From NCBI GenBank assembly GCA_013360695.1, contig JABWBC010000012.1, positions 1-42,506 on the forward strand: a stretch of 42,506 nucleotides of DNA, given 5' to 3'. The stretch comes from Phycisphaerales bacterium (GTDB lineage: Bacteria; Planctomycetota; Phycisphaerae; Phycisphaerales; UBA1924). Under the pieces are notes generated by a model. It made no database searches and was not told the origin of the DNA. It worked only from the letters and a program-made list of their open reading frames with translations. Positions 1 through 42,506 of this stretch are shown here, piece after piece. Numbering within the stretch: position 1 is the stretch's first letter; every line of letters starts with the position of its first letter. The position numbers and the translations under genes are program-made.

Positions 1-1215
1 GCCGAACGCGACCGCGCGCCCCGCGCCGCCCGCGCCGACCACGCCGATCGTCAGGCCCGCGATCGAGCCACCCTCCGTCGCGCTCTTGATGCTCTCGATG
101 GCGGCGGACGCGTCGCTGTTGAAGATGCGCACCCTCACCCGCTCACCTTCGCGTGCGATCACAACCGTATTGGCCGCGCCGATCATCGCGGCGCTCGCGT
201 CAACTTCCCACCCAAGCTCGCGTGCGATGCGCACCAGGCTCTCCTTGTGCGGGATCGTCACGCTGCACCCGCTGAAATCCAGCGGGGAGTACTCGATCAG
301 TTCCGCCAGCGTCGCCTTCAGGCTCGCGTCGTTGTCCTTGGGAGTCACGCCCGCCCCGATCGGCATGGGCAGGTAGACCGCGTCGATGCCGAGCTCGCCG
401 AAGCCCGCGTTGTGGATCCGCGGCGAGAGCGAGTGCGAAACGGGCCAGCCGATCACGCCATACACCCTTGTCGACGCGCGAATCGAGCGGAATCGATACG
501 TCTCCAGGAGTTGCGCGACCGTCGGCTGCCCGGGCGCGGTCGCGGTTGAATCGCGCAGGCTCGCGAACGTGAGGAACGCGCCGAACTTCGGCGCCAGCAC
601 GCGGCTCATCAGCCCAAACTCGCCCATCCCGAGCGCGATCATCGGCCGATCTGCGTGACGCAACAGCTCGAACAGTTCGATGTTTTCGCGCAGCGATCGC
701 GCGCGAAACGCCACCTTGTGAACACGCGACGTCTCGTGCGAGCGCATCGACAGCATCCGCCGCGTCAGGTCGGCGGGACGTGAATCAAAGTCGTGCGACG
801 AGAGAATGAGCCCGGTGGCGTGCTCGCTCTCGCGTGGATCAACGCACAGGTTCACCTTGAGGCGAAGATTGTCCGAGCGGTTGTATGCCGCAAGCTCGAC
901 ATCGATGTAGCGCGGAGCGTGCTCGCCGCTCTGGAGCCCGACGCACGCGCGTTCAAACATCGCGACTCGCACGTCGTCGTCGCCGTCGTAATGCCCGCCT
1001 TCCCACGTCGGGCGGCACGTCAGGATGCAGGGGAGTGGCGAGCGCGAGGCAAGCCGCGCCACTCGGGCCGCGTCCTCCTCGTCGCCGGCGCCCGCGAAGA
1101 AATCGTCCACGCGGAATTCGACCATGTCGGCGCCCGCGTCTCGTGCGGCGGCGGCGTCGCGCAAGGCACTTGCCTCGTCGGTCACCATGATGGGAACGCA
1201 GACCAGTGTCGCCAT
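1..1215 (-). CDS. aroDE: Bifunctional 3-dehydroquinate dehydratase (type I) / shikimate dehydrogenase, 3' end cut by window edge
   Basis: Steps 3 and 4 of the shikimate pathway in one cytoplasmic polypeptide; 405 codons are visible and the frame runs off the window without a stop. The N-terminal ~240 residues are type I dehydroquinase: EFRVDD near the start, SSHDF with the catalytic His, and VHKVAF with the Schiff-base Lys. From about residue 250 a shikimate dehydrogenase begins: VYGVIGWPVSHSLSP (shikimate-binding Ser pair), VTIPHKES (catalytic Lys), GAANTVV, NSDA (catalytic Asp) and the NADP loop GAGGAGRA just before the edge. The start is the ATG at 1215. AroD-AroE fusions are known from plants, chlamydiae and planctomycetes. 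The identification is firm; only the C-terminus is missing. Confidence 0.95.
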   Translation of the reverse strand, partial: MATLVCVPIMVTDEASALRDAAAARDAGADMVEFRVDDFFAGAGDEEDAARVARLASRSPLPCILTCRPTWEGGHYDGDDDVRVAMFERACVGLQSGEHAPRYIDVELAAYNRSDNLRLKVNLCVDPRESEHATGLILSSHDFDSRPADLTRRMLSMRSHETSRVHKVAFRARSLRENIELFELLRHADRPMIALGMGEFGLMSRVLAPKFGAFLTFASLRDSTATAPGQPTVAQLLETYRFRSIRASTRVYGVIGWPVSHSLSPRIHNAGFGELGIDAVYLPMPIGAGVTPKDNDASLKATLAELIEYSPLDFSGCSVTIPHKESLVRIARELGWEVDASAAMIGAANTVVIAREGERVRVRIFNSDASAAIESIKSATEGGSIAGLTIGVVGAGGAGRAVAFG

Positions 1216-1293
1216 GAATTGAGTGTACGACATGCGCTCGGAGGAGTGAGTGCCGCATGAAACCGGCCGAGTGGAATCCGGTACAACGGTGGA

Positions 1294-1449
1294 ATGTTCG
1301 ACGTACTCCTGGAACTCCTCGACATCTGGTGGACCGACCTCGTCTCGGTGTCCGCGCTCGGACACCGCCGCGCGTGGCTGATTCTCGTTGCGGTGCTGGC
1401 GACGCTGGCGGGTGCGGCCGCGATCGTGTATCTCATGTACCTGCGATGA
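1294..1449 (+). CDS. Possible 51-aa single-span membrane protein
   Basis: A short frame starts at ATG 1294 and ends TGA 1449. Its N-terminal half is amphipathic and rich in Leu, Trp and Asp (begins MFDVLLELLDIWWTD). A hydrophobic segment of ~22 residues follows (AWLILVAVLATLAGAAAIVYL) and a positively charged end. This would fit a small inner-membrane protein. A weak purine-rich GGTGGA precedes the ATG. The last 17 bases overlap the end of the convergent flavoprotein gene. No family is recognised; it is kept because the composition is membrane-like and the frame fills the gap between two minus-strand genes. Confidence 0.4.
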   Translation: MFDVLLELLDIWWTDLVSVSALGHRRAWLILVAVLATLAGAAAIVYLMYLR

Positions 1450-2761
1450 GCGATCTCGCCGCGGCGCTGCCAGCGATGTGCCCGCTCGACCAGGCCCATT
1501 GAAAATTGAACCCGCCGATCCGCCCGTCGACGTCGCAGATCTCGCCGCACAGATGCACGCCGGGCGTGGCTCGGCTCTCCATCGCATCCAGCCGCACCTC
1601 GGCGAGGGGCACGCCGCCCGCGGTGACTTCCGCGTGCGTGAAGCCGCGATCGCCCGTGATCGGCACCGCGAGCGAGGTGACGGCCGACACGATCGCGGTG
1701 CGCTGCGCCCGCGTCAGCGATTGGACCGGTGCTGATGGATCGACCTTCGCGTGCTCGCACAGCGCGCGGGAGAGGCGCTCGGGCAGGCCGCGGTTCGTGT
1801 GCCCGGGCACCCGAGCGTGAAACACGAGCGACTCGGCGAGCCAGCGCGCGATGCCGGGCCCCTTGGCGCTCACCAGGGTCTGATCAAGATCGCCCGGAGC
1901 CGAGCCCGGCGCGAAGTTGAGCACGAGTGCTGCCTGTGGATCGGCGTGGCGAGCATCGGCGAGGTAGCGTGATGCGTCGAGAATTGCCGGCCCTGAGAGG
2001 CCGAAGTGGGTCAAGAGCACGGAATTCGTGAACGAGGCGATCGCTTTGGCTCCGGCGCCGCGGACGATCACCTCGGCGGGGACCGACACGCCGGAGAGCT
2101 CGCGGAGGAAATGCCCCTCGGGAGTTGTGAGCGGCACAAGCGCCGGGAAGATCCGCGGCGTCATGGTGTGCCCGAGCGACTTGGCGATGGAGTATCCCTG
2201 ACCGTCGGAGCCGGACTTCGGCAGCGCCTTGCCACCCGTGGCGAGGATGACGCGACGAGCGACCAGCGAGCGAACTTCGTCGCAGGCCTCCGCGACTTCG
2301 CGCTGAACCTCAAATCCGCCATCGAATGCTCGCACACTCGCCACGCGCCACGGGTGCCACAGTTCTACGCCGACGCGCCGAGCTTCGCTCAGGAGCGCGT
2401 CGAGCACGGTTCGGGCGCGATCGGTCGTCGGGAAGAGCTTGCCCGTGTCTTCCTGCTTGAGTTCTACGCCGATCTCGCGGAAAAAGGCGATGGTCCGCGG
2501 CACGTCGAAGCGTCCGAGCACGTTTCGGATCGAGTGGCGGGATGAGCCGGCGTAGGCGCGCTCGTCGACGTGGTGGTGCGTGACATTGCAGCGCCCGCCG
2601 CCGGCGACCAGGACCTTCGCGCCGAGCGTTTTCGCGCCGTCGAGGGCGACGATGCGGAGACCAGCGCCCGCCTCCATGGCGGCGCGACCGGCGGCGATCG
2701 CGGCCATGACGCCCGCGGCTCCCGCGCCGATCACCGCGATGTCCGCCCGCTCGCTCACCAT
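1433..2761 (-). CDS. NAD(P)/FAD-dependent oxidoreductase, BaiN/HI0933 (YhiN-like) family
   Basis: A 442-residue cytoplasmic flavoprotein. The FAD-binding Rossmann loop VIGAGAAGVMAAIAAG lies at the N-terminus. The family signature GGGRCNVTH is near residue 55, then RRVILATGGKALPKSGSDG mid-protein. The C-terminal FAD-contact motif is GVHLCGEICDVDGRIGGFNFQWA. This matches HI0933-like proteins, one of which (BaiN) acts in bile-acid dehydroxylation; the substrate here cannot be inferred. The ATG at 2761 directly abuts the TAG of the upstream permease gene, so it is very likely cotranscribed with the binding protein and permease. Possible roles are redox metabolism of the imported compound or an unrelated housekeeping task. 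Confidence 0.88.
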   Translation of the reverse strand: MVSERADIAVIGAGAAGVMAAIAAGRAAMEAGAGLRIVALDGAKTLGAKVLVAGGGRCNVTHHHVDERAYAGSSRHSIRNVLGRFDVPRTIAFFREIGVELKQEDTGKLFPTTDRARTVLDALLSEARRVGVELWHPWRVASVRAFDGGFEVQREVAEACDEVRSLVARRVILATGGKALPKSGSDGQGYSIAKSLGHTMTPRIFPALVPLTTPEGHFLRELSGVSVPAEVIVRGAGAKAIASFTNSVLLTHFGLSGPAILDASRYLADARHADPQAALVLNFAPGSAPGDLDQTLVSAKGPGIARWLAESLVFHARVPGHTNRGLPERLSRALCEHAKVDPSAPVQSLTRAQRTAIVSAVTSLAVPITGDRGFTHAEVTAGGVPLAEVRLDAMESRATPGVHLCGEICDVDGRIGGFNFQWAWSSGHIAGSAAARSLIAGT

Positions 2762-3784
2762 CTACACCGCCCGGCGCGAGCGCCACTGATCGATCGCGAC
2801 GGCGGCGATGATGATGTGTCCCACGATGATCTGCTGCACATAGTTCGGCCAGCCCAGCGCGGCGCACCGGCTCTGCAGATAGGCCATCATCACCGCGCCC
2901 ACCAGCGTGCCGACGATCGAGGCGTGCCCGCCGTTCAGCGATGCGCCGCCGATCACGACCGCGGCGATCACGTCGAGTTCGAGCCCGACGCGCACGGTCG
3001 GATCGCCGACCGTGAGGCGGGCAAACTGGAGAACGCCCGCGATGCCGACGGCAAGGCCCAGCACGGCGTACACGCCGAGCTTCACGCGGTTCATGGGAAC
3101 ACCCGCGTAGGCCGCGGCGACGGGGTTGGAGCCGATCGCAACGGCGCGCCGCCCGAAGACGGTGCGGTGCATGACGAGCCCCGTGAGTGCAACGACGACG
3201 ATCATGCCCCAGACGGCGGGCGCGAAGACGATCCACGCGGGGGTGGGAGTTGTCGACACGATGGAGTACAGCGGTCCGCCGGTTTCCGACGGCGCGGACA
3301 CGACCGAGCCGCTGGCGAGCCAGATCGCGACGCCGCGGAAGACGCCGAGCGTGCCGAGCGTGGCGATGAAGGGCGGCAGCCGTAGGAGCGTGATGAGAAA
3401 CGCGTTGTAAAGTCCGCAGAACAAGCCGGTGCCGGCGGCGGCGAGCACCGCGACGATGGTCGGCTGACCATTTTTCAGAATCAACGCGCAGACGACGCTG
3501 GCGAGCGCGACACTCGATCCGACGGAGAGGTCGATTCCGCCGCTGGCGATCACAAGCGTCATGCCCATGGCGACGATCGCCACGATCGCGGTCTGAAGCG
3601 AGATCAGGCGGATGTCGGCGAAAGAAACCAGGCCCTGATCGGGCTTGCCGGTCAGGTGGCCCACGATCCAGAAAAAGAGCACGACGGCGGTCAGACCAAG
3701 GAGCGGGCCAAGGGCGCGGACGAGCCTGCGCCCGGCGGTGTTGCGCGGGGAAGATGGAACGGAGGCGTTGGAAGCAATCGTCAT
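2762..3784 (-). CDS. ABC sugar transporter permease, RbsC/CUT2 family
   Basis: A 340-residue integral membrane protein of the ribose/xylose-type (CUT2) permease family with about ten hydrophobic segments. The hallmark segment MTLVIASGGIDLSVGSSVAL and the later VIGGASLNGGHASIVGTLVGA loop are both present. It lies 46 nt downstream of a matching periplasmic binding protein gene and abuts a flavoprotein gene. No ATP-binding subunit is adjacent; the nearest CUT2-type ATPase is in the rhamnose operon at 18.5-20.1 kb, so that ATPase or an unlinked one must energise it. The start is the ATG at 3784. The substrate is not determinable beyond a monosaccharide or similar small polar molecule. Confidence 0.9.
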   Translation of the reverse strand: MTIASNASVPSSPRNTAGRRLVRALGPLLGLTAVVLFFWIVGHLTGKPDQGLVSFADIRLISLQTAIVAIVAMGMTLVIASGGIDLSVGSSVALASVVCALILKNGQPTIVAVLAAAGTGLFCGLYNAFLITLLRLPPFIATLGTLGVFRGVAIWLASGSVVSAPSETGGPLYSIVSTTPTPAWIVFAPAVWGMIVVVALTGLVMHRTVFGRRAVAIGSNPVAAAYAGVPMNRVKLGVYAVLGLAVGIAGVLQFARLTVGDPTVRVGLELDVIAAVVIGGASLNGGHASIVGTLVGAVMMAYLQSRCAALGWPNYVQQIIVGHIIIAAVAIDQWRSRRAV

Positions 3785-3830
3785 GCGGAGAGTCAGTGCG
3801 CGCGGGGTCGATCAAGAAGCCGGTCGGAAC

Positions 3831-4904
3831 TCACTCTCCGAGGTACTTCTTGAAATCCGGGGCCAGGAGTTCTTGCATGTCGGGCGTGCCCATGTTTTCC
3901 TTGGTCACCAGGGCGCAGCCGGTGTCGATCGACTTCTCGGCCTTCACGCCGCGCAGGTGGTCGAGCGCGGTCTTCACGCCGAGATATCCCATCCGCATCG
4001 GATTCTGAACGACCAGGCCGTCGATCTCGCCGGCCGTCATCGCCTGCACAAGTCCTTCGCTCGAGTCAAAGCCGACGAAGTTCACTTTGCCGGCCAGGCC
4101 GCGCGAGCGGAGCGCGAGCAGCATGCCGAACGTCGACGATTCGTTCGGGCAGTACACGCCCTGCAAGTCGGCGTTGGACGCGAGCAGGTTTTCCGCGGCT
4201 TCCTGTGCCGTGGCGCGGGTCGCTCCGGCGTACCGCTTCGGATCGATGAAGGTGATGCCCTTGGCCTTGGCGATCTCGTCCGCAAAGCCCTGCTCGCGCT
4301 GCGCGGTGCTGGCGGAGCCTTCCTGATAGCGGAGCATGAGCACGCGCCCCTTGGCGGCGTCGCCACCGAGCGACTTCACCATGCGCTGGGCCGCGAGCTG
4401 CCCGCCCTTGTAATTGTCCGTCGCGACGAAACTCACGAAGTCCTTGCCCGCCTCGGCCTGGAGCCCCGAGTCGACGATGACGACGGGGATGCCGGCGGCC
4501 GCGGCGTCCTTCACCGGGCCGACGAGGGCCTTGTCGTCGAGCGGCGCGAGCACGATCGCGTCGTACTTGCTGCTCACGAGATTCTGGACCAGCGACACCT
4601 GCTGCTCGCGGTCGTCCTCGCGCTCCGGGCCACGGAACGTGAGTTCGACGTTTCCCGATTCCTTGGCGGCCTTCACGCCGCCTGCGTGGATGGATTTCCA
4701 GAACTCGTGGGTGGTGCCCTTGGGGACCAGGGCGACGCGGATGGGCTTGCCGCTCGGCGTGTCGGCGGGCTTGTCGGTCGGAGCCGCGGGCTTCGCGGGG
4801 TCGGCCGGGGCGGATTTTTCTTCGCAGCCGGCGGGGAAGGCCACGCCGAGGACCGCACATAGACCGACCAGAGCGAGCGAGGCTAGGGATGAGCGACGTT
4901 TCAT
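3831..4904 (-). CDS. ABC transporter sugar-binding lipoprotein, ribose-binding (RbsB) type
   Basis: A 357-residue periplasmic substrate-binding protein of the type I (PBP1/RbsB) fold. The start at ATG 4904 has a GGAG ribosome site ~6 nt upstream. A Sec signal MKRRSSLASLALVGLCAV leads to FPAGC, a slightly non-canonical lipobox, so it is probably a lipoprotein. A Pro/Ala/Lys linker follows, then the binding fold from about residue 50 (IRVALVPKGTTHEFWKSIHAG), with SKYDAIVLAPLDD, VDSG and FVGFDSSEGLVQAM at the usual hinge and ligand positions. It is first gene of the unit with the permease and flavoprotein, divergent from rpsP across 226 bp. Confidence 0.92.
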   Translation of the reverse strand: MKRRSSLASLALVGLCAVLGVAFPAGCEEKSAPADPAKPAAPTDKPADTPSGKPIRVALVPKGTTHEFWKSIHAGGVKAAKESGNVELTFRGPEREDDREQQVSLVQNLVSSKYDAIVLAPLDDKALVGPVKDAAAAGIPVVIVDSGLQAEAGKDFVSFVATDNYKGGQLAAQRMVKSLGGDAAKGRVLMLRYQEGSASTAQREQGFADEIAKAKGITFIDPKRYAGATRATAQEAAENLLASNADLQGVYCPNESSTFGMLLALRSRGLAGKVNFVGFDSSEGLVQAMTAGEIDGLVVQNPMRMGYLGVKTALDHLRGVKAEKSIDTGCALVTKENMGTPDMQELLAPDFKKYLGE

Positions 4905-5070
4905 GGGAATCTCCGCGTGGGAAAGGACGCGATGGGATGCGGATGATACAGGAAGCCGAAGTGGAAATGTGGCCTTCCGGGGCCCGAACTGGTCTGTGCC
5001 GGGGGTTGGGGCTATTGTTCCCACCCCTCGTGAAGCGTCCGTGTGGCGCGGGCGAGGGGTGTGCGAGTTC

Positions 5071-5111
5071 CTGAGCCTAATCTTTGGGCCGGCGTGTCCG
5101 GCCTTTGGCCC
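5071..5111 (+). promoter_or_regulatory. Putative rpsP promoter element and 5'-leader hairpin
   Basis: GCCTAATCTTTGGGCC at 5075-5090 is followed by a hairpin: GGCCGG 5087-5092, loop CGTGT, CCGGCC 5098-5103, then TTT. Nearly the same block occurs upstream of rplS (GCCTAGTCTTTGGACC plus a hairpin at 9721-9745). TAATCT/TAGTCT would serve as a -10 box and place the transcript start at the foot of the hairpin. No good -35 is seen. The role (leader structure, autoregulation) is inference. Confidence 0.4.
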
Positions 5112-5130
5112 GATCATTCGGAGAGTTCAC

Positions 5131-5481
5131 GTGGTTCGTATCCGCCTGCAGCGTCTCGGCCGTCACAATCGCCCGTTCTATCGCATCAACGCCGTGGACA
5201 AGCGGACGCGCCGCGATGGGAGCGCGATCGAGCAGCTCGGGTGGTACGACCCGATGGCGAAGGATCCGGCCAAGCAGCTGGAGCTCAACGAGGAGAGGGT
5301 GAAGTACTGGATCTCCGTTGGCGCTCAGCCCTCCGAGACCCTCCGCGACGTCCTGGCCAAGCGGAAGCTGGTGGACGTGGCGGCGTGGGAGAAGGACCGC
5401 GAGGCGGACCGCAAGATGGTCGAGGCCAAGAAGGCCGCCGCCGCTCTCGCCGGCGAGAAGAAGGAAGAGAAGAAGGCCTGA
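5131..5481 (+). CDS. rpsP: 30S ribosomal protein S16
   Basis: A 116-residue small-subunit protein needed for 30S assembly. The N-terminus MVRIRLQRLGRHNRPFYRIN and the following AVDKRTRRDGSAIEQLGWYDP match S16 closely. The C-terminus is a Lys/Glu/Ala-rich tail (KKAAAALAGEKKEEKKA), longer than in E. coli (82 aa), as in many other phyla. The start is GTG 5131 with GGAGAG at 5120-5125; upstream in-frame starts would add non-homologous residues. In most bacteria rpsP is followed by rimM, trmD and rplS. Here a terminator and two unrelated genes separate it from trmD. Confidence 0.97.
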   Translation: MVRIRLQRLGRHNRPFYRINAVDKRTRRDGSAIEQLGWYDPMAKDPAKQLELNEERVKYWISVGAQPSETLRDVLAKRKLVDVAAWEKDREADRKMVEAKKAAAALAGEKKEEKKA

Positions 5482-5504
5482 GCCGACTTCAATCAAGCGA
5501 ATCG

Positions 5505-5537
5505 CAGAGCCCCGGCGACGGGGCTCTGTTGTTTTTT
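5505..5537 (+). terminator. Rho-independent terminator of rpsP
   Basis: A perfect 10-bp stem, CAGAGCCCCG (5505-5514) paired with CGGGGCTCTG (5519-5528), closes a GCGA (GNRA) loop and is followed by TTGTTTTTT. It sits 24 bp after the rpsP stop and should end rpsP transcription before trmD. Confidence 0.9.
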
Positions 5538-5585
5538 GGAGCCACCAGCGTTCGCGTCGTCCGATGCTGACTGGATACCGCCGTT

Positions 5586-7748
5586 CTATTCGCCCGGGTG
5601 ATACGTGCGTCTGGCGGCGCGGGAGACATCGGGCCGAGCAAAGTGCGCTTGCTTGAGTTGTCCCGCGGCGAAGATCGGCGCCTGGTCCGCGTAATGCGGC
5701 GAGTCCGGATGGCGTGACGCGCCGAAGGGGACGATCGTGCGGGCCTTGGGCCCATCGGCGAACTCGACCGCAGCGACGTATGAACTCCCGTGGTAGCCGT
5801 AGCGACGCTTCGTGCCGCTCGATCGCGCGAGGTAGCAGAAGCTGACGCCGAGACTCCCGTGCCCGCCCGCGATGGGGAAGCTCTCGCGGCCGTCGCTCAC
5901 CACGAGCCCGGCGCTGGTGTCGAATCGCTGGTGGCGGTTGATCTCGCCCCACGCCACGCGCCAATCGCCGAAATCGCGATCGAACTCCCCCACCACTTCC
6001 GCGAGTGCCGAGCACAGATCGCCCGGCGCGCGACGCGACGACCACGCGGGCGTGAAGAGCTTCTCGGCCCAGATCAAGAAGAGAGAAGCCGCGGTCGAAT
6101 CAAGCGTGATTCGCCCGTCCCACGCGCGAATCACCTCGACCGCGGACGCGACGCGTTCGACCTTCGCCGGGTCGGCGGCGACGAGCTTGTCAAACTCCGC
6201 GAGCAGCGGCATTCTCAGGCTGTCGAGCGAGTAAACCCGCGTGTCGAACGCGGCACGCTCCAGGTCCGCGAGCGTCCACGCGTTCGCGTTCGACAGCAGA
6301 TCGTGCGACGTCGCGACTCGCCCGTCGGTGAGATCGTGCCCGATCATGTACGGCGGGAACGACGCGCGGTCGGGGTTCTGACCTTCGGCGGCGGCCGCGA
6401 GCGGCGATGAATTGCAGTTCATGACGTAGCCGCACGCGGGATTCCAGACCTGCGGGATTTCGCCGAGCGTGTGCAGCCCTTGCCACTCGTTCGCGGGGTC
6501 GGAGCCATCAAGCACTCCGCTGTAGTCACGGGTGGGATCGCGGCGCGGGAACGCGGCGTTGTAGATGTAGCCGATGTTTCCGTCGGCGTCGGCGTAGACG
6601 AGGTTGTGGAACGCCAGGCCGAAGAGCGAGACGGCGGATTTCCACTCGGCGAGGTTGGAAGCGCGGGCCATGCGGTACCACTGCTCGACGGTTCGCGCGT
6701 TCTCCATGCCGCCCACACGGATCGCGTAGGAAACGCCGCCGGCTTGAAAGAGGATCGGTGCGTGGTGCGCCTTGGCAAGGGATATCTCTTGCTGCTCGAC
6801 TCCGACGGCGGTCTTCACGCCGACTTTTACCTTCCACAGGATCGCGTGGCGGATTTCATTCCCGAAGCGATACGCGAGTTCGTCGGCGTCGACGCCCAGC
6901 TTGATCGCGTAGGTATCGGCGATGTCCGGATAGTTGACGGTGAGCGACCAGCCGAGGCGGTCGTTGAAACCGATCGAGGGGAGGATGCCCCCGCCGTACA
7001 TCACCGAGCCCGATATGTTCAGCCCTGCATCGGAGCTGAGGTGGAGTTCGTAGGCCTCATCGAGGGGGATGTGGGGATTGGCGTACAGCATCGCGCGGCC
7101 TGACGCGGTGCGCGATCCCGCGATCGCCCACGCGTTTGAGCCATCGGGCGCAGGCGCCGGATCGGGCGCGATGTTGGGCTGCTTGGCCACGACGGCGGCG
7201 TAGACGCGCTGCGCCTCGCTTTGGGCCTGATACAACGCAAAGCCGTATTCACGCGCGACCAGCATCCACGGCTCCCACATCTCGATCACGCCGGACGACT
7301 CCGTGGGATGAAGCGAGACGTAGTAGTTCAGCGCGTCGGCGGCGGCCTGCGTCAACGCACGCACCTCGGGAGGAGCCTCGTCGTTCTGTCGCCGAGCGAG
7401 CTCAGGAACCTCATACGACAGCACGATGCGATCCCATGACAGGGCCTCCGCTCCCAGCATCTGTGCCGCGCGGCCGATCGACAGCGCATGGGCCTGCTCG
7501 ATGCGCGAGTACTCGTCCTCCGCGCGAGCGAACATCGCGCCGAAGACCGCGGCGGCGTCGGTCACGCCGTGTGCATGCGGGATCCCGAACTCGTCGCGGG
7601 TGATGGCGACCTGGGCCGCCATCTCGCGGGCGCGGAGAATGGACGCGGCGTGGAGATCGGACTGAGCGAGCGCGGGTGGCTTGCCGTCGGGCTGCCCGAA
7701 GGCGATGGCCGCACGGAGCAAGAGCAACGCGAAAAACACCTGGCGCAT
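5586..7748 (-). CDS. Secreted penicillin-acylase-family Ntn hydrolase
   Basis: A 720-residue N-terminal-nucleophile amidase of the penicillin/acyl-homoserine-lactone acylase superfamily. A signal peptide (MRQVFFALLLLRAAIAFG) is followed by the A-chain (ITRDEFGIPHAHG). A spacer precedes GSNAW, whose Ser (~204) would become the B-chain nucleophile after autocleavage. NPH, MYGGGILPSIGFNDRLGWSLTVN and a late SLGVSF follow, as in the family. The product should be a periplasmic heterodimer cleaving an amide (acylated amino compounds, AHLs or beta-lactams); the substrate is not predictable. ATG 7748 is chosen for the signal peptide; a GTG at 7763 is the alternative. It lies antisense between rpsP and trmD, breaking the usual ribosomal operon. 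Confidence 0.9.
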   Translation of the reverse strand: MRQVFFALLLLRAAIAFGQPDGKPPALAQSDLHAASILRAREMAAQVAITRDEFGIPHAHGVTDAAAVFGAMFARAEDEYSRIEQAHALSIGRAAQMLGAEALSWDRIVLSYEVPELARRQNDEAPPEVRALTQAAADALNYYVSLHPTESSGVIEMWEPWMLVAREYGFALYQAQSEAQRVYAAVVAKQPNIAPDPAPAPDGSNAWAIAGSRTASGRAMLYANPHIPLDEAYELHLSSDAGLNISGSVMYGGGILPSIGFNDRLGWSLTVNYPDIADTYAIKLGVDADELAYRFGNEIRHAILWKVKVGVKTAVGVEQQEISLAKAHHAPILFQAGGVSYAIRVGGMENARTVEQWYRMARASNLAEWKSAVSLFGLAFHNLVYADADGNIGYIYNAAFPRRDPTRDYSGVLDGSDPANEWQGLHTLGEIPQVWNPACGYVMNCNSSPLAAAAEGQNPDRASFPPYMIGHDLTDGRVATSHDLLSNANAWTLADLERAAFDTRVYSLDSLRMPLLAEFDKLVAADPAKVERVASAVEVIRAWDGRITLDSTAASLFLIWAEKLFTPAWSSRRAPGDLCSALAEVVGEFDRDFGDWRVAWGEINRHQRFDTSAGLVVSDGRESFPIAGGHGSLGVSFCYLARSSGTKRRYGYHGSSYVAAVEFADGPKARTIVPFGASRHPDSPHYADQAPIFAAGQLKQAHFARPDVSRAARRTYHPGE

Positions 7749-7847
7749 AGCGCGAGTGTACACCAGTATGCATCAGATACGGTGGCAATTCATCAGACAT
7801 CGCCTTTGATTTGCATGTGCTCGTTCGGCGCTATGAACTAGAATGGG

Positions 7848-8834
7848 ATGGCAATCACGGCGCTGTCGCAACTTTCCGCACTGGACGAACCCATCATGCC
7901 CAGAGGTAGTGCTGATTTCGAAGAGCAGATCAAGTCACGCGATCGCGATTGCCCCGACGCAATTTACAGGTACTTCGACATGAAGGGCGTGAAAGCGACG
8001 CTTACGAATCGGAGTCTTCGATTCTGCTCACCCGTAGCATACAACGACCCTTTCGACTGTGGCTGGGATCCGACTTGGGTACTTCGAACTCCGGAAGCGA
8101 AGGCCCGGCATTTCGAATTGCTCCGTGAAGCCATCGAGAACCCGTCATCTTGGCCACCGGGGATGCCGCGGAGCTGGCGTCTCGCACTCGAAGAGGAACG
8201 CAAATCAATCGCGCATCTCCAAGACACAGAAAGGGAGTCAAGGATTCGAGAGTTCATAGGGGACGCCAGTGCGTACGCGGCTGGAGCCAGCGAGTTTTCC
8301 GGACGGCTCGACAAACTTCGGGAGCGGATGAGAGTCTGCTCGTTCACGAACCTCAATGACTCCATTCTAATGTGGTCGCACTACGCCGACAAGCATCGCG
8401 GCGTCGTGCTCGGATTTGACCGCCACCTTCTTGAATGTTCATTGAGAGTACCTATCATGCGTGTAGAATACCGCGAGAGCCTTCCCGCTACCGTTGATGT
8501 CGACTCATTCCTCTCGAATATCATCTATGGTCTTAACCTAGATCCGTCAGATGAACGAATTACGGAATGCTTGACTCTCGCAAAGTACGCACAGTGGGCA
8601 TACGAGAAGGAGTGGCGATTCGTCTGTGTCGAGCCCCGCTACACTCCTGGCATCTACTCGCATTTCTCGTTCTCTCCGCACTGTCTGGTGGAAGTGTGCT
8701 TCGGGGCGGCAACAGACCCATCGGACCGCCGAACAATCATGCGGCTCGTGCGAGAATTCGGTGCAAAGCCTGATATCGTGAATATGCGCAGCTCGCCAAG
8801 CCAATTCGCCCTGATTCGTGAGCCAATCACCTAA
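7848..8834 (+). CDS. DUF2971 domain protein
   Basis: A 328-residue cytoplasmic protein. Family features are an early YRYFDMKGVKATLTNRSLRF then FCSPVAYNDPFDC, a central MWSHYADKHRGVVLGFDRHLL, and YEKEWRFV. This order is typical of DUF2971, a family of unknown biochemistry that recurs in accessory and defence-associated DNA. Base composition is clearly lower in GC than the neighbours (about 52% in a sampled 60-bp stretch), and codon use is more mixed, which suggests acquisition by transfer. It ends 7 nt before trmD. ATG 7848 follows a purine-rich GAATGG; the Met about 16 residues in is an alternative start. Confidence 0.82.
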   Translation: MAITALSQLSALDEPIMPRGSADFEEQIKSRDRDCPDAIYRYFDMKGVKATLTNRSLRFCSPVAYNDPFDCGWDPTWVLRTPEAKARHFELLREAIENPSSWPPGMPRSWRLALEEERKSIAHLQDTERESRIREFIGDASAYAAGASEFSGRLDKLRERMRVCSFTNLNDSILMWSHYADKHRGVVLGFDRHLLECSLRVPIMRVEYRESLPATVDVDSFLSNIIYGLNLDPSDERITECLTLAKYAQWAYEKEWRFVCVEPRYTPGIYSHFSFSPHCLVEVCFGAATDPSDRRTIMRLVREFGAKPDIVNMRSSPSQFALIREPIT

Positions 8835-8841
8835 CGAGACC

Positions 8842-9645
8842 ATGCCACTCCGCATCGACATCCTCACGACGTTTCCCGAGATGTTCGGGGTTGCGTCGCC
8901 GGCGGCGCTGGGCGTGAGCATCCCCGCGCGCGCCAGGGCCGCGGGGCTGGTGGAGTGGCACGCGACCGACATCCGCGCCTACACGACCAACAAGCACCAG
9001 AAGACGGACGACCGACCGTTCGGCGGCGGGCCGGGCATGGTGATGATGTGCCAGCCCGTGTGGGACGCTGTTCACGCCGTGGAGGCGATGGACCCGCGGG
9101 AGGCAACGCGCGTGCTCCTCACGCCGCAGGGAAGGCCGCTCACGCAGGAACTGGTCGAGTCGCTCGCGCAGCGCCCGCGGCTCTTGCTGATCGCGGGGCA
9201 CTATGAGGGGATCGATGAGCGGGTGATTGAGAAGCTCCGACCGCTGGAAGTGAGCGTGGGCGACTATGTGCTGTCGGGCGGCGAGCTGGCGGCGATGGTG
9301 CTGATTGACGCCGTGATCCGCCTGCTGCCCGGCGCGTTGGGCGACGAGGACTCGAGCAAGTCGGACAGCTTCTCCAGCGTGACGATCCCGCCCCAGACGA
9401 AAAAGGGTAAGGCATCCCAGCACCGGCTGCTCGATTGCCCCCACTACACCAAGCCCCGCGAGTGGATGGGGTTGGAGGTACCGGAGGTGCTGCTCTCGGG
9501 CGACCACGGCAAGGTGGCGGCCTGGCGCCTGGAGCGGATGCTCGAGCGGACGCGGGAAAGGCGGCCCGACCTGCTGGGCGAGAATCCGCCAGCCAGCGGC
9601 CCGAGTGGCGATCCTGGCGGCTCGCCGGGCGCCGGGGCCAGCTGA
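8842..9645 (+). CDS. trmD: tRNA (guanine-37-N1)-methyltransferase
   Basis: Methylates G37 of tRNAs reading CNN/GGN codons, using SAM, to prevent +1 frameshifting. The 267 residues start MPLRIDILTTFPEMF and carry GGGPGMVMM, the trefoil-knot SAM site (AGHYEGIDERV, GDYVLSGGELAAMVLIDAV) and the catalytic region LLDCPHYTKPREWMG...VLLSGDHG. Between DSFSS and LLDCPHYT there is an extra ~15-residue Lys/Gln-rich stretch (VTIPPQTKKGKASQH) not usual in TrmD, and a Gly/Pro-rich tail ends the protein. It lies 7 nt after the DUF2971 gene and 133 bp before rplS, so its transcription may now depend on the inserted gene. Confidence 0.97.
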   Translation: MPLRIDILTTFPEMFGVASPAALGVSIPARARAAGLVEWHATDIRAYTTNKHQKTDDRPFGGGPGMVMMCQPVWDAVHAVEAMDPREATRVLLTPQGRPLTQELVESLAQRPRLLLIAGHYEGIDERVIEKLRPLEVSVGDYVLSGGELAAMVLIDAVIRLLPGALGDEDSSKSDSFSSVTIPPQTKKGKASQHRLLDCPHYTKPREWMGLEVPEVLLSGDHGKVAAWRLERMLERTRERRPDLLGENPPASGPSGDPGGSPGAGAS

Positions 9646-9700
9646 AATACGGCCCTTGATCGGTGCTCGTCTGGATCGACGGGCGTAGAAACCGCGAGCC

Positions 9701-9753
9701 TGCCCGCCTAGTCTTTGGACCCCACCCGGACGGCTTCCGGGCGGGTTATCTTT
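9701..9753 (+). promoter_or_regulatory. Putative rplS promoter element and leader hairpin
   Basis: GCCTAGTCTTTGGACC (9706-9721) matches the block upstream of rpsP at 14 of 16 positions. A hairpin follows: CCCACCCGGA 9721-9730, loop CGGCT, TCCGGGCGGG 9736-9745, with one mismatch, then TTATCTTT. It could be a promoter with a structured 5' end or an attenuator-like terminator ahead of L19. The shared motif favours a common ribosomal-protein leader. Confidence 0.4.
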
Positions 9754-9778
9754 GCCTCCGACGGCAGACAGGTGGATC

Positions 9779-10162
9779 ATGGGTCTCCAGACGATCATCG
9801 AGAACATCAACAAGGCGAACCTGAAGAGCGACATCCCGGCCATGCAGGTCGGCGACACGATCAACGTCCACTCGCGCATCGTCGAGGGCGACAAAGAACG
9901 CATCCAGGTCTTCCAGGGCGTTCTGATCAGCCGCCGTGGGCGCGGGATCAACGAGATGATCCGCGTCCGCCGCGTCGTCGACGAGGTGGGCATCGAGCGT
10001 TGCTGGCCCATCAACTCGCCGATGATCGCGAAGTTCGAGATCGTGCGTCAGGGCGACGCCCGGCGCGCCAAGCTCTACTTCCTGCGTGACCGCGTGGGCA
10101 AGAGCCGTCGCCTCCGCGATCGCCGCCGCGGCTTGGGCAAGGCCGAAGCCGCCACGAAGTAA
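9779..10162 (+). CDS. rplS: 50S ribosomal protein L19
   Basis: A 127-residue protein at the 30S-50S interface. It shows the L19 pattern: IPAMQVGDTINVHSRIVEG, KERIQVFQGVLISRRGRGIN, FPINSPMIA-like CWPINSPMIAKFEIVRQG, then RRAKLYFLRDRVGKSRRLRDRR. Start ATG 9779 has a GGTGG-type site just upstream. It is followed by a strong terminator and preceded by its own putative promoter and hairpin, so it may be transcribed independently of trmD. Confidence 0.97.
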   Translation: MGLQTIIENINKANLKSDIPAMQVGDTINVHSRIVEGDKERIQVFQGVLISRRGRGINEMIRVRRVVDEVGIERCWPINSPMIAKFEIVRQGDARRAKLYFLRDRVGKSRRLRDRRRGLGKAEAATK

Positions 10163-10193
10163 GCGGATCGGAGAATTGAAGAATCGGTCGACA

Positions 10194-10220
10194 AACGCCC
10201 GGGAGCACCGGGCGTTTTTT
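10194..10220 (+). terminator. Rho-independent terminator of rplS
   Basis: A 9-bp stem AACGCCCGG (10194-10202) / CCGGGCGTT (10208-10216) with loop GAGCA runs into TTTTTT, 31 bp after the rplS stop. A purine-rich stretch follows at 10224-10290 (AAAGAGACG twice) with no coding signal. Confidence 0.9.
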
Positions 10221-10292
10221 CTTGTGAAAGAGACGAAGAGATAAAGAGACGGAGTGGCAGAGGGAGAGTCATGGAAACACAAGGAAGAGAAC

Positions 10293-10712
10293 CTACCACT
10301 CCCCGGTGACTGAGATGAGTACCCGCACGTCCGGCGAGTCGGCGAGCCAATTGAAGCCGTGCCTGACTGCGAGAAACGGCTCGAGAAGTTCCCGCACATC
10401 GTCCCAGCCGCGACGGGACCCGTGCATGACATACGGCTCGCCGGGTGTGGGGAATGGAACGCGGCAGGCCGTGCAGCATGACTCAAAGTTCGGCGTGGCC
10501 CGATCGACCGGAACGACGCGGAGGAGCAAGCGGCAGCCGTTGATCGATTGAGCCCAAGGCTCGTCGGTGAGCACGCACTCATCGCGACCACCGTTGGCGA
10601 GCGATTCGCAGATCGCGCGCAGCGCGGCGATGTCCCCGCCCCGGAAATCGTAGAGACGGATCAGCGGGCAATCGGCGCTGCCGCAGGGCGGGAGATACTC
10701 GACCTTGATCAT
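10293..10712 (-). CDS. Hypothetical protein, Cys-containing, 139 aa
   Basis: No family is recognised. The frame from ATG 10712 (MIKVEYLPPCGSADCPLIRLYDF) encodes a compact acidic soluble protein. It has a CGSADC pair near the start, a later ESCCTACR cluster and a C-terminal DVRVLISVTGEW strand. The Cys-X4-C and CCxxC groups could bind metal, but that is inference. The open frame extends upstream to 10817 with Arg-rich, non-family-like sequence that would overlap the GNAT gene, so the internal ATG is preferred. The minus-strand neighbour upstream is an acetyltransferase, 61 bp away. Confidence 0.6.
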   Translation of the reverse strand: MIKVEYLPPCGSADCPLIRLYDFRGGDIAALRAICESLANGGRDECVLTDEPWAQSINGCRLLLRVVPVDRATPNFESCCTACRVPFPTPGEPYVMHGSRRGWDDVRELLEPFLAVRHGFNWLADSPDVRVLISVTGEW

Positions 10713-10773
10713 CCCGCAATCGTACGTTTGCCAGCAGGTCCCTGTGCTGACCGGACTGATGGCGGCGTTGCTT

Positions 10774-11304
10774 TTACGACGACTCGCGCGACGGGCGCAT
10801 CGAATCGCCCGATTCATGCAGCACGAGCACCGCCTCTTCGCATTCGAGGAACCGCTCGGTTGCGGGTGAGTGCTGGTATCCCGTCAGCACGAAGCCGCAG
10901 CGCTGGAGAACGCGGATGGAGGCGACGTTGTGACGGGCCGCACGCGCGTGGAGCGGGCGTTTGCGAACCTCATCAATGAGCAGCGCCAGCGCGCAAGTGG
11001 CGATGCCGCGCCCCCAATAGTCGCGGGCGATCCAGTATCCGACGGAGTCGAACCCTTCCATGTTGAAACACGAAATGTCGCCGACGAGCACGGAATCAAG
11101 CGTGATCGCGCGGGCGACGGTCGACGGATCTGCGAGGACCCTCTCCCAGTGGGAGAAGAACGACTGCGATTCGCGTGGAATGACGGCCGCCATGCGTGCG
11201 CCGTCGGGGTCGGACTGAAAACGAAAGAGTTCCGGGAGATCGGCCGGAGTCACCGGGCGGAGGCAGACGGAGAGCGGGCCTGAACGACGTCCGAAGGATG
11301 TCAT
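10774..11304 (-). CDS. GNAT-family N-acetyltransferase, RimJ/RimL-like
   Basis: A 176-residue acetyl-CoA-dependent acyltransferase. The RimJ/RimL-type order is LRPVTPADLPELFRFQSDP, then VGDISCFN, SVGYWIARDYWGRGIATCALALLIDE (acetyl-CoA pyrophosphate loop, here YWGRGIAT), and HNVASIRVLQRCGFVLTGY. Such proteins acetylate small molecules, antibiotics or protein N-termini; the substrate is unknown. ATG 11304 (MTSFGRR) is chosen; an upstream start at 11325 adds seven residues. It lies downstream of the VOC lipoprotein on the same strand with a 36-bp gap, so it may be cotranscribed. Confidence 0.85.
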   Translation of the reverse strand: MTSFGRRSGPLSVCLRPVTPADLPELFRFQSDPDGARMAAVIPRESQSFFSHWERVLADPSTVARAITLDSVLVGDISCFNMEGFDSVGYWIARDYWGRGIATCALALLIDEVRKRPLHARAARHNVASIRVLQRCGFVLTGYQHSPATERFLECEEAVLVLHESGDSMRPSRESS

Positions 11305-11340
11305 GCGAGCAGGATACAGCGACAACGCGACGAATCCCCG

Positions 11341-11883
11341 CTACTTCCTGGGCCTCGGCACATGCTGGTCGACGAGGACGGGGTTGCCGTCGGGGTCGGT
11401 GAGGGCGAAGAAGGCCGGGCCGTCGGTCGATTCGTCGGCGGCGGGCTCCGGGGACAGGCCGCGTTCGCGGAGTGCGCGCTGGATGTCGCGGACGTCGGTG
11501 AATTCGGGGAGCGTGTTGCCCTTGCGATCCCAGCCCGGGTTGAAGGTCAGGGAGTTCTTGGGGAACATGCCCTGGAAAAGCCCGATGGTGCAGGAGTCGT
11601 TCTGCAAGATCAGCCACGTCTTTGCGTCGCCGTCGATGGAGCGGAACCCGAGCTTTTCATAGAACGCGCGGGAGGCGGCGAGGTCCTTGACGGCGAGGCT
11701 GACGGAGAAGTTGCCGAGCTGCATGGATGATCCTTCCTTGGCGGGTGCGGCGGGCTTGGCCGAGATTTGGGCCGCGGGTTGGGTCGCGGTCTGCGCGTCG
11801 GGCGTGGTTGCGTTGGAGGAAGACTGGTCGGACGCGCAGCCGAACAGGGCGCAGGCGCAGAGGGTTACGATGAGTCGGTTCAC
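11341..11883 (-). CDS. VOC/glyoxalase-fold lipoprotein
   Basis: A 180-residue exported protein. The lipoprotein signal MNRLIVTLCACALFGC has an LFGC lipobox, and an Ala/Thr/Gln-rich linker (~residues 18-50) follows. A single VOC module then runs from SVSLAVKDLAASRAFYEKLGFR to FFALTDPDGNPVLVDQH. VOC modules bind a divalent metal in isomerases, dioxygenases and resistance proteins, but membrane-anchored versions are uncommon and the role is unknown. The start is GTG 11883 with a strong GGAGG 5-6 nt upstream. It is divergent from the GH76 gene over 162 bp. Confidence 0.85.
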   Translation of the reverse strand: MNRLIVTLCACALFGCASDQSSSNATTPDAQTATQPAAQISAKPAAPAKEGSSMQLGNFSVSLAVKDLAASRAFYEKLGFRSIDGDAKTWLILQNDSCTIGLFQGMFPKNSLTFNPGWDRKGNTLPEFTDVRDIQRALRERGLSPEPAADESTDGPAFFALTDPDGNPVLVDQHVPRPRK

Positions 11884-12045
11884 ACGTGCCTCCGAGAATT
11901 GAAGGGTCCTTGGGACGGTCGATTCGTGGTGTCATGCTACCAGTCGGCCGCGTCGTGGACACCTCGCAATGGGATGGCCGGCTCCGGATTCCGCCGCCGA
12001 GCGAGCCGGGATGATGACGGCCGTCGACGCCGGTATTCTGCGGAC

Positions 12046-14049
12046 ATGCACATCACGATCTGTGGCGTCATGTCGGCCCTGTTGGTGCTCGGGGGAAGCG
12101 CGGCGGGCGCGCTTCCCGACCGGGACACCGCCGAGATCACCCGGACCGAGGCCTCGTACTCCGACGCCGCCCGGGAGGTCATGGAGTCGATCGAGCGCGA
12201 GTTCCTTGACCAAGCGAGCGGGCTGTATGTTCAGACGCTGGACACGCGAGAGCCCGAGTTCATGTGGGGAAACGGCGTGATGTTCTCGGCGCTGGTCGCG
12301 GCGACGCGGCACGAGCCGGAAACGTACCGGGCGCGGATGGAGCGGTTCTTTGGCGCGATGGATCGATACTGGGACGACAAGGCGCGGATCCCGGGCTATG
12401 AGCCGTCGCCCACGGACGGGAACGGGCACGACAAGTACTACGACGACAACGAGTGGATGGCCATCACGTTCGCCGAGGCGTATGAACTGACCGGCGAGGC
12501 GAAATACCTGGAGCGCGCGGAGCAGGCTCTGCGGTTTTCGCTGAGTGGATGGGACGACCAGTTCGGCGGCGGCATCTGGTGGCACGAGGAGCACAAGGAT
12601 GGAAGCAAGAACACCTGCGCCAACGCGCCCGCGGCGGTCGCGTGCCTGCGCCTCGCGCGGTTCGTCGATCGCGAGGACCACATCGACTGGGCTCGAAGGC
12701 TCGTCGCGTGGACGCGTGCGCACCTGCAGGACGGCGACGGGCTCTTCTTCGACAACGTGCGAGTTGCCGACGGCCGCGTAGCCACGTTCAAGATGACGTA
12801 CAACAGCGGGCTGATGATCCGCGCGAATCTCGGCCTGTTCCGCGCCACGGGAGATCGACGGTTCCTTGATGAGGCGGCGCGGATCGGGCGTGCCTGTGCG
12901 GCTCTCGCCGACCCGAAGACCGGCGTGTACAAGAACGCGTGGCGGTTTTCGCATCTGTTGGTCGAAGCGGATCTTGAGTTGCATCGCGCGACGGCGGACG
13001 CGTCGTATCTCGCACGCGCGAAGCGGAATGCCGATGCGGCGCTGGCCCGGTGGAGGGCGTCGCCGCCGAAGGAGTTGATCGAGCAGGCGTCGCTGGCGCG
13101 GATGCTGTGGCTGATGGCGGATCAGGACACGCAGGCTGGCCGAGATTTCTGGTCCAAGTCGGATGCGCCGCGCCTGCCGCCCGAACCGGCGGAAGCGATT
13201 TCCGGGGACTCGGTCATTCGCGCGCCGGCGCTCGGCTCGGAGATCGTGATCACGACGACGTCGCGGCTCGCGGGCGCGATCCACTCGCTGATATGGAATG
13301 GCAAGGAGTTCATCGATAGCACGGACCATGGTCGCCAGCTGCAGTCGGCGAGCAATCTGGATTGCGCAACGCCGATCGCGGCGGAGACCTTCAATCCGAC
13401 GGAGGCGGGCTCGCGGCGCGACGGCGCAGGGCCGACGTCATCCGGACGCCTGCTGGTACTCTCGGCGAGCGGGAACACGCTCCAAACCACGACCAAGATG
13501 GCCTTCTGGCTCGCGCCGGGCGAGACATCAGAAGGGAGTCCCGCAAAGAACACGACGGTGCTGTCGGATCACGTGCTCCGCAAGCAGGTGCGGATCGGGG
13601 CGCTGGGGCTAGAGCAGCTCATCCGATACGACGTGACGTTTGTCGTGCCGAATGGCGAGCATCACACGCAAGCGGTATTCGAGGCGCTGACGGGCTACAT
13701 GCCGTGGGAGTTTCAGAAATTCTGGACGCTGGAAGCGGACGGCTCGATCGCGCCGATCGACGCGGGCCCGGGCGAACAGACCAGGCCACTGATCTTCTCG
13801 ACCGAGGACGGCAAGTTTGCGATGGGGATCTACTCACCCGACCAGCCGAGCCCGGGCTTTGAGCACGCGGGGTACGGGCGGTGGGCGTTTGACTGGGCCA
13901 AGGTCGTGAAGTGGAACTGCGTGTTCCGCGTCTCTGACTCGACGGGCATTCGCGCCGGCGAGTACATGTATCGGATGTACGTCGCGGTCGGCACGCTCAA
14001 GGATGTGCGGATCGCGCTGATGAAGGCGCGCGACGCGGGCGGCAAGTAG
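12046..14049 (+). CDS. Secreted glycoside hydrolase family 76 protein with C-terminal beta-rich domain
   Basis: A 667-residue exported glycosidase with a signal peptide (MHITICGVMSALLVLGGSAAGA). An alpha/alpha-barrel of ~400 residues carries GH76 marks: WGNGVMFSALVAA, KYYDDNEWMAI with the catalytic Asp pair 133-134, FGGGIWW, CANAPAAVACLRLARF, and TYNSGLMIRANLGLFRATGD. GH76 enzymes are mainly endo-alpha-1,6-mannanases. The C-terminal ~270 residues (from SVIRAPALGSE) are Trp/Tyr-rich and may be a carbohydrate-binding or accessory domain, not assigned to a family. ATG 12046 is chosen for the signal peptide. The rhamnose operon nearby suggests a general polysaccharide-degrading lifestyle. Confidence 0.85.
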   Translation: MHITICGVMSALLVLGGSAAGALPDRDTAEITRTEASYSDAAREVMESIEREFLDQASGLYVQTLDTREPEFMWGNGVMFSALVAATRHEPETYRARMERFFGAMDRYWDDKARIPGYEPSPTDGNGHDKYYDDNEWMAITFAEAYELTGEAKYLERAEQALRFSLSGWDDQFGGGIWWHEEHKDGSKNTCANAPAAVACLRLARFVDREDHIDWARRLVAWTRAHLQDGDGLFFDNVRVADGRVATFKMTYNSGLMIRANLGLFRATGDRRFLDEAARIGRACAALADPKTGVYKNAWRFSHLLVEADLELHRATADASYLARAKRNADAALARWRASPPKELIEQASLARMLWLMADQDTQAGRDFWSKSDAPRLPPEPAEAISGDSVIRAPALGSEIVITTTSRLAGAIHSLIWNGKEFIDSTDHGRQLQSASNLDCATPIAAETFNPTEAGSRRDGAGPTSSGRLLVLSASGNTLQTTTKMAFWLAPGETSEGSPAKNTTVLSDHVLRKQVRIGALGLEQLIRYDVTFVVPNGEHHTQAVFEALTGYMPWEFQKFWTLEADGSIAPIDAGPGEQTRPLIFSTEDGKFAMGIYSPDQPSPGFEHAGYGRWAFDWAKVVKWNCVFRVSDSTGIRAGEYMYRMYVAVGTLKDVRIALMKARDAGGK

Positions 14050-14069
14050 CCCTCGAGCGATCCGTGCGC

Positions 14070-14101
14070 GAAGCGGAGCGAGACTCGTGCCGCTCCGCTT
14101 C
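14070..14101. terminator. Bidirectional hairpin between convergent GH76 and patatin genes
   Basis: A perfect 11-bp stem GAAGCGGAGCG (14070-14080) / CGCTCCGCTTC (14091-14101) with a 10-nt loop lies in the 59-bp gap between two converging genes. The T-rich tail is weak (CTTTCG), so it is a probable rather than certain terminator. Confidence 0.65.
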
Positions 14102-14108
14102 CTTTCGA

Positions 14109-15308
14109 TCAGATTCCGGCGTCGGGATACGGCAGGTCGCCGGGCTTGGCGATGGCCGGGTCCCAGTGCTTTCGGATCGCGGCGTCGGCGATCGCGTACC
14201 CCCAGTTGATCAAACGCCTTTGAAGGTCGTCTTCCATGGCATCGAGGCGCGTCGGGATGCGGGCGAGCTCTTGCGTTCGATCGAACGGGGCCGGGAACGC
14301 GTCAGGAAGCTGGTAGTTGGCGATGTCGCTGCGCACGCTCCAGAACGCACCGGTGCGGCGGTGCTCGGCGTCGCCCGACGTGAACGCGTCGAGCAACTGA
14401 CGTTTTCGCAGGCTGCGCACCTGGTTGTCGACGAGGTCGAGCACGCGCTTGCTGTGGCTGGCCCAGTTTTCGGCGGCGTCCTCTTCGGCCTGCACCTGCC
14501 CGCCGGCATCGCTGACGAGGAGCGTTCGGCAGCGTTTGAACGCGGTCTCCAGCCCGAGGTTGTCGTAGACGCCGCCGTCGGTGAGGACCATGCGGGTGGT
14601 GAAGGGCGGGCGCTGCAAGCCGCTCCCCGAGTTGGGCTCAAAGTCGCTGTCTTTGAACTTCAACGTGACGGGCGAGAGCACGGGCGGAAACGCGGACGAC
14701 GCGCCGACGACGACGGCGAGTTCGGTTGTCGGCGAGGGCACCTTGCCGACGCGCCAATCCCAGATGTAAGGCTTGCTGAACCGGACAAGCGCGCCGCTCT
14801 GCACGTTGGTCGCGTTGAACACGAAGCGCGGTGAGTCCGGCAGGTCCTGCAGCGTCGCGCTCCCGAAGATCGCCTTGCGATATTCGCGCGCGACCAGGTC
14901 GCCCACGGTGACGCCGGGGAGGATCATGCCGATGAGGATCGATTCGAGATCGACATTGGTGGAGGCCATGTTGCGGAGCGGCGTGACGACGTGCTGGATG
15001 AACGAGGCGCGGGAGAATGCACCCGCCGCGAGCTTGGGCCACGCCAGGCCGAGCACCGCGCCGGTGATCGAGCCGCCGGAAACACAGGAGACGCGCGAGA
15101 GTCGGGGGAGCACGCCCGCGTCGTTCAGTCGCCAGAGTGTGCCGACGTGGAAGATCATGGCGCGATACCCGCCGCCCGACAGGCACAGGGCGATGGCGTC
15201 TTCGAGCCCTGAGTCGGCTTCTCCCGCGGCCTCGCCGATCAGGCCGGCGTGCTCAGAGTTGATACGGAGAGCGGCATTGTCGTCAACGCGGGACGTCTCA
15301 AGTGCCAT
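14109..15308 (-). CDS. Patatin-like phospholipase family protein
   Basis: A 399-residue serine lipase/acyl hydrolase. It has the oxyanion loop SGGGYR (residues 44-49), the nucleophile elbow VSGGSITG with Ser80, and the dyad Asp in LTDGGVYDNLG (~Asp244). No signal peptide is seen, so it is probably cytoplasmic; patatins hydrolyse phospholipid acyl chains. ATG 15308 has GAGGAG 6-10 nt upstream; a possible ATG at 15326 overlaps that ribosome site. The C-terminal ~130 residues are charged and helical (NQVRSLRKRQLLDAF) and not typical of plant patatin. Some relatives act as effectors or defence proteins; nothing here shows that. Confidence 0.9.
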   Translation of the reverse strand: MALETSRVDDNAALRINSEHAGLIGEAAGEADSGLEDAIALCLSGGGYRAMIFHVGTLWRLNDAGVLPRLSRVSCVSGGSITGAVLGLAWPKLAAGAFSRASFIQHVVTPLRNMASTNVDLESILIGMILPGVTVGDLVAREYRKAIFGSATLQDLPDSPRFVFNATNVQSGALVRFSKPYIWDWRVGKVPSPTTELAVVVGASSAFPPVLSPVTLKFKDSDFEPNSGSGLQRPPFTTRMVLTDGGVYDNLGLETAFKRCRTLLVSDAGGQVQAEEDAAENWASHSKRVLDLVDNQVRSLRKRQLLDAFTSGDAEHRRTGAFWSVRSDIANYQLPDAFPAPFDRTQELARIPTRLDAMEDDLQRRLINWGYAIADAAIRKHWDPAIAKPGDLPYPDAGI

Positions 15309-15525
15309 GTCAGTCTCCTCGTTCAACGAGGATACCGATTGCGACGGGACTTACAAGCCGATTCAGTGCACCTCCGACGACCGTTCTCTCAACGCGCCGC
15401 GTCGGCCTGAAGGCCTCAACCGCCGACCGAGACATCGCGGAGCAGCGCCGTCGCAAGATGTCAACGTCATCTCGGGCGGCTGCGGCGATCGCAGCGTCCG
15501 CAATCACCTCGAGCTGGTGCCCGCT
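15309..15525. other. Intergenic, no gene seen
   Basis: 217 bp between the patatin gene and the end of the rhamnose operon. It holds the patatin ribosome site and promoter and an imperfect hairpin near 15478-15500 (GCTGCGGCGATCGCAGC) without a T tract. Short open frames here look random. Confidence 0.5.
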
Positions 15526-17616
15526 TCAGAAGTCGAACTGATCGATGTTGCTCTTATCGAACGTGAACGGCGTGCCGAGCATCACGTTGTCTCCGACGAC
15601 GTCCTTGATTCCGAGCTTGCCAGCCTTGAGCTGCGATTGGCCCGGCTTCAGTTCGCCGCGGCAGATCGCGTTTGCGGCGTGGACCGCGAGGTATCCGAGG
15701 TCCATGGTGTTCCAGAGGACCACTCCGTCGGTGATGCCTTCCTTTACGAATCGCTTGTTGTCGTTGGGGAGCCCAAGCCCGATGACTTTGACGTCCTTGC
15801 GTCCGAGTTGCTTTACGGCCTCGGCGGCGCCGGGAACGCCCGGCGAGCAGATCGCCATGATGAGCTTCACATCGGGGTTCGAGTTGAGAATCGACGTCGT
15901 GACTTCGAACGCCTTGCTCTGCTGATCGTCGCAAGGCTGCACGCCCGCGAGCTTGATGTCGGGATACTTCTCCTTCAGACGAGTCTCGATGTGCTTGCGC
16001 CACTCGTTCTGATTGGCGGCGGTGAGCGACGCCGTAACGATCGCGAATTGGCCCTTGTTGTTGAGGAGGCGGGCGGCGTTGTCCATGAGCGTGTAGCCGA
16101 TGCCCTGGGGCGTCGCCTGGTTGACGAAGAAGTCGCGGGCGTCGGGCTCGGCGTCGGCGTCCCAGGTTACGACCTTGATGCCGCGCGAGCGGGCCTTGCG
16201 CAGCACGCCGGAGAGGGCCTCGCGATTCTCAACCGAGACAGCGATGACATCCACGCCGCGGGTGATCCAGGCATCGACGACCTCGCTCTGCTTGGCGGGG
16301 TCGGTTTCGGTCGGGCCGTCCCAGATCAGATCGATCCCGAGCTCCTTGGCCGCCTCTTCCGCGCCCTTTCGGCAGGCGATGAAGTACGCGTTGCCCTTGC
16401 TCTTGGGCATCATGGCGACGGTGAGCGGCTTGCGCGCGGGCTCGGGCGCTGGTTCCGCGGCACGAGCTGATAGATTCGGCGCGGACTTCGTTTCCGCGGC
16501 GTGGTCACGCGCCCCCTGGAACGATCGGGCGAGCATCCAATTGCTTCCCGCGACCAGCCCGGCCGCCACGAGGATCACGATGCACAACGCGGCCAACTGT
16601 GAGTTTTTCATATCAAGCTCCGAGACATCGGCGCGAGTGCTCGCGCCGGATACAGTCTGTTTTCCGGCACGATCCGCGGCGATGCTCGCCAGGAGCACGC
16701 CGCCCGTCAAGAGGCCGGCGAGTTCTGCCGGGGCGTCGGCCAATCGAACGCCATTCTGCAGAACCGCGATGGTGAAAAGACCAAGGAGGGTGCCCGCGAT
16801 GCTCCCGCGCCCGCCCGCGATGGAGGTCCCGCCGAGTACGACGGCGGTGATCGCCGAGAGTTCGTAGCCGCCCCCCGCGTCGGCCTTGGCCTGTCCGATG
16901 TGGGCGACATAGACGATGGACGCGACGCCCGCGGCCAGGCCGCTGAGCGTGTACGCGAGCGTGAGCGAACGTTCGACATCCACGCACGCGTGTCGCGTGG
17001 CGGATTCGGAGAAGCCGATCATGGTCCAGGTGCGTCCCGCGATCGCGCGGTGAACAAGCATCCAGAACACGATGGCGGCGACGATCAGGATGGGGAGTTG
17101 CGTGGGAACTACGCCGCCGAGATAGCCCTGACCGAGCGAGAGGAACCAACCGGGGAACCCGGTGACGGTGTCGACGCCGCGCGTGATGGCCTCTGCGCTC
17201 CCGCGGAAGAGCCAGAGCGTGCCGAGGGTGACGATGAGGGGTGGGATCTTGGCGCGCGTGACGAGCGTGGCGTTGAGGAGCCCACCGAGGCCGCCGACCG
17301 CGATGCCGGCGCCGGAGGCGAGCCAGAGCGGCCAACCCGCGTCGCGCCAGAGGAGGCCCATAACAACGGCGGAGAGCGCCATGAGCGCGCCGACCGAGAG
17401 ATCGATGCCGCCGGTCATGATGACGGGCGTCAGGGCGAGCGAGAGCAGGCCGAGTTCGACCGAGAGACGCCCGATTTCGAGGGCGTTCTGGGTCGTGAAG
17501 AAGTTCGTGCCGATCACGCCGAAGAACGCGACGAGAAGGGCGAGTGCGATCGACAGGAGCAGGCTGCGCGGGGCGGCACTCGTGAAGGCTCGCGTGCTGG
17601 TGGCCGGGCTGCTCAT
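15526..17616 (-). CDS. Fused CUT2 ABC permease / sugar (rhamnose-type) binding protein
   Basis: A 696-residue open frame joins two transporter parts. Residues ~1-330 are an RbsC-type permease (PVIMTGGIDLSVGALMALS, VLGGTSIAGGRGSIAGTLLG). At residue 336 Met begins a second membrane/signal segment (MKNSQLAALCIVILVAAGLVAG) and an Ala/Pro/Glu linker. An RbsB/RhaS-like binding fold follows from ~residue 390 (LTVAMMPKSKGNAYFIACRKG), with DVIAVSVENREAL, IKVVTWDADAEPD and a C-terminal GVVLWNTMDLGYL. The extra span would put the binding domain in the periplasm, tethered to the membrane. The start at ATG 17616 overlaps the upstream permease stop by 4 bp (ATGA). A good internal ribosome site precedes Met336, so separate binding protein may also be made. 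Last gene of the operon. Confidence 0.88.
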   Translation of the reverse strand: MSSPATSTRAFTSAAPRSLLLSIALALLVAFFGVIGTNFFTTQNALEIGRLSVELGLLSLALTPVIMTGGIDLSVGALMALSAVVMGLLWRDAGWPLWLASGAGIAVGGLGGLLNATLVTRAKIPPLIVTLGTLWLFRGSAEAITRGVDTVTGFPGWFLSLGQGYLGGVVPTQLPILIVAAIVFWMLVHRAIAGRTWTMIGFSESATRHACVDVERSLTLAYTLSGLAAGVASIVYVAHIGQAKADAGGGYELSAITAVVLGGTSIAGGRGSIAGTLLGLFTIAVLQNGVRLADAPAELAGLLTGGVLLASIAADRAGKQTVSGASTRADVSELDMKNSQLAALCIVILVAAGLVAGSNWMLARSFQGARDHAAETKSAPNLSARAAEPAPEPARKPLTVAMMPKSKGNAYFIACRKGAEEAAKELGIDLIWDGPTETDPAKQSEVVDAWITRGVDVIAVSVENREALSGVLRKARSRGIKVVTWDADAEPDARDFFVNQATPQGIGYTLMDNAARLLNNKGQFAIVTASLTAANQNEWRKHIETRLKEKYPDIKLAGVQPCDDQQSKAFEVTTSILNSNPDVKLIMAICSPGVPGAAEAVKQLGRKDVKVIGLGLPNDNKRFVKEGITDGVVLWNTMDLGYLAVHAANAICRGELKPGQSQLKAGKLGIKDVVGDNVMLGTPFTFDKSNIDQFDF
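16609..16621 (-). promoter_or_regulatory. Internal ribosome-binding site and ATG within the permease/binding-protein fusion
   Basis: On the minus strand GGAG (16621-16618) lies 6 nt before ATG 16611-16609, the Met that opens the signal-like segment of the binding domain. In frame these bases read Glu-Leu-Asp-Met. The spacing and the typical signal-sequence start suggest the site once began, or still begins, a separate binding-protein gene. Confidence 0.6.
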
Positions 17617-18545
17617 GCGCGGGACCTCCGCACCGAAACGTCGGCACCAACCGCGATCAGGATGATGAGCCCCTGGATCACGCGCTCCCACTGAGGCTGC
17701 ACGCCGAGGAAGACGAGCGCGGGCCCGATGATTGAAAGCAAGACCACGCCGAGGAGCATGCCGAGCATCGAGGCCCGACCTCCCGAGACCGCGGCGCCGC
17801 CGACGACCGCGGCCGCGATCGCTCGGAGCTCCAGCCCCGCGCCGGCACCGGGATCGATATCGCCGAATCGAACCGAAGCGAGGACGGCGGCGAGAGCGGC
17901 CGTAACCCCGCTGAGGACGAACACGCCGACGATCACGCGGGTTGGTCGGAGCCCAAGAAGACGAGCGGCCTCAGGATTGGAACCCACGAGGAAGACATCG
18001 CGCCCCGGTTGCGTGTGCCGTGCCGCCAGCGCGATCGCGACCCAGAACGCCAGAGCGGCGGCGACAACCGCTATCTGTCCGCTGGTCTGCGAGAGACCGA
18101 ACCACTGAAACCCCGCGGGGAGATTGTGAACGAACTCGCCCTCGCGCCACCAGCGGAGCAACTCGCGCCAGATGACCATCGTGCCGAGCGTGGCGACAAT
18201 TGCCGGGAGTTTCACCACGCCGACGAGCAGGCCATTGGTCAGGCCGAGGACGGCGCCGAGAACGATCGCGGCGAAGATCGCCAGTGGGATCGGCACGCCG
18301 GCGGTCACCATCATGCCCGCGCCGACGGCGCACAGGCTGAATTGCGACCCGATCGAGACATCGATCTGGCGTGTGACGATCACAAGAGTCGCGCCGATCG
18401 CGGCAACGAGGAGCGGGGCCGCGCCGACCACCATAGAGAGCACGTTCGCCAATTCGAAGAAGCTGGGGGCACGCCACGCCAGGAGCGCCAGCAGCACGCC
18501 GATCGCACCGAGCAGCGCGAGCGTTCTGGCCCATGTGGAGTTCAT
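17613..18545 (-). CDS. ABC sugar transporter permease, RbsC/CUT2 family (rhamnose operon)
   Basis: A 310-residue inner-membrane permease with the CUT2 signature ATLVIVTRQIDVSIGSQFSL and the loop VVGGAAVSGGRASMLGMLLG. It pairs with the permease half of the next gene, as RhaP/RhaQ pair in rhizobial rhamnose importers. ATG 18545 overlaps the ATPase stop by 4 bp and its own stop overlaps the fusion gene start by 4 bp, indicating translational coupling. The signature has RQID where most family members have GGID, a small deviation. Confidence 0.9.
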   Translation of the reverse strand: MNSTWARTLALLGAIGVLLALLAWRAPSFFELANVLSMVVGAAPLLVAAIGATLVIVTRQIDVSIGSQFSLCAVGAGMMVTAGVPIPLAIFAAIVLGAVLGLTNGLLVGVVKLPAIVATLGTMVIWRELLRWWREGEFVHNLPAGFQWFGLSQTSGQIAVVAAALAFWVAIALAARHTQPGRDVFLVGSNPEAARLLGLRPTRVIVGVFVLSGVTAALAAVLASVRFGDIDPGAGAGLELRAIAAAVVGGAAVSGGRASMLGMLLGVVLLSIIGPALVFLGVQPQWERVIQGLIILIAVGADVSVRRSRA

Positions 18546-20128
18546 GCCTCGCCCCCCACCGCGAGGGACATCACGCGTTCGGGCGTTGCATCGGCTCGTC
18601 CGAGCACGGCGACCAGACGACCGGCCCGCATCACGCCGACGCGGTCGCTCATCGCAAGCACTTCGCCCAGATCGGACGAGATCATGAGCACGCCGGCGCC
18701 GGCGCTGGCCATCTCGCGGATGATGCGGTGGATCTCGGCCTTGGCGGCGACGTCGACGCCCTGCGTCGGTTCGTCGAGGATCAAGATGCGCGGCTTTGCG
18801 GCGGCCCGCTGCGCGATCGCGACCTTCTGCTGATTCCCGCCCGACAAGGAAGAGACGAGCGCGTCCGGGGCCGGTGGACGCACGTCGAATCGCGCGATCG
18901 CATCCGACGCGGCGGCTCGCTCTCGCGACCGATCGATCAGCCCGAGGAGCGCAGCTTCGCGACCCGATCCCGACAGCGTCGCAGCGTTGACGTTCTCAAT
19001 GACGGTCATCTCGCCGATCACACCGTCGCGACGCCGGTCTTCGGGCAGATAGCCGATCCCGAGCCCCGATGCATCGAGCGGCGAGCGCACAGGGCATGCA
19101 CGCCCTTCAACGATCACCTGGCCGCTGTCGGCGGGCTCGTACCCGGCGATGGCGCGTGCCAACTCGGTCCGCCCCGAGCCGACGAGGCCCGCGACTCCAA
19201 GGACCTCGCCCGCGCGGATCTCGAGCGAGACATCGCGCACGCCGGACGCGGAACACGACAAGCCCTTCAACTCCAGGAGGGGCGAAGCGATCGCTGGGCG
19301 CTGCGATTCATCGCTCCCAGTCGCGTTGTCGGCGAAGGCGAGTGGAGCGGCAACGGCGTGCACGAACCCGCGACCAATCGCTGAAGCGACTACGGGCGCC
19401 GCGTACTCACGGCCCACCATGAGCGAGACGATCGCATCGCGCGAGAGCTCGCTCATCGCACGCGTCGCGACGCTTTGTCCATCGCGCAGCACGGTGATGC
19501 GATCGGCGATCGCGGGGAGTTCTTCGAGGCGGTGCGAGATGTAAACGATGGCCGCGTTCTGCTGCTTGAGCTTGCGGATCAGATTGAAGAGGCGATGCGC
19601 GTCGTCAACGCCCAGGCCCGCGGTCGGCTCGTCGAACAGGATGATCGACGCGTCGCCCGCGAGCGCCCGTGCGATCTCGACGAGCTGCTGCTGCGCGAAG
19701 GAGAGTCGCCCCGCTTCGGTCTCGGGCTCGACACGCGCGCCGATGCGATCGAGCACGTCCTTGGCCTTGCGTCGGCGCTCCGCGTGATCGATGAGGGTCA
19801 CCGCACGCCTTGACTCCCAGCCCATCGCGATATTCTCTGCGACCGAGACGTGCGGGAAGAGCGAGGGGTGCTGGTGGATCACGGCGATACCCATCGCCCG
19901 CATGGCGGCGGGGCTTGGGTCGCTGACAATCCGGCCGCGAACGCGAAGTTCGCCCGCGTCGGCGCGGAGTGCGCCGGCGACGATATTGATGAGCGTCGAT
20001 TTGCCCGCGCCGTTCTCGCCCACAAGGGCGTGGGCCTCGCCGGGGCGAACATCGAACGAGACATCCCGCAGAGCGCGAACCCCGCCGAAGGACTTGGACA
20101 GATTGGACAGCCTGAGCGCGTCCGGCAC
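18542..20128 (-). CDS. Sugar ABC transporter ATP-binding protein, RbsA/CUT2 type with two nucleotide-binding domains
   Basis: A 528-residue cytoplasmic ATPase driving the rhamnose importer. NBD1 has Walker A GENGAGKST at 37-45, LSFAQQQLVEIARAL (ABC signature region) and IILFDEPTAGL. NBD2 begins near LELKGLSCSASGVRDVSLEIRAG and has the degenerate first loop GLVGSGRTEL usual in RbsA, LSGGNQQKVAIAQ and ILILDEPTQGVDV. GTG 20128 has GGAGG 5 nt upstream and is preferred to GTG 20143. It begins 27 bp after rhaA. It is the only CUT2-type ATPase in the window and could also serve the orphan permease at 2762-3784. Confidence 0.92.
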   Translation of the reverse strand: MPDALRLSNLSKSFGGVRALRDVSFDVRPGEAHALVGENGAGKSTLINIVAGALRADAGELRVRGRIVSDPSPAAMRAMGIAVIHQHPSLFPHVSVAENIAMGWESRRAVTLIDHAERRRKAKDVLDRIGARVEPETEAGRLSFAQQQLVEIARALAGDASIILFDEPTAGLGVDDAHRLFNLIRKLKQQNAAIVYISHRLEELPAIADRITVLRDGQSVATRAMSELSRDAIVSLMVGREYAAPVVASAIGRGFVHAVAAPLAFADNATGSDESQRPAIASPLLELKGLSCSASGVRDVSLEIRAGEVLGVAGLVGSGRTELARAIAGYEPADSGQVIVEGRACPVRSPLDASGLGIGYLPEDRRRDGVIGEMTVIENVNAATLSGSGREAALLGLIDRSRERAAASDAIARFDVRPPAPDALVSSLSGGNQQKVAIAQRAAAKPRILILDEPTQGVDVAAKAEIHRIIREMASAGAGVLMISSDLGEVLAMSDRVGVMRAGRLVAVLGRADATPERVMSLAVGGEA

Positions 20129-20155
20129 GAGGTCCTCCCTCACGTCGGCGGCAGC

Positions 20156-21406
20156 TTACCCGCGCCGCGACAATTCGTCGCGCTCGTAGCGCCTGACCTC
20201 GGCCAGCCATGCGGACTCGCCGGGCACGCCGCTCCGGCGGCAATGCTCGTCCCAGAGCACGCCGTACGGCAGAAGCCTCGCGGCCTCTTGCAGGGCGAGC
20301 CGCTCTGTGTAGTCTCCGGCGGATTCCGCCGCGCCCAGTTTCGCGCGCGGCGACAGCAGCGCGATCAGGATCGCCTTGAGCAGCGCGCGGGCGCCGATCG
20401 CCCACGCCGCCACGCGATTGATGCTGGCGTCGAAGTAGTCGAGCCCGAACCGAATCCGTTCGCCGGCGCGGACGCCTTCGCTGGCGATCTCGCGGAGGTC
20501 GTCGGTCAGCGTGACGACGTGGTCGCTGTCCCAGCGCACGCCCCGCGACACATGGAGCAGGATGCCGTCGACCCACGGCAGGGCGGCGGAGATCTTGTCC
20601 GCGATGCCCTCGGTCGGGTGGTAGTGCCCGGCGTCAAGGCAGAGCATGATCTTTCGTGCGGTGGCGTAGCCAAGGTAGAACTCGTGCGAGCCGACGACGA
20701 ACGCCTCGCTCCCGATGCCGAAGAGCTTGGGCTCGACGCAATCGCGGTGGATGGAGCGTTCGATCGGCTCAGCGAAGGTCGCGTCGAGCGATGAGACGAG
20801 GCGCTCGCGCGGGGACCAGCGATCCGCGGGCGTGTCCTTCATGCCGTCGGGAATCCACACGTTCGTCACGCACGGGGAACCCAGCGCTCGCCCGAAACTC
20901 GCGCCGATGCGCCGGCACGCTTTCCCGTGATGGATCCAGAAATCGCGCACGCCAGCGTCCGGGTGCGCGAGCGTCATGCCGCTGCTTGCGAGTTTGTGCG
21001 CGAAGAAGGTCGGGTTGAAGTCCAGGGCAATGCCCAGTTGCCGGGCCCATGCGACCCAGCGCGCGAAGTGCTCGGGCGCAACCGCGTCGCGTTCGATCTT
21101 CTTTCCGTCGGTTTCGGCGTAGATGGCGTGGAGGCTGAAGCGGTGTCGGCCCGGGATCAGGCTCATCGCCTTGGCGGCGTCCTTTCGCAGTTCGTCGGGA
21201 GTGCGGGCCGCACCGGGATAGGAGCCGGTGACCGCGAGCCCGCCGCCGAGTGCTTCGCCGGCGTTTTCGAAGCCGCGCACGTCGTCGCCCTGCCAGCAGT
21301 GAATGGATAAGGCATACTTCGATATCGCGCGCAGGGCGGCCTCGGCGTCGACCCCCATCGCGGCGAACTCGGCGCAGGCGTCGGTGAAGCGTGTCGGGCC
21401 GCTCAC
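20156..21406 (-). CDS. rhaA: L-rhamnose isomerase
   Basis: Converts L-rhamnose to L-rhamnulose; metal-dependent (Mn/Zn), cytoplasmic. The 416 residues align along their length with E. coli RhaA: SIHCWQGDDVRGFEN, HRFSLHAIYAETDG, LDFNPTFFAHKL, WIPDGMKDTPADRWSPRERL, EPKLFGIGSEAFVVGSHEFYLGYA, LCLDAGHYHPTE (metal ligands), LLHVSRGVRWDSDHVV, GLDYFDASINR and the end YERDELSRRG. The start is GTG 21406, overlapping the aldolase stop in GTGA. This is the enzyme that fixes the operon substrate as rhamnose. Confidence 0.97.
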   Translation of the reverse strand: MSGPTRFTDACAEFAAMGVDAEAALRAISKYALSIHCWQGDDVRGFENAGEALGGGLAVTGSYPGAARTPDELRKDAAKAMSLIPGRHRFSLHAIYAETDGKKIERDAVAPEHFARWVAWARQLGIALDFNPTFFAHKLASSGMTLAHPDAGVRDFWIHHGKACRRIGASFGRALGSPCVTNVWIPDGMKDTPADRWSPRERLVSSLDATFAEPIERSIHRDCVEPKLFGIGSEAFVVGSHEFYLGYATARKIMLCLDAGHYHPTEGIADKISAALPWVDGILLHVSRGVRWDSDHVVTLTDDLREIASEGVRAGERIRFGLDYFDASINRVAAWAIGARALLKAILIALLSPRAKLGAAESAGDYTERLALQEAARLLPYGVLWDEHCRRSGVPGESAWLAEVRRYERDELSRRG

Positions 21407-22173
21407 TTGGAAAGCTCCCGCTCGACCATGAGCTTCTTGCGGTAGTCAACGTCCGCGCGTGCGCCCATGCGCCGAACATCCGCGTCGCTCATGAAATGGA
21501 GCCCGCCCAGCATGGCGGCGGCGGTGCGGACTTTCGCGCTCTTCACCGCCATCAAAGTGATGTTCAGCACGTCGCGGGCACTGGAGCCGGCCGCGATGAA
21601 CCCGTGGTTCTTCAGGTAGATTGCTCGCGGCGGCTGGTGGTACTTTTTCAGGTACTCGCGGGCCCCCTCGCGCACGGCGATTCCGAGCGGCACGCCGGGG
21701 TCGGCGTACTCGATGAGCAACGACGCGGGCCCGAGCACAACGACTTCCTCAGGGAATACGCGACCGGCGAGCAATTCGCCGAAACGCAGCGAGCAGGTGA
21801 TCGCGTTGATCGCCGAGGGATGCGTGTGCCCGACCCATGACACGCCGTCAAACTCCAGCAGCGCGGCGTGCATGGTCGCCTCGATCGAAGCGCGGGTGGG
21901 CCGCCCGTCGTCGATCTTCGCGCTGCGGAGACATTCCGCGACCTGCTGGTCGCTTGCACGCTCGTCGAGCAGTCGCGTGATCGGCTCGCTGCGCATCTTC
22001 ACCAGCTCGGTCTCGCCCAGCGTCGCCAGGGATGCGCCGCTTGCCTTGATCCAGAACGTGCCGTCGTCGGCGCGACACGAGGCGTTCCCCTCGCTCAAGA
22101 TCGCCAGGTCAGGATCGCCCAGGGCCCGCGACAGCTCGACCAGGTCCCGGGGCGGCGTTGCCTCTTTCTTCAT
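21403..22173 (-). CDS. Class II aldolase/adducin family protein (second sugar-phosphate aldolase)
   Basis: 256 residues of the zinc-dependent class II aldolase family (fuculose-1-P or rhamnulose-1-P aldolase, ribulose-5-P 4-epimerase). Visible motifs are LSEGNASCRADDGTFWIKASG (phosphate site), WVGHTHPSAINAI (zinc His pair) and IYLKNHGFIAAG (third His). It overlaps rhaB upstream (ATGA) and rhaA downstream (GTGA), so it is coupled with both. The operon already encodes an aldolase domain in its first gene. This copy may handle a second substrate such as fuculose-1-P or act as isozyme; sequence does not settle it. Confidence 0.88.
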   Translation of the reverse strand: MKKEATPPRDLVELSRALGDPDLAILSEGNASCRADDGTFWIKASGASLATLGETELVKMRSEPITRLLDERASDQQVAECLRSAKIDDGRPTRASIEATMHAALLEFDGVSWVGHTHPSAINAITCSLRFGELLAGRVFPEEVVVLGPASLLIEYADPGVPLGIAVREGAREYLKKYHQPPRAIYLKNHGFIAAGSSARDVLNITLMAVKSAKVRTAAAMLGGLHFMSDADVRRMGARADVDYRKKLMVERELSK

Positions 22174-23657
22174 CGCGTCGTCTCCCGCGTTCGACCGACC
22201 AACCGTCCCCAGCCTGGCTCGCTTCTGGGCGAGTACTCCATCGGCCGACACGACTTCCGAACGATTTCGCGCGCCTGCGCGAGCCCGGCAACCTCGCCGA
22301 TTCCCATCAACTGCACCATGACATTGCCCATCGCGGTCGCTTCGCTCGGGCCCGCGAGCACACGGCGGCCGGTCGCGTCCGCGGTCATCTGATTCAGCAG
22401 CGTGTTCTTCACTCCGCCGCCGACCAGGTGGATCGTGGCGATGGTTCGGCCCGTGATGCGCTCGACCTGTTCGATCGTCCGCGCGTAGGCGGCCGCGAGC
22501 CCTTCGAGGCACGCTCGCACGAGTTCGCCGGGGGTGGTCGGTTCGGGGTCGCCGGCCTCCCTCGCGAGCGACTGCACTTTCTTGATCATGTCGCCCGCGA
22601 GCGTCAGTTCCGGCGCGTCGACGTTGATCCGCGAACGGAACGGCGCGGCACGCTCGGCAAGAGCGGCGAGCTGCTCGTAGGTCATGTCCACGCCGCGGCG
22701 GGCCAGGTCGCGCTTGATCTCCTGCACGAGCCAGAGCCCGATGACGTTCTTCAGGAAACGGGTCGTGCCCGATACGCCGTGCTCGTTGGTGAACTCGGCG
22801 GCGCGGGCCTCGTCGCTGACGATCGCGCGATCGAGTTCAACACCCAGGAGCGACCAGGTGCCGCTGGAGAGATAGCAACTCTGCTCGCTCGAGAGAGGCG
22901 TGCCGACGACGGCGCTGGCGGTGTCGTGGGCGGCGGGCGCGACCACGCGGATGGAGGGCGAAAGGCCCGTATCGCGCGCGATCTCGGGAAGCAGCGGGCC
23001 GAGAACGCTGCCGGGCTGAACGATGTTGGGCAGGCTCTCGCGGGGCAGACCGATCGCTCGCAGCACGTCGCCCGACCAATCGCGGGTTTGGGCGTCGAGC
23101 AGTTGCGAGGTCGAGGCGATCGATTGCTCCGTACACGCGACGCCGCTCAGCATGAAGTGGAAGAGGTCGGGCATGAAGAGCAGTCGGCCCGTGGCCTGGA
23201 AAATCGACGGTTCGCGCGCGACCCAGCCGGCGAGTTGCGACGAGGTGTTCAAGGCCATGGAACGGATGCCCGTCAGGCCGTAGATCCCGGCCCGGCCGAG
23301 TTTGTCGTCAAGCAGGGCCAGGCCCTCGGCGTGTTCCGGATTGCGATAGCAGCGCGGCAGGGCGAGCAACGCCCCGTCCTTGCCGAGCAGGGCAAAGTCC
23401 ACGCCCCAGGTGTCGACGCCGACGCTTGCAATTTCCACGTCATGCTCATCCGCCCACGCCGCGGCACGTTTCAGCCCCTCGCGGATTTCACGCCAGATCA
23501 GAGGGAGGTCCCACGTAAGAGCGCCGGGCATGGGCGCCGGCGCGTGGAGAAAGCGGTGCGATTCGTGGAGCGAAAGTTCGCCCGTGCGAAGTACTCCGAT
23601 CATGACGCGCCCGGATTCCGCGCCAAGATCGATCGCGATGGACCCGCGTGCCGCCAA
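22170..23657 (-). CDS. rhaB: Rhamnulokinase
   Basis: Phosphorylates L-rhamnulose at O1 with ATP; a cytoplasmic FGGY-family kinase of 495 residues. Motifs are AIDLGAESGRVMIGV (ATP phosphate loop), VGVDTWGVDFALLG (catalytic Asp region), HDTASAVVGTPL, YLSSGTWSLLGVELD and HLVGGGVKNTLLNQMTADA, all shared with E. coli RhaB. The start is a TTG at 23657 with GGAG 8 nt upstream; no ATG or GTG fits upstream of the kinase motif. It lies 39 bp downstream of the bifunctional aldolase gene. Confidence 0.96.
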   Translation of the reverse strand: MAARGSIAIDLGAESGRVMIGVLRTGELSLHESHRFLHAPAPMPGALTWDLPLIWREIREGLKRAAAWADEHDVEIASVGVDTWGVDFALLGKDGALLALPRCYRNPEHAEGLALLDDKLGRAGIYGLTGIRSMALNTSSQLAGWVAREPSIFQATGRLLFMPDLFHFMLSGVACTEQSIASTSQLLDAQTRDWSGDVLRAIGLPRESLPNIVQPGSVLGPLLPEIARDTGLSPSIRVVAPAAHDTASAVVGTPLSSEQSCYLSSGTWSLLGVELDRAIVSDEARAAEFTNEHGVSGTTRFLKNVIGLWLVQEIKRDLARRGVDMTYEQLAALAERAAPFRSRINVDAPELTLAGDMIKKVQSLAREAGDPEPTTPGELVRACLEGLAAAYARTIEQVERITGRTIATIHLVGGGVKNTLLNQMTADATGRRVLAGPSEATAMGNVMVQLMGIGEVAGLAQAREIVRKSCRPMEYSPRSEPGWGRLVGRTRETTR

Positions 23658-23696
23658 TCAGAGTCTCCGATCGCGACCAGATCGGCCGCGGGTGTG

Positions 23697-25886
23697 CTAA
23701 CGCATGAACGCCTCGACCAGACCGCCGTCGACGCAGAAAACCTGGCCCGTCGTCTTCGACGAGCGATCGCTGGCCAGGAACCAGATCGCCTCGGCCTGAT
23801 CGGCGGGCGTGATCGGCGTCTTGGTCAGCGTCCGCTGGGCATAGAAATCGGCGAGCTTGGCACGCAGAGCCTCGGTGTCGGCGTTCTCTTCGAACGCGAT
23901 CTTGTACTTGATCAGCGAGGCGATCACGCGATCGCGCGGGAACATCGTCGAGCCAGCGACGACGGTCGCGGGCGCCACCGCATTGACTCGTACGAGCGGC
24001 GCCAACTCGATCGAGAGCTCGCGCGCCAGGTGATTCGCCGCGGCCTTGCTGGTGTCATAGGCAAAGCTGCCGCGCTTCGACACCATGCCGTTGACGCTGG
24101 TCGTGAGCACCATGCTGGCGCGAAGTCCCTGCGAGCGGAAGAGGGCGGTCGCCTCGTCGGCGATGAGGTACGAGCCCATCACGTTGACGTCGAAGGTCTT
24201 CTTCCAGGCCTCGTCGCTGATCGAGCCCGCCGCGTCGGGCGCGACGTAGACGCCCGCGGTGACGATGAGCATGTCGATCCCGCCGTAGGCCATAAGGGCG
24301 CGGCGGAGCATGGCGCGAACGCTGGCGCGGCTCGTGATGTCGACCTGGGCCGCCAGAGCCGGGCCGCACGAAGACACTCCCGAGCCCGCGACGCCGATGC
24401 CCTCGCCGTGCAGTTTGACAAGCTCGGCGGCGGTGGCTTCCGCGTCTTTCATCGCAAGATCGGCGCAGACGACATGGGCGCCGTCCTTGGCGACGCGGTG
24501 CGCGACCGCCTTGCCGATGCCGTTGCCCGCGCCGACGACGATCGCCACCTTCCGGCCCATCTCGGGCTCGGGGGGCATGCGTTTGAGCTTGGCCTCTTCG
24601 AGCAGCCAGTATTCGATGTCGAACGCTTCCTGCTCGGGGAGCGCGATGTAGCGGTCGATCGCCTCACTCCCGCGCATGACCTCGACGGCACAGTTGTAGA
24701 ACTCGGCCGTCACGCGCGACTCGCTCTTGTTCTTGCCCCACGCGATCATGCCCACGCCGGGGATCAGGATCACCGTCGGGCTCGGGTCTCGCATCGCGGG
24801 CGAGTCGGGACGCTTGCAGCGCTCGTAGTACGCCGCGTAGTCCTTGCGGTACTGCGCCAGCCCCGCCTCGATCGCGGCCCTGAGCTGATCGATCGACTGG
24901 CCGGGCAGCCAATCGGCGAGCATCGGGCGGATCTTGGTGCGGAGGAAATGGTCGGGGCACGAGGTGCCGAGCATCGCCAGACGCGGCGCGTCGCTCGAGC
25001 ACACGAACCGCAGGATCGTGTCGTCGGTCTGGACCGTGCCGATGAAGCGACGCTCCGCGGAAATCTTGCCGCGCAGCCAGGGAAGGATGTCCGCGAGCAG
25101 TTCGTCGCGCTTTTCGGCGGGCATGGGCGCGCAGCGCGGGCCGCCGAAGGTCTTGTCGCCCTTGTCGCGGGCCTCGATGAACCGGGCGGCCCTTTCGATG
25201 AGGTCGAGGGTGAGTTCGTAGCACGCCTTGTCGTCGTCGGCCCAGTTGATCAGGCCGTGCTGGCCCAGCACCACGCCCCGAGCCTTGGGGTGCTTCTCGC
25301 AGATGCTCTTAAGGACGAGGCCGAGATCAAAGCCGGGGCGTTGCCAGGGGGTCCAGATCACGTCATCGCCGTAGACCTCGCGCGTCAGCTCAGCGCCGCG
25401 GGCGCACGCCGCGATCGAGATCACCGCGTTCGGATGCATGTGATCGACATGGCGACGCGGCACAAACGCGTGGAGGGGCGTGTCGATCGACGAGGCGCGC
25501 GGGTTCAGGTTGAACGTGCAGTGCGAGTACGCGCCGACCATCTCGTCTTCGATGGGGGTCTTCGGACCGCGGGTGGAGGCGTTGCCCCAGACGCGCTGGA
25601 GTCCTTCGAGCTTCGACATGTAGAGCGAGGCGAAGAGGCCCTTGTTGGCGGTGCGCAGGTCGCCGCCGCTGCCCTTGACCCACAGGACGTCGAGCGTCTC
25701 ACCTGTAAGCGGGTCGCGCTCGTTGATCTTGGACGACGTGTTTCCGCCGCCGGTGTTGGTGATGCGTTGATCGCTTCCCAGGATGTTCGAGCGGTACACG
25801 AGTCGGGCCAATGGGTCCATTGCCCCGGCCTTGGCGTCGTCCCACAGGTGGCGAACATGACGGTACTCTGAAGGCTGTCGTGACAT
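23697..25886 (-). CDS. rhaEW: Bifunctional rhamnulose-1-phosphate aldolase / L-lactaldehyde dehydrogenase
   Basis: A 729-residue cytoplasmic enzyme. The N-terminal ~430 residues are a class II aldolase (ITNTGGGNTSSKI, DHMHPNAVISIAAC with zinc His, GVVLGQHGLINWA) that would split rhamnulose-1-P into DHAP and L-lactaldehyde. From ~445 an SDR domain follows: VVGAGNGIGKAVAHRVA (NAD loop), LTTSVNGM with Ser, and AYDTSKAA as the YxxxK dyad near residue 608. In B. subtilis the fused homologue (RhaEW) oxidises lactaldehyde to lactate. ATG 25886 follows GGGAAAG; frame upstream to 26009 lacks homology. It is first gene of the operon and faces lutA. Confidence 0.95.
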   Translation of the reverse strand: MSRQPSEYRHVRHLWDDAKAGAMDPLARLVYRSNILGSDQRITNTGGGNTSSKINERDPLTGETLDVLWVKGSGGDLRTANKGLFASLYMSKLEGLQRVWGNASTRGPKTPIEDEMVGAYSHCTFNLNPRASSIDTPLHAFVPRRHVDHMHPNAVISIAACARGAELTREVYGDDVIWTPWQRPGFDLGLVLKSICEKHPKARGVVLGQHGLINWADDDKACYELTLDLIERAARFIEARDKGDKTFGGPRCAPMPAEKRDELLADILPWLRGKISAERRFIGTVQTDDTILRFVCSSDAPRLAMLGTSCPDHFLRTKIRPMLADWLPGQSIDQLRAAIEAGLAQYRKDYAAYYERCKRPDSPAMRDPSPTVILIPGVGMIAWGKNKSESRVTAEFYNCAVEVMRGSEAIDRYIALPEQEAFDIEYWLLEEAKLKRMPPEPEMGRKVAIVVGAGNGIGKAVAHRVAKDGAHVVCADLAMKDAEATAAELVKLHGEGIGVAGSGVSSCGPALAAQVDITSRASVRAMLRRALMAYGGIDMLIVTAGVYVAPDAAGSISDEAWKKTFDVNVMGSYLIADEATALFRSQGLRASMVLTTSVNGMVSKRGSFAYDTSKAAANHLARELSIELAPLVRVNAVAPATVVAGSTMFPRDRVIASLIKYKIAFEENADTEALRAKLADFYAQRTLTKTPITPADQAEAIWFLASDRSSKTTGQVFCVDGGLVEAFMR

Positions 25887-26127
25887 CGCTTTCCCATCAA
25901 ACCAGACAGAACACCAACTCGCAACCGCCGGCGAACAGTTGGCGCGGCGAATCGTGCGAGCCAGACGCTTTCCGCTTGCCAAGGTTACGGGATATTCCAA
26001 CACTTTCAAGCATATTCAGTCAAAATCGGGCATTGCTATCTGAATCCAGACACCACATTTACAGCCAACTCGGCCACCCAACCATCCACACTGCGTGAGT
26101 CGCGGGTTGAAGGGTCATCGAAAGCAC
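25887..26127. promoter_or_regulatory. Divergent promoter region between rhamnose and lut operons
   Basis: 241 bp with an AT-richer core (25985-26060: GGATATTCC, CATATTCAG, GCTATCTGAAT), in contrast to the GC-rich surroundings. It must carry promoters for both operons, and a shared operator is plausible because their products form one pathway. No confident -35/-10 pair or palindrome was found, and no regulator gene is adjacent. Confidence 0.5.
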
Positions 26128-26880
26128 TTGAACGTTGCTCTTTTCATCACCTGCCTGACCGAGCAATTCGCCCCGAGGGCGGGAGTGGCCGCCACGCTGG
26201 TGCTGGAGCGGCTCGGCTGCCGAGTGCACTTCCCCACGGCCCAGACCTGCTGCGGGCAGCCGATGTTCAACACGGGGCACCACGCCGATGCGGCTGTTCT
26301 CGCGAGGCGCTGGATCCATGTATTTGAAGGCTTCGACGCGATCATCACGCCGTCGGGCTCGTGTGCCGCGATGATGAAGGTGCACGCGCCGGAGATGTTG
26401 AGGGACGACCCGGAGTACGCCACCCGCGCGAAGGTGGCGGCGGGAAAGACCTATGAGTTCGTGGAGTTCCTCTCGCGCGTTCTGCGCGTCGACCTGGCGG
26501 GGATGGGCGCACGCCACGATTCCTCGGCGACGATCCACCCCGCGTGCCACCTGCGCGAGCTTGGCCTGATGGACGAGCCGGCGGGGGTGCTGGCGCAGAT
26601 CAAGGGACTCGAGCTTCACCCGCTCCCGTCGCGCGACGAGTGCTGCGGCTTTGGCGGCGCGTTCAGCGTGAAGCACCCGGCGATCTCGGGCAAGATGGTC
26701 GAGAACAAGGTCGCCAGCGTCGCGTCGACGCGGAGCGACGCGCTGGTGTGCAGCGACGCGGGGTGCGCCATGAACATCGACGGCGCTTGCCGCAAACGCG
26801 GCGTGCGTCAGCGGATCATCTCCGCGCCGGAACTGATCGCCGAGTCGCTCGGGCTTCTGGAGCGGGAGCCCTTGCCATGA
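26128..26880 (+). CDS. lutA: L-lactate utilisation protein LutA (LldE-type Fe-S oxidoreductase)
   Basis: One of three subunits that oxidise L-lactate to pyruvate. The CCG-domain protein (250 residues from TTG) has two cysteine modules: TCCGQPMFNTGH near residue 40 and DECCGFGGAFSVKHP near 172, each preceded by its partner Cys (FITCL, HPACH). These bind Fe-S clusters. Family members start at the LNVALFITC segment, so TTG 26128 is preferred to the in-frame GTG at 26095. It overlaps lutB by ATGA. Lying head to head with the rhamnose operon, it likely consumes the lactate that operon makes. Confidence 0.93.
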   Translation: MNVALFITCLTEQFAPRAGVAATLVLERLGCRVHFPTAQTCCGQPMFNTGHHADAAVLARRWIHVFEGFDAIITPSGSCAAMMKVHAPEMLRDDPEYATRAKVAAGKTYEFVEFLSRVLRVDLAGMGARHDSSATIHPACHLRELGLMDEPAGVLAQIKGLELHPLPSRDECCGFGGAFSVKHPAISGKMVENKVASVASTRSDALVCSDAGCAMNIDGACRKRGVRQRIISAPELIAESLGLLEREPLP

Positions 26881-28364
26881 ACGAGGGCCTGCTGTTTCCG
26901 CCCCTCCCCCACCGCATCGAATCGCGTGCGCCCGCGGCCGCCCGCGACATCAGCCTGCAGCAGTTCGTGCGCCACGCGACCGTGACAAAGGACACGGGGC
27001 GCGTGGACGCGTGCCGGGCGGCGTTCGGCGAGAGGTACGACAACCTTCGCCGGCACGCGGGCGCGATCAAGTCACACACGCTGGATCACCTTGACGAGTA
27101 TCTTGAGCGATTCGAGGCGGCCGCGACGCGCGCGGGCGCAACGGTGCACTGGGCCGCCGACGCCGCGAGCGCCAATCGCATCTGCCTCGACATCGCGAAG
27201 CGGATCAACGCGAAGGTCTGCGTCAAGAGCAAATCGATGGCGACGGAAGAGACGCGGCTGCTCCCCGAGTTGGAAGCGGCGGGCGTCAAGACCATCGAGA
27301 CCGACCTGGGCGAGTTCATCGTGCAACTCGATGGTGACGCGCCGTCTCACATCGTTACGCCCATGATCCACAAGAACCGCGCGTCGGTGGCGCGGGCGTT
27401 CGTGCGCGACCTCGGTGCACCGTATACCGAGGACCCCGGCGAACTAACCATGATTGCGCGGGCGCACATGCGCAAGCTCTTCGAGCGCGCGGACCTCGGC
27501 ATCAGCGGCGGGAATTTCCTGATCGCCGAGACCGGCTCGCTTGTCATCTGCACCAACGAGGGCAACGCCGACCTGACGGTTTCGCTCCCACCCGTTCACG
27601 TCGCGCTGGTCGGCATCGAAAAGCTCATCCCGGCGATGGAGCACCTGCCGATCTTCCTGAAGCTGCTCGCGCGGAGCGCGACGGCACAGCCGCTCACGAT
27701 CTATACAACCTGCGTCACGGGCCCGGCGCGATCCGCTGGGCAGGGGTCAAGCGCCGACGTCGACGGCCCACGCGAACTGCACATCGTTCTGCTCGACAAC
27801 GGGCGATCGGAGCTGCTGCGCGCACCGACGCGCGAGCTGCTGCGCTGCATCCGGTGCGGCGCGTGCCTGAACGCGTGCCCGGTGTACAAGGCGGTGGGTG
27901 GCGGGCACGCGTACGGATCGGTCTATTCGGGGCCGATCGGCGCGACGATCACGCCGCACCTGAAGGGGCTGCACAACTATCCCGATCTTGCGACCGCAAG
28001 CTCGCTGTGCGGCGCGTGTTTTCACGCGTGCCCGGTGCACATCGACCTGCCCGCACAGTTGATCGCGTTGCGGGAAGAGGCGGCACGCAGGCATCTCAAT
28101 CCCGCACCCGAGCGGGTAACGATGAAACTGTGGCGATGGATCATGCAGTCGCCGGCGCGGTATCGAATCGCATCCGGGCTCGCGAGGTTCGTGCTCTCTC
28201 GCCTCGACGGCGTGGATATCCCGTTGCCCGGCCCGCTGGGCGCGTGGACCTCGTGCAGAACGACGCCGCGTCCGGGCGCGATCGACTTCCGCGCGTGGTG
28301 GAACGAGCGCCAGCGAACGAAGGCCAACTGCGGGCGGCCCGCGAGCGATCGGGGGCGGGCATGA
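26877..28364 (+). CDS. lutB: L-lactate utilisation protein LutB (iron-sulfur)
   Basis: 495 residues. An LUD domain (about 60-300: RICLDIAKRINAKVCVKSKS, GISGGNFLIAETGSLVICTNEGN) is followed by two 4Fe-4S motifs, RCIRCGACLNACP (Cys 324, 327, 330, 334) and SLCGACFHACPVH (~378-386). It passes electrons from lactate oxidation with LutA and LutC; the final acceptor is unknown. ATG 26877 overlaps lutA and its stop overlaps lutC (ATGA both times). The full-length match leaves little doubt. Confidence 0.95.
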   Translation: MNEGLLFPPLPHRIESRAPAAARDISLQQFVRHATVTKDTGRVDACRAAFGERYDNLRRHAGAIKSHTLDHLDEYLERFEAAATRAGATVHWAADAASANRICLDIAKRINAKVCVKSKSMATEETRLLPELEAAGVKTIETDLGEFIVQLDGDAPSHIVTPMIHKNRASVARAFVRDLGAPYTEDPGELTMIARAHMRKLFERADLGISGGNFLIAETGSLVICTNEGNADLTVSLPPVHVALVGIEKLIPAMEHLPIFLKLLARSATAQPLTIYTTCVTGPARSAGQGSSADVDGPRELHIVLLDNGRSELLRAPTRELLRCIRCGACLNACPVYKAVGGGHAYGSVYSGPIGATITPHLKGLHNYPDLATASSLCGACFHACPVHIDLPAQLIALREEAARRHLNPAPERVTMKLWRWIMQSPARYRIASGLARFVLSRLDGVDIPLPGPLGAWTSCRTTPRPGAIDFRAWWNERQRTKANCGRPASDRGRA

Positions 28365-29032
28365 GTGACCGCGAGCACATTCTGTCGCGGGTGCGTGCCG
28401 CGCTCGGCCGGTCGAACGCGGCCCCGTCGGGCGTGCGGCCGCCGCGTACCGAAGATTCGCTGGCGCGGCTGGTTGGCGCTGACGTGGACATTTGCTCGCG
28501 GTTCATTGAGGCGGCCAATCGAACTGGGATGAACGCGATCCGCGTCCCGCGGGAGTCCTTGACGCAAGCGCTGGAAGCGATCGTTGCCGCCGAAGCTCCG
28601 AATCGCGTGCTGGTTGATGTCTCGGGCGTGGCGCTTCGCGTGCCCGCGAACGGCGCGTGCCGAACGCTGGGCGTGCCGACCAGCACCGATCCGAGTTCGC
28701 GTGCGTTTGACGTCGATCTTGCGATCATCGACGCGACCGCCGGAATCGCCGAGACCGGCTCGGTGCTGCTCGCGAGCGACGGGCGACGGCGTTGCGCGTG
28801 GATCGTACCGCCGAAGGTTGTGATTCTCGTGGCGTCGAAAACGCTGGTACCCGATCTGCTCGATCTGTGGTCGAGCCCGTGCTCGCCCGGGTCCCCGCTC
28901 GCGAATGACCCGCCGGCGGCGATGCTGCTGGTCAGCGGCCCGAGCAAGACCGCCGACATCGAGGGCGTGCTCGTCACGGGCGTTCACGGCCCTGGCACGG
29001 TGCACGTCGTGCTCGTTGATGATGTCGAGTAA
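28361..29032 (+). CDS. lutC: L-lactate utilisation protein LutC
   Basis: A 223-residue LUD-domain protein, third subunit of the lactate oxidation complex. It starts MSDREHILSRVRAALGR, typical of LutC. The C-terminal region has IIDATAGIAETGSVLLAS and GVHGPGTVHVVLVDD, the usual conserved blocks. A serine/proline-rich insert (SSPCSPGSPLANDPPAAM) sits before the last block. ATG 28361 overlaps lutB by 4 bp. It converges with the PreA-like gene with only 14 bp between stops. Confidence 0.95.
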   Translation: MSDREHILSRVRAALGRSNAAPSGVRPPRTEDSLARLVGADVDICSRFIEAANRTGMNAIRVPRESLTQALEAIVAAEAPNRVLVDVSGVALRVPANGACRTLGVPTSTDPSSRAFDVDLAIIDATAGIAETGSVLLASDGRRRCAWIVPPKVVILVASKTLVPDLLDLWSSPCSPGSPLANDPPAAMLLVSGPSKTADIEGVLVTGVHGPGTVHVVLVDDVE

Positions 29033-29046
29033 CGCCCGCGACGAGT

Positions 29047-30123
29047 TTACTCGGCCTCCTCGCGAACCTGTTGCACGAACCGGTCCGCGCTCCACACCGC
29101 GTCCCGCCCGGACTTTGCGCCGTGCTTCTTTGCGACCAGTTCGGCGTGGCTGGTGAAGTACTTCAGACTGTGCCCGCGGAAATCCTCGATCGATCGGAAG
29201 GCGTGGCGCTCCATGAACGCGCGCAGGCCGCGCTCGAGCTCTCGCGCGAGCCCATAGCCGTGGATCATCACGCCCGTGCAGACCTGCACCGTGGAGGCGC
29301 CGAGCAGGACGTACTGGGCCGCGTCGTCGCCCGTTTCAACGCCGCCGATCGCGCTGAGAGACGCGCGCCCGCCCATCGCCCGAGCGATCTCCATCGCCAT
29401 CCGCAGCGCGATCGGCTTGACCGCTCGCCCGGAATAGCCGCCCGGCGTTGAGTACCCATCCACCGTCGGCTGGGGGCGCAGCGTGTCAATATCAACACCC
29501 ATCACGCTCAGGATCGTGTTGATCGCAGAGATTCCGGCACATCCAGCGTCGACCGCCGCACCGGCGACCTCCACGATGCTCGTGACGTTCGGCGTCATCT
29601 TTGCCCACACGGGCACCCGCGCGACCTCGCGCACCCAGCCGCACACTTCGCGGAGAAGTTCGGGCGACTGGCCCATCGCCGAGCCCATGCGCCGCTCGGG
29701 CAGGCCGTGCGGGCACGACATGTTCAGTTCGATCGCGTCGGCCCCGGCCCGCTGCATCCGCTCGACAATCTCGTGCCACGCCGATCGCCGGTACTCCTCC
29801 ATCACCGACGCGATGAGCACGCGCCCGGGGTATCGCATCTTCAGCGTCCGAAACTCGTCTTCCCACGTCTCGATCGGGCGATCACTGATGAGCTCGATGT
29901 TCTCCCAACCGACGATCTCATCACCCACACGCCACCTCGCGTAGCGCGGCGAAACGTTCACGATCTTGGTCGAGTCCAGCACGATCGTCTTGCACACCAC
30001 GCCGCCCCAGCCTTCGTCAAAGGCTCGGGCGATCACATTGGCATTGGTCGAGGGTGGTCCGCTCGCGACGATGAAGGGGTTGGCCAGCCGCAGGCCGTCG
30101 ACGTGGACCGACAGATCGATCAT
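29047..30123 (-). CDS. Dihydropyrimidine dehydrogenase subunit PreA-like, lacking the ferredoxin domain
   Basis: 358 residues of the dihydroorotate dehydrogenase-like FMN barrel. Like E. coli PreA it has LANPFIVASGPPSTN, EGWGGVVCKTI, ELNMSCPHGLPERRMGSAMGQSPEL, VWAKMTPNVTSI, ISAINTI, GYSGRAVKPIALR, IGGVETGDDAAQYVLLGASTVQVCTGVMIHGYG. E. coli PreA continues into a two-cluster 4Fe-4S ferredoxin domain; this protein stops at SADRFVQQVREEAE without it. It may reduce uracil/thymine or oxidise dihydropyrimidines with a separate electron carrier. ATG 30123 with an upstream GGAG is chosen over the longer frame to 30183. Confidence 0.87.
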   Translation of the reverse strand: MIDLSVHVDGLRLANPFIVASGPPSTNANVIARAFDEGWGGVVCKTIVLDSTKIVNVSPRYARWRVGDEIVGWENIELISDRPIETWEDEFRTLKMRYPGRVLIASVMEEYRRSAWHEIVERMQRAGADAIELNMSCPHGLPERRMGSAMGQSPELLREVCGWVREVARVPVWAKMTPNVTSIVEVAGAAVDAGCAGISAINTILSVMGVDIDTLRPQPTVDGYSTPGGYSGRAVKPIALRMAMEIARAMGGRASLSAIGGVETGDDAAQYVLLGASTVQVCTGVMIHGYGLARELERGLRAFMERHAFRSIEDFRGHSLKYFTSHAELVAKKHGAKSGRDAVWSADRFVQQVREEAE

Positions 30124-30198
30124 CGAGCAGTCTCCGATGCCTCTCGAGAGGTGCGACCGGAAGAGCTCCGGCGGCCCGTTCACCTCTGATCGCGCGAA

Positions 30199-31296
30199 TT
30201 ACAGAGCCGCCACGCGCCGCGCCGTTTCGTACGCGATCAGGTCCTTCACGAGCTTGTCCAACTCGCCGTTCATCACCTCACGCACGCCGTACTCGCCTGG
30301 CAATCGCTCGTCGGCCACGATGCCGTCCTTGAACCGATACGTCCGGATCTTCTCGCTGCGTCCGCCCGTTCCGATCTGGCTGTTGCGGGCCGCGGTGCGC
30401 TCGGCCGCCTGCTTGGCCCGCTCGGTCTCGTACAGCTTGGCCATGAGAAGGCGGCGGGCCCGCTCGCGGTTCTGCTGCTGGCTCTTGGCCTCCATCATCT
30501 TGATGATGATGCCGGTCGGCTTGTGGTGGATCTGCCACGCGGTCTCGACCTTGTTGACGTTCTGGCCGCCCGGGCCCTGGGCTCGTGTCGCGAACTCTTC
30601 GACCTCGTTGGCCCAGTCGATTTTGACGTCAACATCCTCGGGCTCGGCAAGCGTGGCGACGCTGGCGGTGCTGGTGTGGATGCGCCCCTGCGCTTCGGTC
30701 GCGGGCACGCGCTTCACGCTGTGGACGCCGGCCTCGAAATTGAGCTCGGTCCACACGCCCTCGCCACGCACGTTGACCGTGGCGCTTCGCACGCCGCCCA
30801 CGCCTGGCTCGGGCGTCAGTTCCAGCACTTCCCAGTTCCATCCCCGCCGAGCCGCGTATTTCTGGTACATCTCGAGCAGATCGCGGGCCCACAGCGCGGC
30901 TTCGTCGCCCCCGGTCCCCGCGCGGATTTCCATCATCACCGACCCCACCTTGCCGTCGTCCGCCGTGACCAGGCGCGAGGTCACGTCCTGCAGGAGCGAG
31001 TCGACCTTTTCCCGCGCGCCGGGAAGCTCAGCGGCGGCGATCGCCGCCAACTCCGAATCGCCCCCGCTCTTGGCCGACTCGAGCTCCTTCACCTCCGCGA
31101 TCGCCGCGTTGTACGCCCGGAAGGCCCCGACCAGCGGCTCGAGCCCCGCCTTGCGGATCGAGAGTTGGCGCACCGCCTTGTGGTCGGTCACGACCGCTGG
31201 GTCCTCCAGCTTCGCGCAGACCGACGCATATTCCCGCTCGAACTCGCCGAGCTTGGCCACGATCTTTCCCAGAGCTTCTTGCGCCAATACCGTCAT
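30199..31296 (-). CDS. prfA: Peptide chain release factor 1
   Basis: Reads UAA/UAG and triggers peptide release. The 365 residues contain AGTGGDEAALWARDLLEMY, RVPATEAQGRIHTSTASVA with the PxT-type stop-codon tripeptide (PAT), and the catalytic GGQ in GPGGQNVNKVETA (~residue 243). The C-terminal part is NRERARRLLMAKLYE and RTYRFKDGIVADERL. The GGQ context (GPGGQNVN) differs from the common GAGGQHVN. ATG 31296; the PreA-like gene follows after 75 bp on the same strand. Confidence 0.96.
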   Translation of the reverse strand: MTVLAQEALGKIVAKLGEFEREYASVCAKLEDPAVVTDHKAVRQLSIRKAGLEPLVGAFRAYNAAIAEVKELESAKSGGDSELAAIAAAELPGAREKVDSLLQDVTSRLVTADDGKVGSVMMEIRAGTGGDEAALWARDLLEMYQKYAARRGWNWEVLELTPEPGVGGVRSATVNVRGEGVWTELNFEAGVHSVKRVPATEAQGRIHTSTASVATLAEPEDVDVKIDWANEVEEFATRAQGPGGQNVNKVETAWQIHHKPTGIIIKMMEAKSQQQNRERARRLLMAKLYETERAKQAAERTAARNSQIGTGGRSEKIRTYRFKDGIVADERLPGEYGVREVMNGELDKLVKDLIAYETARRVAAL

Positions 31297-31397
31297 GCAC
31301 CCGAACGATAAGCAGCCGAAAGCCGCCCGGCATTCGTGAAACCCCCGGCCCGGCGATCGGTATCATCTCTCGTCCGCACTCTCGGGGGATCCACACT

Positions 31398-32366
31398 TTG
31401 CTCGCCATCGAAATCCGCGGCCTGACCAAGACCTTCGGCCCGAAGGTCGCCGTCAACAAGCTTGACCTCTCGGTGCCTCAGGGCAGCCTGTGCGGGTTCA
31501 TCGGGCCCAACGGCGCGGGCAAGACAACCACGATCCGCATGATCATGTCGATCATTTTCCCGGATTCGGGCGAGCTCCGCGTCTTGGGAAAGGCGTCGGC
31601 CGTCGAAAGCAAGGACCGGATCGGCTACCTGCCCGAAGAGCGCGGCGTGTACCGCAAGATGAAGGTCGGGGCGTTCCTCAACTACATGGGCAAGCTCAAG
31701 GGCATCGACCCCGGCGCGACCGAGAAGAAAGTCCGCTCGTGGCTGGAGCGCATGGGCCTGCCCAACGAGTACAAGAAAAAGTGCGAGGAACTCTCCAAGG
31801 GCATGCAGCAGAAGGTGCAGTTCATCTCCGCCGTCATGCACGAGCCTGACCTCCTCATCCTCGACGAGGTTTTCAGCGGTCTGGACCCGGTCAATCGCCG
31901 CCTGATCCGCGAGCTGATCGACGAACAGCACAAGGCCGGGCGCACCGTGATCTTCAGCACCCACGCGATGTTCGAGGCCGAGCAGTTGTGCGATCAGATT
32001 TTCATGATCCACAAGGGCAACAAGATGCTCGACGGGTCGCTCCAATCGATCCTCGCCAAGCACGACCCACGCTCGATGCTGGTGGAGCCCGCCAGCGGCG
32101 CCGACGCCGATCGGCTCCCGGCGCTCCCCGGCGTGGTGTCATGCCAGCCGGCGGGCAAGGCGCTCTACGAAGTCCGCTTCGACGAGTCGGTCGATCCGGC
32201 GGCGGCGATGCGTTCGATCGTGGAGTCCATGCCGTTGCGCCGCGTCGAGGTGAAGCGAGCGACGCTCGAAGACATCTTCATCGACGTGGTGCTGGGGCGC
32301 GCGGGCGCGGTCCATGCCGATCGAGAGACCATCCGCAACGAACTGGCCGCCGCCTCATCGGAGTAA
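31398..32366 (+). CDS. ABC transporter ATP-binding protein, NatA-like export type
   Basis: A 322-residue ATPase. Walker A is GPNGAGKTT, then YLPEERGVYRKMKV, the signature ELSKGMQQKVQF (SKGMQ in place of LSGGQ, usual in this subgroup) and Walker B LLILDEVFSGLD, FSTHAMFEAEQLCD. A C-terminal DUF4162-like domain of ~90 residues follows. The start is TTG 31398 with a GGGGG purine run upstream; no closer ATG preserves the N-terminal strand. It is 3 bp upstream of its permease. Relatives export Na+, drugs or lipids; substrate unknown. Confidence 0.92.
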   Translation: MLAIEIRGLTKTFGPKVAVNKLDLSVPQGSLCGFIGPNGAGKTTTIRMIMSIIFPDSGELRVLGKASAVESKDRIGYLPEERGVYRKMKVGAFLNYMGKLKGIDPGATEKKVRSWLERMGLPNEYKKKCEELSKGMQQKVQFISAVMHEPDLLILDEVFSGLDPVNRRLIRELIDEQHKAGRTVIFSTHAMFEAEQLCDQIFMIHKGNKMLDGSLQSILAKHDPRSMLVEPASGADADRLPALPGVVSCQPAGKALYEVRFDESVDPAAAMRSIVESMPLRRVEVKRATLEDIFIDVVLGRAGAVHADRETIRNELAAASSE

Positions 32367-32369
32367 CCC

Positions 32370-33800
32370 ATGAATCGCATGTTCGCCGTCGCCTGGCGCG
32401 AGTTCGTCTCGGTGGTGTGGACCCGCGGCTTTCTGCTGGGCGTGTTTCTCCCGCCGATCATGGCCGCCGTCGCCGGCTTCGCGATCATGCTCGTGAAGAA
32501 CATGGAAGGCCCGCGCGTGCAGGGGCACATCGTGGTGGTCGACCACTCGGGCGTCGTTGGAGAAGACGCGGTTCGCCGATTGCCCGACGACATGGCCGCC
32601 CGCAGCCGGGAAAAGGCCGAGCAGATCAAGAAGGCGGCCGAGGAAGCGAGCAAGAAGCTCAATCTCCCGCCCGACCAGGCGGCCCAGGCCAGTTCGATGG
32701 CCGAGATGCAGACCAAGCAGGCTCTTCCCGTCGCCGACGTGCGGGCGCAACTCGGCGCACCGGACGAAGACATCGAGAAGCTGAAGGAAACCCTGCGAAA
32801 CGTGGTGATCAAAGCCCGCGGCGAGAGCGCCGGTGCCGACCCGCTCCTGGCCGTCGTCGTGATCCCCAAGGGCGCGATCGAACCGGGCCCCGACGGAAAG
32901 TTCGGCGTATTCGACCTTTTCGTCGCCCCCAAGCTCGACATCGAGATCCAGCAGGGCATCGAGCGTTCGGTCGGCGACGCGATCGTCGACGCCCGCATCG
33001 CGGGCGACGCGCGCGTCAAGGCCGCCGGGCTCGACGCGAAGTTTCTCCGCTCCATGCTCGCCCGCCCGAACATCGACGCGGTGACGATCACCAAGACCGG
33101 CGAGCGCAAGTCGATCGGCGAGCTCCAGATGCTGATCCCGGTCGGATTCATGATCCTGCTCATGGTCTCGGTGATGACCACCGGCCAGTACCTGATGACG
33201 ACCGTCGTCGAGGAGAAATCCAGCCGCGTGATGGAGATCCTGCTCTCGGCGGTCTCCCCGATGCAGCTCATGACCGGCAAGATCATCGGGCACCTGGCGG
33301 TGGGCGTGCTCATCATCGGCATTTACGGGAGCGTCGGCATCGCCAGCCTCATCTACTTCGCGCTCACGCAGCTCGTCACGCCCATGACCTTCCTGCTCCT
33401 GATCGGGTACTTCGTCTGCGCCGCGGTGACCATGGCCGCCCTCATGGCCGCGATCGGGGCGGCGGTCAACGAGCTGCGCGAGGCGCAGACGCTGATGACG
33501 CCCGTCATCATGATCACCATCCTGCCCTGGATGATCTGGTTCGTGATCCAGCGAGCGCCCAACTCGCCGCTGGCCACGACCCTCTCCTTCATCCCCGTCG
33601 TCAGCCCGTATGTCATGGTGCTGCGCCTCGGAGGGAGCGAGCCCATTCCCAGCTGGCAGCACCCCGTGGCGCTGGCAATCTCCGCCCTCACCTCGTTGGT
33701 CGTGCTGTGGGGAGCCGCCAAGATCTTCCGCATCGGCATCCTGATGTACGGCAAGCCGCCGAATTTCAAGACGCTGCTGCACTGGGTGCGGATGGCGTAA
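32370..33800 (+). CDS. ABC-2 type transporter permease, NatB-like
   Basis: A 476-residue membrane protein. One span is near the N-terminus (GFLLGVFLPPIMAAVAGFAIMLV). A large extracytoplasmic region (~35-245) has a Lys/Glu-rich helical part. About five to six spans lie in the C-terminal half, starting MLIPVGFMILLMVSVMTTGQYL, with VVEEKSSRVMEILLSAVSPMQLMTGK, the family coupling motif. It forms an operon with the preceding ATPase. The large external domain is typical of NatB/ABC-2 exporters. Confidence 0.92.
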   Translation: MNRMFAVAWREFVSVVWTRGFLLGVFLPPIMAAVAGFAIMLVKNMEGPRVQGHIVVVDHSGVVGEDAVRRLPDDMAARSREKAEQIKKAAEEASKKLNLPPDQAAQASSMAEMQTKQALPVADVRAQLGAPDEDIEKLKETLRNVVIKARGESAGADPLLAVVVIPKGAIEPGPDGKFGVFDLFVAPKLDIEIQQGIERSVGDAIVDARIAGDARVKAAGLDAKFLRSMLARPNIDAVTITKTGERKSIGELQMLIPVGFMILLMVSVMTTGQYLMTTVVEEKSSRVMEILLSAVSPMQLMTGKIIGHLAVGVLIIGIYGSVGIASLIYFALTQLVTPMTFLLLIGYFVCAAVTMAALMAAIGAAVNELREAQTLMTPVIMITILPWMIWFVIQRAPNSPLATTLSFIPVVSPYVMVLRLGGSEPIPSWQHPVALAISALTSLVVLWGAAKIFRIGILMYGKPPNFKTLLHWVRMA

Positions 33801-33897
33801 CAGGGCAGCCGAGCATCCGCGGTCGCCGCACGAATGGCGTCCGTCTCGTGGTTGCCACCGCGCTCCGCTCGGACCACGACTCACAGCTCACGGCACG

Positions 33898-33921
33898 CGA
33901 CTCACGACTCACGACTCACGA
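33898..33921. repeat. Short tandem repeat, CGACTCA x3
   Basis: Three exact 7-bp units (33898-33918) plus a partial fourth, with related ACTCAC words just upstream (33877-33897), in the gap between convergent genes. It is likely a slipped-strand microrepeat. Confidence 0.8.
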
Positions 33922-33944
33922 GGTATTCTCTTCGTGACTTCTTC

Positions 33945-35144
33945 TCACCCCGCGTCGCGCGGTGCGACCACCACGCGCCTCTTCAGGTCAGGAACCCACG
34001 TCCCACCCGGGTTCTCGATGGTGATGGCAAAGAGCGCGACGCGCCCGACATCGATCCCCGGAGCGATCGGCACGACAATCTCGCCGTCGGCGCTGGCGTT
34101 GAAGACCCCGCCGCCGACCTTCTGCTCCATGCCCCGCTCGTCGATCAGCCACACCTGGTACTGCTCGGCCTTGGGATCATTCACCTTCAGCCCGACGAAT
34201 CGCAGGTAGCCCTGCTGCAGTTCGTCGTTCCACACGACATCGCCCTGCACCTGCCCCTGCTCCGCCGGGTTGTTGGGCAGATCAAACGGCTTCCACGCCA
34301 CCCGCACCGTGCCCGGAACCTCGAGCAGCTTGGTTCGGTTCTGCTGGAGCGTCGCCGGGTCGACCGGCTTCTCGTACATCGCGATGCGGAGCTTGGCGGC
34401 GTCGAGTTCCTTTCCGGTCTCGGTCACCTTGCGCGTCGCGTCGGCGAGTTGTCGGGCAAGATCGACCGAGCGCTGGGCCTCCGCGGCGGCCGCCGCCCGC
34501 TCGGCGCTGAGCGCGGTGGTCGCGCTGGTCAGGTCTTTCTTCAGGCCGTCGGCGTGAGACTGCGCTTGGGCGAGCATCGCGTCGTTGGCCTTCACGCGAT
34601 CGGTCATTGAGGTCAGTTCGACCTTGGCTTGCTCGAGCGCGAGCCGAGAGGCCGCCAGCTCGCGCTGCTTCTCTCGGAGAGATCCCAGCGTGAGCATGAG
34701 TCCGCCGCCAGCGACGATGAGGATCGCGGCCACGGAGAGCCAGGGCCAGACGGGGTTGCGGCGGGTCTCGATCCGCATGTTCGCACCGGCGTGGTCGCGC
34801 GTTGCGAGGTGCGGAGAAGCGGGTGATGCGCTCATTCCCGCCCCCGCGCTCGCTTCGGCGGTGACGCCCGCACTGGCCCGGGCGAAGACCCGCCCCTGCG
34901 CGATCAGCTTGTCACGCACGCCGCCCGGCAGGGCAAGGCGGGCCCGATCACCCGCGTCGGCGCGGTCGAAGGCCCGCATGAGCTCGCCGGCGCTTCCTTC
35001 GATCGCCTTGGCGGCCGCCAGGTCCTCGGGCGAGGCCGACGCCATCAGTTCATCAAGTTCGCGGCGTTCGTCGAGCGAGAGTTCGCCGAGCTGTTCGCCC
35101 GCGAGCAATTCCATCAGGCGTTCGCGCTCCATGGGTGTGCTCAT
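33945..35144 (-). CDS. Anti-sigma factor with RskA C-terminal domain
   Basis: A 399-residue membrane anti-sigma factor. A cytoplasmic N-terminal helical domain (LMELLAGEQLGELSLDERRELDELMA) would bind the sigma factor. A single span lies at ~133-154, then a long Ala/Leu/Lys/Glu coiled coil (~155-270). The RskA sensor domain follows (GDVVWNDELQQGYLRFVGL, YQVWLIDERG, FAITIENPGGTWVPD). The zinc HxxxCxxC motif of ZAS-type anti-sigmas is absent. ATG 35144 overlaps the ECF sigma stop by 4 bp, so the pair is translationally coupled. The extended coiled coil is longer than in mycobacterial RskA. Confidence 0.9.
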   Translation of the reverse strand: MSTPMERERLMELLAGEQLGELSLDERRELDELMASASPEDLAAAKAIEGSAGELMRAFDRADAGDRARLALPGGVRDKLIAQGRVFARASAGVTAEASAGAGMSASPASPHLATRDHAGANMRIETRRNPVWPWLSVAAILIVAGGGLMLTLGSLREKQRELAASRLALEQAKVELTSMTDRVKANDAMLAQAQSHADGLKKDLTSATTALSAERAAAAAEAQRSVDLARQLADATRKVTETGKELDAAKLRIAMYEKPVDPATLQQNRTKLLEVPGTVRVAWKPFDLPNNPAEQGQVQGDVVWNDELQQGYLRFVGLKVNDPKAEQYQVWLIDERGMEQKVGGGVFNASADGEIVVPIAPGIDVGRVALFAITIENPGGTWVPDLKRRVVVAPRDAG

Positions 35145-35731
35145 GCGCCACGCTCCTGGCCCGCCGGCTGCGGCACGCCGCCCAGCACCGGACGCAGGGC
35201 CTCGGTAAGCCGCGACAAGCCGCGCCGCAATCGTGTTTTGACCGTGCCGAGCGGTGAGTGCGTGGCGCTGGCAATCTCGCTGTGGGAAAGCCCGCGGTGC
35301 AGCGAAAGCCACAGGGCCGTCCGCTCTTCATCCGGGAGGGTGTCGAAGGCGCGGACCACATGCCCGAGGTCCTGATCTTTCACGTAGTCCGCCAGGCGTT
35401 CGGGCCCGCGCGGCGTGGTCTCGCCCTCGCCGGACCGCGCCGCAACGTTCGACGCCAAGCGGGCGCGGGCCGCACGCCTTCGCTGATAGTCCGTGAGTCT
35501 TCGGTGAATGATCGTCGCGACAAACGCCGGCTCGGTTCCTTTGGCGGGATCGAACCGGCGAGCGTTCAGCCATAGCTCCGTGAACACGTCCTGCACCGCG
35601 TCCTCGATCTCCGGGCTTGCCGCGCCGAGGTAGCGTGTCGCAAGTCGCCACGCCAGCCCGCCGTATTCGTCCACGCACTGCGTGACGGCGGACTCGTCCC
35701 CCCGCGAGATTCGCTGCAACAGTGTCAGCAC
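35141..35731 (-). CDS. ECF-family RNA polymerase sigma factor
   Basis: 196 residues. Region 2 (EYGGLAWRLATRYLG, EIEDAVQDVFTELWLNARRFD) recognises the -10 element; region 4 (LPDEERTALWLSLHRGLSHSEIASATHSPLGTVKTRLRRGLSRL) is the -35 helix-turn-helix. It is coupled to a membrane RskA anti-sigma, implying a cell-surface signal. The start is GTG 35731 with GGGGAG 4-5 nt upstream. Its regulon is unknown; ECF genes usually autoregulate, so the 229 bp upstream may carry its own promoter. Confidence 0.94.
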   Translation of the reverse strand: MLTLLQRISRGDESAVTQCVDEYGGLAWRLATRYLGAASPEIEDAVQDVFTELWLNARRFDPAKGTEPAFVATIIHRRLTDYQRRRAARARLASNVAARSGEGETTPRGPERLADYVKDQDLGHVVRAFDTLPDEERTALWLSLHRGLSHSEIASATHSPLGTVKTRLRRGLSRLTEALRPVLGGVPQPAGQERGA

Positions 35732-35960
35732 GCACTCCCCGAGCCGTTATCTCGACCATGCGGTGTGGAATCACACCTGCAACATCAGCCTATCGCGATT
35801 CGACCGCAAAAGAAAATCGGTTGCTCCAAAAACCGAGCCGGGCCGCAGCCGCGAAGGAGGGGCGTCCGGGATTTCCGCCCCGGGCGATCGTCAAGGGCGA
35901 TCCGCACGCAAGGCGCGTGCCTGGATGCGCCATGGCTTCAACACACGAGGAGAGAACATC
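35732..35960. other. Intergenic region with a hairpin upstream of the sigma operon
   Basis: Divergent gap. GGTGTG-GAAT-CACACC at 35762-35777 is a perfect 6-bp palindrome arm pair about 30 bp upstream of the sigma gene, a candidate operator or leader structure. AGGAGAGAAC at 35949-35958 is the ribosome site of the next gene. Confidence 0.4.
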
Positions 35961-36386
35961 ATGCAGAAGAACGCCGCCGCACTCACCCCCGCCACGCTCG
36001 TCGCGCTCGCCGCGCTCGCTACCCCGCTCGGATCGTCCGCCCGCGCCGGCGAGTTGGTGTACGGCGTGACGGAGAACCAGACGCTGATCTCGTTCGACTC
36101 GAACGCGCCGACGACGATCCTGTCGGGCGTCGCGATCTGGGGCATGGCCGCCAACGAGCAGGTGCGTGGGCTGGACTTCCGCCCCGCCACCAACGAGCTC
36201 TACGCGCTCGGCTCCTTCAGCATGCTCTACAAGATCAACGCCATGACCGGCATGGCGATGCAGGTTGGCTCCGGCACGTTCGCGCACACGCTCAACGGGT
36301 CGTCGTTCGGGTTTGACTTCAACCCCGTCATCGATCGCATCCGCGTCGTGAGCGAGGCCGACCAGAACCTCGTTCTCCACCCCGAC

Positions 36387-36405
36387 ACCGCCGCCGGCCA
36401 AAGTG
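36387..36405. other. Chromosome/plasmid junction
   Basis: DUF4394 homology ends at ~36389 and a plasmid reading frame in another phase is coding from ~36397-36400 on. GC-rich CCGCCGGCC at the boundary could be shared microhomology. Everything to the right is IncP-1-like plasmid DNA. Confidence 0.75.
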
Positions 36406-36519
36406 CAGCAGCCGGCCAGGCCCGCGCTGTCCGAGCTGGAACAGCGCGAGGCGCGGCTACGGGCGCAGATGGAAGCCAAGAAGGCGAAACGCCAGGAGGG
36501 CAAGAAGCGCGGGCGATGA
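36391..36519 (+). pseudogene. 3' fragment of a plasmid gene (basic helical C-terminus)
   Basis: In the frame ending TGA 36517-36519 the last ~40 codons read as a charged helical tail: KVQQPARPALSELEQ, then REARLRAQMEAKKAKRQEG and KKRGR. That is typical of the C-terminus of a plasmid relaxase, replication or DNA-binding protein. The gene's start and body lie beyond the junction and are absent. It precedes trbJ by 238 bp. In RP4 trbI precedes trbJ, but this tail does not resemble TrbI, so identity is left open. Confidence 0.6.
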
Positions 36520-36557
36520 CGCTTGCGAATTCTCGGATGTTCGATTAGCATCCGAGT

Positions 36558-36585
36558 TAGCAGCTAGAAGCTATATAGCAGCTAG
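36558..36585. repeat. Repeated TAGCAGCTAG around a GCTATATAGC palindrome
   Basis: TAGCAGCTAG occurs at 36558-36567 and 36576-36585, around the perfect palindrome GCTATATAGC (36570-36579), in an AT-rich stretch (36536-36600) of otherwise GC-rich DNA. The TAGC-N-GCTA core resembles a degenerate KorB operator. It may be a regulatory or promoter region for the trb genes. Confidence 0.55.
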
Positions 36586-36757
36586 TTAGCTTACACCGAT
36601 GTTCAACAAAAATGGCCGGGCGCAACGGTGTCGCTCAGGTCGGGTACCGGGACAACGATTCGGCGTGTTGTCTCTGTGATGGCCCAACGCCGCCAGTTTG
36701 CCGAAAAGGCAGCAGGCCGGCGCAGCGCAGCCGCTCATCACATCGAGGTACTCGACC

Positions 36758-37531
36758 ATGAAACACGTCCGCCTTTTAGCGGCTAAAACCGCGCTCGCCG
36801 CTGCCCTGGCCGGCAGCATCATCATCACCCCGGCGCAGGCCGGCATTCCCGTCATCGACGGCGGCAACCTGGTGCAGAACATCATGTCTGCGATGGAAGC
36901 GGTCGCCCAAACTGCCAAGCAAATTCAGCAGTACCAGACCCAATTGCAGCAGTACGAAAACATGCTGCAAAACACGATGGCCCCGGCGGCCTATATCTGG
37001 GATCAGGCGCAGTCCACGATCAACGGGCTGATGAATGCCGTCGATACGCTCAGCTACTACGAGCGGCAGCTTGGCAGCCTTGATAGTTACCTGGGCAAGT
37101 TCCAGGACGTGGCCTATTACCGTGGTTCGCCGTGCTTCTCGTCCGCCGGTTGCTCGGATGCCGAGTGGGCCGCGATGGATGAAAACCGCCGCCTGGCCAG
37201 CGAGAGCCAGAAGAAGGCGAACGACGCGCTGTTTAAGGGCTTGAAGGATCAACAGCGCAACCTTACCGCCGATGCGCGCCAGCTCGAACGGCTCCAGGCG
37301 GCCGCGCAGGGCGCGGATGGCCAGATGCAGGCCATCGGCTTCGCCAACCAGCTCGCCGCCAACCAGGCAAACCAGCTTCTGCAAATCCGTGGCCTGCTGA
37401 TCGCCCAGCAGAACGCCGTGACGACCAGGATGCAGGCCGAGGCCGACCGCGAGGCCCAGCAGCAGGCCGCCCGTGATTCGATTTTCGACATGGGCGCAAA
37501 GACGAACCGCAGCAAGGCCAAGGGGTACTGA
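36758..37531 (+). CDS. trbJ: Conjugal transfer protein TrbJ (VirB5-like)
   Basis: A 257-residue periplasmic/pilus-tip component of the IncP mating-pair-formation system. A signal peptide (MKHVRLLAAK...TPAQA) is followed by GIPVIDGGNLVQNIM, a coiled-coil TAKQIQQYQTQLQQYENMLQNT, and the core APAAYIWDQAQST, YLGKFQDVAYY, SPCFSSAGCSDAEWAAMDENRRLASESQKKANDALFKGL. This matches RP4 TrbJ in order and length. ATG 36758 gives the signal peptide. Codons 6-9 contain an exact KorB operator. The last 18 residues resemble those of TrbK. Confidence 0.94.
   Translation: MKHVRLLAAKTALAAALAGSIIITPAQAGIPVIDGGNLVQNIMSAMEAVAQTAKQIQQYQTQLQQYENMLQNTMAPAAYIWDQAQSTINGLMNAVDTLSYYERQLGSLDSYLGKFQDVAYYRGSPCFSSAGCSDAEWAAMDENRRLASESQKKANDALFKGLKDQQRNLTADARQLERLQAAAQGADGQMQAIGFANQLAANQANQLLQIRGLLIAQQNAVTTRMQAEADREAQQQAARDSIFDMGAKTNRSKAKGY
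36774..36788. promoter_or_regulatory. KorB-type operator inside trbJ
   Basis: TTTTAGCGGCTAAAA is a perfect palindrome around one G. Its core TTTAGCGGCTAAA (36775-36787) equals the IncP-1 KorB operator consensus TTTAGC(G/C)GCTAAA. KorB is the IncP-1 partition and global repressor protein. The site lies in trbJ codons 6-10 (Leu-Leu-Ala-Ala-Lys) and ties the segment to an IncP-1-type backbone. Confidence 0.8.
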
Positions 37532-37536
37532 CATGA
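37487..37536 (+). repeat. Direct repeat copy 1, 3' end of trbJ
   Basis: This stretch encodes DMG..TNRSKAKGY and the TGA, then ACATGA. It is closely matched by 37675-37715 at the end of trbK. The repeat includes the stop codon and the start of the next gene. Confidence 0.75.
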
Positions 37537-37709
37537 AGAACATGCTTCGTACAGCCGCCTTGATCGCCCTGGCGTCGGCTCTGGTCGCCGGGTGCGGGAA
37601 AACCGAGGACGAGAAGCTGAACAAGAGAACGCCGGAGCAACAGCAGCAGGCCGACAAGCTCTATGACATGGGCGAGCCGACCGACCGCAGCAAGAGCAAG
37701 GGGTACTGA
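37533..37709 (+). CDS. trbK: Entry-exclusion lipoprotein TrbK
   Basis: A 58-residue small lipoprotein: signal MKNMLRTAALIALASALVAGC with lipobox VAGC, so a mature protein of only ~38 residues anchored at Cys21. In IncP plasmids TrbK blocks entry of related plasmids and lies between trbJ and trbL, as here. The mature part is hydrophilic (KTEDEKLNKRTPEQQQQADKL) and ends DMGEPTDRSKSKGY, nearly the end of TrbJ. ATG 37533 directly follows the trbJ stop (TGACATG); the stop is 2 nt before trbL. Confidence 0.85.
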   Translation: MKNMLRTAALIALASALVAGCGKTEDEKLNKRTPEQQQQADKLYDMGEPTDRSKSKGY

Positions 37710-37715
37710 CCATGA
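37675..37715 (+). repeat. Direct repeat copy 2, 3' end of trbK
   Basis: Partner of 37487-37536: GACATGGGCG, then CCGCAGCAAG, CAAGGGGTACTGAC and ATGA. The identity at codon level points to a recent partial duplication of the gene end. Confidence 0.75.
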
Positions 37716-39304
37716 GATACCTACTGCTGCGCCTGGCGGTCTTGCTGTCGGTGCTGCTGGTGTCTCAAACAGCATCAGCGGCGATAGATCAAAGCGGCGT
37801 GCTCGATGAAGTGGCGGATCGCTTCATGACGCAAAGCGCGACATGGGGCACGACGATTACCACCTATGCCACCTGGTTGTTCTGGACGTTGGTTGTGATC
37901 TCGATGGTCTGGACGTTCGGCATGATGGCCTTGCGCAAGGCCGACATTGGCGAGTTCTTCGCGGAGCTTGTCCGCTTCACCATCTTCACCGGCTTTTTCT
38001 GGTGGCTGTTGGAAAACGGGCCGAGCTTCGCAATGGATATCGTCAATTCGTTGCGTGACATAGGGGCCGCTGCCGGTGGCGTCACGCGAACGCTGACGCC
38101 ATCCACACCCCTAGACATAGCCTTCGACATCATCGTGAAGGCGGGCAAGAGCTACAGCATCCTGCACCCCATCGACAACCTGGCGATTTTTCTCACAACG
38201 CTGGCGATCCTAGCGTGCATGGCCGTAGTCGCTGCGAACGTGCTGCTGGCCCTCGTCACTGCGTGGGTGATGGCCTATGCCGGAATCTTCGTGCTTGGCT
38301 TCGGCGGTGCGCGCTGGACTTCCGATATAGCGATCAACTACTTCCGGGCGGTCGCCGGCATTGCCCTCAAGCTGATGACTATGACGCTGTTGATCGGCGT
38401 GGCGGTGGCGGTGATGGACGGGTTTCACGCCGACTTGCAGGAAGGCGCACCGATGCGCGAGCTGCTGGTGATCTTTGTTGTTGCCCTCGTCCTGGTCGTT
38501 CTCATCCACTCGATCCCGAACGTCATTGCTGGGCTGATTCCAGGCGGCGGTCAGGCGGCCAGTTCGGGTAGTTCGTTCAGTGCGGGAGCTATCGCCGGCG
38601 CGGCAGTTGGTGCCGGTGCGGCCGTGGCGTCTGGCGGCGCGGCTTTGGCCGCTGGCGGCGCTGCCGCGACTGGTGGAGCGCAGGCCCTGATGGCAGCAGT
38701 CCGAGCCGGTCAAGCGAATGTTTCTGCCGGTACGGACAGCGTTTCAAGCCTCATGAGCGCGTTCCGTGGCGCTGGCGAATCTGCTGGATCGTTCTCTGAT
38801 GCGGCGGGCTTTGGTGGCGGAAGTGGCAGCAGCGGCGGCAGTGCTGGCACCAGCACCCCGCTTGCGCAGGCGGCAGGCTTCGGCGGAAGTGGTGCCGGCA
38901 GCAGCTCGAAGGGCGGTGGTCAGAGCCAGGCCAAGAGCGCCCAGGATGGCGGGAACAAGGCGAGCGCGGGCACCAGCAAGACCCAGCAAAGCAGCACAGG
39001 TGCATCGAGTGGCGACGGCGCGGGCGGCTTCTTGGCTTCTGCGGCCAAGGCCGGAAAGGTAGCTGTAGAAGCTGGTTCGATCCTGGCCCAGCACGCGGCC
39101 AGCAGCATCGGTGATGCTGCGCAGGAGCGCATCGGCCAGACCTCCGGGGGGAAGCTCGCAGCCGCGATTCGGGCAAGCAGCCAGAAAGAACAGGTGGCCG
39201 AGGACGTGCCGACCTTCGGCGACAACAGCCTGGCGGCGGCCGATTCTGATGATGAAGTAGCCGCGTTCGCCAACCGCGACCGCAACAGCGACAAGGAGGT
39301 ATGA
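37712..39304 (+). CDS. trbL: Conjugal transfer protein TrbL (VirB6-like)
   Basis: A 530-residue polytopic inner-membrane channel component of the IncP type IV secretion system. Signal-like start, then SGVLDEVADRFMTQSATWGTTITTYATWLFWTLVVISMVWTFG (RP4 TrbL-like), KADIGEFFAELVRFTIFTGFFWWLL, VLGFGGARWTSDIAINYFR and about six spans by residue ~280. The C-terminal 250 residues are a Gly/Ser/Ala-rich low-complexity tail, as in TrbL. The ATG lies just after the trbK stop; the TGA overlaps the next ATG (ATGA). Confidence 0.95.
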   Translation: MRYLLLRLAVLLSVLLVSQTASAAIDQSGVLDEVADRFMTQSATWGTTITTYATWLFWTLVVISMVWTFGMMALRKADIGEFFAELVRFTIFTGFFWWLLENGPSFAMDIVNSLRDIGAAAGGVTRTLTPSTPLDIAFDIIVKAGKSYSILHPIDNLAIFLTTLAILACMAVVAANVLLALVTAWVMAYAGIFVLGFGGARWTSDIAINYFRAVAGIALKLMTMTLLIGVAVAVMDGFHADLQEGAPMRELLVIFVVALVLVVLIHSIPNVIAGLIPGGGQAASSGSSFSAGAIAGAAVGAGAAVASGGAALAAGGAAATGGAQALMAAVRAGQANVSAGTDSVSSLMSAFRGAGESAGSFSDAAGFGGGSGSSGGSAGTSTPLAQAAGFGGSGAGSSSKGGGQSQAKSAQDGGNKASAGTSKTQQSSTGASSGDGAGGFLASAAKAGKVAVEAGSILAQHAASSIGDAAQERIGQTSGGKLAAAIRASSQKEQVAEDVPTFGDNSLAAADSDDEVAAFANRDRNSDKEV

Positions 39305-39573
39305 CGATGACGCCAAGAGGATTTTTCGACTGCCTGGACGTTGCCGCTGCCGATCCGCGCCAGGCGCAGACGGTTGAGGTTGAGCCGGTTGGCGATCAAT
39401 CAGCCGAGCTTGATGCAGCGGCGGAAGTGGCGGTCTTCGTTGATCGCCCTGCCCCGTCTGCCGTCGAGGCCACCAGGCCGGCGGCCAGGTCATCGAGCAA
39501 CAGCTACAGCGGCAGCAACAGGAACACGCCGCTGGCCGAGGCCGCCGGCATCTACAGCAGCGGCCAGCGATAA
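39301..39573 (+). CDS. Small plasmid protein, 90 aa, unknown function
   Basis: ATG 39301 overlaps the trbL stop; a second in-frame ATG is at 39307. The protein is acidic then Ser/Asn-rich (MTPRGFFDCLDVAAADPRQ, later SSSNSYSGSNRNTPLAEAAG) with no signal or span. It sits where RP4 carries trbM but does not resemble TrbM, which is about twice as long. Coupling to trbL suggests a role in transfer or in the same transcript. Function not known. Confidence 0.65.
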   Translation: MTMTPRGFFDCLDVAAADPRQAQTVEVEPVGDQSAELDAAAEVAVFVDRPAPSAVEATRPAARSSSNSYSGSNRNTPLAEAAGIYSSGQR

Positions 39574-39578
39574 AGCGC

Positions 39579-39599
39579 GCCGGCCGGCGTGGGGCCGGC
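39579..39599. terminator. GC-rich hairpin without U tract
   Basis: GCCGGCC (39579-39585) pairs with GGCCGGC (39593-39599) over a 7-nt loop between two small genes. There is no T run, so it may be an mRNA stabiliser rather than a terminator. Confidence 0.35.
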
Positions 39600-39636
39600 C
39601 GACACTTCCACAACCCACCTACCACAGAGGTGAATC

Positions 39637-39870
39637 ATGGCAACTTTGAATCCTACCAATGCAATCGCAACCCAGGCAGTCCATCATGCGGCCGCGCAGC
39701 TCGCGGCCCTGGACTGGATCGACCAAGAGGCGGCGCGGCAGCTCTCGCCGATGGCGGAAGCCGTCGCCAACATGTTCATGGTGCTGTACTACCAGGCCGA
39801 GACGGGCCAGGCCACACGGGACGATTTCCGCCAGGCACTGGACGCGGTGCGGCAGTCACTCACCGCGTAG
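39637..39870 (+). CDS. Small plasmid protein, 77 aa, helical
   Basis: ATG 39637 follows GAGGTG at 39626-39631. The protein is Ala/Gln-rich and predicted helical (HHAAAQLAALDWIDQEAARQ, AEAVANMFMVLYYQAETGQ, DDFRQALDAVRQSLTA). No family is recognised. Its last codons (CACTCACCGCGTAG) are the start of a ~70-bp direct repeat that recurs after ohrR, so the ohr module seems to have been inserted at this gene end. Confidence 0.65.
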   Translation: MATLNPTNAIATQAVHHAAAQLAALDWIDQEAARQLSPMAEAVANMFMVLYYQAETGQATRDDFRQALDAVRQSLTA

Positions 39871-39926
39871 GCTCCACCAGAAACAGCAAGGGCGGCCAGT
39901 GGCCGCCCTTGTTGTTTCCGGGCCTG
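39857..39926. repeat. Direct repeat copy 1 flanking the ohr module
   Basis: 70 bp from the last codons of the 77-aa gene through its terminator to GGGCCTG. Copy 2 (40953-41025) matches it with a 3-nt indel and about four substitutions. The pair brackets ohr and ohrR exactly. Confidence 0.85.
39887..39911. terminator. Terminator hairpin, copy 1
   Basis: CAAGGGCGGCC / GGCCGCCCTTG with loop AGT, an 11-bp perfect stem, followed by TTGTTT. It ends the transcript of the small plasmid genes. Confidence 0.8.
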
Positions 39927-39972
39927 TACCGTCGGCAACGGCGTGCTGCACTTGACGTGCATGCGGGAATTG

Positions 39973-40008
39973 TTGACACAATAATATTGTTCACAATATT
40001 ATTGTGTC
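39973..40008 (+). promoter_or_regulatory. ohr promoter and OhrR operator
   Basis: TTGACA (39973-39978) is followed after 18 nt by TATTAT (39997-40002). Across it lies a perfect 34-bp palindrome: GACACAATAATATTGT (39975-39990), TC, then its reverse complement (39993-40008). This suits OhrR, a MarR-type dimer that represses ohr until its Cys is oxidised by organic hydroperoxide. The AT-rich block contrasts with its surroundings. Confidence 0.85.
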
Positions 40009-40029
40009 TCACATAATGGAGATGATTCG

Positions 40030-40458
40030 ATGAGCGCACTTCTATACAGCACGAAGGTCACGGCAATCGGCGGCCGTGCCGGAACCATCAAGAGTGACGA
40101 CGGCTTGCTTGATCTTCCACTGGCCCTTCCCAAGGCGCTTGGTGGCAAAGGGGGTGCGACCAACCCCGAACAATTGTTCGCGGCCGGTTATGCCGCCTGC
40201 TTCGAGAATGCCGTGATCCATGTGACGCGGGCGGCGGTCGAGAAGGTGAAGGACGATGACATTATTGTGGTGGCCACGGTCGGGATGCAGCCAAACGGCG
40301 CGGGCGGTTTTGCGTTGACCGTCGCGCTCGACGTGACGATCACCGGCCTCAATCAGGAAGCGGCCGAGGAAGTCGTTGCGAAGGCGCATGCGGTCTGCCC
40401 CTATTCGAACGCAGTAAAGGGCAACATCGACGTAGCCATCACAGTCGCGACGAACTGA
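40030..40458 (+). CDS. ohr: Organic hydroperoxide resistance protein Ohr
   Basis: A 142-residue thiol peroxidase (OsmC superfamily) that reduces organic, notably lipid, hydroperoxides to alcohols in the cytoplasm. The peroxidatic Cys57 is in GYAACFENA, the resolving Cys123 in HAVCPYSNA; Arg16 (GGRAG) and Glu47 (NPEQLFAAG) complete the active site. Length and motif order are standard for Ohr rather than OsmC. Start ATG 40030, GGAGA 7 nt upstream. It is first gene of a two-gene unit with ohrR under a palindromic operator. Confidence 0.96.
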   Translation: MSALLYSTKVTAIGGRAGTIKSDDGLLDLPLALPKALGGKGGATNPEQLFAAGYAACFENAVIHVTRAAVEKVKDDDIIVVATVGMQPNGAGGFALTVALDVTITGLNQEAAEEVVAKAHAVCPYSNAVKGNIDVAITVATN

Positions 40459-40469
40459 GAACGAAGAAC

Positions 40470-40943
40470 ATGGACTTGCCGGAAGATGGCGACCCTCTGG
40501 ACCTTGATAGGCAGGTCTGCTTTCCTCTCTATGCCGCCTCGAACTTGCTCAATCGGCTGTATCGGCCGATTCTCGCCGAGCTGGGCCTTACCTATCCGCA
40601 GTATCTAGTGATGCTGGTGCTCTGGAAGCAGACACCCCAGACGGTCGGGTCACTCGGCGACATGCTCTATCTCGATAGCGGCACGCTGACGCCGCTGCTC
40701 AAGCGGATGGAAACGACGGGACTGATCAGCCGCACACGTGACGCCGGGGACGAACGACGCGTGTTGATCGATGTGACGGCGAAAGGCCGCGCCTTGCGGT
40801 CAGCTGCTGAAAATGTGCCCGCCGTTCTGGCGGCGGGCATCGAGATCGACGCAACGTCCGTGGCTCAGTTACGCGATCAGGTTCGCGGTCTTGTTGCGAT
40901 TCTCCACGGTGACTCTAAGAATGCGGACACAGCTTCATCATAG
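40470..40943 (+). CDS. ohrR: Organic-peroxide-sensing repressor OhrR (MarR family)
   Basis: 157 residues. The sensor Cys17 sits in the classic N-terminal helix (RQVCFPLYAASNLL). The winged helix (TPQTVGSLGDMLYLDSGTLTPLLKRMETTGLISRTRDAGDERRVLIDVTAKG) is MarR/OhrR-typical. Only this one Cys is present, so it is a 1-Cys type needing a thiol for its oxidised state (as in B. subtilis) rather than an intramolecular disulfide. It starts 11 nt after ohr. It should bind the 34-bp palindrome and so also repress itself. Confidence 0.95.
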   Translation: MDLPEDGDPLDLDRQVCFPLYAASNLLNRLYRPILAELGLTYPQYLVMLVLWKQTPQTVGSLGDMLYLDSGTLTPLLKRMETTGLISRTRDAGDERRVLIDVTAKGRALRSAAENVPAVLAAGIEIDATSVAQLRDQVRGLVAILHGDSKNADTASS

Positions 40944-40952
40944 AGCAGAAGG

Positions 40953-41025
40953 CACTCACCGCGTAGGCTCGCGCACCAGGAACAGCAAGGGCGGCCGGTG
41001 GCCGCCCTTGTCGTTTTCGGGCCTG
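40953..41025. repeat. Direct repeat copy 2 flanking the ohr module
   Basis: 73-bp partner of 39857-39926; it carries the CACTCACCGCGTAG end of the small plasmid gene although no such gene precedes it here. It is therefore a leftover duplicated gene end. Confidence 0.85.
40986..41016 (+). terminator. Terminator hairpin, copy 2, after ohrR
   Basis: CAAGGGCGGCC / GGCCGCCCTTG with loop GGT, then TCGTTTT; the same stem as copy 1. It would terminate ohr-ohrR transcription. Confidence 0.8.
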
Positions 41026-41175
41026 CATCGCCGTTTCCGATGATGCGCGCCGGCGTTCTCGAGCATCGCCAGATCGAGCGATGACGGCCGCCCTGTCCTT
41101 TCCCTTGGCGTGGATCTCGCATCGTCATTTCCGGCGATGAGATCCACCTGCAGCACCGCCAGAAATGGCGATGCT
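41025..41175. repeat. Four 23-bp imperfect palindromic repeats
   Basis: Units at 41025-41047, 41063-41085, 41119-41141 and 41153-41175 share GCAYCGYC at one end and YGATG near the other, each able to fold (for example CATCGC/GCGATG in the second). The third extends to TGGATCTC/GAGATCCA. They lie between ohrR and the toxin-antitoxin genes and resemble REP-type or operator/iteron arrays; function unknown. Confidence 0.65.
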
Positions 41176-41183
41176 GGCCAGCC

Positions 41184-41534
41184 CTACCCTTCCAGGCCGT
41201 GCATGGCCCTGGCCTGCGCCGCAACTTCGCGGGCGTGCTGGATATAGGCCGGGTCGGCCGTGGTTTCGGCATCGGCCAGGAACGCAGCTATAGCTTCGGC
41301 GGTTTGCAAATCCTCGGGCAGCAGCTCACGGCCAACGGCCGGGGCATCGACCCATTCGCGTTGCTCAGGCGGCAATGGATACTGGCCGGATGCTTCGGCT
41401 TCGGCCAGCAGTTCATCGAGCGTGTAGCGCACCTGGTCAGCCGTGACGGCGCGGGCCGGGTCGGCCTTCAATGCGTCATAGGCCGGGCCAGCTTTCTCAT
41501 GCAGCCAGCTTTCCAGGTTCTTCGGGTCGGTCAT
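41184..41534 (-). CDS. Possible addiction-module antidote-like protein, 116 aa
   Basis: Two parts can be seen. The N-terminal half (LESWLHEKAGPAYDALKAD, then RAVTADQVRYTLDELLAEA) resembles the stretch common in type II antitoxins preceding ParE/RelE toxins. The C-terminal half (DLQTAEAIAAFLADAETTADPAYIQHAREVAAQARAM) resembles the start of HigA-like addiction antidote proteins, but the helix-turn-helix that should follow is missing; the protein ends HGLEG. It is last gene of a four-gene operon; its ATG overlaps the previous stop (ATGA). Assignment is by pattern only. Confidence 0.6.
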   Translation of the reverse strand: MTDPKNLESWLHEKAGPAYDALKADPARAVTADQVRYTLDELLAEAEASGQYPLPPEQREWVDAPAVGRELLPEDLQTAEAIAAFLADAETTADPAYIQHAREVAAQARAMHGLEG

Positions 41535-41701
41535 CGGCGGGCCTTATCGAGCCAGGCCAGCGTTTCAGCATCGCGGGCGGCTACGCGGGCCAGCAGCTCG
41601 CGCAGCAGCGCGGCCATGCTCATGCCGTGCGCGGCCGAGATAGCGGCAGCTTCGGCCTTCACGGCCGCCGGTACGGCGGCGCTCACGGTCTTGGTGGTCA
41701 T
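41531..41701 (-). CDS. Small putative ribbon-helix-helix protein, 56 aa
   Basis: The frame from ATG 41701 to TGA 41531 reads MTTKTVSAAVPAAVKAEAAA, ISAAHGMSMAALLRELLARV, then AARDAETLAWLDKARR. A short beta-strand start, two helices and the AALLRELLARVAA segment fit a CopG/RHH-type DNA-binding fold found in antitoxins. It overlaps the ParE-like toxin stop by 1 nt (TGATG) and the next gene by 4 nt. It may be a second antitoxin paired with the 116-aa protein. Confidence 0.65.
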   Translation of the reverse strand: MTTKTVSAAVPAAVKAEAAAISAAHGMSMAALLRELLARVAARDAETLAWLDKARR

Positions 41702-41994
41702 CAGTAGCCCGCCTCTTTCTGGTGCCGGAAGGCCAGAACATACACCGCATCGTCGGCCGGTTCGTGGCGGTACAGGGCCACATAGCCGGAATCCCCGAAG
41801 GCAATCACCAGCTCGCGCAGCTCGGGCATTTCAGGGAACGGCCGGCCAATGTCCGGGGCCGTCTCCAGCAGCAGGAATTGCCGCTCGATGGCCTGGCCGG
41901 CACGCCTGGCGGCGTCCGGTGCCTTGACGGCCAGGAACCGCCGGCATCGTTCCAAGCCTTCCGCCGCGCCTTCGGTGACGATTACTTGTGGCAC
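41701..41994 (-). CDS. parE: Type II toxin, ParE/RelE superfamily
   Basis: 97 residues with the ParE/RelE scaffold: VIVTEGAAEGLERCRRFL helix, AARRAGQAIERQFLLLETAPDIGRPFPEMPELRELVIAFGDSGYVALYRHEPADDAVYVLAFRHQKEAGY, where strand YVALYRH and the end VYVLAFRHQKEAG are diagnostic. ParE members poison gyrase; RelE members cut mRNA; sequence favours ParE but does not prove it. It overlaps the upstream antitoxin gene by 13 bp, the usual arrangement. Confidence 0.85.
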   Translation of the reverse strand: MPQVIVTEGAAEGLERCRRFLAVKAPDAARRAGQAIERQFLLLETAPDIGRPFPEMPELRELVIAFGDSGYVALYRHEPADDAVYVLAFRHQKEAGY

Positions 41995-42254
41995 TCAGGC
42001 ACCGCCCTTTCGTCATTGGTGCCCCAGGTGTTCAACCAGGTGCGAACTTCCTGGCCGGTCAGGTGGCGGCCGGTTTCCTTGTAGGCCGCCCAGGACGCCA
42101 AGGCTTCCTGCTTGAAGCTCTCGCGGGCTTCTTCGCGCTCGACGTACTGCTGGATCGCTTCGAGCATGATCCAGTGGGGCGAGCGGCGGCGCTGGCTGGC
42201 GAGGTGCTGGACGCGGCCTTTCAGCGTGTCGTCGATCTTGAGAGACGTTGCCAT
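41982..42254 (-). CDS. parD: Type II antitoxin, CopG/ParD-like ribbon-helix-helix
   Basis: 90 residues. The N-terminal RHH (MATSLKIDDTLKGRVQHLASQRRRSPHWIMLEAIQQYVEREEARE) dimerises and binds the promoter; the flexible C-terminus (FKQEALASWAAYKETG) neutralises the toxin. GAGG lies 6-7 nt before ATG 42254. It is first gene of the operon, with an inverted repeat 11 bp upstream of the start as a likely autoregulatory operator. The module would stabilise the plasmid. Confidence 0.85.
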   Translation of the reverse strand: MATSLKIDDTLKGRVQHLASQRRRSPHWIMLEAIQQYVEREEARESFKQEALASWAAYKETGRHLTGQEVRTWLNTWGTNDERAVPECHK

Positions 42255-42264
42255 AGTGGGCCTC

Positions 42265-42291
42265 TTATCACGTGGTAATACTTAGTGATAA
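42265..42291. promoter_or_regulatory. Putative operator of the toxin-antitoxin operon
   Basis: TTATCAC (42265-42271) and GTGATAA (42285-42291) are exact inverted repeats 13 bp apart, with a further GTGGTA half-site between, directly upstream of parD in an AT-rich segment. This is the usual position of an RHH antitoxin binding site. Confidence 0.65.
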
Positions 42292-42408
42292 TAAACCTTC
42301 CATGCCCCCGAGTCCATCGCGCTGAAACTGTCTTGAAAAGGCTCTTTAAGGCTGGTGTTTTGAGCTAGGCGCATATAGATCGTTCTTTGATAAATGAGCC
42401 TTCCGGGC

Positions 42409-42506
42409 TGTCGTTTTCAGAAGACGGCTGCACTGAACGTCAGAAGCCGACTGCACTATAGCAGCGGAGGGGTTGGATCCATCAGGCAACGACGGGCTGC
42501 TGCCGG
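42409..42506. mobile_element. Class 1 integron, outer end of 5' conserved segment (IRi)
   Basis: From 42409 the sequence is the Tn402-type inverted repeat IRi (TGTCGTTTTCAGAAGACGGC...) and the adjoining 5'-CS, including the GGATCC at 42475-42480 and the stretch to CGGGCTGCTGCCGG at the window end. intI1 would follow beyond the edge, reading back toward IRi. The flanking 5 bp CGGGC (42404-42408) would be the target duplication. Recognised from memory of the well-known 5'-CS; no mismatch was noticed. Confidence 0.93.

What the first reader, a model, noticed from the sequence alone, without database searches (positions are those of the whole stretch)
42404..42506. Class 1 integron inserted beside the TA locus
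IRi starts at 42409 and the 5'-CS runs to the window end, so a gene-cassette array, commonly antibiotic resistance, should follow. Tn402-type elements favour res/par regions of plasmids, fitting the position next to parDE-like genes and AT-rich DNA.
Basis: established knowledge. Interest (0 to 1): 0.5.

Follow-up and report, generated by a model that had tools for sequence, protein, structure and literature searches.

The report
Transposon end on a misjoined contig
The last 98 bases are the standard outer end of a Tn402-type transposon, the kind that usually carries antibiotic-resistance integrons, in a known hotspot of a Pseudomonas-type plasmid; the piece stops too early to show an integron, and that plasmid fragment was most likely joined to a planctomycete chromosome by mistake during assembly.

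Summary
A perfect 25-bp IRi lies at 42409-42433, opening 98 bp identical to the outer edge of the class 1 integron 5'-CS, in the res region beside a parDE-like toxin-antitoxin pair.

The naming goes too far. The same head (101 bp) also opens Tn6008-like Tn402-family transposons without intI1. The nearest plasmid found, P. aeruginosa pF010_2, is identical over 36377-42408 and carries such an element in the same res site, 3 bp away. The window ends 3 bp before the two kinds part. No integron integrase in the bin reaches the family cut-off. By base rate a class 1 integron is still the likeliest continuation (about 0.7).

The context is also not what it seems. Window 1-36376 is chromosome of a Phycisphaerales MAG. 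The plasmid starts inside traI at 36377 and cuts a host DUF4394 gene that is whole in two of three same-genus genomes, at a short shared word. It was not found in 60 related genomes and is compositionally foreign. This is most likely an assembly chimera, though no reads could be checked.

The res site is a known hotspot; four other insertion points were seen in relatives. Ordinary; low interest.

The parts
42409..42433 (+). IRi, 25-bp terminal inverted repeat of a Tn402-family element
   Evidence: exact single occurrence; same 25 bp at the integron edge of fetched plasmids
42409..42506 (+). 98-bp outer head shared by class 1 integron 5'-CS and Tn6008-like transposons
   Evidence: at least 5000 plasmid records match the stretch that holds it; pF010_2 element and an aadB integron are identical for 101 bp from IRi
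42404..42408 (.). CGGGC, presumed 5-bp target copy; its partner is not in the window
   Evidence: junction compared with empty and occupied sites
42255..42408 (.). res-type intergenic region, left part; a resolvase gene follows in relatives
   Evidence: GC 46.8%. That it works as res is inferred from position
41982..42254 (-). CopG/ParD-like antitoxin
   Evidence: PF01402
41701..41994 (-). ParE-family toxin
   Evidence: PF05016
41184..41534 (-). small gene of the same cluster, annotated 'transcriptional regulator' in pF010_2
   Evidence: annotation of the identical stretch; no Pfam hit
40030..40458 (+). OsmC/Ohr organic hydroperoxide resistance protein
   Evidence: PF02566; annotation in pF010_2
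40470..40943 (+). MarR-family regulator
   Evidence: PF01047
37712..39304 (+). trbL
   Evidence: PF04610
36758..37531 (+). trbJ (name from pF010_2 annotation)
   Evidence: identical stretch annotated trbJ in pF010_2; no Pfam hit
36377..36519 (+). 3' end of the traI relaxase gene; the plasmid begins here, mid-gene
   Evidence: exact match to pF010_2 starts at 36377; traI annotated there
36377..36399 (.). junction zone between host chromosome and plasmid (short shared word)
35961..36395 (+). 5' part of a host DUF4394 gene (profile positions 1-103 of 230) cut by the plasmid junction; whole in two of three same-genus genomes
   Evidence: PF14339
1..36376 (.). chromosomal DNA of a Phycisphaerales MAG (ABC sugar transporters, penicillin amidase, LUD/LutB)

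Best explanation
[quoted passage not shown] Shown: the IRi, the 98-bp head, the plasmid backbone and the exact insertion point. Inferred: beyond the edge lies most likely a class 1 integron (about 0.7), otherwise a Tn6008-like transposon without intI1 (about 0.2) or another relative. The mechanism is inferred from the family: TniA-driven transposition into a res site, giving a 5-bp target duplication. Also inferred: the plasmid piece does not belong to the host of the rest of the window but was joined to a Phycisphaerales chromosome contig by misassembly at a short shared word. The contig stops 99 bases into sequence that also stands behind other flanks elsewhere, the same length at which several other contigs of this bin overlap.
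For: IRi and head. Plasmid identity: 6032 bp from 36377 identical to pF010_2. Insertion-site map with two empty sites; resolvase gene beside the site: PF00239 in X. cucurbitae and pMRCP1333, a closely similar ORF in pF010_2. Class 1 integrons with 337-aa IntI1 in 4 of 10 fetched relatives. Base rate in E. coli: 1847 of 2146 records that match a 300-bp class 1 edge cover at least 80% of it, against 2 of 1870 for the Tn6008-type edge. Chimera: DUF4394 gene cut after profile position 103 of 230 but whole in two same-genus genomes; plasmid not found in 60 relatives beyond matches of 51 bases or less; rest of the plasmid not found in the bin; tetranucleotide distance of the plasmid part exceeds all 212 chunks of 6 kb from 133 contigs of the bin. 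Contig end: 42408-42506 is 99 bases shared with pF010_2, and 3 pairs of contig ends in the bin share exactly 99 bases.
Against: The nearest plasmid found, pF010_2, carries a Tn6008-like element and no IntI1 hit, which weakens the class 1 reading; pMRCP1333, with an IRi one base from pF010_2's point, also gives no IntI1 hit. No integron integrase in the bin reaches the cut-off. For the chimera: no reads or coverage are available, and real integration with the far junction unbinned is not excluded, as the bin is 89% complete. The shared word is short in the congeners (14 bases in one, 11 in the other), and the host's own continuation is not known. In the relatives search only the 4 best candidates per genome were scored. 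Contig-end overlaps other than 99 also occur (73, 40, 37, 19, 16), and neither end of the window itself overlaps another examined end.
Confidence: 0.82

Rival explanations
1. The element is a Tn6008-like Tn402-family transposon (AraC regulator, carboxymuconolactone decarboxylase, tniR/Q/B/A) without any integron, as in pF010_2; the 3-bp difference at the junction is a small deletion or a separate insertion.
For: pF010_2 is identical to the window over 6032 bp and carries this element in the same res site; the heads are identical for 101 bp, so the window cannot separate the two; 33 plasmid records among the 5000 kept hold at least 80% of the 401-bp Tn6008-type edge.
Against: The window's insertion point differs by 3 bp from pF010_2's, which has a GCTAC duplication, so the two look like independent insertions; Tn6008-type edges are rare against class 1 edges in E. 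coli (2 of 1870 against 1847 of 2146 matching records cover at least 80%).
Confidence: 0.2
2. The plasmid with its transposon is really integrated in the planctomycete chromosome by illegitimate recombination at short homology inside traI.
For: A single contig joins both parts; the bin is incomplete, so the other junction could be missing.
Against: Junction mid-gene in both partners at a short shared word; rest of the plasmid not found in the bin; not found in 60 relatives; sequence identical to a P. aeruginosa plasmid over 6032 bp; DNA that lies beyond the cut gene in a congener is on another contig, C208, although C208 does not carry the missing half, so this fits either account.
Confidence: 0.05
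3. The contig is correctly joined but as a whole was placed in the wrong bin.
For: Contamination of the bin is given as 4.25%.
Against: Window 1-36000 has bin-like composition in all six 6-kb chunks, its gene at 35961 is 96% and 87% identical in two of three same-genus genomes, and its LutB-like protein is 92% identical to a Phycisphaerales MAG; only the part after 36377 is foreign.
Confidence: 0.02

Closest known systems
Class 1 integrons between phd and resolvase genes of pMATVIM-7-family MOBP11 plasmids (PMC9501424, abstract and passages seen)
   Same: Same plasmid backbone family and variable region; IRi in the same orientation in pMATVIM-7
   Different: Window insertion point is 3 bp upstream; intI1 and cassettes not seen; window backbone has an ohr-marR insert
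Tn6008-like element of pF010_2 (Tn6008 described within Tn6006 on pOP-I, PMC5460862, passages and one section seen)
   Same: Identical first 98 bp, same res site, backbone identical over 6032 bp
   Different: pF010_2 insertion has target GCTAC, window has CGGGC; interior of the window element unknown
Tn5053/Tn402 'res site hunter' transposons (PMC7765201, passages seen)
   Same: 25-bp terminal repeat; insertion in a res region beside a resolvase gene
   Different: Only one end is visible; tni genes, second end and target duplication are not in the window

Membership tests
Class 1 integron | IRi and outer part of the 5'-CS | tested here: met
   98 bp identical; not specific, shared with Tn6008-like elements
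Class 1 integron | intI1 | tested here: inconclusive
   window ends before intI1; no hit above the 265-bit cut-off in the bin, best 79.4 bits, and all 14 control genomes give sub-cut-off hits too; best tblastn hit in the fetched part of the bin 31% identity
Class 1 integron | attI1 and gene cassettes | not testable with these tools
   beyond the contig end; 42300-42506 finds only itself in the bin
Tn402/Tn5053 family | 25-bp terminal inverted repeat | tested here: met
   exact at 42409-42433; one end only
Tn402/Tn5053 family | insertion in a res region next to a resolvase gene | tested here: met
   homologous empty site beside a PF00239 resolvase gene in X. cucurbitae; same in pMRCP1333; the gene itself is beyond the window
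Tn402/Tn5053 family | 5-bp target duplication | not testable with these tools
   right end missing; duplications seen in pF010_2, pSE5381-aadB and pMATVIM-7
Tn402/Tn5053 family | tniA, tniB, tniQ, tniR | not testable with these tools
   beyond the contig end; pF010_2 DNA carrying tni finds in the bin only the two window edges
Tn6008-like element | AraC regulator directly inside IRi | not testable with these tools
   window stops 3 bp before the two kinds diverge

The most novel reading that the evidence does not exclude
A P. aeruginosa-type mobilizable plasmid carrying a Tn402-type (possibly resistance-integron) element has really entered and integrated into a planctomycete (Phycisphaerales) chromosome, which would extend the reach of such plasmids to another phylum.
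Probability: 0.04. Interest if true: 0.6.

Novelty: already known. Interest (0 to 1): 0.1.

Why it matters
It is a caution for resistance surveys. A perfect IRi/5'-CS edge of about 101 bp or less does not prove an integron, and a MAG contig can present a clinical-type plasmid as if it belonged to an environmental planctomycete. It also adds one insertion point (CGGGC) at a known res hotspot.

Tried and rejected
Exact-junction pattern (33 bases across the insertion point) in genome contigs and viral contigs: 0 matches each. Integron integrase model against the own genome: five hits, all below cut-off, and all 14 control genomes give sub-cut-off hits as well. Search for the missing half of the cut host gene in the bin: not found; DNA that lies beyond it in a congener is on contig C208. 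Wrong-bin explanation for the whole contig: set aside because of composition and congeners. pF010_2 as direct parent of the insertion: not accepted, because the target differs by 3 bp; a 3-bp deletion remains possible. A resolvase match for the pF010_2 ORF at 12959-13567: no Pfam hit; the resolvase-like ORF there is the unannotated 11802-12713, not itself scanned. Papers on planctomycete MAGs and chimeric contigs: listing only, nothing used.

Full report
What is there. The window ends in a perfect 25-bp IRi (42409-42433), the only copy in the window at up to 5 mismatches. With it begin 98 bp identical to the outer edge of class 1 integrons.

What it sits in. From 36377 to 42408 the window is identical over 6032 bp to one of the two copies of this region in plasmid pF010_2 of P. 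aeruginosa (NZ_CP115282.1), typed as mobilizable. The genes are the end of traI, trbJ, trbL, a ptaRNA1-family toxin, ohr and marR, small regulators, a ParE toxin and a CopG-type antitoxin. The insertion lies in the AT-richer region upstream of the antitoxin gene. In X. cucurbitae the same region is empty and runs into a 322-aa ORF with a resolvase domain (PF00239). In pMRCP1333 the annotated resolvase also hits PF00239, and pF010_2 has a closely similar, unannotated 303-aa ORF just past the right end of its element.

Insertion points. 42262-42408 is found in 20 plasmid records. I compared the junction in nine of them, in pMATVIM-7 and in the window: 11 sequences. Two are empty (X. cucurbitae, X. 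citri) and nine are occupied. Three are occupied after ..GGGCTAC (pF010_2, pSE5381-aadB, pZYPA187) and pMATVIM-7 at the matching place after ..GGACTAC. pMRCP1333 is occupied one base further. E. asburiae is occupied after ..GCATATAG. Acidovorax p3-T1 and X. perforans share a point after ..GCATAT, with the other end of the element leading. The window is occupied after ..CCGGGC, a point not seen in the other ten. Target duplications GCTAC, GCTAC and ACTAC are seen in pF010_2, pSE5381-aadB and pMATVIM-7. A 33-base pattern across the window's junction has no match in two collections. The site is a hotspot, which fits the behaviour described for res site hunters (PMC7765201, passages). Resistance genes between phd and resolvase genes are described for this plasmid family (PMC9501424, abstract and passages).

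Is it a class 1 integron? IntI1 (337 aa, 100%) is found in the fetched stretches of 4 of 10 plasmid relatives: pSE5381-aadB, pMATVIM-7, pZYPA187 and E. asburiae. It gives no hit in pF010_2 (whole record) or in the fetched stretches of pMRCP1333, Acidovorax p3-T1, X. perforans and the two empty ones. pF010_2 carries instead, behind the same head, an AraC regulator, a carboxymuconolactone decarboxylase, an IS5 transposase, a recombinase, TniQ, TniB and the DDE transposase. On pOP-I the AraC/decarboxylase stretch (95% of the query, 99.8% identity; annotation) lies in the part where a paper places Tn6008 with ahpD (PMC5460862, passages and one section). That the pF010_2 element is Tn6008-like is my inference from this; that ahpD is the decarboxylase-family gene is recalled. 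The pF010_2 head and a class 1 head are identical for 101 bp from IRi, and the window has 98 of them, so the window cannot tell the two apart. Base rates favour class 1: among E. coli records, 1847 of 2146 that match a 300-bp class 1 edge cover at least 80% of it, against 2 of 1870 for the Tn6008-type edge. Rates in the unknown source sample may differ. No integron integrase in the bin reaches the family cut-off.

The host. The window is contig C186 of a 3.84-Mb, 228-contig bin, 89% complete. Window 1-20000 has only two plasmid matches, of 70 bases or less. All 25 listed plasmid hits of 17600-42408 begin at 36377 (292 further records not listed). The left part codes for sugar ABC transporters, a penicillin amidase and a LUD/LutB protein; the last is 92% identical to a Phycisphaerales MAG protein. 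The gene at 35961 is a DUF4394 gene (PF14339) that covers only profile positions 1-103 of 230 before the plasmid begins. It is 96% and 87% identical in two of three same-genus genomes, where ORFs of 311 and 302 aa run through, the first covering the profile to position 229. The exact plasmid match starts at 36377. Congener G003 follows the window closely to about 36370 and loosely to 36395; congener G002 aligns to 36401 and shares a 14-base word with the plasmid there, G003 an 11-base word. The join is thus at a short shared word, about 14-23 bp by my reading; the host's own continuation is not known. The plasmid stretch is in none of 60 relatives beyond matches of at most 51 bases in six of them (the four best candidates per genome were scored). 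The rest of pF010_2 finds in the bin only the two window edges. The tetranucleotide distance of the plasmid part is larger than that of all 212 chunks of 6 kb from 133 contigs of the bin. The most likely account is a misassembly at a short shared word. Real integration is not excluded without reads.

Why the contig stops there. 42408-42506 is 99 bases that pF010_2 shares exactly. Among 247 contig ends examined, of 456, three pairs share exactly 99 terminal bases, one as a joining overlap and two converging; the other five joining overlaps of 15 or more are 73, 40, 37, 19 and 16, and neither end of the window overlaps another examined end. This fits an assembler word of 99 and a transposon head that stands behind more than one flank in the sample. 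It is an inference.

Verdict. A real, ordinary Tn402-family end in a known plasmid hotspot; class 1 integron likely but not shown; its genomic context is most likely an assembly artefact.

Noticed in passing
window 36377: Sharp host/plasmid junction inside traI; most likely a chimeric contig, so the plasmid genes in this bin should not be assigned to the planctomycete.
   Followed up: yes
window 39854-39934 and 40950-41033: The ohr-marR insert is flanked by imperfect direct repeats of 81-84 bp holding a palindrome; in four fetched relatives the two flanks lie about 50 bases apart with one repeat copy and no insert.
   Followed up: partly
L010 (NZ_CP115282.1), record ends: The deposited pF010_2 is nearly a head-to-tail dimer (repeat distance 23236-23237) but seems to lack about 1.7 kb at the joint; the record ends about 43 bases past the traI position where the window's plasmid part begins. 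Dimer with deletion or assembly artefact is open.
   Followed up: partly
L043 (pMRCP1333) 6148-6591: A qacF/aac(6')-31/blaIMP-1 array stands behind an IRi one base from the usual point, with no IntI1 hit.
   Followed up: no
G000 contig C70 about 478-1215 (L216): A recombinase about 31% identical to IntI1 over 267 aa, below the integron integrase cut-off.
   Followed up: no
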